Source of the DNA: Siphonodentalium dalli
Taxonomy: Eukaryota; Mollusca; Scaphopoda; Gadilida; Siphonodentaliidae
Assembly: GCA_032622095.1 (NCBI GenBank)
Contig: CP136067.1
Location: 98,694,707 to 98,758,706 of the forward strand
DNA length: 64,000 bases
Reading direction: 5' to 3'
Shown here piece by piece: positions 1 through 64,000 of the stretch. The position numbers and the translations under genes were made by a program. The notes below the pieces were generated by a model that was not told the DNA's origin, did not search any database, and saw only the letters and a program-made list of their open reading frames with translations. Within the stretch, counting starts at the first letter, position 1, and every line of letters starts with the position of its first letter.

Positions 1-823
1 CAAAAGTTCTACTTCATATTTTGAAATCTAGCAATCATGGGATGGGGACTATACCATCACAAAAAGTGGAAAAAATACTGTGCACCAAATATAACGTCAT
101 ATGCATCCCCAAAGGGATTATGCAGCTGTAGGTATATAAAACATTAATTTATTCCTCTGAAACAAATTCAAGTCCAATCATTTTAACCATTTCATGTTGG
201 GAGCTGTTCTCGTGCAGCATTAAAGACCCTGTACCAGTGCATTCTCTTATATATGCGAGTCTCCCATGCAGACAGCAGAGATGAAACAGCCTCAAACTTT
301 CTACATGAATTACCATCCTACAGTTGTAGGAGTGATCATATAATAAGTGCAACAAACAGCCCCAGGCAGTTTGCTGAATTTATTGCAAATGAAGAAATGG
401 AAATTGATTAACTACTCGTCAATGAGTATTCAGTTATTAAAGGCTCAAGGGATTTTTAGTATCGCTAAAACAGGAATACATCTACCAGTATGAGTGTGAT
501 AGATTAAATAATCTTGGATTTGAATGGCTCAGTGTGGTGCATCTTCCACCGGTAGCTCATATTGGTTACGGATCATTCAGAGGATATAAAATTTCCATTT
601 GAATCAGATAACCCATAGCAGTTACAAAACAGAAGTATAGTACATGTACCGGTACATGCATGCTCAATTCACCATGCGAACAGTCATTGTCTCCTGCCTC
701 TCGCCACATCGTCCCATGTCAGCTTTTGGTCCGCTGTTCTGAATACTCTGGTTAATGTTCATCAGTGCATAAATAGCATCACAGTACTGTGTTTGTTGGT
801 GTGCTGAAAAGGAGACCATTTAA
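1..823. other. Intergenic DNA with a repeat fragment
   Basis: No convincing coding region is visible. Bases 193-268 resemble 31531-31613: both run from gggagctg through a run ending in tcttatatatgcg and tctcccat. This marks a dispersed repeat. The remainder is AT-rich and unremarkable. Confidence 0.5.
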
Positions 824-1185
824 ACACATTATGGACTTGCTCAGGTGCCTGAAACTAATAAGTTAGTTCTCATGCGCTATGCCGACTGTGGGAATATTGC
901 ATTCTACTAACATTGCCGAAATGAACCATACGACTACATACATGTATGTATCACCGTCTGAATTACGCTTCATTGTAAATTTTTAGATCTCGGTTCGGGA
1001 TGCAACAATCGGCAACAAACTAACGCAAATGATTTTGCCATCGAGAGTCAATGCATTCAATTAATATATAAGAATGATGTGTGCAGTAAAATTAGTTTAA
1101 TATTCGTAAAAATACTACTTTGAGCAAGATTATTCTTCATTACTATTTGATCCCCCAATCGGAGTGTTTCAACTTTCACATCACT
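824..1185 (+). mobile_element. MITE of a TTAA-flanked family, copy 1
   Basis: This 362-bp non-coding element is flanked by TTAA at 820-823 and 1186-1189. It shares nearly its whole length with 37316-37662, 55779-56146 and, inverted, 63042-63411. Shared landmarks are atggactt near the left end, a block reading tcgattcggga or similar, ctactttgagcaaga, and gtgtttcac(a/g)tcact at the right end. TTAA target sites are typical of piggyBac and Kolobok transposons; no transposase is present, so the superfamily is inferred only. Confidence 0.75.
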
Positions 1186-1189
1186 TTAA

Positions 1190-2339
1190 TTGTGTGTTGT
1201 CTCACATTCAGTGTAGAAACCAGGCCAGTTTTGGGACCTGCAACAGGTATGGGCGCCCAAACTCCAGGTGCCCAAAAAACAGTTGGAACGAAAAACAAAT
1301 ACCCGGTACTCAAATAATTTGTTTTTGACCATTAATACTTGAAAACAAACAAAACACTAAATCATCAAATAAAGCAATAAATTGTCATTTTATGGCATTA
1401 CCATAGATAGTTCCAGGGGGAGGTCACCCCTCTCATACCCTCCCTTTAACTTAGGGATGTGGCCTTCGGATATGACTTTGGCATATATAACAGGTGTACC
1501 CAAATAATTATTGAAAACTACACTGCTCACATTCAATTATGCGATTTAATAGCTTGTGAAATTATGTCATGTGAATAAATCATATAAATATCATTTACAT
1601 CTAAATAAACTACGATAATAGTTACAATGTATCTTCCCAATAAACATGTGAGATATGTGATAGTAAACTCAGAAATTTGTGCCGATTGTTTACCATGTGT
1701 GCGGCTTGGTATCTTTTACTGCATGCATGCAAATCAGTTTACAACAACTTTAAAACTCAAAATGAAGCCTACAAATGGGACAACATTGAATGAAATAGAT
1801 GCAGCCCTCTTAATTCAGATTGTTTGGCTTCGGCATTTCCTACTACAATTCTTTTGCATGGCCCAGTTTGCTTCAGTAAATGGATTTGATATTGCTGTAG
1901 CCAATTATGAGGGATGTAGATGTTGGGGGCATGGTATTATATACATGTATTACAAATATACACGTAGAATATGTTAATGCTATCCATAGTATGTTAACAT
2001 AGAAGCTAAAATCGCATTTGTGTTTATTAAATGTTTGTTTACATTGAGAAGGGAGTGCACATATTGTGCAGCCTTATTCGTGTTCTTAGCCCCATTTTTT
2101 AACAATTGGAAGCTCACAGGATATGCATGATTAACATACATATTTGAAAACTTTTAACTACTAGTAATCAACAAAAAAAACGACTTGCCGCTTCAAATAT
2201 TTTGGCAAAAAGATGTCGAACTCGACACAAAATGAAAGTGTCAATGACACTGTAGCTCAACTTGGAAAGGGAATAATTTCATGTGTTACAGTAAACGGAT
2301 TGATTAGGAATGTGGAAAGTTGAAAGCTAGGCCTACATG
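1190..2339. other. Intergenic DNA, no recognised gene
   Basis: AT-rich sequence. A 116-codon open frame at 1627-1977 on the plus strand has no domain I recognise, no visible splice context and no repeat relation, so I do not call it a gene. Confidence 0.4.
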
Positions 2340-3590
2340 TAGTTATGCAAAGAGTAAATTCCAAGATGGCCACTGGCAGCCATGTTTTTTTGCCGAATGA
2401 CCCCCAAAAAAACTTGTTCCCATTTATATGTCATTGTTAACATCCATTACAAATTTCATGGTGATCCTACAAAAGATACGACCTGTACCCTATGTGAAAG
2501 GTTTTAGTCATGTAAAGAGCAAAATACAAGATGGCACCTGGCGGTTATGTTTTTTGGGCGAATGACCTCAAAATGACCCATTTCCCATCTACATGTCATT
2601 GTTAACATCCATGACAAATCTCATTATGATCGGACCAAAGATACGACTTGTAGCCTGTGCCAAAGGATTTGGTCATGCAAAGAGTAAAACCCAAGATGGC
2701 TGCTGGCGGAGATGTTTTTTTGCCGAACGATCCCAAAATTACTCGTTCCCATCTACATGTCAATATTAACATCCATGACAAATTTCATGAAGATCAGACG
2801 AACAGTACGACCTGTAGCCCATGATAATAGATTGAATTTTGAAATCCAATATGGCTGCTGGTGGCCATTTTTTTTGCCGAATGACTCCAAAATGCCTCGA
2901 TCCCATCTACATGTCAATAGCCATTACAAATTTCATAATGATCCGACCAAATGCAGGACATGTAGCCCGTGCCAAAGGATTTAGTCATGCAAAGAGTAAA
3001 ATCCAAGATGGCTGCTGGCGGAGATGTTTTTTGGCCGAACGACCCCAAAATTACTCGTTCCCATCTACATGTCAATATTAACATCCATGACAAATCAGAC
3101 GAACAGTACAACCTGTAGCCCATGCTAATAGATTGAATTTTGAAATCCAAGATGGCTGCTGGCGGCCATGTTTTTTGGCCGAACGACCCCAAAATGACTC
3201 GTTCCCATCTACATGTCAATGTCAACAGCCATGACAAAACTCATAATGACCTGACCAAAGCTATGACCTGTAGCCCGCGCCAAAGGATTTAGTCATGCAA
3301 AGAGGAAAATCCAAGATGGCTGCTGGCGGCCATGTTTTTTGGCCGAACGACCCAAAAATGACTCGTTCCCATCTACGGTACATGTCAATATTAACATCCA
3401 TGACAAATTTCATGATGATCAGATGACCTGTAGCCCGTGCTAATGGATTGAATTTTGAAATCCAAGATGGCCACTCGCGGCCATGTTTTGTTGCCAAATG
3501 ACCCCAAAATGACTCGTTTCCCATCTCCATGTCAATGTCAATATCCATGACCAATTTCATAATAATCAGAACAAAAGTACCTCTGTGCAT
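2340..3590. repeat. Tandem satellite, eight ~145-165 bp monomers
   Basis: The phrase ccaagatggc (or a one-base variant) recurs near 2361, 2526, 2691, 2846, 3003, 3148, 3311 and 3461. Each monomer continues with a GC-rich gctggcggccatg segment, a T-run, gccgaa(t/c)gacccc, then ttcccatctacatgtcaat. From the third monomer on, two types alternate: one begins agtcatgcaaagagtaaaatcc, the other begins ttgaattttgaaatcc. This gives a ~310-bp dimeric higher-order unit. Short open frames on both strands arise from the repeat and are not genes. Two diverged monomers also occur at 40862-41150. Confidence 0.9.
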
Positions 3591-4053
3591 ATCAACAAAC
3601 CACTGATATTTCTCTCATTTGAAGCATAAAACAGGTTATATGTTTCTACCTGTATAATACAAGTGTGTATATTGCCACATGCTAAATCTTACATGACATT
3701 TGTCAGTAAATACCTGTACATGTAAATGGGTTGAAATTTTGAAAAAATTGTGGTCACAAGCTGTCAAAATCTTGCGATTATGTTCATGCATTTCTGTAAA
3801 TCATCTCTGAGACTACCATCTGCTCTTTTTGATGGCCTCCAAAAAACTTGAGGTAGTAAATTATTATCATTGAAAATTGAAATCATATAATGCTGAGTGT
3901 TATTGGGATACTTCGACTCAAAATTGATGTTTGAGGCCCGAATTTGGCCAAATCAAATAGGTGAACTTCAAATACATTGTCATTGATATTGTATTTATCA
4001 ACTGAAAAATGGTATTTTGAAAAAAAATACTCACTATATAACTGCACATGTCT
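3591..4053. other. Intergenic DNA
   Basis: AT-rich sequence following the satellite. No coding signal, repeat or structured element was recognised here. Confidence 0.4.
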
Positions 4054-4234
4054 TTATACATGTACCGGATGAATAGCTCCCACAATCTGAAGTCTGTCTT
4101 GGAGTCCGGAGCTCTTTAATTTCAACTTTACTTGTGCTGTGAGAAGGATTTTCTCAACTGGAACTCGGTTCTCTGACCTCTGACCGTCAACATACAATGT
4201 ATATCTGCTACATTTACCATTTATATATGGCTCC
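4054..4234 (-). CDS. Possible terminal coding exon, unknown protein
   Basis: On the minus strand a pyrimidine-rich stretch ending ttggctattcttgttcacag forms a very good splice acceptor just before 4234. It is followed by about 60 open codons to a stop at 4054. The peptide (…YINGKCSRYTLYVDGQ… then …KILLTAQVKLKLKSSG…) has an ordinary amino-acid balance rather than the low-complexity look of a chance frame. I do not recognise its family, and no upstream exon is evident in the window. The acceptor and open frame are observed; that it is a real exon is inference. It could also be a fragment of an old transposon gene. Confidence 0.3.
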
Positions 4235-4907
4235 CTGTGAACAAGAATAGCCAAAATGTTTAACACAAAGAACACAAAGAATTGAATGCGATTGATTGGT
4301 GGTCATGAAAGTCATACTGTGTGACTCATACCATACATGTACATTACTATAATCAGAACTGTAATAAACAGATCTTGTGAAAGCGTATCGCAATACATTG
4401 AAATCACGATGAATCGCTGCTCTAAATTACATGCAGAAGTTCCAAAATATAAAATAGATACACGTACATGTAAATGACATATTCACGTAGCTCAGATGTC
4501 AAGTTTTTTCGGAAATGGGCACATGTACCACGATAACTAATGTGGTATGGTACATTTTGTCGACAAAACCATGGTATGCAAACCAACGGTCTCACATTAT
4601 TTTCTTAACAGTAATTTTCAGTATATCGGCAGTTCAATAATATTGTGCAATCAGAACTACCGGTATTAATCATTATCACACAAACATGTTTACCGCTACC
4701 GGTATCTCTGCGTGCTGAGCGGGGTCGTTAACTAGAGGTGTGACAGACCCAATGGGACTAAGCATACCCCCCCCCCCATGTGTTTGGAACAATAAAATGG
4801 TACTACTTGTCAGTAAACATTTACCGGTAGTTAAAATAATAAAATAAGAGATTCCTATTGCAGGTGAACAACCCTAACTCCTAGCACTAATCCTAACCTA
4901 ATAAGGG
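4235..4907. other. Intergenic DNA with poly-C tract
   Basis: No gene recognised. A run of about ten C residues occurs near 4768-4778, and accggta palindromes are common. Confidence 0.4.
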
Positions 4908-4909
4908 CA

Positions 4910-5287
4910 TACCCCGCTCGACAAAACAAGTGTCCATTGGCACCGCGGTGTATTTGCCGTTCGGCCGCGGTGTCAGCGTTTGTAACTGCAGTTGAGCACT
5001 GCGGTCGAAAGCAAGTACACTGAAGCCGAATGGCAAGTACACCATGGCCGAAAGGCAACTACAACGCGGCCGAATGGCATGTGCACCATGGTTAGATTTC
5101 TGGTTTGTATCATCTTTTTTCAGTTTAATGAACGTACACCGCAGCAACTACACCATGGCCGAATGGCAAGTACACTGCGGCCCAACTGTAGTTATCCGGT
5201 GGAGCCGCAGTGTTGTTGCATTTCGGCCGCGGTGGCAACATTAACCGCACGGTGGTTACGTGGACACTTGTTTTGTCCAGCAGGGTA
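4910..5287. mobile_element. Foldback/MITE-like element with internal minisatellite
   Basis: The left end, ataccccgctcgacaaaaca then agtgtcca (from 4913), matches the reverse complement of the right end (5260-5287) at about 25 of 28 positions, giving terminal inverted repeats ~378 bp apart. The interior (4985-5230) is built of short repeats of a word like gccgaatggcaagtacacc in alternation with caccatggcc and gcggccg, partly in inverted orientation. This makes it far more GC- and CG-rich than its surroundings. There is no transposase. The target duplication is uncertain; TA is possible. Confidence 0.6.
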
Positions 5288-5353
5288 TATTTTGATATAC
5301 GCTTGGAATTGAGCTCGACTCTAATGAAAGTCGTTGGAATGCCCTTGCATCGT

Positions 5354-5708
5354 TGTTGACAAAGTGACGTAAGTTGCTATGCCGAGAGAGAAAGTTGAAA
5401 GCCAGCGACGTTGGCGGTTGGTCGGTATTTATACCCAGCCAACCGGAAACAAGGCCGTTAAAAATAGCATAGCAACGCACGTCACGCGGCACGTAGGATT
5501 TCCCTTAATATTTACAATTATGAAAGTTACAGATCAGCAAAGCGATCTGTGAAATAAAACGGATCAAACTGATGAAATAGTACGAACACGACGATAGATT
5601 TACGATATAATTCGCGATGAACATTAGGAAAGTAAAATTACGTAAAATAGGGCGAACATAGAACTTAATTAGAAAGATTTTACAATTAGTTAACCCTCTC
5701 ACGCTACA
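5354..5708 (-). mobile_element. LTR-like 355-bp direct repeat, left copy
   Basis: This 355-bp repeat begins TGTTGAC and ends CGCTACA (TG…CA ends). It is identical in length to 8891-9245, with about five differences. On the minus strand it contains a TATA box (tataaata at 5433-5426, in tgggtataaataccgacc) and downstream ctctctc, like a promoter in the U3/R of an LTR. Immediately upstream in that orientation (5720-5709) lies gcagggggg, which resembles a polypurine tract. It would therefore be the 3' LTR of a minus-strand element. Confidence 0.5.
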
Positions 5709-8700
5709 AAACCCCCCTGCAGAAAATGTGTTCGCCCCGAACACGAAATAAATATTAAAATATTAAATTTTAAATGTTTCTAACCCGTATGCATAAAAAA
5801 AATGACAAAGACACCTACTTCCATTCACACACAACTCAAACTCACGCCTTTCATTCCCAAAAATAAAGTTGCAACATATATTTCGATATCTTCTGTCTTC
5901 AATAGGGTCCCTTTCCTGGGGTTCTGGAGGACATTACATATCTCATCCATATTTCTCGTTATGGTATGTATATCGATCCTAATTTTCGCGGAAGCTCATG
6001 CCTGGGGATCTGGTGAGCATCCATTCTTCATCTGTGGGATCTGTGTTCACTTGAGACTCATGCCTATGGATCTGTTGAGTCTCGATTCTTCAACTTTGAG
6101 CACAAGTATGAGTGATCACATTTTATGAGTGAGTGATCAAATCTCCGTGTGTATTAACATATACACTATCACCAGTAAACAGTCCATATCATTATCGAGC
6201 GTTATCTTTATGCCGATATGTATAGCTTGCGTGTGTGTATTGGTGACATCTGAACACACAGCAATGAGACAGTCATTCAAACTAAAGTTACCAGGGTCTT
6301 TCTGTTTGCCAAGAGCAGCATACATCACAACAGAACGTCAACAGTGGCCAGCGCGTCAGACTGACCTGCTTGAAGTACACTGTCGGTGGTATCACATCGT
6401 TGCTGCACAGTAGGCCTCCTGTCGCAGTAACTTCATGGTAACGTCTAGCATCATCTACCATACCGTGGAGTTTGGCGGATCAACTGCACCAAGCCATCTC
6501 ATCGTCTGGTGTCCATCTGTACATCTCATCTTACCATCGCCTGTGAAGATAGAATGTAGGGAACATTCAAATGGACTGTCGCTTCGGACATCGAATATTC
6601 CATGCATATCATCAAGTATATCATATTTTAGCTTGCATGGTCCAGGCATGGCAATAACCTCATGGAACTTTATAAGTCGTTTCCCTCCCAATTATGGGGC
6701 TATACTGATAAGTGATCTGGGATGGGACAGTACTATTTGACGAACATCAATTCCCCAAGTCAACAAACTATGGAATGGATTGACATCTGACCATATACAC
6801 GACATGTAACCTCTGGACTTAGACTGTGACCAATCAAATGTGGAAATCTGCATCACCCTTTGATCAACGTATCTGAACTACGACTGGAAGCTCGTCATCT
6901 TCTAAATAGTTTAAAACATCTTGTCTTTACATGGAAATAGCACACATCACGAAATACTATGAGACATCATGCACCATATATGGAAAATCATCACACGTAG
7001 TAAAAGTAAATTTCATCGACATCTAGATTGCTCGCACCCAAGTCAAAATAACGCCGAATAAAATCTCACACCGTTCAAGTGGACCACTGACGCATCAAAT
7101 GTGGTTCGGCAAAGGATTTCTATCATCCGGAAACTTGGGGAGCTTTTTGTCTCTCCGATGTATTCCTATTTTCAACTGCTATCGCACCAGACTGCTCCAC
7201 GGTAACCACTGCGTGGAATAATGTGCTCCTGGAAACTACTGTCTGTAGAGGTCTGTTTGTAGAGAGGGCCAGCTAGAGGGTATCTGACCTTGCAATGAGC
7301 ACCTGGTAATTTGCGGGATGTCCTTTCGACATCAAAGGGTGTTCTCCAAACCCAAACTAGACAGGTATACGCGCTTACTCCCTGCTAGAATAATGACTTC
7401 TCAAAAAGTCTGAAGGGCAAAGACCATATTCATATACCGTCGGCATATATGAACTATGGACCCAGGAATTTTGTGCTCATTATATAAATTCGTCCAGCAA
7501 TGGCATTCGTAACAGCGGATAGGACATTTCAGCGACTGATTCGTCAACACTGTTTAATAGGCGTCTGACATCACAATAGATAGGGCGGTACAGCGACCGA
7601 ATCGTCAACATTGTATGGCAACAGCGACACCAACATGTAGCAATGGATAGGGCGGCACAGCGACCGGATCGTCGATATTGCTATAACTCTCATGGCACCA
7701 TGACATTCGTAACAGTGAATAGGGCAGTTCAGCGACTGATTCGTCAACACTGTTTAATACGCGTCTGACATCACAATGGATAGGGCGGTACAGCGACCGA
7801 ATAGTCGACATTGCTATAACTGTCATGGCACAGGCACCCGCATCACCCTGCTAGCTAGGCAAACCTCTCTGTATTTTCATCATCGTCGATGACCAAATTC
7901 ATCATCATCTCTACATCTGTCTTCAATAAAATCTTCAGTAGCTGACATCTAGCGAAGTTTATGACATCTACATATCGCGGCTTTAAATTGACGTCATGAT
8001 ATTATCAATCTGTATACATGTAGGGTGGTATGTATCAATTCAAGTCAGCCGACAATTAACAAAACTGGTTGGCTTCATTTTCATCGGCAGTATTTTTTTA
8101 CATTGGAACCATGGATCGTAACGCCGCACTGTATATGTACATCGTGGTCAGCTCTGTTGGTGATAACCTGGTATACATGGCTCCAATGGGGTCAACTTCA
8201 TCTCTCGGCATCGGGTAGGGCTTCGAATCTCGTCAGTATTACTAATACGTCTTCTTCAATACGACTTCATCGTAGCACGAAGCATCTCCAGTATGGTAAA
8301 TACTCCTACGTGTATACATCTTCACCGTAATTATCTGAGTAACTCAACAACTAATCAACAACAAGAAACATCAAATATTGACTAAGGAAATTTCTTGAAA
8401 TTTTCAAACACTATCTACACAAACCTCATAACTGCAGAGAATATGACAAAACTCTAATATAAAATACAGCATCGAAAAATCTCTTCGGGAATAAAATACC
8501 AACTAACAAATATTCTATATTGGAACAAAAATACAGTTTAAAAATTTCTCTTCGGAAGCGAAAATACGTGATCCCACCGCCGGACACCATTATGTGGCGT
8601 GCTGGGGGAGGGGTACCCATATAAATGTCCTAAATAGGCCGAGCGGAAACCTGACATAATATATACCCCAATGCCACACGTGAAACTAACTGTTTCCCAA

Positions 8701-8890
8701 TTACAAGTGGTAGCGTTATAGTTATACTGAGGGAGTGCCACACAATGGACCACTGGTCAACTCATTACATAATTACCATATCATTAATATGCATAAGCCA
8801 GTTGGTAAGTATACCTGCATCTGTATCGGATTGGTAGCGGTAGCTGATACTGTGACCTTTGACCTCATTCATGACGTGACCTATATTCGT
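5709..8890. other. Gene-poor region between two LTR-like repeats
   Basis: This 3.18-kb stretch would be the internal part of a non-autonomous LTR element if the flanking 355-bp repeats are a pair. I find no gag, protease, reverse transcriptase or integrase motif on either strand. The middle (about 5960-8340) has a different base texture from the neighbourhood, being richer in CG and in atc/gac words. A 200-bp tandem duplication lies at 7501-7835. No convincing primer binding site follows the presumed 5' LTR in either orientation, which argues for caution. Confidence 0.4.
7501..7835. repeat. 200-bp tandem duplication
   Basis: The block starting cattcgtaacag at 7504 recurs at 7704, exactly 200 bp later. 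Shared text includes gcgactgattcgtcaacact and gatagggcggtacagcgacc. Inside each unit the word gatagggcgg-acagcgaccg-atcgtc itself recurs two or three times 60-80 bp apart, so the unit grew from a shorter motif. Confidence 0.8.
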
Positions 8891-9245
8891 TGTTGACAAC
8901 GTGACGTAAGTTGCTATGCCGAGAGAGAAAGTTGAAAGCCAGCGACGTTGGCGGTTGGTCGGTATTTATACCCAGCCAACCGGAAACAAGGCCGTTAAAA
9001 ATAGCATAGCAACGCACGTCACGCGGCACGTAGAATTTCCCGTAATATTTACAATTATGAAAGTTACAGATCAACAAAGCGATCTGTGAAATAAAACGGA
9101 TCAAACTGATGAAATAGTACGAACACGACGACAGATTTACGATATAATTCGCGATGAACATTAGGAAAGTAAAATTACGTAAAATAGGGCGAACATAGAA
9201 CTTAATTAGAAAGATTTTACAATTAGTTAACCCTCTCACGCTACA
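8891..9245 (-). mobile_element. LTR-like 355-bp direct repeat, right copy
   Basis: Partner of 5354-5708: same 355-bp length, about 98.6% identical by eye, and the same TG…CA ends and minus-strand TATA box. It directly abuts the left end of the duplicon at 9246. In the minus orientation it would be the 5' LTR. No clear 5-bp target duplication links its outer flank (atatg) to that of the left copy (atcgt). Confidence 0.5.
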
Positions 9246-9616
9246 ATATGATACACTAGATTGATTGATTGATTGATTGATTGATAGATACATCTCTATG
9301 TGAAACACAATTGTCGTCTTTTGTTTTTTCGAACTAATGTGTATATGATGTGCATGTTTTATGCTATGGAGTCTCAAGTATACGCAGTTGTAAATAAATA
9401 AATAATTCTTTGTTGGTGGGACGGATTAAACGCAATAAACAAAATGATAATCGCTCCGACCTGACAAGGTCTACAACTACTTATATTCGATGTGTAAGAA
9501 TCATGTTTTGTGATGCCATTTGGATATACAATTTATGAGAATACGTGTAACACTTTGAGAGCAAGAGTATTCTCTATTTCCACCAAATATCCATAGAGGG
9601 TTTTACATCACTTTAA

Positions 9617-9644
9617 CCTGGGCAACGCCGGGTAACCCTGCTAG
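9617..9644 (+). mobile_element. Helitron-like 3' terminus, duplicon copy 1
   Basis: A short hairpin (cctgg, loop gcaacg, ccggg) is followed 11-12 bases later by CTAG and then T. This is the layout of a Helitron 3' end (hairpin then CTRR, inserted before T). Copy 2 has the same at 22054-22081. No 5' TC end or Rep/helicase protein was identified, so only the terminus is proposed. Confidence 0.35.
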
Positions 9645-10653
9645 TTGTCATATATAACAGTAAGATATTTGTTCTACTGCTAGTCTGAAACAGTAATGTT
9701 ATCAGTTGGAAATGTTGAGGTACTAGTTGAAACGTTCCAGCACATGGCGGGAGGTGCGAACTAGTATTTCGCGAGGGGTGAAGTAGAACGTTCGTGACTG
9801 ACACTCTCCATCGGAGACCATCTAGTCACGCCCCTGTGAACATTTTCTGTTGCACGTTGGTAATCTGAGCAACAAGTCACGTGATAATCTTCCACTGGAG
9901 AGTTTGCATCTCGGTGAGTTATCGCCTTCCTTAAAAGATGGCCAGACATGCCTTCATCTATACCGGTGCATCGCATCCCTCCCACAGGGACGTAGCTAGA
10001 GGGCTGCCGTTTGGGGAAATGAGAGAAATTTCGTTTGCATCCTCCCATTTCAGTGGGATATGTCCATCTGCTCAATTTGCCATTTCTTGTATTACGCTAA
10101 TCCAAGCGAGTCGATGGAAAGCCGGCATCTGCATCGCATATGGCATAGTATATCTGATATTGCCACCTTTCAGTCAAATTTATTTTCTTTTTGGGGTCGG
10201 ATTTATACACGCGCGAACACTTTCCCTGCACGACTTCAGCTTGTGTCAAAACCTGGCATATGTAGCTCAAGCAGAACCTTATTTTTGTCCCTAATAAGTC
10301 ATGTTTTTTTATTTCTTCAAGTTTCTTGTTGTGCTATTCGAACGAAAAATAGCGACATGTGTCATTTTGACACTAGGACGTCTTATCTCGACAACAAATA
10401 CATGTACGAGTTTTGTTGCCAGAACATTTTCGTTGAACAGCAAGTTTGTGTGATCACTCGTAGCATATTAGGTCGGCTACGGACCAGGTTATAATTCAAA
10501 CTCAATTTAATTGGTATACATTCCAGTTATCGGAACATGATCAATACATTTACATAACAACACAAAAACTGACAGATGATTAAGACAAATATAGACATGT
10601 ATGTTGAACAATTATTGCTGAATAGGACACATATAATGACAAAGTAATATGGA

Positions 10654-11097
10654 TCAGGAGCTGGCTAATTCCTTACGTTTTCCGAACATGCTGAATACAT
10701 CAATTATACAAATGTTCGTAATATCCATATCATTGGAACTTAAAATGAAATGAGCTTTTTCTTCATTACCAAGTGTATGAAATTTTGGGAATATGCTACT
10801 GATATTATCCATTAATATATTACATTCATTGCTAAGGCGGTATCAGTTTGCAATCAAGTGTAATTCATCCTCCGTTCCATTGTCACATATAGGGCAGATC
10901 CTATCTGATAAATGTAATTTCTTTGATCTCCCTTTTTCAACAAACATTATGCTACCACTAATCAGTATTTTTGTAAAAGTGGCTACAATTTCACTACCTA
11001 TATCAGCAAGTAAATAGTTTTCGATTTTAAAGGACGATTCTATTTTCCTGTAGAATCTAAGTTTGTTTCCATTTGGTTTGTTTTTATCATTATACAA
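10654..11097 (-). pseudogene. Non-LTR retrotransposon C-terminal fragment, copy 1
   Basis: The minus strand reads NGNKLRFYRKIESSF early and RICPICDNGTEDELHLIAN, then a TGA, then YRLSNECNIL… to …IDVFSMFGKRKELASS. The pattern R-x-CP-x-C, then EDE-x-H and a following Cys, is the C-terminal region of many LINE reverse transcriptases. Here the codon expected for the Cys after HLIAN is TGA, a stop. No reverse transcriptase core is present upstream, so this is a 5'-truncated relic. The identical stop in the duplicate (23095-23538) shows the element was dead before the duplication. Confidence 0.7.
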
Positions 11098-11460
11098 CTC
11101 ATTGCTCCAATACTTTGAAAATCATATTTGTAAATTCTGACCAATGGCATATGCTTAATATTCGAAGAGGATTAGCGCATCCACACATGTTGAGCCCAGA
11201 TTTCTAAATATGGTCTTCATCTGTGCACATAATTGTCATCCATTTTCATGATTTTTTGAGAAGCTTTGTATACTAAAGAATGATCAGGTGACTGTAATAT
11301 GTGGTCCCCAAAAATTACACTACTTTTAATTCCTGTGATATATCCTGGGAAAAGTCCCAGTTCATCCAAACATGCCATCATACGATCTCAGAGGTTGTGT
11401 TTTCGCCTCTCTCCAAACATTAATGTTACACTTTATATACAACACATAATCGACATAATC

Positions 11461-11504
11461 GACGGTCCCATACCGTTTCATCCGTTTGACGGTCTCATAC
11501 CGTT
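11461..11504. repeat. Short palindromic direct repeat
   Basis: The 17-mer gacggtc-y-cataccgtt occurs twice 27 bp apart. Each copy is itself nearly palindromic (acggtatg…gaccgtc). It is preserved in duplicon copy 2 (23902-23945). Confidence 0.6.
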
Positions 11505-12000
11505 ATTGTGCCCATGAAAATTGTCTAAATTAAATATTAAGTCATGCCGTCAAAATTCAATAGTATATTTATCGGCGACCATATTATATACGGCAATGAT
11601 TCCATATAGTATGACTGAATCTTACTCTGCTGATATTTAATATGTATTATTAATGCGGCATTCATTATGTGTTATGTGGGTGGTTCGAATTATCATGAGT
11701 ACAGTACGTAATTCTCATTCCTGGGTTAACTTCCCGCTTTAGCAATCATTTCATTTCTTCGTCATGTTATGATTTATCGTTGATAGCAAACTATTGTATT
11801 TTGGGAAAATGTTACCTTTTCGATTGTGGGCAGTTGTTAAGACGGTTTGATTTCGGTTCGTTTGATAACCGGACAAGTTTCAATTATGCGAATACCTGCT
11901 TAGTCATTGACAATTTCCACTAAATGCGAGAGTAGAGATTCATGTCAATCATGGCATGATCCGCCGCCCGGGGTCTGACGTCATTCGACGCAGTGTTGAA

Positions 12001-12009
12001 ATTGCAGTG
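12001..12009. repeat. 9-bp target-site duplication, left
   Basis: The sequence attgcagtg is present here and again at 16741-16749, but only once (24441-24449) in the uninterrupted sister duplicon. It is the target duplication of the 4731-bp insertion. Confidence 0.9.
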
Positions 12010-12301
12010 CAAGCTGTACACAGCGCCATCTACGCTCATGCTATGATTTACCGCTGGCACCACGTAAATTATGGGAGGAATCATCACATTTTTTGGTTTG
12101 AGACTTGTGTTTGTCACAATTCATTATACACTATTCTGACAAAAAATAATGTTCATCTGCAATTGGATATTTGCCGGGTGAGATCAAATTAGTCGGAATT
12201 TGTTCGATATTGTATCGCAAAATAGTCCGCTGAAAAATCCTGCGCTGACCTTTCCCCGGAAGTAAACAAAGGCACATGTTTGAAAACACGATTTATTAAT
12301 T

Positions 12302-12609
12302 ATGGATTTTAAAACATGTTGCATTCTTGCCAAGGAGCACATTAATTTTAAATACGATTTGAAGAAGGGGCAACTTGATGCACTAGAGTATATTTTTAAA
12401 GGAAATGAGGTAATCGTCAATCTTCCAGTTGAGTATGGGAAGTGTGTCATATTTTATTGCTAAAATTTTATTAAAATTTAAAAAAAATGCACGGAAATCA
12501 ACAGTATTGATTGTCAGTCCACTGAATATGGACCACCAAGATCAAATAACGAAGATATCAACTTTGAACTTAGATATTAAAGAATGCCTATTAGACACCA
12601 ACCACAACT
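12302..12609 (+). pseudogene. RecQ-like helicase, motif I and Ia fragment (frameshifted)
   Basis: From the ATG at 12302 the frame reads …KKGQLDALEYIFKGNEV… and NLPVEYGKCVIF, matching the Q motif/motif I (Walker A) region of RecQ-like helicases, with VEYGKC in place of the usual TGYGKS. It stops at 12461. The next segment continues in another frame as STVLIVSPLNMDHQDQITKI, the motif Ia region (SPL…DQ). A frameshift near 12450-12465 therefore separates the two. The altered Walker A and the frameshift indicate a non-functional copy. Confidence 0.7.
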
Positions 12610-12689
12610 GACAGTTACAATGGACTTTCTGCTCTGTTATCCTCTTCCATAAAATCAGATATAATCATGTAAACATCACTGACTGCTCC

Positions 12690-13038
12690 ACTAACACCCA
12701 CACGAGACCACAAAATTCCCCGCCCCTTCTATCGACCGAAATACCTCAGCACTTCCTTCGATCCTCGAACAATTTCTCTCCTGAACAAAATCCCAACTGA
12801 CACTGCCTATATTCAGGACGCATCATTGTTTAAGGATGCCCTCGAGCTCCACAGTCACTTCTATGAACCCGATCACCATAGTGCCAAAATAATGGTACAT
12901 AGAATTCAAATGCTCTTGATTTTAATAATAAAAAAAACAAACAAAATCTTTTACCCATGTAAATATCTTTTATTCATGCTCCCCTAATAATCATCAGTTC
13001 ATTGGGGGCATGGGGTATACTGTAGATGTAGATGTAGA
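12690..13038 (+). mobile_element. 5'-truncated LINE 3' end
   Basis: One plus-strand frame reads RPKYLSTSFDPRTISLLNKI, then PTDTAYIQDASLFKDALEL. This is the C-terminal signature of many non-LTR retrotransposon polyproteins (…FPRTI..WN.LP…). It is followed by a short 3' UTR and ends in a tgtaga microsatellite (13021-13037), a typical LINE tail. It lies within what would be an intron of the helicase relic. Confidence 0.6.
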
Positions 13039-13165
13039 CTAGTGATGCGGACTGGACCAGACCACCTTGGGTGGTCCAGTCCACTGCCAATGCGGTCCAG
13101 TCCAGTCGAGCCCATTCCGGTCCGGTACATATACCTGGACCGGTCCAAAACTGTCCGGTCCACCT
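13038..13165. repeat. ggtccagtcc-rich palindromic block
   Basis: The block holds repeated ggaccggtcc / ggtccagtcc words and a hairpin of gaccacc with ggtggtc near 13057-13078. The start agtgatgcgg is reminiscent of hAT element ends, but I found no matching right end. Confidence 0.4.
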
Positions 13166-13828
13166 ATAATAGGCTATATGTTAATGAATTCTCTGTTTTC
13201 TCAAATTTTTACTCTGTATATTACAAACTATAAGGTTATTGAGTTCAGTGCATTGCAATGAGTCCATGTATGTTAAAACTTACATTGTTTGCCAATTGTA
13301 TGCATCATTGTCTGTCTCTGGTGGGATATACATGTACTGGGAACGATGCACGATAATAGTATTTCTAGTAATGCGAACATGCACTAATTAAATGTACTAG
13401 TATTGGACAGATATGCAGCTACATGTAGGGCAAGAATGTGTTATAACCAATCTAACATGGCACTCAACTTATCGTATGCATGATTTGTATCATACTTATT
13501 TTCATTAAATTGAAATTTAAACGAAATAACTACCCGGTATACTGTTTACAATTATACAAATGTGTACTAATATGACTACTACATTAATTTTAGAGATTGT
13601 GATGGCTGATTTTATAGTCCTGACAATTACAGTTTTATACCTAAGTACAACTACTATTGGACTAATGTGACTGTCTTGTGTATGTACTATGTAATGTGGT
13701 TTGCATGTTTCTTCGATAATTATAAAGTTATGTGAAAAACAATAGATTAATCGATTCGATATCCATCCAAATTGATTAGTTGATGCCATGTTACACGGTT
13801 TATGACAAATTGTTCCATACTCATTCAG

Positions 13829-14025
13829 TCCACCCCAGGACCACACCGGTCCAAAGCGTGTATATGTTTCTCTGGCTGATGTAGCAAAGGGGGATTTTGA
13901 CATTGTGATAACCCATCCTGAGGCATTATTAAATTCAGCCGTTGGTTCCAATTTGATAGGAAAGGATATCTTTAAAGATGCAGTTACTGCTGTTGTGGTG
14001 GATGAGTGCCACATTGTTAAACGTG
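13829..14025 (+). pseudogene. RecQ-like helicase exon with motif Ib and DECH box
   Basis: The frame reads KRVYVSLADVAKGDFDIVIT, then HPEALLN (motif Ib), and later AVVVDECHIVKR (motif II, DECH box), as in metazoan RecQ-like helicases. It ends at ACGTG|GTAAAT, a credible splice donor in phase 1; an acceptor ending attcag precedes it. The long insert between motif Ia and this exon contains the LINE fragment. Coding sense is intact within this exon, but the neighbouring exons are broken. Confidence 0.7.
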
Positions 14026-15223
14026 GTAAATTATTGATATAATTGTATTATAGGTGGTAATTGATATAGTAATTCACAGTGAACTAAGTACTGCATACAT
14101 GCTTCCATATTTAATAGCATGTAGTATCATACTGAGTTCACTGTGAATTAGTGAGACCGTATAGCTACTAAAATGTGTACTGTAGTTAGGCTACAAAAGT
14201 TCTAATACATTGCCAGTCTAAGTTTGTGCATATACGATAAATTGAAATTTAGTTAAAATATCTGAGAACAGCAGATGTATTAAAATGAAGAAAAAAACAT
14301 TTGTTGAATTCAAGACTTTTAAGTGTTAACATATTAAGCAGAGCCTGGCTGAACCACATGATGGATCGCTTCCATCCTCAAGCGTTGATACCATTTAAAG
14401 GTGCTTTATCTCTTCCCTGAACATTCTGTACAGATATGGGTGAAACGTGAAATAATATTAATATATTTGAATCAGGAGCTATTTTTTTGTTGCTAATAAT
14501 TAATTTGATTCTCTAATTATTAAAGAGGACGGACAGAAAAGTGGTTATTGTTTTTTTAGAACATTATAAGATGTCTGGTTAGTAATCTATATTCATTACA
14601 CCTATGAAATTGTGGTAACAAATTCTTATCTTGTGGCTTTGGCAGCCTTTGATAATAATAATTCAAATAGTAATTGAAAATGAGTTTCATTGAGTTAGTT
14701 TGAACTTTGAAGTGATCCTTGGAAGAGATAGAGCATCTTTAATTGTGTTCTAAATATTCATGTGAAGGGGCAGATCGCTTGAGGCCCCATGGTTCATAAA
14801 GCCAGTTGTCTGTGTGTAAATGTAGTAATCAGCTTTTACTAGTTTCAAATAACATTGACTATAACAAAAATGATTATACCCCAATGTCCCATAGGAATGG
14901 TGGGTATAAACACTAACTGTATTACATGAATCTAGTCCTTCATACATCTGTCCATCCATCAAAGCAGATGTCTATCTCACCCACTGTTCAAATTGTTTGT
15001 GGGGGGGGAATACTTTTGGAGAGAAAGAAGATTCAACTTATTTATTGCTATATTAATCAAAATGGAAAATACACAACAGAGCGCAGTTACACTAGGGTTA
15101 CCGTACTAACATAATTACCACAAGTTGTCCAAGTCATACATAAAAAATGTTCTAAAAAATATTATCAAAATCATCACATTTCTTCATTTCAATGGACAAA
15201 ATTTCCATACTGCTTACAAAAAG
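14026..15223. other. Intron-like DNA between helicase exons
   Basis: AT-rich with no coding signal. The WGxx segment expected after the DECH box was not found, so an exon may be missing or too decayed to see. A run of G residues lies near 15001. Confidence 0.4.
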
Positions 15224-15359
15224 TTGAAGTTGTTGCCATCATCTTCCCTGGGATTCCCTTTGTTGCCATGAGTGGGAGTCTGACAACTCAAATGTTAAGT
15301 AATCTACCCAAGACACTCGGTTTAGATAAGCCAGTGAAAGTCCAAGAAAATGTTGATAG
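15224..15359 (+). pseudogene. RecQ-like helicase motif III exon, broken by a MITE
   Basis: After aaaag at 15223 the phase-1 frame reads …IPFVAMSGSLTTQMLSNLPK… and ends KPVKVQENVDR. This is the motif III region (SGSLT for SATLT) through to the VDRPNI signature. The reading frame is cut exactly inside VDR/PNI by the MITE at 15360-15816. Confidence 0.7.
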
Positions 15360-15816
15360 GGCCAAAACAATATAATCCTGTGTTTCTGGTGACATGCAAG
15401 AAAAAAATAGGGGCGGGCGGGTGGCTTTTCATTTTATTTTATTTTTTCATTTTATTTTCACCTTTGTTCAAAATGAATATGGATACTATCCTAGGCTGCT
15501 TCTCCTTGTTTTTAATGTACTATGAAATAAATAAAACTTAAGTACATAATATTAGAATAGAGTGTAAATTTATTGTTTTATTGAATAACACATGAAAAAT
15601 AAGTTTAAATTGGCTGTGACCTAATTGAACTGAGGTATAATTTACGGTTTAACAGTACACATGTTGTGTCCATTTTACATGGAAATCAATCGGTTTACAC
15701 GGAAAATAAAATCAAATGCGTACTGATTTTGCAAAATCAATAAAATGAAAACGTTCGGGGGCCCTGGAATAGGGGCTGGTGGGTCACCAGAAACACAGGT
15801 CAATTTAATTTTGGCC
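15360..15816. mobile_element. 457-bp MITE inserted in the helicase coding sequence
   Basis: Ends are GGCCAAAA…TTTTGGCC. The inverted repeats extend about 36 bp and include a perfect 17-bp stretch, cctgtgtttctggtgac at 15377-15393, with its complement at 15784-15800. TAG is duplicated at 15357-15359 and 15817-15819. Removing the element and one TAG rejoins the helicase frame across VDR and PNIFEQV. A 3-bp duplication and GG-start ends recall PIF/Harbinger MITEs, although the usual target is TWA. Confidence 0.85.
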
Positions 15817-15819
15817 TAG

Positions 15820-16110
15820 GCCAAATATTTTTGAACAAGTGCTTCGAGGTAAATTTAGAGGACAATGTTGCCAAATATGATGCAATATTCATACTAGAAT
15901 GTGACAAACTGTTCAATGATCCTGAAAACTATCCAGTGACTATGATGTTTATGCCAATTGCATGCATGTGCCACCTGCATGGCCACCAATTTAGATTATT
16001 TGTTTGGAAAACAGACAATAAAGGAGAGTTGCTATTCATCTATAGTTCAGTCATGAACGTAGTGCGTATCCTTACTGGAAGCAGCAATCTGCGAAAGCGG
16101 TCATGTTGAC
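15820..16110 (+). pseudogene. RecQ-like helicase, region after motif III
   Basis: From 15820 the frame gives PNIFEQVLRGKFRGQCC and then breaks. In another frame it continues YDAIFILECDKLFNDPENYP, then VTMMFMP, the start of the second RecA-like lobe in this helicase group. Beyond this the similarity fades. At least one frameshift (near 15865-15875) and no motif IV-VI region show a truncated relic. Confidence 0.55.
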
Positions 16111-16437
16111 CTACTATTCATCAACCTCTTCTTCACTCTGGCTTTCTTAACTGTTAGTCACTTAGTCAAGTTAGTGTTAGCTGGTTAGGCCTACTTTCTT
16201 TTTCAACTTCTTGCCTGCCAGTGGTGTTCTGCAAGTCACACTTTCAGAATTAGATGTCTTGCACTGTGTACTCCGTGGACTTTTCTGAGAGTAAGAATGT
16301 GGCGTACCAGGTATTCGAATCAATCTCTTTGTCTTTTTGTACGGTATATTTGTAAATAAACTCTCTTTATATTAATTATCAGTGATTATAAGCAAAACAA
16401 GAAGAAATTTTGTTGTTTAACTTGATCCGCTTATAAT

Positions 16438-16735
16438 TTACAATTCACAAGATGATTTTGGAATCTCGTCCGCTAAATCTCCAATTAACAACTTTAACTT
16501 GCGGCTGATATCTTCTTTAGCGCACTTATTTTGGTTTAGCTTATAGCGTCTCCATGTATCGGATGTTAAACAAGAGAAACAAGCCGAAATGTAAGTCTTA
16601 GTTGGAGTTTCGCCACCCAAGTGGCAGCCATTTTCTGGGTTTTTCACATTTCTAAAAATAGACAGTCGTAAATAGTGCAGAGGTGCGGGCAGCGCTAAGT
16701 CCCGCGTAGCATATGGGACTGAACTCTGTCTTGCA
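16438..16735 (-). other. Open minus-strand frame at right end of transposon
   Basis: About 98 codons are open between the right terminus and 16438, including …CFSCLTSDTWRRYKLNQNK… and ending KSSCEL. It runs straight into a possible donor (GTGAATT|GTAAAT). Its place at a transposon end suggests a 5' exon of a transposon gene on the minus strand, but I do not recognise the protein. Confidence 0.3.
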
Positions 16736-16740
16736 GCTTG

Positions 16741-16749
16741 ATTGCAGTG
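16741..16749. repeat. 9-bp target-site duplication, right
   Basis: Second attgcagtg, matching 12001-12009. Confidence 0.9.
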
Positions 16750-17420
16750 TTGTGACTTAATATCAAAACCCTGGAACATTCACTGACACAAGAGGATACA
16801 TATACAATTAACACAAACTTCTATGTCAACCAATAGTGACAATAATAACAACGACTCAACGAGCAGCTGTTACTGTTATAATATTGACAATTCAATTGAC
16901 AGTGTTCTGAATCTGATTGTTTCAAAGCACATGCATGTACATTTACACATGTACATGTACTGTGCGCACCAGTGTAATTCACAAGAGCTTCAATGTGAAC
17001 AACAACACCGTAAACAATGAACTGACGCGCACAGTGACGGATGATCACATATCTACAAATCTAACTTTACAATTACACGGACAAATTCATCCCGTGTTCA
17101 TCAATTTTCATTGAAACGTGTGGATATGAGACATTGTCATCATTCGCCATGTTATCGTCAAGTTATTACGACAATTTACCGGGAGTACACTATTGGTTGG
17201 ATGTTCTTATCAAACTAGCTTTGGCTGACTCACTGATATTGATACTAAGTCAGTGTCGTGATACCAGTATACAGTTTGATGCATCATGCTTTAAAATTTC
17301 ATGGAAAATGTGAGACTACAGGAGAACATTGTCGCCAAGTCATCACGCACAGTTATTAAGGAATCGGCTGTTGTCTTGAAGATTCCAATCCCATCTAGCT
17401 GTTATTGATATACATTACCA

Positions 17421-17914
17421 GTCAAAAGAAGTGGTATATTAAGCGCGCTATTTTCGCGCCCAATATCGCAATAATATTGCAAGTGGAAACGCTTATAAGC
17501 ATGTCGCTTGTGATATTATTGCAATATTTTGTGCTTAATATCTCAATATTTTGCGCTTAATATTGCGACATCTTGCGCTCAAAATTGTGACATATAAATC
17601 AAATTATTGCTTCTTCTATATTGTTTATTGTATAAATAGAGACATTGTTTTAGGTATGTATATATTTATAGTTATAAATGCTATATATACACTATATGTA
17701 CATTATATGCACAGTATTTATCTAATATAAATCTAACACTATCGGGTCTGTATGAAATTTAGCGCGCTTAGTATCGCAATATTTTGCGTTCAATATTGCA
17801 ATAATAAGCGCGACAGATTTTTTGTATTGTGCTATAATCACGCCTTTTTCTAAATTAAGCACGCTCAATATCGCAATAAAGGTGCGCCTATATAAGAATA
17901 CCACTTCCTCTGAC
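17421..17914. mobile_element. MITE-like element with gcgc/aatatcgc repeats, copy 1
   Basis: The ends gtcaaaagaagtggtat and (reverse complement) gtcagaggaagtggtat form inverted repeats 494 bp apart. The interior is filled with variants of gcgcttaatattgcaataa on both strands, so each arm folds on itself. An ortholog lies at 25122-25618 in duplicon copy 2. No transposase or clear target duplication was seen. Confidence 0.6.
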
Positions 17915-18114
17915 TTGTACTGTATTGTCATGATGTATACGGATTCACCTGTTAAAACAATAACTGTGTTTACATGTGACTGGACAATTTCACGCCTTAC
18001 ATGTTACCAAAAAGTATGCCATTACTTTTACATGTACATTAATTTGAGTTTTAACTGTGAAGCTTTGTTCTTTTTATGGCTTAAAAGGGCATGCCGATTC
18101 ATGTTTTAGAATTG

Positions 18115-18879
18115 CCATTTTTCAGCAGTTTTCAACTTTTCGCCAGAAATCAGAGAAACGCTCTTTATTGCTACCATATCTGGAATAGACTACCGCGGGA
18201 CGCTCTTTTGTGTTCCATGTTGTGCAAATGGCTATTTTATGTTTGGGACCCAAACACCCAAACACCGTATTCACAGTTGTATGTCTCATTACCCCAATTC
18301 GTCTTTTTGGGTTACATAATGCACGTCGAAAGGTAGTTCAGATATGTATCGACCTATTTTTCGATACTGAGAAACATTCGAAAGCGAATAATATTATGTG
18401 TATTTTGGAGCGCAAACCGCCATGTGGGTTTAACACACAGCGTCCAGTATCTGACAATAACCGCTGTTAGATCAATGTCTCAAACAATTGTTTCAACATG
18501 AAGAATCTCGTCAGAAACTATTCGTATATGTGTTCATGTTATTCTTGGTAATCATTAAAGAAAAGACTGTGTGTGGTCATTTCAGCTGCACACCCCGCAA
18601 ATACTTTGTGATACTTGAGCATAACACAGACAGAAGATATTGCTGCGTCATTGTAGCTCATCAGTGCAGTATAATTCCACCTTGTTTAAATAATATATAA
18701 CGTCATAACATTTCGACAAGCACCGATGCAAAAGGGCCCATTATGTTACTCTTCGACAAGTCGATAAAGTGCAATATGTCCATTAGAATCGCGGTACACA
18801 CCGAAACACAATGACAACTCGCTGGTGGATTGAAATAACTCCCCTGTTCCACTGAGGGACAACGATAGGATCGCCATAC
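18115..18879. other. Intergenic DNA
   Basis: No gene recognised. It contains one occurrence of the recurring word acgctcttta at 18160-18169. Confidence 0.4.
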
Positions 18880-18910
18880 TGTTGACAACAGCAGAGACTT
18901 TGTCAACGAT

Positions 18911-18993
18911 CCATTTCCTGTTCCACGTTGGTAGTCTGAGGAACCAGTCAAGCGCTGCTGTGCTATTGGGAAGTTTTCATTCTGGTGAGTGAT
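18911..18993. repeat. Dispersed repeat (cacgttggtaatctgag family)
   Basis: This segment, with gttccacgttggtagtctga, then caagcgctg and ggtgagtgatcgcc, is related to 9846-9928, 22287-22370 and 26464-26571. It thus occurs inside each duplicon copy and again 0.6-0.8 kb beyond the right end of each copy. Confidence 0.65.
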
Positions 18994-19118
18994 CGCCTAC
19001 CTTTTTAGATCCCCAGACACACGTACCTTCCTCTATACAGTTACGTTTCCTTCATTTATTGATGCCCATAACTTCATGCCTTCCTCTATACCGGTACATC
19101 ATGTATCTATATCTATAT

Positions 19119-20960
19119 TTGCGAATGTCTGTATGTCTGTCTGTCTGTGTTCTATAGAAATTCACAGGGGACCACCTAGATGGCACAAAAGGGGTCTAAT
19201 ATGGGTAACTTTTTATGAGAAAGATAATGGCGAGGATTAGAATTTTCTAAAGTGGCGCCGTTGTTGTCAGGGGCAGAAAAGGGGGAGGGGCAGAACAAAA
19301 ATTTGTCGCCGATTGCCACCAAACTTATATATAATCATCCCCACAATATGAGGAATCTAATGGTGTGGTTTAAATGTGTCAAAAGTCGCGCCGTGCGCGT
19401 CAGGGATGCCCGGAAGGGAAGAGGGGCACCAAAATTGATCAAAAATAATTTTAGCGCCGAATTCCACCAAATTGATGCACATTCTTCTGAGATGTTCTCC
19501 ATAATACAAGGAATCTTATTGTGTGATTTAAAGACGCCAAATAGGTGTCGTTGGGATGAGAGATTGGGGGGGTGGGGGGTACTAAATCTGATCAGAATTG
19601 GTTTAGTCGCCGATTGCCACGAAACTTATACAAATTCATCCCCATGGTATGAGATGTCTAATGCCGTGGCTTAAAGCTGTCACAAGTGGCGTCATTCGAG
19701 TCAGGTGTGCACTGACAGGGAAAGGGGCACCAAAATTGATACACAATATTTTTAGCGCCAATTTCCACCAAATTGATACACATTCTTATCCATGATATGA
19801 GGAATCTAATCGTGTGATTTTAAAGACGTCATTATGGTGCTGCTTTGGTGAGAGATGGGGGTGGGGTGGGGTGGGCACTAAATTTGATCAAAATTTGTTT
19901 AGTCGCGGATTAGCACCAAACTCACAAATAATAATCTCCATGATATCAGGAGTCAAATTGTGTGGTTTAAAGATGTCAAAAGTGGGGCCATTCGAGTCAG
20001 GGGTGCCTAGAGGGTGTGAGGGACAATATATTTAGCGCCGATATCCACCTGATTGATACATATTCTTCTCCGTGATACGAATAATCTAATCGTGTGGTTT
20101 AAATGCGCCAAGTTGGTGCCTTTTGTGTGAGAGATATGTAATGGTGGCCCTAAATTTGATACGAATTTGTATTCTCCCCAATTTTCATAAATTTAATATA
20201 TATTCATCTCTATAATGAGTCTAAGTGTGTGGTTTAATTATGTCAAAAGTGGCGCCGCTTGAGTCCGAAATAGGGACGGTAGGGTCACCAAAATATTATA
20301 ACATATGTTTAGTGCCAAATTATTACCATCAAACTCATACACGTTCTTCTCAAATGATGCAATGAATCAAATATTTGCGAATATCTGTCTGTGTTCTATA
20401 TATAACTTTAAGGGTACAATCGAGATGGCACCAAGGCGGTCTAACAGGGATAACTTTTTACGAGTAAGATAATGGTGCGGATTAAAATTTTCTAAAGTGA
20501 AGTTGTTGGTGTCAGGGGGGGGGGGGGGCTATTTTTAGCACAGATATCGACCTAATTGATATATTATTCTTTTCCGTCATGCGAGGAATATAAACGTGTG
20601 ATTTAAAGACGCGAAACTGGTGCCGTTTGGTGAGAGATGGGAGGGGGGTAATAACTATGATAAGAATTTGTTTAGTTGCCGATTATCACCAAACTTATAT
20701 ATAATCATCTCCATTATATAATGCACGCATGAGTCTAATAGACATGGTTTAAATATGACAAAAGTGGCGCGGTTCAAGTCATGCATGAGGGGAGTTGCAA
20801 CAAAGTTGATACAAATATATTTAGCACTGATTCCACCAAATTCATGCACGTTCTTCTCTAATGATATGATGAATTAAATCACATTTGGGGTCATTTGGGT
20901 CATGGATGGCGAGAGGAGATTCACTAGCATTTATAAGATTGTTCAATTCGCCGATATACA
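19119..20960. repeat. Degenerate dimeric satellite, ~149-bp monomers
   Basis: The block ccaccaaa(ct/tt)… recurs near 19318, 19467, 19617, 19766, 19915, 20046, 20188 and 20327. Spacing is ~149 bp early and 130-145 bp later. Alternate monomers differ: one has aaacttatata…atcatcc and aagtggcgcc, the other aaattgatacacattcttc and tttaaagacgcc. A leader (tatttgcgaatgtctgt… to …ttttctaaagtgg) at 19119-19260 recurs at 20380-20510, giving a ~1.26-kb superunit. A 140-codon open frame (19252-19674) is repeat-derived. Confidence 0.85.
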
Positions 20961-21690
20961 ACAAAGTTATATATAGTCATCTCACAGGCCATCTCCATGT
21001 CGTTCTAATGAGTTTTTGGCGTTCCAATTTCACAATCTCGACAAATGGTGACCGAATTAAGTAACTGGAACAATTATATCTTCTCAACTGTCATATTTAT
21101 ATGGGGATGGAAATCAGAGCATTCCTATTATGATATAGCAAAACAGATCCATAGAAGAAAGCATTAAAAGTATATTTATATCAATCTATTTAAGAGATAC
21201 ATATATTCATTCAAACTGAGGGACCTTGAATCGTCAGAGGATTGCATATTAGAATGGCTCATGAAAATATTATAACACGATTGAGTCTGTCCCATTCAAT
21301 ATAGTTTCCACCTAAAAACAAAATACAATTGCCAAGAGATATGGAAATGTAGAGCAGGCCTGTTCAAAAATAGTGGTCACAGTGTGCAGTCAAATATGGT
21401 TACTTCTGAGATAAAGGAAAACACAGTCCGTAGCACATGACTTTTCACGATCCTCCAATATTGACATCTGACAAGGGTTTATCTGCCAGATACAGAGGGT
21501 TTCTTTCATTTTGTTTTAGAACAGACTCATCGCCTCACATAAACAACTCAAAATATCGCTATGTTGGGCACATGTAGCTGCTAAACATGCATAACATCAA
21601 TTTTTTTAAACTGAAAATGATTAGCCAGTATTTAGCACCAGAACAGAGGAGCACCTGGACATATATTAAAACATCTGTATCTTCATGAAG
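20961..21690. other. Intergenic DNA
   Basis: AT-rich with no coding sequence, repeat or hairpin that I can support. Confidence 0.4.
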
Positions 21691-22053
21691 ATATGATAAA
21701 CTAGATTGATTGATTGATTGATTGATTGATACATCTCTATGTGAATCACAATTGTCGTCTTTTATTTTTTCGAACTAATGTGTTTATGATGTTCATGTTC
21801 CATGCTATAACGTCTGAAGTATACGCAGTTGTAAATAAATACTTCTTTGTAGGTGGGACGGATTAAACGCAATAAACAAAATGATAATCGCTTCGACCTG
21901 ACAAGGTCTACCACTACTTATATTCGATGTGTAAGAATCATGTTTTGTGATGCCATTTGGATATACAATTTATGAGAATACGTGTAACACTTTGAGAGCA
22001 AGAGTATTCTCTATTTCCACCAAATATCCACAGAGGGTTTTACATCACTTTAA

Positions 22054-22081
22054 CCTGGGCAACACCGGGTAACCCTGCTAG
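22054..22081 (+). mobile_element. Helitron-like 3' terminus, duplicon copy 2
   Basis: Counterpart of 9617-9644. The hairpin loop has one change (gcaaca). Confidence 0.35.
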
Positions 22082-23094
22082 TTGTCATATACGTAAGTAA
22101 GATATTTGTTCTACTGCTAGTCTGAAACAGTAATGTTATCAGTTGGAAATGTTGAGGTACTAGTTGAAACGTTCCATCACATTGCGGGGAGGTGCGAACT
22201 AGTATTTCGCGAGAGGTGAAGTAGAACGTTCATGACTGACACTCCTCCCCATCGGAGACCATCTAGTCACGCCCCTGTGAACATTTTATGTTACACGTTG
22301 GTAATCTGAGCAACAAGTCACGTGATAATCTTCCACTGGAGAGTTTGCATCTCGGTGAGTTATCGCCTTCCTTAAAAGATGGCCAGACATGCCTTCATCT
22401 ATACCGGTGCATCGCATCCCTCCCACAGGGACGTAGCTAGAGGGCTGCCGTTTGGGGAAATGAGAGAAATTTCGTTTGCATCCTCCCATTTCAGTGGGAT
22501 ATGTCCATCTGCTCAAGTTGCCATTTCTTGTATTACGCTAATCCAAGCGAGTCGATGGAAAGCCGGCATCTGCATCGCATATGGCATAGTATATCTGACA
22601 TTGCCACCTTTCAGTCAAATTTATTTTCTTTTTGGGGTCGGATTTATACACGCGCGAACACTTTCCCTGCACGACTTCAGCTTGTGTCAAAACCTGGCAT
22701 ATGTAGCTCAAGCAGAACCTTATTTTTGTCCCTAATAAGTCATGTTTTTTTATTTCTTCAAGTTTCTTGTTGTGCTATTGGAACGAAAAATAGCGACATG
22801 TGTCATTTTGACACTAGGACGTCTTATCTCGACAACAAATACATGTACGAGTTTTGATGCCAGAACATTTTCGTTGAACAGCAAGTTTGTGTGATCACTC
22901 GTAGCATATTAGGTCGGCTACGGACCAGGTTATAATTCAAACTCAATTTAATTGGTATAAATTCCAGTTATCGGAACATGATCAATACATTTGCATAACA
23001 ACAAAACAACTGACAGATGATTAAGACAAATATAGACATGTATGTTGAACAATTATTGCTGAATAGGACACATATAATGACAAAGTAATATGGA

Positions 23095-23538
23095 TCAGGA
23101 GCTGGCTAATTCCTTACGTTTTCCGAACATGCTGAATACATCAATTATACAAATGTTCGTAATATCCATATCATTGGAACTTAAAATGAAATGAGCTTTT
23201 TCTTCATTACCAAGTGTATGATATTTTGGGAATATGCTACTGGTATTATCCATTAATATATTACATTCATTGCTAAGGGGGTATCAGTTTGCAATCAAGT
23301 GTAATTCATCCTCCGTTCCATTGTCACATATAGGGCAGATCCTATCTGATAAATGTCATTTCTTTTATCATCCTTTTTCAACAAACATTATGCTACCACT
23401 AATCGGTATTTTTGTAAAAGTGGCTACAATTTCACTACCTATATCAGCAAGTAAATAGTTTTCGATTATAAAGGACGATTCTATTTTCCTGTAGAATCTA
23501 AGTTTGTTTCCATTTGGTTTGTTTTTATCATTATACAA
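23095..23538 (-). pseudogene. Non-LTR retrotransposon C-terminal fragment, copy 2
   Basis: Duplicate of the LINE fragment at 10654-11097, with the same TGA after HLIAN. A small number of substitutions (for example ggggg for ggcgg just beyond the stop) separate the two. Confidence 0.65.
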
Positions 23539-25121
23539 CTCATTGCTCCAATACTTTGAAAATCATATTTGTAAGTTCTGACCAATGACATATGCTTAAT
23601 ATTCGAAGAGGATTAGCGCATCCACACATGTTGAGCCCAGATTTCTAAATATGGTGTTCATCTGTGCACATAATTGTCATCCATTTTCATGATTTTTTGA
23701 TAAGCTTTGTATACTAAAGAATGATCAGGTGATTGTAATATGTGGTCCCCAAAAATTACACTACTTTTAATTCCTGTGATATATCCTGGGAAAAGTCCCA
23801 GTTCATCCAAACATGCCATCATACGATCTCAGAGGTTGTGTTTTCGCCTCTCTCCAAACATTAATGTTACACTTTATATACAACACATAATCGACATAAT
23901 CGACGGTCCCATACCGTTTCATCAGATTGACGGTCTCATACCGTTATTGTGCCCATGAAAATTGTCTAAATTAAATATTAATTCATGCCGTCAAAATTCA
24001 ATAGTATATTTATCGGCGACCATATTATATACGGCAATGATTCCATATAGTATGACTGAATCTTACTCTGCTGATATTTAATATGTATTATTAATGCGGC
24101 ATTCATTCTGTGTTATGTGGGTCGTTCGAATTATCATGAGTACAGTACGTAATTCTCATTCCTGGGTTAACTTCCCGCTTTAGCAATCATTTCATTTCTT
24201 CGTCATTTTATGATTTATCGTTGATAGCAAACTATTGTTTTTTGGGAAAATGTTACCTTTTCGATTGTGGGCAGTTGTTAAGACGGTTTGATTTCGGTTC
24301 GTTTGATAACCGGACAAGTTTCAATTATGCGAATACCTGCTTAGTCATTGACAATTTCCACTAAATTCGAGAGTAGAGATTCGTGTCAATCATGGCATGA
24401 TCCGCCGCCCGGGGTCTGACGTCATTCGACTCAGTGTTGAAATTGCAGTGCTGTGACTTAGTATCAAAACCCTGGAACATTTACTGACACAAGAGGATAC
24501 AGATACAATTAACACAAACTTCGATGTCAACCAATAGTGACAATAATAACAACGACTCAACGAGCAGCTGTTACTGTTATAATATTGACAATTCAGTTGA
24601 CCGTGTTCTGAATCTGATTGTTTCAAAGCACATGCATGTACATTTACACATGTACATGTACTGTGCGCACCAGTGTAATTCACAAGAGCTTCAATGTGAA
24701 CAACAACACCGTAAACAATGAACTGACGCGCACAGTGACGGATGATCACATATTTACAAATCCAACTTTACAATTACACGGACAAATTCATCCCGTGTTC
24801 ATCAATTTTCATTGAAACGTGTGGATATGAGACATTGTCATCATTCGCCATGTTATCGTCAAGTTATTACGACAATTTACCGGGAGTACACTATTGGTTG
24901 GATGTTCTTATCAAACTATCTTTGGCTGACTCACTGATATTGATACTAAGTCAGTGTCGTGATACCAGTATACAGTTTGATGCATCATGCTTTAAAATTT
25001 CATGGAAAATGTGCGACTACATGAGAACATTGTCGCCAAGTCATCACGCACAGTTATTAAGGAATCGGCTCTTGTCTTGAAGATTCCAATCCCATCTAGC
25101 TGTTATTGATATACATTACCA

Positions 25122-25618
25122 GTCAAAAGAAGTGGTATATTAAGCGCGCTATTTTCGCGCCCAATATCGCAATAATATTGCAAGTGGAAACGCTTATAAG
25201 CATGTCGCTTGTGATATTATTGCAATATTTTGTGCTTAATGTCGCAATATTTTGCGCTTAATATTGCGACATCTTGCGCTCAAAATTGTGACATATAAAT
25301 CAAATTATTGCTTCTTCTATATTGTTTATTGTATAAATAGAGACATTGTTTTAGGTATGTATATAATTATAGTTATAAATGCTATATATACACTATATGT
25401 ATATTATATGCACAGTATTTATCTAATATAAATATAACACTATCGGGTCTGTATGAAATTTAGCGCGCTTAGTATCGCAATATTTTGCGTTCAATATTGC
25501 AATAATAAGCGCGACAGATTTTTGGTATTGTGCTATAAAAATCACGCCTTTTTCTAAATTAAGCACGCTCAATATCGCAATAAAGGTGCGCCTATATAAG
25601 AATACCACTTCCTCTGAC
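25122..25618. mobile_element. MITE-like gcgc element, copy 2
   Basis: Same element as 17421-17914, duplicated with the surrounding duplicon. Confidence 0.6.
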
Positions 25619-25818
25619 TTGTATTGTATTGTCATGATGTATACGGATTCACCTGTTAAAACAATAACTGTGTTTACATGTGACTGGACAATTTCACGCC
25701 TTACATGTTACCAAAAAGTATGCCATTACTTTTACATGTACATTAATTTGAGTTTTAACTGTGAAGCTTTGTTCTTGTTATGGTTTAAAAGGGCGTGCCG
25801 ATTCATGTTTTAGAATTG

Positions 25819-28024
25819 TTGGAATTAGTATTACTCATAACTGAATAGTGATGGGTTTTACTGGGTTGGCTTATCAGCTATTACTAGTATCGTTTTGTAT
25901 TTACAGCCATATGTATACATTACGCGTGCGCAGCCTTTCCCGGATTAAATTCTACGAGGCAGATAACAAGCTTGATCCTCTGTAAACTGCAAAGTTTCAT
26001 AAATATAGTCTATCACTTTATGTATTGAGGATTTACATTTCATAAAAACTATGATCGTAACAGAAGAATTAAGATGTATTTTTCAGTTTAACGGTCAAAT
26101 GTTGGCAGCGATGTTGCGCGGTCTCAGATCGTTAAACGACGGTATTTTTTCTAACAGTGCAGCCAAATTAAAATAAATAAGTTGTTTGCCTCTACCTACA
26201 TCGACGTCCTTTTGATTGTAAGGCGACGATATGTCCATCTGTATCACTTCATCAGTGATCTATTCAGGACGTGGCGGCAGGTGGAATTTGGGGGTGTCTC
26301 ACCCCCAACTTTGGGCATATTTTTCTCAAAAGTTGGATACTTCTTGCCTGACATAACATCAATTGCAACTTTAACACCAATATGTTAAATTAGTATCATT
26401 GTTGGATTTTCTAAACAGTACTTATTAGGAAATATTTTGTCTTTAGACCAGCAGCAAGATATCTGTTCCACGTTTGGTCTGAAATTGCTATCAGTTGGAA
26501 ATTGTGAGGTAGTCTGAGGAACGAGTCAAGCGCTGTTGTGCTGCGAGAGAGTTTTTGTTTTGATGAGTGATCCAAAATACACCTAATAATAATCGATTTT
26601 GATTTATTCCCAGTATCGAAATAGGCCGGTAAATACCTGAACTACCTCTACACGAGTAGAGTGTCCGATCTAAAACTGGCCACGAACAAAAACTGTGACA
26701 TTTGTATTCATCGGAATTCTGGCATCGGAAATGAAATGTTTGGAAACGATAAATTGCGTTATATTAGCATGCAACTATTAAATCACTTCAGACAAAGCTT
26801 TCGCTTTGATATATAGTCATTACAATTATGTTGTGCCATAAACTTGTCAGAGCGCCGATAGCTCTCGATTTTCTTCCTATGGTCTATACTTGCAATTTTT
26901 ACGCGACGGCTGACTAAAAACAATTGAATGGGCACAAACGAAACGATCTCAAATTTATCAAAAAATATAAAAGAAAGAACAAATATTTTCAGCGCTATGT
27001 CCACGAATTTGTTCGGAAAAAAGGGTTGGAATATTTATCTTTACATTCGGATACTATTTTCCATCACAGCAGATCAACGAGTGGCATAATTGTTTTCACT
27101 TTCGTTGAATGAGGATCATGCATGCATATTCGTCGTGGTTCTTAGTTGACATCCTATCACCGAAATCAGCGTTGCAAACGTTACATAACATCGGTCAAAT
27201 GACCACGCCTTGATATATCCATTAGTAAAATTTACCGTGATTCAACTATGGTAAGCTGCCGATTCACTATTGTACTAAACATTATGGTTCTGGTTTATAC
27301 ATTATTCATTATTTCCCTTTAAAACTAGGTTCATCTCCACACGGTTTTACAACATTCATGGTCAAACTATACTGCAGGCTAAATTAAAACCATTAGAATA
27401 TTATTATGGCCATCATGCATACTGTAGTTACTACACCATGTATGTTATAGCTATGAAATTGATTACTCTCACCTTTTTTACAAAATTACAAATAGTGATG
27501 AAGGAAATTTAATGTATGATCATACACATATAGAACACTGTTACAAAACATACAACCGGTGAATAATAAAACATGGCAACCGTATTACCATAATGAGCTA
27601 TATGGTAAAACTATAGTCGAGTATAGAAGATCTCCAGCGTGAGCAATGTTAACTACGAAAACATGGTAAAGGCATGAATCGATATTGAAATTAAATCATA
27701 ATTTAACTATGGTTAGTAGGGGATTCACTATTTATAAACATGGTTTTACCACATAAATCATGGCAATAATAATCGACGGTTTTGTTTGGCCAACCAACTG
27801 GTAACCATACTGTTCAGAGATAGAAAGGTTTTGGGAAATACGGTACTTTTAATATATCAACTGTTGTCACACGTGGGTGCCAGCAATCTATAACGATATC
27901 GAATACAGTGGAAATCCTTAAGATTATGCCATTCTATCAAAATTGTGTTTTTTTAATTAGCTATGTGATCATGATTTCTTTTTCATACATTGCATATCAG
28001 TCTACGATCATGCAAATCTTCACC
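25819..28024. other. Intergenic DNA upstream of the lectin gene
   Basis: No coding exon recognised before 28025. A repeat related to 18911-18993 lies at 26464-26571. From 27235 to 27800 the words catggtaaaac, ggttttacca and accatg recur in both orientations, giving many small hairpins. A CACGTG E-box lies about 150 bp before the start codon (near 27872). No canonical TATA box is evident. Confidence 0.4.
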
Positions 28025-28319
28025 ATGGCCTTCACCCTGTTGCATCTTCTCGGAGCGGTGGAATCAGTTGCGCAAGGATTCAAACGGATATTTGAACTGG
28101 ACGGAGTACACGGACCAGGTGCGTTTGAGACTCACTCCATGATACAGAGTCGTATTATATGCGCTGGAACTTGCGTCAGAAATGGATGCGTGAGCTTCGT
28201 CTATCATGTTGGAGAGAGGAAATGTTATCTCTACGACTGGCCGCTGACTATATCCACTATCGGCATCAGCCGCAGCACATGCCCGGGAGGCAGCGTGGCA
28301 TTTTGGACAACTCGTGATG
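28025..28319 (+). CDS. PAN/Apple-CTLD secreted protein, exon 1 (signal peptide + PAN)
   Basis: The chosen ATG (28025) sits in an ideal accATGG context and begins a signal peptide, MAFTLLHLLGAVESVAQ, at residues 1-17. The frame is open further upstream, with two or three earlier ATGs (27924 onward) that would add a hydrophobic extension and spoil the signal peptide. Residues 18-98 are a PAN/Apple domain with Cys at 46, 50, 55, 67 and 86 in the order IICAGTC…GCVSFVY…KCYLYD. These domains bind proteins or carbohydrates outside the cell. The exon ends CGTGATG|GTGAGT, a strong donor in phase 1 that joins exactly to exon 2 at 34952. The product would be secreted. Function is inferred from the domains only. 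Confidence 0.85.
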
Positions 28320-29603
28320 GTGAGTAGCAGACCGGGTTCACGCAGTCGGTGCGGCCAAATTGACCAATTTGTTTAAAATGGCCAAAGAAAATTTCATTTG
28401 GCCAAACTTTTTTGACAATAAAGGCTATAGTCAGTAATCACATATTTGATAATCATCAGATCTGAATAGAACCATTCGTCCATGCATGTATGGATAATAA
28501 TTTTATCGAAACAATGAATCAAGTCAAACTACTTTTTTCTGATTTGTGGTTTTCAATATAAGGCATTGTGAGCAAACCAGTGCTCATTTGTTATATTTAT
28601 ATATATTTGTTACCGCCTGCATTGTCATTGTTTTGTCCAAATTACAATTATCAGTTATTTCTGTACGTGTATTTTATATATAACGTTAGTCTCTGTCTTC
28701 TGAATAATCCAATATTTAGTTTCCCAATTTGGCCAAACAAACGTGATGATGATTGTAGATATAGGTGAACGCTTTTAGTCCCCACTAAATTGACTATTTT
28801 TCAAGTTCCAGCTTAGATTCTCCTCCGCCAGTATTTGGCATGAACACTTCTTGTTCGCGATTGAACATTCTAATTAACACGTTTAATGAATTTGTTGTTA
28901 CAGTTTTGTTGGTACTTGGTAGTCTATATTCAGATCATATATGGATAGGTTTTCCAACCAAGTAAAATAATTCTTATAATCGCTAATCTGCATCCTAACC
29001 TTAGAATTCTAGCAACTCTTGCGAGATACCAAGTATACATGGGGAGTCAGTAAGCGCAGTTGTACTAAAATGCCTGGGCGTTGCCAGGAACACAACCAAC
29101 ATGCCATGGCTTCGTCAGGATAATATAGATGTATTATACAAATATTAATGTAGTTTTTCACCTCTAGAAGTACTATACAGTATCCAATACATTATTTATT
29201 TATCCTTATATCTCTTGATCAAAAATGAGAAGCTGAAGCAACGAACACTTACACTGAGTCCATGCGTGTCTTCGTAAATCTGATGTAACTATTGTTGTCA
29301 CAGTTTATAATGTTCAAAATAGTCTCCACGAGTGCATCCGACTTGGTATCGGATGAAATCACTATGACATTAAATGTTTTAATCAATGGACTGGTAGGAA
29401 CCCTCGTGCACAACGCTCCCACTACTTAACTTATTTGGTATCTTCTTTTCGTATACCCTAATGTGTATTGTTCCGGGAAAATGGTGCCAAAAGCAAATAT
29501 TTGGGTCCTAGAGTACCTGCTGGTACAAAGTTTAGCCTTACTTAGTTACAATTTTTTTCCGATTATGATTGGGTGGGGGAAATAGTATCCCATATAAGTG
29601 ATG

Positions 29604-29855
29604 TCATTGTAACTGGATTTTAACAAGTGGTATGTTATTTTGTAGGAATTTAAATACTCTATCCACTGGTAGCAAATAAAATATGACGTTTAAAAATTTG
29701 ATGTTGACTTTGATGACGTCACCAGAGGTCAAAATGTCACGCAACGGTAATGAAACCACAAATATAAAAGTCTTGGAGCTGATAGGGTACCCCTGCATCC
29801 CCAACACAGGACTTATCTTCAACCCACTCACTTTCGTCCTTATTACGTTACTCAA
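29604..29855. other. Unassigned 250-bp segment before the minisatellite
   Basis: An 83-codon minus-strand frame is open here, and the DNA contains gtgacgtcatcaaagtc and similar words often seen in dispersed repeats. I do not recognise it and do not call a gene. Confidence 0.3.
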
Positions 29856-29918
29856 CTTTTAAGCAATGTTAACACGAAAAAAGTGCCCGTGTAGATCCGA
29901 GACCCTGTGGCCAATGGT

Positions 29919-30640
29919 GAGGTGAATATGCATACAAGGAGTGACTGTATGATCATGAATGTGGTGAATATGCCTACAAGGAGTAACTATATGATCATGA
30001 ATGTGGTGAATATGTATACAAGGAGTGACTGTATGATCATGAATGTGGTGAATATGCATACAAGGAGTGACTGTATGATCATGAATGTGGTGAATAATAC
30101 AAGGAGTGACTGTATGGTCATGGGTCAGGTGTATGAGTATACCTGGTGATCCTACGTGGCGACTCGTTGCTGTATGGTATTGTGTGTGGCGTACTGATAT
30201 ACGCAAATGTGGTTGTATGGTCATGTGTGAGTTGTGTGTGTGTATAAAGCATGTGGCTATATGACCATTGGTGAGGTGTATATGTATACCTCGATGATCA
30301 TGGGAGGGGTGTATATTTATAGCTTGAGTGGTTATATGACATGGCCACTGATGAGGTGAATGAGGTATACACGAAGTGACTGTATGACCATGAATGTGTT
30401 GAATTGATATACAGGTAGAGATTATATGGTCATGGTTCAGGTGTAGGAGTATACCTGGTGACTGGTGACACTATGGTCATGTGTGGGGTGTACGGGTATA
30501 CCTAAATGTGGTTGTATGGTCATGGGTGAGGTATTTGTGCATAAAGCGAGTGGCTATATGGTCATTTGTATTGTGTTTTTTGTATATATGGGGTGATTGT
30601 ATGGTCATATGTGGCTTGCATGGGTATACCTTGGGTTGAT
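29919..30640. repeat. 42-bp minisatellite
   Basis: The unit starts gtgaatatgcatacaaggag and runs 42 bp. It is nearly perfect at 29922, 29964, 30006 and 30048, then decays through at least a dozen more diverged units (gtatgg tcatg… ggtgta…) to about 30640. Because 42 is a multiple of three, the minus strand stays open and would encode 14-residue His-rich repeats (HIHHIHDHTVTPC). I regard this as a by-product. Confidence 0.9.
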
Positions 30641-31530
30641 ATCGCTTTCCACAATAACTAAATTATATGTTTCCGATAGAGAGGTCATGTCAGAGAATTC
30701 TCCATGTTGATGACGTTTATGCATAATGGAGGAAAAGTTAAACGGTTTTCCCGGCAATATTTGATCAATATTAATGCTAATGGGCAAAGAGTAGCCACAT
30801 ATTATGGTCGTTCTCAGTTCCGTTTTGATAGTTATGCCCATTTTCTTTCAAAAACATGGCCAGAATCCAAAATTCCATACTGCATCTTTAACATGAATTT
30901 GTCATGCCTCATAGGGCACTAGGATAACCAAAATAGAACATTTAGTTGCCATTTGATGAAGTGATGATGCTAAAATAGTAATTGCTATACTTACAGAACG
31001 AACCAGGCTGATATAACTTTTTTTCATATTATTCTGATTTATTTACTAAATATGTTTTGTTTGGTGTATTTACCAGCCTATTGATTTTGGTGAAATATAT
31101 TGGAAAAAATAAACACAAAAAGATGCCTACCGACCATATGCATACCGACCATATTTTTGTTTCTTTCTTGTTTAGGCCAAAGTAAGAATGAGTAAGTTGT
31201 CACTCTCATGTGTTTGCAAGCCCATTCTAGCCGCAAAACTGAATTGTATTGACTTTGTATATTAATTTTGATGATTAATATGAATTATTGCCTTTCCTTT
31301 GTACAGGACCCCCGCGGTGCTCCGATCGGATGTGTTCAATGTTCGTTATTTAGTAGATTATTGTTGGTGGAGGCAAGTTGTTAATTAATTGTACACTATT
31401 GGACTCTGTCAGCGTTTGATAAATTGTGTTAGTCGTGATGATCAGATTGAAGAAACTTCTAACTTCGCCCGCCAAGCATAACATTGATACTATAGTTCTG
31501 GCAACCATGTGCTCGTTGAAAATATTAACC

Positions 31531-31752
31531 CTTTAATGTCGGGAGCTGTGCTGGTGAAACATTAAAGACCCTGTGCCATTGCATTTTCTTATATATGCGG
31601 GTCTCCCATATGGAGCCTCACATATATAAGATAATGAATACACTGGCTTAAATGGTCAAGGTAAATATGCTCGGCCAACGCAATCTCTGATATATTCAAA
31701 ACTCCCATAGGGTGACTCGCATATATAAGATAATGCATTGGCACAGGGTTTT
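31531..31752. repeat. Inverted repeat containing tatatatgcgggtctccc
   Basis: Arm 31561-31613 (attaaagaccctgtgccatt, then gcattttcttatatatgcgg) is the inverse complement of 31701-31752 (…actcgcatatataagataat, then gcattggcacaggg). About 90 bp separate the arms, which also contain a third partial copy at 31617-31640. The left arm is shared with 193-268. Confidence 0.75.
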
Positions 31753-32399
31753 CGCAAAATTTCAGGAAGCTCTAGTCATGGAAGGGTTTATTCAAGTGAA
31801 GGTGTTCGAACATCAACATCAAATAAGTCAAAACTTATAAATCCACTTTCTGCCAACCAGACAAAAATGTCAGTTCCTGCAACGTGAATAGCAGTTAGCT
31901 ACAACTGCTGTGCACATTTGGAGGTTGATTGGCTGAGGTGTGGTTAATATTTTGGTTGGACCTGAAGCATTATTATTCTGCATTCACTCGGTTGGGATAT
32001 AACGTAGTATTTTATTGTCAAAATCGACTTTTGTGTCGGGGGGAGAAACGAAGCAGCCGATATAGTTGGTATAAGGCTCTTATGGGTAATTAAATATTAA
32101 ACACAGTTTTACTTTACACCTGAGCGACACGAAGTTACAGGCTGATACATCTGTTAGATAAACACATCCTAGTTAAGTGGTCCTGTTATGTTTGGTATCA
32201 TATACGTGGACAAAGTGATGCATTGTCCCGGTCTTTGGCTAAGCAGAGCGATTCGAGGAAACATAGGTGCATGCACGAAACATTCAGGAATTGATTATGG
32301 TCGCTTTGTCACAACCAACGCCAATATTATAACATAACACAACATTTAACATACCTACAGATTAGCCGGCCACTGGCGGGATTGGTCCCATGGCTTTGG

Positions 32400-32910
32400 T
32401 CGATCCATTAATGTTTGTTTTTCAAGGTAACCCCATACGTCGCTGCCACCGCTGATGCCCGAAATATCGCTGACCATACATAACAAATTTCACATCGATG
32501 TCACCGCTGACTACCGAGATATCGCCCAAGGTCATTTGTGGGTAGCCGTTTCAAGATCAAGGTCACATCGGGCGGACAAACTGACCCGACGAAAATCTCG
32601 CCCGTCCCTTGGAACCCCTAAGTACGAAATATCGTCTCGATATCCCCAGTTTTGACCTGCCGTATATTTTCACTAAAGTAGAGAAACGCTCTTTAATAGC
32701 GACACCTCATATACAAACGCTCATTAATTATCACGCGATTAACCCATCAATCCCCATTACGGTGGAAGTTGAAGGGTGAAGGAGTGGTCGCACGGGATCG
32801 CGAATGGTCCGATGACACTTCCTGTAGTTTTTACCCTTACACAGCAAGTTTGGGCTCAATCGGTGGAGCCGTTTTCGAGTCTATAAAGGACATACACACA
32901 TATATATGGA
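32400..32910. repeat. Dispersed repeat with a retroelement-like tail
   Basis: The right end reads caagtttgggctcaatcggt, then ggagccgttttcgagtct, then ataaaggacatacacaca. This closely resembles the conserved tail …aaatcggt-c-agccgtttt…gacaga/caca found at the ends of many dispersed invertebrate repeats. The body (32440-32660) is CG-rich and contains repeated gaaatatcg words. Family not identified. Confidence 0.5.
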
Positions 32911-33189
32911 AGTCTTAACATATATAGTAGATATATGTTATTTGGTGGCTGAAATATGGATTTCTTTCGACTCGAAACATCACACTGTCTCTGTATCGCG
33001 ACGCTGGGGAAGCTTGACTGTCTGTTAACTAACAAGATTCAATCTAAACAGGTCGGCCATTTCCGCTCTCGCGTGGAAATAACCTCTTTCATAAATATAC
33101 ACCACATATATGCCGGACTATTTCAATCATGTGATTAATCCTGTGCACACTAGCGGGGGAAACTCCTACGTTAAACTAGAACATATTAT

Positions 33190-33348
33190 TTAAGAAATAA
33201 CTCTTGTTTCGATTAAGGTTATGCATTTATAACCGAACAGTTTGAAGACAAATTACATAACGTGCGTAGCGCGTTATATAACATTTTTCTTCAAACTTCC
33301 CGGTTATAACTCAGAACCTTAATGGAACCAAAATGTTATTTCTTATAA
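33190..33348. mobile_element. 159-bp hairpin MITE
   Basis: Arms 33190-33248 and 33290-33348 are inverted complements over about 60 bp: ttaagaaataac… aaggtta…ttataaccg…gtttgaag, against its complement with scattered changes. The loop contains a smaller palindrome around ataacgtgcg-tagcgcgttat. Non-coding, within intron 1. Confidence 0.75.
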
Positions 33349-34951
33349 TTTAATCCGTCATTCACAGAAGAACCAAAAACAGTAGAAGTTGGAAGTATAA
33401 CGAGAGTACAACATTGAGACTATTACCGACGAAAAAGGCACGTTAAGTTGAAAGAGACAACAGCACTGCTACTCAAAACTTGCGCTTATCGATTGATCAA
33501 GTCGAGTCGGTATTTTAGGCGTTTTGATTGGCTAGTCGCAACTGATCACGCATCGCGTGAAACTGGACAGAGCTCTGCAGTTGTTCCTGTGATTGATATT
33601 CAACCGCGGTGGCACAGACACTTGTTAGTTTTAATTTCCGTGTTTCATTTCTTTGAAAATGTTCAATCTTGTTAATTTGTCTAGTTGCTTGTGCACTGAG
33701 TATTAGCATCTAGTTCGGATATTGTCAATACAGTAATATCAATATGAATTATGATGCAGCACCGAAATGTCATGTTAAATGGTAGAAGTATCAACAGTGT
33801 CAATGTACATTATTTAGGCACGCGGTATAGGCGTGGTCACTCGGCGCTGCTGTCATTTCTGTAGCGGGAAAGTAATCAAGAGATTTAGGTTATCGAGAAA
33901 CATCCTACATGGCAAAGTGTGTGGCAGCTAATTGTTTACAGTATTCCGTTGATTGACAGCTTATGATTAAATTATATGATGTTACACTGTAACTTGCATC
34001 GGTTGTTATCTATTTATTGACTGCGGCATGATAAATACTGATACGCCTTTCATGTGTCAAGATATACTCACTTGTCTGCAGCTACACCGAAATCACCAAC
34101 TCAAAACAACAAATTTGCGGCGTGCAACTACGATAAACGCCGTATAGCAACGAAAATATAAACGCTAGTGTGTCCAATGATTGTACAATGTGAATACGCT
34201 GTATAATATACAGTCGTAGCAGACCCATCCCGATGAGCATAGTAGTGATATTCTCGAGACTAAAAGTTGGAACTGAGTAAGCATGGTGTTTCGGGGAATT
34301 GTAGTCTCTTAAATAGTGTTTGTCTGAATATTTAATGAAGAGTTTGGTAATACACATCGTGATTGGTCCCGTTATGGTCATACTACGTGACCATATTTGG
34401 GGAGCTGACATCATTCTGTGATAGTCGCTGTTGGAGTCAACACGCTAGGTAACTTGATATTCGGGTCTATGTCTTGCTGATATGAATAGCGAAATTCCGT
34501 TTGTAACATATGACGTGTAGCTTGTAAGGTAAATGACAGCATTTGACAGAGACAGCTAATAGGATACAACTCAAACACATGCCTGCATTAGGGAACATCT
34601 CGTTACGTAACATTTTAACAAGACTTTGTATTGGCAGTATATTAACAATTGTCGTTTCAAAAGGCATAACTATATAGCAGTTGAAGTTACAAGAGTTTGT
34701 GGCAATCGGCTGAGTTATAATGGGTTATAAATTCGAAGGAAGAATCACCATAGTACATTATATTCTAACTAACCCTGTGCTATCTTCCAAACAAAATAAA
34801 CCATATTCATGATTGGACATTTTCCTAAAATGGTGGTCTAATGCCTAAACGTTACACGCCAAATCCTACACGCGGAATCTCTCTAGTATATATGTATGGT
34901 CCCTGACTCGAGTGGTATATGTATCTTTATTATTGCACAAATTACCTTCAG

Positions 34952-35140
34952 TGCTGGCAATCGGGAAACAGCTTTATCACTACATCCCAGAAGAGAATAA
35001 AGCATGGACGATATCTCTTGAAGAATCATATACCAGACAACAGGCGAAAAACGACTGCGCAGATAGAGGTGGACAGCTCCTCCCACTGAAAGGGAATAGC
35101 CCGTACGACAGAATCAACGAACTGGACCAGGCATACCCAG
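34952..35140 (+). CDS. PAN/Apple-CTLD protein, exon 2 (first half of CTLD)
   Basis: Residues 99-161. The frame begins VLAIGKQLYHYIPEENKAW and contains YTRQQAKNDCADRGGQLLPL, the conserved CTLD segment around the first disulphide cysteine (C134). It ends …DQAYP plus one base (phase 1). The 3' boundary is CCCAG|GCGAGT, i.e. a GC donor. The paralogue on the minus strand has CCCAG|GTACAT at the identical position, and read-through here would lose the CTLD homology and end after some 40 codons. The acceptor is attaccttcag. Confidence 0.85.
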
Positions 35141-36114
35141 GCGAGTCATTTATAACACAACTTTCGCCTGTTTGGAATGTAATACATATATTAATATTGT
35201 ACAAGTCGCAGGTGAGTGCATATTTGTTACACTGTAAATACATCAGACCACATACACAGAAATGATGCTCACTGTTCTACTAGTTGGCAACTCATTCATC
35301 CGCCATCATTGGCGTTGATATATCTCCATTCAGGGGCAACAGAAAGACGACCAACCATGGTCATGCTGCTATTGTACAATACTTCTCCACATTATTATTA
35401 TAGTTATGTCACTAGTTATACTACAATATAAAATCAATCAATAAAAACCGCACCAATGTATGACTTAGCAATTCAATTATTAATTTATAATGATTGGCAT
35501 ATCCTCCTTACCCACAGGGATGCCCTCGCAATAGGATCGATGCAATGAAGCTGTTAACTAATAAAATAATAAACTATTAAATAAAATATGTAGCTATTAA
35601 TACTGTCGCGGCAACTGTTTATATCCTCTGGTGGATTTGTCATTTACTGAATTCGCTAGAGCCTCGCCGAATATATAGATGTTCAAATCCCCCTCACGGG
35701 CATAAACAGTTCAGTCAGTGGGCCAATCCGGCTATTGACCCTCGAAAATGAGTTTGCTAAATATTCTGGCTGGAGCTAATTGTAATGCATCATCAGAAAG
35801 ACGATGACCTACAAATACTTTCTAACCAGGCAGGGTGCCAATTCTGAAATAGCATTGAAAGATAACATAACGGTCAAATGAAAGCCAACTTGTCAAGTCC
35901 ATAAAATGTAGTTTTCGACAGACAATGGCAATATGATGTGTATATTATGTAATGAATTAACGTTGTTGGCATCGCGGCCCTGATATTTAAATTTCTTTGT
36001 ATTTCAGAATGTTAACAATTTTAAGTTAGCACGACGGTACTATAGCTAAATACTTATTTTATACATGTATGTAAGAGCCACGTTTAATCAGGTATCAATG
36101 TTACGTTCATTTAG
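35141..36114 (+). other. Intron 2 of the lectin gene, apparently GC-AG
   Basis: A 974-bp intron starting GCGAGT and ending gttacgttcatttag. Phase 1 on both sides reconstructs PG-LLKPNNYG, colinear with the paralogue's PG-VLSYAIPG. No repeat of note was seen inside. Confidence 0.7.
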
Positions 36115-36356
36115 GTTTACTGAAGCCGAATAATTATGGGGTATTCTATGTCGATGTGATGAAGGAATCGGGAGTGTGGAAACACAGTGACGGCACAACA
36201 GCAACCGACTTGATTTGGCTGAAAACACAACCAGACGGCGATGGTGTGTGCGGGGTACTGTGGCACTTAAATTATGTTCCTCACAAGTCCTTCAAATTTG
36301 CCGACAGCTCGTGTTCACAACAACGCAAGCACATCTGCCTTTTCGGGAATGTGTAA
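36115..36356 (+). CDS. PAN/Apple-CTLD protein, exon 3 (second half of CTLD) and stop
   Basis: Residues 162-241. Landmarks are GVWKHSDGTTATDLIWLKTQ, then PDGDGVCGVLW, and SSCSQQRKHIC near the end. Expected disulphides are C134-C236 and C207-C228. The loop motif is QPD (residues 200-202), the galactose-type calcium/sugar motif, but the WND motif is replaced by FAD (223-225) and the WIGL core by VFYVDV. Calcium-dependent sugar binding is therefore uncertain. TAA at 36354 ends the protein five residues after the last Cys, as in the paralogue. The total coding length (726 nt) gives 241 residues. Immediately downstream the DNA is gacgat-rich. Confidence 0.85.
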
Positions 36357-36632
36357 GGTTGACAACTGCATGGACGATGAAGACAACGCCGATGGAGATA
36401 CGAACGACGACGATGATGACGTTGGGTGTATTTTCCACGATTTTCTAAACGAGTTGTGATATACTATAACGTTGGGTTAACAATATGATTTGGGATTTTG
36501 GTTTTCAATTTTGGTTTTCATTGCTCTTTAACGCGATATCACAAACAATCATTGCGTTGTCACTATCCAAACACCGACATCACTGTCATTTTGCGTCGTT
36601 GCATGATGACGACGTTGTTTATTTATTCCGTA
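36357..36632. other. Lectin gene 3' flank
   Basis: Probably the 3' UTR and flank. It contains a run of gac/gat codon-like triplets (36370-36422). No AATAAA is seen before the MITE; attaaa at 36632-36637 is a possible poly(A) signal, overlapping the MITE target site. Confidence 0.35.
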
Positions 36633-36636
36633 TTAA

Positions 36637-37073
36637 AGGTACTCATTCCGATCAGACGCTCCTAAATTACTATTTCTTTGGCATCGGTGGTAAAACATAT
36701 TTTATTCGAATCGAGGATCCCACCCATCAAATCTCAGAGTGATCAAGTATCGATTTTTGAAGTTTATTATATCATTTGTTTGTGGCCCAGAAACACGCCG
36801 TCAAAAGGATGGTCTCGATCAAGATTGCGGAGGAAGATGGTTAACTCTAAAAACAAGTGTAATACGGCCGCTTGAGTATTCCCTAAATTTTGCCGTATTT
36901 CAATCCATTTGACGGCGTGTTTCTGACCCACAAACAAATGAAATAAACTTCAAAAAATCGATATCTGATCACTCTGAGTTTTGGTGGGTGGGTTCCTCGA
37001 CTCGAATCAAATATTGTTACCCGCAAAGCCAAAGAAAAAGTAATTTAGGAGCGTCTGATCGGATTGAGTACCT
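36637..37073. mobile_element. 437-bp foldback MITE with TTAA target duplication
   Basis: Ends AGGTACTC…GAGTACCT lie directly between TTAA at 36633-36636 and 37074-37077. The inverted arms are long, about 165 bp each (36637-36805 and 36905-37073), with high identity, and the loop is about 100 bp. TTAA duplication with AGG ends is the pattern of Kolobok-type transposons. Confidence 0.85.
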
Positions 37074-37315
37074 TTAACAATTTTACAGCAATTTTATTTC
37101 GCCAAGACACCATAGATTATATTAATTAATGTTTTAGTTTAAACGGTATTTATTCTATGAACTAATACAATATGTGATATATAGCAAAAATACAAAACAA
37201 TCATGTTGTCATGGAATGGATTTGACATCAAGCATTGTGCTTATATTGGTCGTTCCGAGAACATTACAAAATACCCCATCCCGCGAGAAAGTATAACGTG
37301 AAATCTACATATTAA

Positions 37316-37662
37316 AGACATATCATGGACTTTTTCGGGTGCATGGAACTGATAAAGTAGTACGCAGGCCCTATGCCGACTGGGGGAATGTAGCATTATA
37401 CTAACATCGCCCAAAATCTCAAAGAAATCGACCATACAACTCCAAAGAAAACACGGTCTGAACTACGCTCAATTGTAAATATTTACATCTCGATTCGGGA
37501 CCCAACAATCGGCAATAAACTAATGCAAATGATATTTCGCCATCGATACCCATTGCATTTAATAAATATACAAGTGTGTATTATAAATTTGGGTTAAATA
37601 TTCATAAAAATAACTACTTTGAGCACTATTATTCTCCATTTATAATTGTGTTTCACATCACT
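37316..37662 (+). mobile_element. MITE of the TTAA-flanked family, copy 2
   Basis: Flanked by TTAA at 37312-37315 and 37663-37666. Aligned with 824-1185 along its length; see that entry for the shared landmarks. Confidence 0.8.
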
Positions 37663-37666
37663 TTAA

Positions 37667-38686
37667 CTAGTCTTCCAAAGGCAATCCGCCCCACTAGGAG
37701 GCGTTCAAGCAAAGAACGACGCGTCTAATAAACTTGCAAACAGTTAATATGGTTGTGTCTACATGTATATCTCATAACAGTTAACAAGGTTTTTAACTAT
37801 ATTTCATACCAGTGGTGCGAATGTTAGTGTTGTCGTTCCAAATCGTCGATTTTTATGATTTGGTGATAAAAAATCTGCATCAAGGAATGCATGATTACTT
37901 AATTATTGTATATTTGCAGTTCTGGTTTCACACAATATGGGATGAGAGAATTACGTCGGGCTATACATAATAATAATTGTGTATGGATTTGAGTGAATAT
38001 AATAACTGAATTAATGTTTAATTAAAGATACGAATGACCTTCGCGATGGGTATTGCTGATAAAATAGTCAATCAATCAATCAATCATTTATTGCATAAAA
38101 ACTGGCTGAAAATAATGCACGCAACGTGCAAACAGAACATATGTACATGGGTATATACAAAATAAATATTTATACGATACATTATTCCACCACGCGTATC
38201 TATATCGGGACAGAGTATATATAGTAATATTTTATCTCACGTGACTATCTAAACCTTATCCACGCTTGTGATTGGTTGATTTACATTAACTATTATCGAT
38301 AGTGTCATCCACGAAGCCATAGTGGCCCGACTAATATTAGCACACCCACTATCGCTTGTAAAATCCAGAAATATATTTTTAGCATACCCACTATTCCGGG
38401 GAGGTAATTTGAAAGTCATCTCCGACTCGCTGCAAAAGTTCAACGTGTTTTTGTCCGAAATGTCTTTGTAATCGACAACTAGAGCGTAATATAATGATTG
38501 TAAGCAAATTCTTTATATTATTTGTGATGTTTTACCCATGTTTGGTGTGGCGATTTATCATGTTCCTTTCTCCGCTGATCACAATATCGCTTCGATATTT
38601 TTGTCTATTCCCTTAGTTCGCGCTACTAAATTTTCTTAACGAATCTTCAGTTTGTTTTCGGTAAAAAACAGTATTGTTTTGAACTG
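37667..38686. other. Intergenic DNA with a (tcaa)n LINE-like tail
   Basis: At 38070-38095 the minus strand reads gcaataaatgattgattgat, a poly(A)-signal-like word followed by a (tgat)n tract, as at a LINE or SINE 3' end. No protein match was seen in the adjoining sequence. Confidence 0.4.
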
Positions 38687-38929
38687 ATGTCATTGTTTAA
38701 TAACAACATCAACAACAACGACGTCTGCTTTCTATTGTTAATAATTCATGAGGAAGAAAAATTAAGATTTGCCCAAATAGATGCCGGGAAATTTATTGAA
38801 GAAAATTTGACCAAAAAAACAACAAAACTTGCACTGAAAATATTGAAATCCTTCTGCAATGAAAAGGGAATACATGGGAATATAGATGATTGTGAATTGT
38901 TTGACATTATGGGTCCTGGGACAGAATGA
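38687..38929 (+). pseudogene. Possible tyrosine-recombinase (Crypton/DUF3504-like) N-terminal fragment
   Basis: The frame from the ATG at 38687 contains RFAQIDAGKFIEENLTKKTT, then KLALKILKSFCNEKGI. This resembles the start of the DUF3504/ZMYM-QRICH-like proteins and Cryptons that are abundant in marine invertebrates (RF…F.E.K.S..TKK…..L..F..EKG). The expected continuation (…VLR.FY.E.RK.DG..Y) is absent: after GPGTE a TGA occurs, and a hairpin element follows within 25 bp. Similarity is by recall of the pattern and needs a profile search. Confidence 0.4.
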
Positions 38930-38950
38930 AAAACGTTCGATAAAATATAA

Positions 38951-39092
38951 TAAATATTGCACGGCTTGTCGATGACTATGCCAAAATAGTGGTCCTCGGT
39001 GGAGGAATAGTCCCCTCGCCTCCGGCTCTGGGACTATTCATCCCCTCGGACCACTATTTTGGCATAGTCACCTCCAAGCCGTGCAATATTTA
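38951..39092. mobile_element. 142-bp hairpin MITE
   Basis: Perfect or near-perfect arms (taaatattgcacggctt…, cca aaatagtggtcc, and complement) of about 45 bp close on a centre with its own smaller hairpin (gaatagtccc / gggactattc). It lies immediately after the recombinase-like frame. Confidence 0.8.
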
Positions 39093-41966
39093 TATAATAC
39101 CCTGTGGCGCGTCAGCCCCTCAATGCGAGAGGAGAAAGTTCTATTTAAACTCTTTAAATGCAGTTTTACGAATACAGACAATCTTTTAATGATGCTTATA
39201 TTATTAATTATTAATTAATTATTATCAACTTACAGAACGTGTTTCTATTGGGGACACGGCAATACTATTCAGGTATGAATTTCTTAATTAAAAAATGTCA
39301 CACATGTTAACACTACGTGTTAATCGTCACCAACGTAATTGGGCATTTTTCAAAAAATGTGGCCGATTTGGGTATTCAAGAATCAAAAAATTATTTCTAA
39401 GAAAGAACATATTTTAGCCGCTTTTCGTGGTTGAGGGTATCCAGTAGATCAGAGGATAGTAAAATGCAACCTTATTCACCCCTAGATCCTGTCCGAATCA
39501 GGTCCAATGACGATGCACACACACCTAGTGTCCCTACTGTTGCCATTATTTTGTTCAATGTAAATATGATTTTGAGTGATATAGAGGTGGAAAATAACAT
39601 ATGCATTGTGTGGTAATCAGAATTTGCAAAAATAAACACCAAAATATGATGATTATAACGAGTTATGATAATGTATATGTGATATGCATAAATTTCCGAT
39701 ATCCAGGTATCGAATTTTCTCGACCTGGAATGATGTGCATTTCTGTTTGATTATTGCCATATATTTTTTCCGAAGGTTAAGGTAAATACTCCACAATTCT
39801 ATCGGGATGAGGGAATCAAATTCAAATTAATCTCGATACGACAGAAAAACTCGACGGTAACAGATGGGACAAGCCAGTAACAGGAGATACACTTAACGTA
39901 ACAGAAGGGACAGTTTTATTATGAACATACTTGTGGAAACATTATTTCCAACAATAAAACAAAATGTCACTTTCCATAAGTGAACGAGATCCAACTGGAC
40001 CAAATGCGTACCAGACCTGGAAACAAAATGTATTAAACGATATTCTGATGCATATTAGCCTATCATTTGGTAACATGAAGGACTGGTAGTAACAGGAAGG
40101 ACACATTCATACCAAATGTGACCAACAACACGATATAGTATGCGACCCGGCATAGGATAACTAAAAACTAACGTTCTGATAGTAAAATATAGGTGCAATT
40201 GATGAAATTTATGACACACACGCCACAATTGTTCTCCGGTAACAGGAAGGACATTAGCGTAACTATATAGCATATTGGCAATTCATATTTGTTGTCAGAC
40301 TATAAGGGTTGATTCATTTTTCGTATGATGTATTATTGCAGAACTGTGTGACAATTTTAACTATAAACAGAGATCACATACTGGTAATGGCGTATTGATA
40401 CGATGCAGAGTGACAATAAGCAAGACACACATGACCATTGTGTTTAAATATAGTATTGAAATGATAATACAATAATACATTTCACACGATGTTCATTGAC
40501 ACCCTGCGCAAAATTTGGTAAAATTATCTTCGTCCGACGCATACATGCGTGCATCTGTCGTATCGTGAACAAAATACGTTTTGTTTGAAATTCCACTGTA
40601 AATCAGGGGGAAGGGTCAGGAAAAAAATTCCGGACACTAGGCGCTTTTTTATTTTTCTGCCCTCTTGGTACTCTTGGTACTCACCACCGCCTAAATTTCT
40701 GTGTCAAGTATCCACCCCTCCAAACTGCTTCAAATGACTAGTTACTCAGTTCTCATGAACTTATCTGATTAATGTTCCATATAATGATTATAGAAGCAGT
40801 CCTTCTTTTTATTTACCAACAAGTCTCCAATAAATGTGGACTGTATCGTATGCTGATGGATTGACATTTAAAGTCCAAGGTGGCCATGTTTGTTTGAAAC
40901 AAATTTTGGGGAAAACATGGAGGCTCCCATCTAGAGGTCACTTCGAAGATCCATGTGAAGTTTGGTGACGATTGGATGAGAAATGTAACCTGCAATGTGC
41001 GCTAAAGGATTTTGTCATACAAAGAGTAAAATCCAAGATGGCTGCCAGCGGCCATATTTTTCATAAAAAAATCATTCAAATTTGGCAACTCCCATCTAGA
41101 GGTGACCCTAGATCTATATACCGAATTTCGTTGAATTCGGTCAAAGTTTGTTCTAACACCTTTGTTTTATTTTATTATGGTTTTAGAATATTCTATTTTT
41201 ATTTGAAGAGTTCAGTGAAGAGTTTACATTTTTTGAAGAATCTATTTTTGTTTTCTTTTCATTTATATCAGGATGAATAAATCATTTTTATTAGAACTAT
41301 TTAAATCTGAGCCTTTCCGTGTCAATGTGCATTGATAGATCCTTGATGAAAACATTTAGCAAGCTGACCTTTTTATTGCCACTTGGTGTCATCCCTCATT
41401 ATTAACTCATGGTGAACTCAAACCCCCTACCAAGAGTTAAGTACATACCTATTACATACATGTAATAGAAGCATTCTTAACACATTTTGTCCCATAATTT
41501 TGAAGACAATTGACTCTAGGACAAAAATTACAGGGCCAGGAAAAAATGTGTCAGTCGGGCTGCTGAAAGAATCACCCACCAACCCGCCTAGTGTTCGGGA
41601 AAAATTGCAGACCCCCCCCCCCCCCCCCCCCCACCTGCTGTAACTGGCTTTAAAATAGATTTTGATTTGGTTACTAGACAGGTTTAGATTGAACAACTTC
41701 TGACTTCTGCAACATGGCAGGTGATCATGTACAATGGTAGTGCACCTTTTACTACTAGTATGTTGGTAGCTAATATCCAGTTAACACCGTTTGCTCATTG
41801 TTATTTGTATACACACGAGTGGCGGTCTCGTTAAATACTGATTATAGTAAACTCTGTATATTTCATGTATGTCGTAGATGACTAATGGAATCGCTGTGGA
41901 ATGATGGAGATACGTTGTTTGGATTTAGAATATAGTACCTCACAATTAAATGACTTTTCATATACA
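39093..41966. other. Intergenic DNA with recurring gtaacag motif and satellite outpost
   Basis: No gene recognised. Variants of gtaacagtagggac recur (39529, 39854, 39898, 40088, 40241) in both orientations. Two diverged monomers of the 2.3-kb satellite lie at 40862-41150 (including gtaaaatccaagatggctgc). A C homopolymer of about 22 bases sits at 41611-41632. Confidence 0.5.
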
Positions 41967-42004
41967 TGTAACGGGAGAAGGGTGGAATGTGGGAGCCACC
42001 CCGA

Positions 42005-42085
42005 AAGTCAGCACCTCCGATCGCCGCCCGGTCACCCATCCAAGTACTAACCGGGCTCGTCGTTGCTTAACTTCGGTGATCAGAC
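42005..42085 (-). pseudogene. 5S rRNA-like segment in the 3' LTR
   Basis: On the minus strand the segment opens gtctgatcaccgaagttaag and later has ggttagtacttggatgggtg followed by accg, then ggtgctg…actttc. These match the 3' two-thirds of invertebrate 5S rRNA, including the internal control region: box A (aagttaagca), intermediate element and box C (ggttagtacttggatggg). The 5' third of 5S is absent, so it is not a functional ribosomal gene. Confidence 0.85.
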
Positions 42086-42097
42086 AAGGCGTCTTAA

Positions 42098-42108
42098 CCA
42101 CTGGACCA
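42098..42108 (-). promoter_or_regulatory. tRNA-type A box upstream of the 5S-like segment
   Basis: tggtccagtgg on the minus strand fits the RNA polymerase III A-box consensus TRGYNNARNNG and the context tggttaagac of tRNA genes. It lies about 13 bp upstream of the 5S-like block. The other LTR has a one-base variant (ttgtccagtgg). Confidence 0.6.
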
Positions 42109-42173
42109 AAGAAGCATGCTCCGTTGGAGCTGTAGATTAATCGGCCTTCTATATTTACAACGCGCCCGCTACA

Positions 42174-42187
42174 TTCCTCCCTTCCTC
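42174..42187 (-). other. Polypurine tract of the TRIM
   Basis: Fourteen purines (gaggaagggaggaa) end exactly at the start of the 3' LTR. This is the plus-strand primer site of LTR retrotransposons. Confidence 0.85.
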
Positions 42188-42266
42188 GTTTTGATGTTCA
42201 CCACCAAGTGAACCTCATCCAAGTTTCTCTCTCAGAGCGGTCGCAACATAGACACAGGCCTCTGAG

Positions 42267-42284
42267 ATCCCGGACGAGCCCCCA
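42267..42284 (-). other. tRNA-Pro primer binding site
   Basis: TGGGGGCTCGTCCGGGAT, one base after the 5' LTR, is complementary to the 3' terminal 18 nt of tRNA-Pro including CCA. The same site is used by murine leukaemia-type retroviruses. Confidence 0.9.
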
Positions 42285-42285
42285 G

Positions 42286-42486
42286 TGTAACGGGAGAAGG
42301 GTGGAATGTGGGAGCCACCCCGAAAGTCAGCACCTCCTATCGCCGCCCGGTCACCCATCCAAGTACCAACCGACGTTGCTTAAGTTCGGTGATCAGACAA
42401 GGCGTCTTAACCACTGGACAAAAGAAGCATGCTCCGTTGGAGCTGTAGATTAATCGGCCTTCTATATTTACAACGCGACCGCTACA
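42286..42486 (-). repeat. 5' LTR of the TRIM
   Basis: 201-bp LTR. It contains the second 5S-like segment (42323-42398), in which a short block between the intermediate element and box C (ggctcgt on the plus strand) is deleted. Confidence 0.85.
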
Positions 42487-44104
42487 TTCATGTACCTTGG
42501 GCATGACCGCAGTAATTCAATTTCGTGAGTTTTTGAAATCATAGCATATCAGAAGGTCTACCAGCATCATAGCATATTAGCAGGACCACTTGACCAGGTG
42601 TGTGTCTATATATATCTGACAGTTTACACCGGTTTGTGTTGGGCATGGGAATTGGCCCTAAGTGAATTTATGTGAAAACTGTTTGATCATTGCAAATGAG
42701 CACGTATACTTTCATTTACTGGATCTCAATCAAATATAATAGAAAACATTCTATATCAAAATGAGTGTGTGAAAGACAGAAATGGAAGGAGTTCTGCAAG
42801 GAAATACAAATATATGTCAATTCACTGCCAAAAATTACAAATGTGTAATCGATTGTCACTGCTGTTACCGCATTGTCCCTCCTGTTACCGCGCCCAGCAT
42901 TATATGAATGAGACAGGAGTGACGGGTAAAATCTGTGAAAATATTGATGTTATAAGCCAGGAACCAGAGCATGGTGATGTCAAAATCATTACGACATGAA
43001 AACTAATACTTACTCATGCCATTTTTATAATGTTGTCCATGCTGTTACCAAAGTGTTCCCTACTGTTAAAATTTAAAAGGTAACAGTAGGGACGGTAACA
43101 ATAGGGACGTTTCGGTTTATAAAGGGGATTCCCACCGGTCGTCCATTGTTATGTAACAAAATGTATGTGTTGCTTCACGGGGATCACATTGGACAAAACT
43201 AAGAAGAGAAACATTTTTGTAATAATAAACTCACAGACCTGTATCTATTGGTAACAGTAATGACACACTCCCAATGTACTCACCTGTTTTATGAATGATA
43301 CTGTCAATTACGAACAAATTAATTGCACCGACCAGCGGATAACAGTTGTTTAGCCATGTGTATTGATGAGTAGTACTGGAAACCAATTTGCACTTCCTCA
43401 TTCGCCAATGCCAAGACTGTTGTATTATGTGTTTCTCTCTTGGTAACAGTAGGGACCACCAATCGTGGGACAGTTTTGTGACCTATATTATGTTACTTGA
43501 CTTGGTAAAAAATCAGACGTGTTACATATGATGCAAATTGTCTAATAAAGTGGTATTTAATGGTCTTATTTTATACAAAAATGTCTGTTTTTGGGGAGAT
43601 TTCGGAAAATGGGACAGGCATAATTGGCCATTTTTGCCATATTCCGAGCCTCTGGATTGTAGAGATATCAAGAAGCGGATGATATACGGTCTGCAGCAAG
43701 TCGACCCCATCCCATTTTATATCTCAAAATAAAAAATGTGATCATTAATACACTTTTCTAAAAATAAATGATGATGGACAGAAATAGGCCACTTTTTTTT
43801 TTGAAAAATGCCCAATTATGATAAAGAGTACAAATCCTGGTTTCCTTTGATTGCTTCCTCCATCTGCCGTTTTCGATGGTACATGTAATCTATGGTTTGA
43901 TGTTCTTATATATACCATATATTCGGCTAGATGGAAAGGAATTTCAATAAGGCAATGGCTGAATTCGAAAAACGGTTTAATTGATGCGTAAAAGGAGCCC
44001 CTGGTTGATGCCAATCTTAGAAAAAAATGATCTATTAGCGTCTGCTTCATTGATGTGATATCATATTATGACAATGGTTGCTGGTATAACCACCTAAAAT
44101 TAAA
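42487..44104. other. Intergenic DNA with gtaacagtagggac motif cluster
   Basis: No gene recognised. The motif ggtaacagtagggac and variants occur at 42862-42890, 43043-43070, 43079-43110, 43251 and 43441, in both orientations. The LINE relic begins to be recognisable near 44105; its 3' UTR may extend into this stretch. Confidence 0.4.
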
Positions 44105-45600
44105 TCAAACTTCTTCCAGTGCGGCTCGAATGAATCTCAACCATCGCGTTTCATCCGAATACGATCCATCATCTGATACCAAACGTGACCAATATGACAT
44201 GGCTCTACATTTGATTTTAATGTCGATTGGGTGTCTCCCTGACGTGCGATACACCATATAATTTGGTGTGTTAGAATTCTTATTGAGGTTTATTTTACAA
44301 AAATTCAGATGTATAGTTTCACTGTGTTTACACTTTTCAATGCACACCATACTTCACTCCCATATAAAAGAACTGGTAATACAAGTGAGTCATAAACATA
44401 GCTTTCATACAAATCCGACTGTTTTGCTTCAGTGTTTTACAAAATCGGCCTTTTATAGAAATATTATACGCCAAAATAGATAAAGTCTTTCACAATTTCC
44501 AACTGAGTTTTGTCATAAATGAATACAGGGGGTCTCTTATTCTGTCTTTGGCAAAATATCAGCACGTGTTTGATGTATTTGCTGTCATATTCAATGCTGC
44601 AGTATACTCACGAAAAGCCTGAAGTGCACGATGCATGTGCCCCTCGGTTTCTAAAATGGTCGCATAATTCTTTGTATTTGGTTTTGAGGAAATATGGTCT
44701 ACCTATAAGGCATCACTTGTCAAAGAATTCAATTCACCTCAATTATTTGGTCGTACTGGAGAGATAATTTCTTAATTTCGAAATATTCAGGGTCCTATGT
44801 TCCTTTAATTTGCAATCTATGGTATATCTATATTCACGTCCTGCCTCTTTAATATACTGTTTATTGTCGACATTCTTATTGCGAGAGAACTGTTGTTTAG
44901 CTCTATTTGAAGTATCGCGTTTCATGTTACAATCTTTATCGAACTATTGTTTTATTATTATCCATTTTAATTTTGTCGTTCGCGCCATGAGATGTGCCAA
45001 ACGTATTATTATCTGCCGTAATAAACATGGATACTATAAGCTTAAATACTTGTTCAACATCATTGCGTGAAATAGTTGGATAATTTGTTTTAAGAATTCA
45101 AGAGTTGTGATTTCTCGCACATCATCTGCGTTAATGATGTTACTGAATTTTGAGGCCATCTCGTGTACCCATTTGTTTGGCCTTTCTTGATAAATAATGT
45201 TTCGGTTCAAGTTTACTCTAGTTATTTCGGTCCCGTGTATATCTAAATGGATTTCGATATGTAAAGGCTGGTGAACGTCTGATAGTATCAGAGAAAAATC
45301 ATCTACTCTGAAATTCAACATATTGCCGAGAAGTCGTTTACAACATATCACGTAATCTACAAAACTACAACAACGTCATGGTACTCTTCCCACACCCTTG
45401 TCTTCTCCGTAACGGCCATTAATTATATACAAGCCGTTACGCTGACAAAGATATAATAATTTCGTACCATAACTTTACATTGTTCCTGTGACACATTTTA
45501 GCGAAATCAGAATCAGTGAGGTCATCGTAGTCGCAAATAAATTCGTCAAGAGGCTCTAAATGAGATATAGACAGCATATGGGTGATTCTACGGTAACTGA
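44105..45600 (-). pseudogene. Degenerate non-LTR retrotransposon (APE endonuclease + RT ends)
   Basis: Read on the minus strand. Near 45440-45350 comes NGRYGEDKGVG, then DYVICCKRLLGNMLNFRVDD, then FSLILSDVHQPL (end of an APE-type endonuclease). A basic linker follows (44925-44745, …RAKQQFSRNKNVDNKQYIKE…). RT palm/thumb pieces then appear: YDKTQLEIVKDFIYFGV near 44500, VLPVLLYGSEVW near 44380, and NTPNYMVYRTSGRHPIDIKI near 44260-44200. The pieces lie in different frames with several stops. The distance from linker to thumb (about 250 bp) shows that most of the RT core, including the catalytic YADD, has been deleted. It is clearly dead. Confidence 0.8.
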
Positions 45601-47470
45601 GCAATTGGAGTATCCCGGTACATCATAAATTCAAACTTCGTTCTGTGGTGTATGATATGGCACATTATGTGTAGTTAGTCAGAAATATTCGAGAAATGTG
45701 GTTGGTAAAAATTATTTGCTGATTATGTTCTCATTTTGTTTGTTTTAGACCGTTTAGTTAGTGTAAACCAGAAACGTCATTACACTAACGCACTTTATCG
45801 TCATTTCAAGCAGGCACCACATGTATAGTTATACGAAGATATGGCCATTTATTATGGTTATTCGCGTTCCTTGGCAACTTCGCAATTTTCGGAGTGCCGG
45901 GAGGTTCTAGTTCTGAAAATAAAAGTTTCATCTGAATTTTCGAGGCACAAACATGTGTATTTTTTCGCCCATTCTTCGAAACACTTCTTGAAAATTCTCG
46001 GACGTAACCACTTTCATGGGGAATACTTATTCATATTATATTAAACACCCAAGAAGAATAAATCGATGGAATGTGACATTCATTGTGTTATATATTTCGG
46101 ATAACTCAGCTGATAATCCTTAAAGGCACGCGAGGCCTTAGTTGTCGAAAATATTCATATTTGTTCCAATCACCGTAAACAGAAAAACATTAAAACGCAT
46201 ACAGTTTCGTTCACATATACCATGACCATCGCGTAAACAGCATGTTATCATAAAGACCTACTATGGATTTTACCTAAGCAAGAGTCTGATTGTGTTGCAG
46301 AAGACAGCACAATGCTACTGGCTAATCACACACAAATGACATAACGCTCTTTATTAGTTCCATATCAGGAATTCACCAGCAAAGAACGCTCTTTATGTTT
46401 ACCATCATAATATAAACAAACACCAGAAAAGTAACTTGTTATGCTTTTGTTTACATAACAATGGTCAAACATATGACAATAACATACTGTTTATGGGATA
46501 TTTCTTATTTGTATACGGACAAAGTCTGTCTACATTTTGATGTGCTTTCTGTTTGTGGCGGTTTTTGACGGGTGGAAATATATTCACAGCATACCCACCG
46601 ACAAGGCCAACCGTACCTTTAACGTTAGTGTAATGACGATTTTGTTAGTGTGATGACGCACCGTTAGTGTAATGACGTTATATCCTCCTGTTGGACAGTA
46701 GATGGCTGATGAAATGACCATGCGACACCAGTGGTGCGTGTACATATTATACGCGATACCTATTATAACCATAGATATATGTTTTTGGGGTAAGTGTGGA
46801 CATTATGATGAACAGAGAGGTATATTGCTGTCAGATGTGTAACAAGCCCGTAGCTAATCCGACCCTTCTGTGATGGTTAGTGGTCGATATTGACCATCAA
46901 TAGAAGGCTTTGATTTGGATTATCCTGTAGCCAGCTTTTGTGGTGGGCGGTTACGAATCTGATGCCGAATGCGTGGTTGTGCATGTGTAAACAAACAAAC
47001 AAACAAACTGAGGCTGTTGTATTTAATGCGCAAATCAAAATGTAAGTTAGATTATAATACATTATTATGACAGCAAGATGTCACTCTTTCCGAGATATAT
47101 AACATCATGTATTGATTTGCAGGGTAAAATCGATTAAAACTTACGAAAACTCCCGACATTGGATCGGGGCGTAAAGTCTGTCGTTTCATACTCCTGGGTT
47201 ATCAGGAATAACTACATCCAGTTTGGGACACGAATATAAATACAGTTTCTCCGCGAATTCGAAGGACAAACACACTCAATAAGTAATATGGTCATCAGGG
47301 GGTTAAACTCGGAAGAAATCTCATTGCCTGGTGTACAGAGTTTCTCGGTTGGCTGATCTGAATATGCGCCGATACATTGACTTCAGAATGAATGAGCTTG
47401 CGCTGGCGTACTGAGTGTCGTGGGGTGATGCGTTCTCCGAAAGAATCGGTGGCTTGCATGATGTCAGTTC
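45601..47470. other. Intergenic DNA with inverted cgttagtgtaatgacg words
   Basis: cgtcattacactaacg at 45776-45791 is the exact complement of cgttagtgtaatgacg, present at 46622-46637 and 46661-46676, with a variant between them. These could be the ends of a ~0.9-kb element. The word acgctcttta occurs at 46345 and 46390. No gene recognised. Confidence 0.4.
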
Positions 47471-48420
47471 ACGTTCCATACTAGTCGGATTCCTTATGTC
47501 GAAAACAATGGTCGCGCGTTTTCGGAATGTTAAAAGCGATATGAGAACAGTTTCTATACCACCAGTGTGTCTGTTTTCTGAATCTACCTGTTTCCAGCTT
47601 GATATTTTAGTGGAAACAGGTTTGTGTGAGGCTTTTGTTTGTGTACCCCTCTATTTTTTCCCCGTCCACCTGGTAATACAAACATGCTATTACTCACAGC
47701 AAGTTCGGTAAGTGGTTTTCTTTGTTCTTGGAAATCGAAAAACATGGGGACAACTTGCCACAAATTACTTAATTACATATCTTAATGTGGAATTTTATCA
47801 AAAATCATCAGACGAATTGCATTTATGACTGCATTTTCAATTTTCTTTCCCAAATATTAAGGTATTGTATGTTCTTAAAATAAGCTATATCACATATAGA
47901 TGAACATGAACAATCTACAAGGATATCTTGATCATATTCCACAAACAAAACTTCTATACATCGATTTTGGTAAAGATATCGCAGAAAAGCTAACCCTCGA
48001 TGATTTCACAAGTCAGATTCCTTTGGTCGAAAACAACGGTCGCGCCATTTCGGATTGCCTAAGACGACATGCCAACGGTTTTTTATCAACATCGTGTCTA
48101 CTTTCAGAGTTTACAGGTGTCCAGTTGAAAGTTTATTGAAAAAAAGAAGAGTTTTTGGACTGTTTTAAGAATTTAAAGAGCGTTTGCTTATTGTACAAAT
48201 ATTAATCCTCATACCTAACCTTCTGGTGGACTGTGCGAGTTGAAATTAACAAACGTATCGCATATGGTGGTCTAATTTCAGAGTCTACTTGTTTCCAGTC
48301 TGATATTTTAGTGAAAACAAATTGTTTGGACGGTTTTAAAATTTTAAAGAGCGTTTACTGATTATACAAATATTAACTAACACGATTAGCCTTTTATGAA
48401 TTGTGCAAGTTGAAATTGTG
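47471..48420. repeat. Degenerate direct repeats around gtttccagtctgatatttta
   Basis: A ~150-bp block (…attcctt-tgtcgaaaacaa-ggtcgcgc…ctacctgtttccag-ttgatatttta) at 47480-47620 reappears at 48015-48140, and its end again at 48280-48312. Bases 48098-48247 and 48272-48417 are a tandem pair ~173 bp apart (both with ttaaagagcgttt and gtgcgagttgaaatt or variant). An 80-codon frame at 47900-48139 overlaps the repeat; I do not recognise it. Confidence 0.6.
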
Positions 48421-48917
48421 CTCATATGTCAAGTATGACTCTGAAATGTATTTTTGAGAATGGTGTCAGATAAGTCTCCGCTGGTACAGTACTACAGATG
48501 CGAACAAAACTAACGTTTGACCCTATAAAGAGTTTGACAATTTACTCAAATGTTCACTTGGTGGAACTTAATGGCTATCATATATGCATGGCTATTACAT
48601 GTAATCTATCGTAACTACATGTGATTTTACAAAATTAACATGCAATATAGTCAAGCCACCAGATACAGTAGTTGATAAAAGTGTGGTTCACACCAATCAT
48701 ATACATCACAATCACGTGCTTCAGTGATAATGTCCACTATTATACACATGCAATCAAGACTAATGTTTCAGGATGTCGTTGTAAAATTGATTGATGGTGT
48801 TTTTTCATCAATTGACAAAATTAATGTTTATTGCCAGGACGAATTACCGCATAATACGGAGTTGTGTGCTAACAAATATGGGAGTCATATTTATGTAAGT
48901 GTCAGTCAAAACTTTTA

Positions 48918-49991
48918 GGACATGGGAATATTTTTTTTATTTCGTGACCACGAAATAACTAATTCGTGACCACGAAACAACTAATTGTGATGTACGATCG
49001 TCAGTCCCATTGTTGTAATGGAAGCGAATAGAGATGATCTGGTTGTAATTGTCCACCATCTTGGCATGAGCCACGGCGATTTGAGATAAAGAGTGTTTTA
49101 GGGTGGCCCGTAAAACAAATTAAGTAATAACCCCTTTCACCAACCTGATCCAAAGTTGCCGCCGTCCTGGGGTGGGTTACATAGGCACCCACGACATTCA
49201 GTATATCTTGTGGCCACGCTACAGCACCAATTATACCACATCAAATAAGGGGTCGGGATATTGTATAGGTGTCAGATTTGAACCCATCTGGGGTGGCCAT
49301 TTAGGATCGGGGATGATAAAAGCGGGTGAACATTTAGTTTATCTCAGGGGTCACCCTACAACACACTGTATTCGACCTAAAATGGGGGGTGTGTGCATGG
49401 TACCATGTATGGTCCCCTTTGATCAGTTATCATTTTCGCTCGAGTGGGCTGAAGGTGTGAAAATTTAGCTTGCTTTGTGAGCCACGGCACCCTTTATTTG
49501 ATCTATATCGGTCAAGTGACCGAGAAATAATGTGTACACCATTTGACCCCTTCTGGGTGGCGACCTTATTGGATCGGGGATGGTTGAAAGGGGTGAATAT
49601 TTATAAGCTTGTATTGGGCCCACTCTACAAAACCCCTTATTCGACTTAAATCGGCCAATATGCCGAGAAAAATGGCATTCCCATTCGATCCCTTGGCCTT
49701 GTGGTAAAAACTAATGAATATTCAGTTTGTCGTGGAGCCACCTGACCCGTGTTTCCCCTTCTTTCTGGACTAGTTTATATAGGACGCCCAAATACCCATA
49801 GAGCTCGGGCCCCACACCATAAGGGGTTTATAGTAGCTTCTCTGCGATCGTACACATTGTTTCTAAAACAGCATCAAGTTAGTGTAACCATACCATAAAG
49901 GTATCTGGATATATGCAAAGGACAATCAGTTATTTCGTGGCCACGAATTAGTATTTCGTGGTCACGAAATACAAAACAAATGCTCATGTCC
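48918..49991. mobile_element. 1.07-kb TIR element with ttcgtggtcacgaa palindromes
   Basis: Inverted repeats of about 75 bp start GGACATG and include two copies of atttcgtgaccacgaaat-ac and ttcgtgg/accacgaa palindromes (48946-48990; 49930-49974). TA flanks both ends (48916-48917, 49992-49993), as for Tc1/mariner-type insertion. The interior holds two diverged ~300-bp direct repeats (ggatcggggatg-t-aaag-ggtgaa…tattcgacctaaa…). No transposase. Confidence 0.75.
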
Positions 49992-52900
49992 TAAACCAGC
50001 CACCGTAACTTATAGATCATTCTGTGTTAGTATTATATTTGGAGAAAGCCGACCAGCATCAATGTAACAACTACAACAACTCATCTATGCCAATGATATG
50101 TTTAGCCATATAGATGTGGATAGGGCGGTATTGTTTAAAAATGTTAAATAATGTTATCATGTCCATGAGCATTGCTAAATATTGCTGGGCTTATATAGAT
50201 GGTTGTTCTATAATTCCTGGTCGGGTTTATTTAAATTGGGAGTTTAAATTATGTTTATCTGATGATAAAGAAAACACTTTCTCCGTCCACTCGATACCTC
50301 CCCCGGGATACATTTTCACATACTAAATTAATATCTTAGTCAACACAACAAATCTCTCCCTCAAATACTTTGCCACAAGAATAACAATAAATTGTCAGCA
50401 TAAATAGGCAAAATTAGATAGTGTCTATAGTCAGATGGTATTGGTTATGTTCAAATTGTGACACAGATATGAAACTGTACATATTTGTGCCCCATGGGCC
50501 ATTGATCGAGAAACTTAGTCTAGGAAATTACCAGGAATTCACTTGAAATTGCAATTATAGCTTATAGGGTCGTAATTCGACGTTTGCGTTTCCGATACAG
50601 TTAATACCCAAATGTGAAATTTGAGATGTATACCTGGTCGTGGAAGTGAACCAGGTGTCTTATTTAAGGTTAGCAACGGTTGTTAATCAAATACCACAAT
50701 TGTGTACTAATCATTCATTGGTATTGCCTTAATTTAGTCAGTGTCTAATCACATGGTGCTAGTTTTGTTCAAAGTTGGGCACATGCATGTCTAAAACTAT
50801 ATATGCAGCCATGTTCTGCATATAGGCCACTGATCATTATAAGATCGGGAGACTTTGCTACCGGTCCCGATAGTAACGATTACTTATAAGCACCTACTCG
50901 GAATGCAGGAACATGCAACTATGGAAGATAACTATTTTACTCATTAAGCTCTACTTTAGTGGAAATTCGAATTTATTTGATTTTCACAGCTATGCACGAA
51001 TCGTCGAGATTAGCTGTGGTCAGAATATTGATGTTGAATGTTAAAAAAAATCGATCCGGAGGAGTCCTGGGGTCCATATGGGTGTACCTAGCTGCCCGAC
51101 TACAAAGCCTATACCGCTATCGTAAAGATCTCAGCTGCACCGAAATGTCCGTTTTTCAGTAGCACAAATCCTGCAAAAACACAGATTCTCTCAGTGCATG
51201 TGAGTTAATGACAACGAACAACTACCATCTATACCTGTGTATTTGCGACACTACATCCCGTTATGATCAACGATGTGGTTTTAAAACTGTCTAGTCAGTA
51301 GACAACAAGACAGACAAGACAGTATCAAATAAAACAATGAAATAATATGTAATCACATCGTGAACAGTCTTGTTTTGAATATTTTCATTTTATTCAACAG
51401 GCTGCAAATTATCGAAACTACGAAACCATTCGACACTTACTTTTGCCAATTACTGTATCTTGAGGCATAACTATATCATATATTGCAACTAATCAAATCA
51501 CGGATAGTTTCAGTGGGTCAAACACGAATGTTAAACTTCATATATAGTTGCGCACGATTGCCAATAAGTGGTTATTACAATCAACGTTTGAGCATAACAC
51601 GAAATTCTCCATTGGGTTAAGTGTTAAATTTTGATCGCAAATGTAGCCACCAAGAATCATCTGATCACATCCATTCTTTTTTAAACTACGTCTGTGTTTC
51701 ATACTTAGTGCTTTTCATGAATAGCAGTACGCGTATAGCATCATACGCAAAATGGCGCCATTTATCCAAAGTACTAGAATCTCCATAGGCCTCAGTGTTA
51801 AATTTTTATCACAACTGTAGCCAACAAGAATGAACCGATCACATCAAATTTTTAAAAAATACATGTAATTGTCATATCTAGTAGATTGGAGAAGTTTATA
51901 ATCGCACGGATCACCATAGGCCAGATGGCACCATCTATCGTTTTCTGTAAATACGAAACGCTCTCTAAATGATGTTGACCCCGATTTAGGCCGACCCGCC
52001 AAAATTCAAGAATGGAAAATCCTGAAAACACACCTAATAGGCATACATAATCCGTTTTCAGATTGCTTTTAACAAACCAAAAATGCTAAATGACATAAGG
52101 AATCCGACTATACCCTCCATAAACAACCTGGACTCAACCCAACTTTCGGCTTCATATTCTGCGCCATTGTACCAGCTCTGTTGTCAAAATTTGTGCAGGA
52201 CTATATTACATGTTTTAAGGAACTTTCTTTGTTTTATGTTGATATGTATATTCTTTTTTACATGTATTACCCCATATATGGGGGTGCGCCGTAAAATCAT
52301 CGGCGTAATCTCAATAAACCATACCATACCAATGGCGGTGTTGGTTGGTGCAAACCGGCCATAACTGAGATAGCTATCGCTGTCATTTTTTCTTCCTGGT
52401 CAGGGATAAAGTATAGTTTAAAAAGTTGACAGTTATAAGTGTTATCATTACTGCTTATATTTGAAGTTTTAATGGGAACGGAAAGTCAACAGATCAGTTC
52501 GCTACCCCCTGGCTATGCTAAGTAAAGGTTTTCACCCACACAGAGCCAGCCCTATCATAATGAGGTCGAGGGCAAAATATTTAAGTGAAGCGCCTTCTCA
52601 CAGAGCGAAGACATAAATTATTTGGTGATTGGATTTGGGTGTGAAATAAAATTCTAGCAATTCTAGGTACATAAATTGAATGGACACATAAGAAAAACAA
52701 ACATTTCAACCTCTCAAATGTATTAAACTCCATTGTCTTGGTCTTCTCTTGATAAGTGTTCAGATCAAGTAGCATAGTTGTCCGATGTCAATCATTCTAT
52801 TATTTTGAAACACAAATTGATAGAGATATAGATATGTCTGAGATGGCTTGTAAACACACAGCAGTGCTAACTCGCTCTTTGTCTCCCTCTTTCTTTCTTT

Positions 52901-54072
52901 TCTGCCTCAACTGATTCTTAATAATTATACTCTTCTTAATGTTTTGTTTTCTTGTCCCTTTCATTTCCCCTCAACCTGTGCTCTTTAACTCGGCCCCTTG
53001 CCATACGCTCCTTCTACATACTATTCTGCATGTTTTTCTTCTATGTGGAGATAACTTTAGATAAGCGGGGACACGCTTGTTGTTAGATCCTCTTCACCCT
53101 CTTTGATATATTCTAAACTGTCATATAAATCATAATGCTCAATGTTTTGTTTCATGTATATATGTATTAACTGAGGGTAGAAATAAATATTGTTTAAACC
53201 AAGTGTTCAGATGCATACAATGAACATGATGAATTGTGAAATTCAAGATTTTTCGCCGGTATATCCACATAATTTCTTTGTTGACAGTTTCTTGCAACGT
53301 TTGCTTGAATTCATGCAAAATCGCGTCTGGTTCTTATATATCAATGGTATGATTTGACACAAAACTAGTCAAACTTTCCCGGTGTAACTTCAGCTAACTT
53401 GCAGCTTACCAGGCAAAAGAAAATATAAAAATAGTTGTAATCACCAACAAAGCCACAAAGCACCCATTAGCTCTCGGTTGAAACGAGAACAATCAATAAT
53501 TGTTGAGTGTTCGTGTTCGTTCTTGTTCACAAACGATCTTTCGAATTTTTACTAGCCGGCCAAAAATTCAAAACGTTTTAAAACTTTCCCTTTTAATTAT
53601 ATGACAATCAGAACGTCAATATAATGGGCTCACTGCCACGACACTAGTTCTGTCTCGTATAGAACGCATATAGAGCATTGGTTTGTTTTGTCGAATTGGA
53701 CAGGGTATATTTAAAGAGGTCCTAATAAGCAGTGATAATTCCCAAAAAGGAAGAGTTAGCACGTTTCGAATTGTAAAAAGTTCAATGATTGTATCTGATT
53801 AAGAGCGATTACGATTTCGTGTCACACCATGATAAGATAATAAATAGTGTTCTCAACTAATGGTTGACGTTTCGTGGATTTTCGCATGCCTTGCTGTGAC
53901 TTACATGTACAACAATTTATGACGGTGGTTGTATTTTTGCCTTCTGCCTTCTGAGCTGAAATAACCTTAGGAATGTTTGACTTCGTTGGTCTTAAATCAT
54001 ATCGTGATTCTTTAACTATTCAAGAAATGCAATAGCATCCTAACGGCGTCATGTGACATGGACCTGTTGTCT
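49992..54072. other. Intergenic DNA with repeat traces
   Basis: No gene recognised. Two diverged copies of a ~170-bp repeat (ctccat-gg-t-agtgttaaattttgatc…) lie at 51607-51665 and 51778-51850. A LINE-like 3' end (ctcaataaaccataccatac) lies at 52309-52328. A pyrimidine-rich tract lies at 52875-53040. Confidence 0.4.
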
Positions 54073-54326
54073 TTAGTAAACAATGTATGAACATATGTGA
54101 CGTTCCTTTTCCACTGTTGTACATTGCCAATCCCCGAGTTTGAAGTCCGTGCCCACCCGAAGAAAGAACACAGCACAGTCGTCCACAGCTCTGTTGCCTT
54201 TGGGCTGATCGGCGTGCCAAACAAGACCAGTAGGCACAGAGCCGTCAACATTTTTCCAGACGCCCTCTACCTCAGCATCTGTCAATCCAACCCAATAGCG
54301 ACCCGGAATGGCATAGCTCAGCACAC
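54073..54326 (-). CDS. CTLD protein paralogue, last exon (second half of CTLD)
   Basis: After an acceptor ending atccattttag the phase-1 frame reads GVLSYAIPGRYWVGLTDAEV, EGVWKNVDGSVPTGLVWHAD, and ends QCTTVEKERHICSYIVY. It keeps the WVGL core and four CTLD cysteines. The sugar-binding loop is QPK instead of QPD/EPN, and WND is LGD, so calcium-dependent sugar binding is doubtful. It is homologous to 36115-36356 with the same splice phase and a similar C-terminus. Confidence 0.85.
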
Positions 54327-54857
54327 CTAAAATGGATGACATGGCAATTTGTTCGTACTTTAAACAAGATCTGAAATATATATTGTATATTATATATATA
54401 TACTCATTTGACTATAATGTTGCTGCCAATATTCCAAAACTGTCCTATCGGCGGGGATAATCGAACCATTGTTTCATTCATAGTCATTGGCCTAGTTAAA
54501 AGACACCACCATCATGTAGTCACTATCGTTCCATAGGAGTTTAACTTGCCAATTCTTTAATTTGTTTGCACTCCGACCCATGTTGCAGCCTCAAAACACT
54601 TCATATCTTATTGAGAACTGCTATGTACAGTTTGCATTAGTGTTCAACGCTGTCTCAAATATTATACATGTATTATCTAGTCATCACATGCAATCTAATC
54701 TAATATAATTATTTTACAATTAGCATACATACAAACTACCGAAGACAAGTACGTGATTCGCACATACCGTCGAGACAATCCATTAACATATAGTTAAACG
54801 TTCACGTACATGTATGTTCCAAAAGTATTCAATCGATAGGATTCAAATCGAAAACTA

Positions 54858-55745
54858 CAACATGTTATGTCATAAATATAAATAAAAACAGTCCTGCATG
54901 TTGACGGAAGTAAAATGCGGTTCATGGTTTCACGCGCAAACATTGGTCACGTGGTGTCATGTAAATTTGTCATGGCAGTCAGACACACGATCTTTATTGG
55001 CACCATAGCCAGGAAAATTCTAACAAGTGTAACGCCCTTATTGCCTAGGCACACGAACTGTCATGTAGTCCTCATGGAAGTACTGGACGCATTTACTGAC
55101 TTAATATGTTGGTATAATAAGTTATATATGCCCAAGTCACAAGTATAGATCCCAAGTCAACCAGTTGTCAACATTATGTAATATACGACACAAAACCCCT
55201 GCCAACTGTGACTATATAGATGGCCTAAATGAAGATATATTCGCCGTTTGTATTGTATATATCAGCTAGTTGTTTGTATTGTTTTGCTTGGAACTGTACT
55301 CTTGATTGGCGTCATAGTATTTATTGCGCATGTACTGGCGGATGTTTACATTGTGTGTTTATATTATTTGTTATGGTTGGGTGATTGGTCTCTTGTCTGG
55401 AGCATTTTCCATTAGATCGATGTGGTTCAGATAAAAAACAACGACATATTATGTCATAAATATAAATAAAACAGTCCGGCATGTTAACGGAAGTAAATTG
55501 CGGTTCATGGTTTCACGCGCAAACATTGGTCACGTGGTGCCAGGCAAATTTTTCATGGCAGTCAGACACACGATCTATATTGGCACCACAGCCAGGACAA
55601 TTCTAACAATTATAACGCCATTATTGATCTATATCGAGCACATTTAAAACAAATTATATTATTTCAATAAGATTTTGCCCAGGAACGTGAACTGCCATGT
55701 AGTCCCCTTGAAAGTACTGAACGCATTTTACTTAATATGTTGGTC
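54858..55745. repeat. Direct duplication of ~280-310 bp within the intron
   Basis: The run atgtcataaatataaataaa…cggttcatggtttcacgcgc…gcagtcagacacacgatct…ttaatatgttggt occurs at 54868-55114 and again at 55452-55743. The second copy has a ~70-bp insertion (from gatctatatcgagc onwards) before the common …gaactg(t/c)catgtagtcc segment. Confidence 0.85.
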
Positions 55746-55778
55746 GCAGAATGCGAGACAAATCAGAATAACTATTAG

Positions 55779-56146
55779 AGACATATTATGTACTTGTTCG
55801 GGTGCGTGAAACTGATAAGTTAGTATTCAGGCGCTATGACAACTGGAGGAATGTAACATTATACTAACATCGTCGAAAATTTGAAGCAAATCGACGGTGC
55901 CATTCCATAGAAAACATAGTCAGAACTACGCTCAATTGTAAATATTTACTACTCGATTCGGGACGCATCTATCGGCAACGAACTAACGAAAAAGATTTCG
56001 CCAACGAGAGTCACTGCATTTAATTCATATACAAGAATGGCGATGTGTTGTCAATTTGAATAAACTATTTGTAAAACTTACTATACATTGAACAAGATAA
56101 TTCTCCATTTATATTTGATCACCATACCAGAGTGTTTCACGTCACT
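55779..56146 (+). mobile_element. MITE of the TTAA-flanked family, copy 3
   Basis: TTAG (a decayed TTAA) at 55775-55778 and TTAA at 56147-56150 flank it. Same family as 824-1185. Confidence 0.75.
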
Positions 56147-56278
56147 TTAAGTTAAAATATTGGCCTCGAACCGCACTGTTTCGTTATCTGGGCGGCTGGA
56201 GGTAATGAGTTCCTTCAGTTTTGTGGAGAATTAAATTATTTTTCTTTCTTCTAACTACTACAAAATATATTAATGTAC

Positions 56279-56464
56279 CTGGGTGATCAACATTCAGTTT
56301 GTTGAATCGGTTGTATGTCTTGCTGCCCTGTATGGGGAGTAGCTGTCCACCTGTCTGTGAGCACCCGTCCTTGGCTTCTGTCCATGTCATATCGTTCGTC
56401 AGTGAGACGACCCAGACTTCTTTGCTCTCGTTGAAATGACGAACCAGTTCAGTCGGCGTTACCA
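56279..56464 (-). CDS. CTLD protein paralogue, internal exon (first half of CTLD)
   Basis: The acceptor ttgttttattacag is followed, phase 1, by a frame containing VWVVSLTNDMTWTEAKDGCS, QTGGQLLPIQGSKTYNRFNK, and ending LNVDHP plus one base. The donor is CCCAG|GTACAT. Strong similarity to exon 2 of the plus-strand gene (AKNDCADRGGQLLPL). A preceding PAN/signal-peptide exon, expected at higher coordinates, is not found up to 64000. It may lie beyond the window or be lost, so the gene is partial here. Confidence 0.85.
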
Positions 56465-56740
56465 CTGTAATAAAACAACGAAAATCCTAGGTTTGTCATT
56501 CATTTACAAACGTAGGCTACACGAAACACGTGCAATATAATGTATATGGCGAACAATGTAAATATAAATAAATATACACTCAATACATAAAGTGTACTTG
56601 CAGCATGATACACACTTACCCACCCCGTCTTGTCTCATGTAATACAATCAATGAATCATTTGGATTTGGGCTCGTCAAGATATCTAATCGATTGTGTCAC
56701 GATTGCTTCAGTATGTTCCACATATCTGCATGTACATGTA

Positions 56741-57581
56741 CACCCTAAATCTGGTTGGATGTGCGTTGTATACAACTCGTTGGATGCGAATTTGTTGTGT
56801 ACTTATTATCCAACAGTTTAGTACGATGTACACAACTGGTTGCGAGAACTGTCTTATGTGGTATCAATTTCATACGATAGCAGCGCGTTTCCTGTGCGGG
56901 CGAGCATGCGAGTTTTTGGCTCCAAATATTTCAAAACAAGATGGACGACAGTGTGAAAAAACACCTGAGCGACTGGAAAATGGGGCAAGACGTCGTGGAT
57001 AGCTTTGTCGGTATAGTATACCTTTGTTATAAGTATTCTTTGTACGATACACTGATTATGTAGGCTTTATGTATTGAGTGTATATTTATTTATATTTGCC
57101 AAATTTTGAAGTTTACAAATTTACACAACTGCTGACGGCACTAATTTGACTAAAGTAGAACACTCATACACTCAACACATAAAGCCTACATAAGCAGTGT
57201 ATCGTACAAAAAATAATTATAACAAAGGTATACTATAACGGCAAAGCTATCCACGACGTCTTGTCCCATTTACGTTCCAATCAACGTTGGTTAAACTTTC
57301 CAATCAACAAATGTCATCCAACTCTACCCAACGCCCAACAGTTCAATAAACGTAGATAGGTGCTGTGTGTAATTAACGTTGATTGAGTGTTGTGTGAAAT
57401 TTCATCCAACACGTTGTATAATTAACATACAACCGTTGGTAGTAAATATATATGCAACGTTGTGTAAAACTGTATCCCACAAAATTGTCATGCGACTGTT
57501 AACACAACGTAGATATGTGCTGTGGGCATACAACGGTTGATTGACTGTTGGATAACTTCTTATCCAACTAGATTTAGGGTG
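56741..57581. mobile_element. 841-bp TIR element with a nested hairpin
   Basis: CACCCTAAATCTGGTTGGAT at the left and the complement of ATCCAACTAGATTTAGGGTG at the right (one mismatch) are flanked by TA (56739-56740, 57582-57583). Subterminal regions carry many caacgttg/ccaac words in both orientations. A second inverted repeat, 56975-57275, lies inside it. No transposase. Confidence 0.75.
56975..57275. repeat. Nested inverted repeat
   Basis: gggcaagacgtcgtggatag and the following ~105 bp (through …gtaggctttatgtattgagtg) are repeated inverted at 57171-57275. The loop of about 85 bp includes tgctgacggcac. Confidence 0.8.
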
Positions 57582-57583
57582 TA

Positions 57584-60500
57584 TACCAGTAGGGAAAAAC
57601 CTCCGCCAGTTAAAACGAATAGCTAACGAGCTCACAACCAATGCAATATTTGAATATACAAATAAAAACCCGAGCTAAGAGTGACAAGGATGTAACTACA
57701 AACAGAGACGCACTGAATTGGAGTGGGGTTGTTTCACGCACATTTGTTTCACACCCAACTTTGCTTGACCAAATTTTCAAAAATTGAAGACTTCGTGTTT
57801 AACACATCAGTGATCAGTTGGGATGTTCCGACAAAAATAAGATGAATTTGTTATTATAGTCTGTTGCTCCAATCTGTCCTTAGTGTGAATTATTTTTGTT
57901 TAGTCAAAAGTAGAATAATTTTAGAGCGGGTTTACATTTTACGATGAACAAGGTTCTAAATGGAAACTGTATCTATACAACGGATGGGTGTGCTGCGATC
58001 AACTTACTGTTGTCAATCCCAATTTATTTTTCCGGCCAATATAGGTATCGTATTGTTTACCATTTTGGATAACACCTAGATGCCCCCATCTGTCGGCACA
58101 TATAGACCACGAAGACGTTATGTGTCACCCCTCCAATTATGGTGATCCATTTCAACATTCGAATGTTCAATAACGTAAACTGTTTTTAAAATACTAGGCA
58201 AAAACTGTTTGAGATCATTTCGATAGCTTAAGTTTCCAAATTTGCAATTATTGTCATCGCAGCTAAGAAATTCCCAAACGTTGAGCATGTTGGTCAAAGT
58301 TATGGGGTGGGAGAACCCAGACGCCCGATTGTCGGCACGTTCCTGGCAGTATATTTACGATGTTCACGGCTGCCAAGTTTGAGACAACGTTAGTTTGGAC
58401 AAATAAGGTAAACTATATTTATAAATGTGCAACCAATTTGAGATGTGGCTACAGGGGGTTGGGGTGTCCCATGCCGCAGATGTTCTAAAACTTAAGTTGA
58501 ACATTAGGCAAAAAAACCTGTTTGAGCTCTTTTCGATAAGCAATATATTTAGAGTACAACATGTTGTTGTTTTTTTCTACAAAGATTAATGTAAATATAA
58601 ATGGTTGGAATTTCAGTAAGGAGGGGAGTGCGAATCAAAACGAGTCACATTTAAAAATCCCTTACAAACTTAAAAACTTACAAATGGTTCCTGCAGAGTT
58701 CCATGCAATTGTATTAGATGATGTTTGTTCGGCATGAGCTGATTGGCAATTTTGCTATGAACTCAATTGCCACTGACGTGAACGTGAGCAGTATTTAATT
58801 AGGGGTTTTTTTTTTGCGACAGTGACCAATTGGTTGATTGAGACGATGGGCAAGGTAATTAATTACCTACTGGTATTCCCAATTCTCTCATATATCAAAC
58901 AAACACTCATTTGCAACTGAGCCGCGCTAGCTGTGGTCACATAGACGGCGTTTATTGCGGAACATATTTTACAAGTTATAGGTGGGCACATGCTATACTA
59001 ATTTACAGACACAATGTAAAACACACCCTAGAAAGTCCGCACAGTCGGTCGGGAAAAACCATGCACCCCTTTTATAGGGACTGGAAACCTGAAATCCGAA
59101 GTCCACTCGTATGTGCAGCTCGGGTGTTCGGACCGCAACCTTATTGAAATCTACTCATAATTATAGATGTATCAATATTCTGAACATTGTGAATAATTGT
59201 TCATCTTTCAGCTGCGTTATATTACAGAATGAAGAACGCTATATAGCTGTACACAGCATTGATAATTTATTTCATTTGAATGAAAATTTTCATTAAAAAT
59301 TTTGAAAATTAATGTGACCCGCTTAAGTTACACGGCTAGAATGACGCATTTTCCGCTCTAGCGATCTGAACAATTACTACACAAATCTCATTCTCATTGG
59401 CTAGAATTCGAAATAGGCTCCGCCTATAATAAACAACTCTATGTGGCCGAACTGTGAATACATAATTTTCCCGCTAATGCCAGGAAACGCGGGAAAATTT
59501 GAATTCTCAGTGGTATTCATGAGTTGAAAGGAACTTTCTCGCGTGCATAACACCCCCTCCTGACGGATCGACTCACGAAAACACTAGTAGTTAATTATTA
59601 CAGAGCCCCTCCATTATTACTAGAAGCCGTGTATATCCGACACCGGAAATTACGCAGGTATTTTTTCATTTGTTTACTTTAAATTGCGATATTTTGCACA
59701 TAATGTTGATTATATATAAAACGAGGACAAGTTAAGAACATCAACTCACTCGGAATAATTGACGAGTATACTATATATACTTCTTAAATATAATGTCTAT
59801 AAATCCTGAAAATAAAGTACGTCTTGAGAAATACCGATTATTATGAGAAATTCCACGGATCGTCTGCAACTTGGTCTGATCAATACCGAATATCTGGTAT
59901 TTAAGACGTATGAATGTTTGAATATTGATATCCACACGACGCAAGAAAGGTCGATAATGGTTGATATAGCGCCAAACATATAATTTTCGGCTTCTTGTTA
60001 AAATTATTGCCAAAAGAAATTATTATCGGGTATACGGCAAATTGCAGATCGATGTCGTCAAATTACAATTCGCCTGATTTGGTAGCGTACGGCAAATTGC
60101 AAGTCGAAATAAATAACTGCCAATTACAGGCAAATAATTGGTTCAAAACAAGATTAATACCATCACACATCAGTATTATAACTGTTGAACCATTGTGTTG
60201 ATTTCCAGCTCATTAGCACACCACGTCTACACCAGTTGAATTGTGACTATGTGTGGGCTTTAAAATCACATTAGATCGTATTATCTACCCGGAAGCTAGT
60301 CAGCATGATAAGTTTAAATGTCAACTTTCAACACATATAATTATATCTGCCGATGGTTGTGATACTTTTCCCCGTACCGCCAAACATTGTAATGGGCATT
60401 CGTGATTGGAGTCCTTACATTAGTGAATATTTGAAAGAGATAATAGTTTAGATCGCGCCTTGCTTCATAGCATATAGCAACTGATTAGAAACCACACACT

Positions 60501-61182
60501 AACCGCCGTATTGCAGACGCAAACATGAATCTAACTATTTGAAAGATATAGTGGTGCCCTTATAAATAGTATAGGACATTTCTCATAAAATAAAGAGTAA
60601 ACGTTCCATTTAAAATTGGAACTCGCATGGCTAAGGAGAGGATGTGAACATGTAAAACATATATAGTAGTGAATATTGAATACAATAATTACATTCGGAT
60701 TTTGTATCTCCATCACTGAAATCCGACCGCTCCTACAAAACCTTATCAAACCCGTTGTATAGGAGTTACTTGCATATACTTAATTATTATCCATCCCTTA
60801 ACTAACACCATTTCCGATTGGGCAAAAGCCGCCACGTGATAGTCCGGGAAAAAAGTCATATTGTACTCCCGAATGGTCATATTGGACTCCCAGGTGTGCA
60901 ATACCACTTTTTTATTGGGACTCAGTGACGTCACGAATTAAATCTATTGCGAAATTAATCGGTGAAATTGTTATACGCGCGCAACACTGGTGGATTTAGC
61001 AGACGTATCACTTCCGCATTGAGTATGTTTTTACTTCCGTGTTTACTGTTCCAAATCATGCTTTCGGATGATCAAAATACAGGCTTTTATAGATAATTAA
61101 GTGCCGACAAATACCAAAAATAACCACAAAAATTACATTCCCAAAATTTGGATAAACATACAGATGGATAATAAAAATGTCA
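57584..61182. other. Intergenic DNA
   Basis: No exon, RNA gene or transposon was recognised. A short direct repeat (tacggcaaattgca) lies at 60034 and 60089. The words gtcatattg-actcc recur near 60856 and 60885, and again within the 61.2-kb hairpin. Confidence 0.4.
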
Positions 61183-61341
61183 TTATACAATGTTGTGTAC
61201 AGTATGATTTTTCTTGTGCTCGTCCAGGTTGTGGTGAAAAGTCATATTGGACGAGACACGTAGTATCGAGTCCAATATGACTTTTCACCACAACCTGGAC
61301 AAGAAAAACACATACTGTACACAACATTGTATAATAACTTT
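61183..61341. repeat. Large near-perfect hairpin
   Basis: Arms of ~70 bp (attatacaatgttgtgtaca, gtatg…ttcttg, tccaggttgtggtgaaaagt, catattgg) close on a loop of about 15 bases around gacacgtagtatcgag. Only a few mismatches occur. It is probably a foldback MITE; target duplication not clear. Confidence 0.85.
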
Positions 61342-63041
61342 ATAGTATATCATGGAATATAATACTAGTGGTGGCATCATTAGTGTTCTTTGATACAACT
61401 GTTCCATTTGCTATAAAACAAAATTGCCTTCGCAAAGTGACTGGAAGGTGAGTAACAATATGACTCAGATGGCAGGCGCATTAGATTTTTAAGGGAAACC
61501 ACACCCTGTAATCGACTTCCGACAGTCTGGAGGATAAACTCAGTTCGGAGAACAAGTATCAACATTGAATTATGCCATCTGATTATAATCGCTATTTTTT
61601 GTCATCAAAAGTTCCTGTCCCGCGAATGACGCTTACAGTGTCGATCAGGCATGGATTCGAAGACACAACAGCCATTCTACTTCTAATTATTATCTATGTT
61701 TTCTTTTAGGTTAACCATTATTATGATCGTGACGTCGGCGTGTTTTAACAAATTTCCAGTTTAGTGAATATCATAGGAAATATTTCGAGCAAATTAGCTC
61801 AACTGATTGATATTTCTGTAATATAACATTTATATTAAATACGTTGGAAAGAATGCACAGATCTGCAACCGCGCGTGTATAGTTAACTTACATGTACGTT
61901 CGGATTTTATCGACCAGCTGCGAACATTTATGACAAAATAGTACGGAGCAATATTTTTCCAAGCTGACAGTCCGTACGGCGTAGAGATAACGTTCTTTCG
62001 GATATGAATTTCCAATAAATCCTGGCAAAATACAAGATCGCGTGTTTATAAAGAGTTGCAAGTTGCCAAATATCACCAGAAAGTTCTGATATTAATATGA
62101 AAATATCATGTTGTCCATAAAAAAGGTCGATATATCGCGTGTCATATGTGTCAAATATAACCAAAAATGTCACGTTCATTTGGCAATGCATCCGTAAAAC
62201 CTCTATTTATCTGTGTCACTGTTGTATAACTGCATGATGTGGACCACAAAGTACAAGCGGTTCGTGGCAGTGTACCTTCGTCTATTATTCGATGTAGACT
62301 ACTCACATGGATTGACGTGTCGCAGGGGATGGGGTTGGGCATACAGCACTCAAATGTTGGCCAATAGTTTCAATAGATGGAAATAATTATTGTTTCATGC
62401 CTACCACAATATTACCTGGGAATATGAAAACAAAGTTGTGTTGAATTTGGCATGATAGTTTGATATCACAGCCAGTATATTTATAGTGCAATTCCTACTT
62501 TTGCCGACTTTCTTTTATCAGTTGGGAAATTTCCAAACATATATAGGGATGATATCAGTTTGGAAATTTGCAACAGTTGGAAACCTTGAGGTGCCAGTTA
62601 GAAATTTCCAACCCAAGTGCGATAGTGTGCAAATGGAATTTCAAAGACTTGGATATTGGGCATGGTTCAACGGCTGACATAAGCTTCGTGCTTTCTGTCA
62701 AATCCCATTTTCTAATGTGTTTCTCTTTATGTTACAGGCCTATATACTATACAATTTATGTTCATTGATGATACGATACGATTTACTTGCATGACCGCCA
62801 AAAAAGGCAGTATGCTAACAAAACAATACAATTCATATATAATAAAACAAAACTTATCAAATAAATACACGTGAACATGACATGTGTAGCCATGTATACA
62901 TGTATTTTTATTGTGTGATACATGTATGTTTATTGTGTGATGGCACGCATAATATTTATTCAAAACGGTTATCAAAGAAGAGCCGGACCACGTTGGGCAA
63001 TTTACAGAAACTGAAATCTTGTTTTCGCAAAGCATAGTTAA
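61342..63041. other. Intergenic DNA
   Basis: No gene recognised. At 62515-62615 the words ttggaaatttgcaac and gttagaaatttccaac form short inverted repeats. Confidence 0.4.
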
Positions 63042-63411
63042 AGTGGTGTGAAACACTCCGGTTGGGTGATCAAATAGAAATTGATAATTATCTTGCTCAA
63101 AGTAGTTATTTGTTACCCAATATCAATACAAATTGACGATACACATTATCATTCTTATATATTAATTAAATGCAATGGCTCTCGATGGCGAAATCATTTG
63201 TGTTAGATTATCGCATATAGTTGCGTCCCGGATCGAGATGTAAAGATTTACAATTGGGCGCAGTTCCGACGATGTTTTCTATGGAGTGGTATGGTTGATT
63301 TCTTTGAAATTTTGGCGATGTTAGTAGAATGCTATACATTCCCCATATTGGCATAGCGCCTGAGTACTAACTTATAAATTTCACGCAACCGAACAAGTCC
63401 ATAATATGTCT
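63042..63411 (-). mobile_element. MITE of the TTAA-flanked family, copy 4 (inverted)
   Basis: Flanked by TTAA at 63038-63041 and 63412-63415. It is the reverse complement of the other three copies (starts agtggtgtgaaacactccgg). Confidence 0.8.
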
Positions 63412-64000
63412 TTAATACGTACCGCAACACTTATCATATACTTTTGCGTTTTGAACATAAAACCCCTGTCACACTCCGCTGCGATCAGGCTGGCGCGTGC
63501 ATTGCGCTGAAAAATTATCAAAGCGCCAAGCTAAACGCATTGGTGACGCAGTTGACACTGGTTAGGGCGGGAGACGGCCCCATATTCGCCCATGAGTGCC
63601 AGAGCGTCGCGCTTGTGCATCCACAAAACAAGCGCAGAGGTTCGGCGTTCTGACCAGGGCGCAGTACTGTTGCCGTGGCAGCGAAAAGCCAGCGACGTGA
63701 GCGTCCCGTTGACGTAGCAAGGATGCATACAAGCTACTCGTTGTCGCAGTAAGAAACCAATCTTTTCCTCTGCGACTGCGGTAAGCTTAAAACCCCTCCG
63801 CTTAAAAACACTCCGCTGCGATCAGGTCGGAGCTTGCATTGCCCTGAACAAGCTTATCACGTTTTATTGCGCTCTTATTACGACCCATTGCGTTTCTACT
63901 TTGTCAAGTCTCACGCTCTCACGCGCTCTCACTGTGCTTCCTCTGAGCTGTAAATGTCCTTAGTGCGTCCAAGTCGCTGTCGCTGTGTTGCTAGTATGTT
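63412..64000. repeat. GC-rich end region with a ~336-bp repeated word
   Basis: The phrase acactccgctgcgatcagg occurs at 63474 and 63810, followed in both by cgg/tgg and gcttgcattgc or gcgtgcattgc. This suggests a tandem or dispersed repeat running off the window. A 69-codon frame (63444-63653) lies across it and is not recognised. Confidence 0.5.

Follow-up and report, generated by a model that had tools for sequence, protein, structure and literature searches.

A TRIM with a probable 5S rRNA-derived promoter in its LTRs in the scaphopod Siphonodentalium dalli

Structure of the element and its surroundings

The window analyzed here, i.e., the whole 64-kb stretch of Siphonodentalium dalli DNA, contains a 520-bp LTR element at 41967-42486, exactly the span given in the original prediction, which named no strand; the element and all of its features described below lie on the minus strand. 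Pairwise comparison bears out the two LTRs that had been claimed for it: a 5' LTR of 201 bp (42286-42486) and a 3' LTR of 207 bp (41967-42173), both of which have TG...CA ends (TGTAGCGG...CCGTTACA). The two LTRs differ by six substitutions and one 6-nt gap, so this copy of the element is not young. Between them lies an internal domain of 112 bp (42285-42174), the length that had been predicted. At the second position of this domain, one base past the 5' LTR, begins an 18-nt primer binding site (PBS), TGGGGGCTCGTCCGGGAT (42284-42267), which would pair with the 3' end of tRNA-Pro and is therefore called tRNA-Pro type here. The length of the PBS agrees with that first described, and even the first 12 of its bases are unique within the 64-kb window, both strands included. 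At the other end of the internal domain, a 14-nt polypurine tract (PPT), GAGGAAGGGAGGAA (42187-42174), adjoins the 3' LTR, again as claimed. The internal domain also holds two short inverted repeats, one formed by 42266-42260 and 42237-42231 and the other by 42213-42208 and 42201-42196. The RNA fold of the internal domain is no better than that of shuffled sequences (z = -0.53, with 57 of 200 shuffles as good), and a pronounced RNA fold of the LTR was considered and rejected (z = -1.57, with 13 of 200 shuffles as good).

The interior of the element had been described as free of genes, and the three open reading frames (ORFs) of at least 65 aa that cross the element indeed match no Pfam family at E ≤ 0.1. 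Among 24 different ORFs of the window, which were scanned against Pfam in sets of 8, 10, 5 and 3 with two ORFs scanned twice (the first set to E 0.001 and the others to E 0.1), no match to a reverse transcriptase or an integrase was found. The matches that were found in the window are a PAN domain in the exon-like ORF at 27824-28327 (plus strand; E = 0.00017, with 21.8 bits where 21.4 are required), weak C-type lectin matches in exon-like single ORFs at 36075-36353 (plus strand; E = 0.0078) and 54073-54411 (minus strand; E = 0.00027), both below the Pfam cut-off, and a Vps3844_C match that is far below the cut-off (E = 0.082). Of these, the lectin and PAN matches point to animal DNA. One protein of the window was also sought in viral contigs, where it has no relative.

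The element shows the features by which TRIMs are recognized, including two direct LTRs, a total length (520 bp) of less than 1000 bp, no coding capacity, a PBS after the 5' LTR and a PPT before the 3' LTR, except that this one old copy has no target-site duplication of 4-5 bp. The sequences that abut the element are ATGAA and TGTAT and form no 5-bp target duplication. The flanks contain an imperfect 9-bp repeat, GTACATGAA and GTATATGAA, with one extra T and an offset of 0-1, which is found at 1 of 9053 sampled placements. Given that this test was chosen post hoc and that the place of the repeat is unfit for a 5-bp target duplication, it is not counted as one. An exact 5-mer within 10 nt is found at 62 of the 9053 sampled placements. 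Neither a second copy of the element nor further LTR sequence is found elsewhere in the 64-kb window.

Other repeats are found in the window. Recent segmental duplications with 97-99% identity pair 9246-12010 with 21691-24451, 16741-18114 with 24442-25818 and 5350-5709 with 8887-9246. A repeat of ~350-390 bp is present in four copies that are 75-80% alike (824-1171, 37306-37669 and 55773-56150 on the plus strand and 63035-63421 on the minus strand); some of their ends resemble TTAAAG...CTTTAA, and the repeat is perhaps a MITE. A 212-bp direct repeat with 89% identity (54832-55043 and 55416-55626) has no evident TG...CA ends. Tandem or local repeats are also found at 2337-3580, 19302-20880 and 29859-30570, and a repetitive, His-rich-looking ORF is found at 29859-30470.

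The 5S-derived block and the promoter signals of the LTRs

Each LTR had been predicted to carry the 3' two-thirds of a 5S rRNA in sense orientation. The reference used for evaluating this prediction is the 5S at L001:1441-1323 of the 5.6-kb contig JAOZOU010000036.1 (L001:1-5648), which is recognized by Rfam at 114 bits. JAOZOU010000036.1 is filed as part of a bacterial MAG and carries U1, U2, 5S and histone stem-loops; consequently, it is eukaryotic contamination. No direct repeat of at least 25 nt in this contig overlaps its 5S, which is therefore not an LTR copy. L001 is the only locus that a loose search pattern matched in a collection of prokaryotic genome contigs, in which the exact pattern had no match, and three patterns, from exact to loose, had no match in a collection of viral contigs. 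As the collections searched are viral and prokaryotic, these misses say little about animals.

A 5S piece is present in both LTRs, and its clear homology is confined to 5S nt 34-93 instead of the two-thirds predicted. In the 3' LTR, this promoter core (42029-42088) is ungapped and identical to the L001 5S at 53 of 60 positions. Its score is 85, and the highest score among 5000 dinucleotide shuffles is 29, with either strand considered. The opposite strand of the 3' LTR scores only 15, in agreement with the sense orientation claimed. In the 5' LTR, the core (42348-42401) is 6 nt shorter, with the loss located between boxes A and C, and scores 63 against the L001 5S; this alignment has one 6-nt gap and is identical at 48 of 54 positions. 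Human 5S identifies the same ungapped 60-nt core, with scores of 70 in the 3' LTR and 48 in the 5' LTR; no other piece of the window that was compared exceeds 24, and 30 is the highest score among 2000 shuffles. The intermediate element (IE) lies inside the aligned core.

Past 5S nt 93, the match to the L001 5S is not significant, as its local score is reached by 1961 of 2000 shuffles and its global score by 3232 of 5000, while a faint similarity to human 5S is marginal, with 257 of 5000 shuffles as good. Before 5S nt 34, no homology is detectable, with 859 of 2000, 4246 of 5000 and 4864 of 5000 shuffles as good in the respective comparisons. A looser local alignment reaches both ends of the 5S with a score of 118 (best of 2000 shuffles, 77), and it is the core that carries this score. 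Rfam finds no 5S in the element even at E ≤ 1, whereas the control L001 5S is found at 114 bits, and a functional 5S rRNA gene is therefore rejected. Because the block is invisible to Rfam and its homology is limited to nt 34-93, the piece that is clearly kept is the promoter and not the RNA. The promoter part of the 5S, and only that part, is present in sense in both LTRs.

The three substitutions that distinguish the two LTRs within the core bear on the history of the block. At two of them, the 3' LTR retains the letter of the L001 5S, while the third depends on how the gap is placed, as one placement gives the L001 letter to the 5' LTR and the other gives it to the 3' LTR. The 6 nt missing from the core of the 5' LTR are also retained in the 3' LTR. 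These results suggest that the element already had the 5S block in both of its LTRs when it inserted, and that the block later decayed in the 5' LTR.

The promoter boxes were sought with the motifs of plant Cassandra elements, box A RGTTAAGYRHGY and, 18 nt further, box C RRRATRGGTRACY, as given in PMC7215508. In the 3' LTR, a box A-like sequence, AGTTAAGCAACG (42061-42072), is followed at exactly the same 18-nt spacing by a box C-like sequence, TGGATGGGTGACC (42030-42042), with three mismatches in 25 positions. This is the best pair of boxes in the window; elsewhere, on either strand and at spacings of 15-25 nt, any such pair has at least five mismatches. In the 5' LTR, the box A-like sequence, ACTTAAGCAACG (42374-42385), differs from that of the 3' LTR at its second base, and the box C-like sequence, TGGATGGGTGACC (42349-42361), follows after 12 nt instead of 18 nt, with four mismatches to the Cassandra motifs in all.

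Upstream of the boxes, both LTRs contain a TATA-like sequence, TAAATATA, at LTR positions 17-24 (42463-42470 in the 5' LTR and 42157-42150 in the 3' LTR), which is about -36 to -29 relative to the transcription start proposed below. In sense orientation, the element has TTTT at one place only, 42420-42423 in the 5' LTR (LTR positions 64-67), about +12 to +15 of the putative transcript, and its counterpart in the 3' LTR is only TTT (42110-42108). The 100 nt on either side of the element have no TTTT in this orientation either. The last 453 nt lack such a run, as do 354 of 2000 shuffles and 128 of 2542 pieces of the window, and in view of the shuffles we attach no significance to its absence. 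In sense orientation, the element contains neither AATAAA nor ATTAAA. ARAGORN identifies no tRNA in the window. A composite promoter of tRNA and 5S type was also considered: immediately upstream of the 5S core lies TGGTCCAGTGG, which resembles an A box, but 145 of 1000 shuffles contain a site as good, for which the composite was rejected, and the best B box after it has three mismatches.

Proposed mode of propagation and competing explanations

The LTR-PBS-internal domain-PPT-LTR order and the presence of 5S nt 34-93, in sense, in each of the LTRs can be read directly from the DNA. We propose, with a probability of roughly 0.7, that the element is a non-autonomous, gene-free TRIM whose LTRs contain the captured internal promoter part of a 5S gene, i.e., a TRIMp3 of the Ajax and Cassandra design. 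LTR elements are normally driven by Pol II. The captured Pol III type-1 promoter would instead drive this element: the two boxes of the 5' LTR would be bound by the 5S transcription factors, and Pol III would start roughly 50 nt ahead of box A, close to LTR position 53 and about 30 nt after the TATA-like sequence. The RNA would then traverse the internal part, enter the 3' LTR and end a little past the same start, which would leave a short terminal redundancy (R) that may serve strand transfer. Termination at the T run of the 3' LTR would yield a terminal repeat of ~15 nt, a length similar to the 18 bp quoted for Cassandra in PMC10886601. This T run is a weak point of the proposal, as the 3' LTR has only TTT and the TTTT of the 5' LTR would need to be read through. 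Further points that speak against the proposal are the single copy in the window, the missing abutting target duplication, the lack of a reverse transcriptase or integrase match among the 24 ORFs scanned and the failure of Rfam to recognize the 5S fold.

The anatomy of the PBS and PPT suggests that the first strand would be primed by tRNA-Pro and the second by the purine tract, and that an autonomous LTR element would supply reverse transcriptase and integrase in trans. The helper is plausibly a Gypsy element, since the PBS regions of animal Helenus elements are reported to match only Gypsy elements, one of which is a user of tRNA-Pro (PMC10886601). As for the copy described here, the promoter of its 5' LTR is probably silent, judging from the 6 nt lost between the boxes and the changed base of box A.

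Some of these features would also fit an ordinary TRIM that is transcribed by Pol II from TAAATATA and whose ancestral LTR had received a SINE3 or a 5S pseudogene as a passenger, which was then copied to both LTRs. The TATA-like sequence is indeed present in both LTRs, the 3' LTR has no T4 terminator, and the outer parts of the 5S are gone or unrecognizable. However, the piece retained is the promoter part, in which boxes A and C are 18 nt apart as they are in Cassandra, the element contains no AATAAA or ATTAAA, and the same part of the 5S is kept in Ajax (PMC10886601). We therefore regard a Pol II-driven TRIM with a passenger 5S as unlikely.

Far less probable are two explanations in which the locus is not a single insertion of an LTR element. 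The single copy in the window, the lack of an abutting 5-bp target duplication and the presence of other recent segmental duplications within the window would be in keeping with an immobile locus that arose by local duplication of a segment with a 5S pseudogene or SINE3. For such a duplication, the TG...CA ends, the PBS at the second base and the abutting purine tract, all of which are what an LTR element requires, would have to be coincidences, and we consider it very improbable. The missing target duplication would similarly suit a remnant of a tandem array of LTRs and internal parts, and such arrays are reported for Cassandra (PMC7215508) and biv-TRIM (PMC6934838). The locus, however, has just two LTRs around a single internal part, and neither its flanks nor the rest of the window contain additional LTR sequence, which leaves an array remnant only a slight chance. 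The interpretation as a TRIM with a captured 5S promoter is thus the one that we prefer.

Significance and relation to known elements

We conclude that the element is a genuine TRIM whose LTRs carry a promoter derived from 5S, a design that was published for animals in 2024 (Ajax). Plants were the first group for which it was established, with Cassandra, and animals followed with Ajax; a case primed by tRNA-Pro would suggest either repeated origins or a change of helper. In this context, we tentatively suggest, with somewhat less than even odds, that the element represents a second, independently arisen lineage of animal TRIMs with 5S promoters, outside the two nemerteans in which Ajax is found, and that its tRNA-Pro primer points to an autonomous partner other than that of Ajax. 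If this lineage is independent, the capture of Pol III type-1 promoters by LTR elements would be recurrent in animals. It would also mean that the captured promoter has been trimmed to the stretch between and including the two boxes and has lost the 5S terminator, such that the RNA can reach the second LTR. An LTR element with a 5S promoter offers a compact test of the reverse transcription and integration in trans of Pol III transcripts, and the scattered 5S-like pieces of such elements can confuse counts of 5S genes.

SINEs, unlike the element, are not known to have LTRs, a PBS or a PPT. With SINE3, the element shares a Pol III promoter derived from 5S, according to PMC10886601. The same paper describes Helenus elements of fungi, animals and plants, which resemble the element in their TRIM anatomy and in having a Pol III promoter in the LTR, and some bivalve families of Helenus also use tRNA-Pro primers. 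The promoter of Helenus is of the tRNA type with A and B boxes, while no tRNA-like sequence is recognized in the LTR here. biv-TRIM of bivalves, with repeats of 202-218 bp, is likewise an animal TRIM with internal inverted repeats; it is described as having an internal part of 77-80 bp, a 7-bp PPT and no clear PBS, in contrast to the 112-bp internal domain, the 14-nt PPT and the PBS of the element (PMC6934838, from which the term "5S rRNA" is absent).

Cassandra of plants was reportedly described by Kalendar et al. in 2008. The original prediction called the element Cassandra-like, which holds for the TRIM anatomy, the 5S-type promoter and the proposed working mode and does not hold for the PBS, as the Cassandra PBS, TGGTATCAGAGC, is absent from the PBS position, where TGGGGGCTCGTCCGGGAT is found instead (PMC7215508). 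As in Cassandra (PMC7215508; PMC10853983), 5S-type boxes A and C are in sense in both LTRs, and in the 3' LTR they are 18 nt apart and deviate from the published boxes by three mismatches. With 520 bp, the element is shorter than Cassandra, which is known from plants and is listed with 565-860 bp in PMC10886601, where Cassandra, Helenus and Ajax are grouped as TRIMp3.

In the literature searched, mostly outside subscription journals, Ajax is the only animal TRIM found to have 5S sequence in its LTRs. Ajax comprises TRIMs of 421 and 434 bp from the nemerteans Notospermus geniculatus and Lineus longissimus, which have a tRNA-Leu PBS and 5-bp target duplications (Kojima, 2024; PMC10886601). By that published description, the element differs from Ajax in its length of 520 bp, in its PBS of tRNA-Pro type and in having no abutting target duplication. 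It agrees with Ajax in being an animal TRIM of several hundred bp with a PBS and a PPT, whose LTRs have lost the 5S structure and kept only the 5S promoter region, i.e., box A, IE and box C (PMC10886601).
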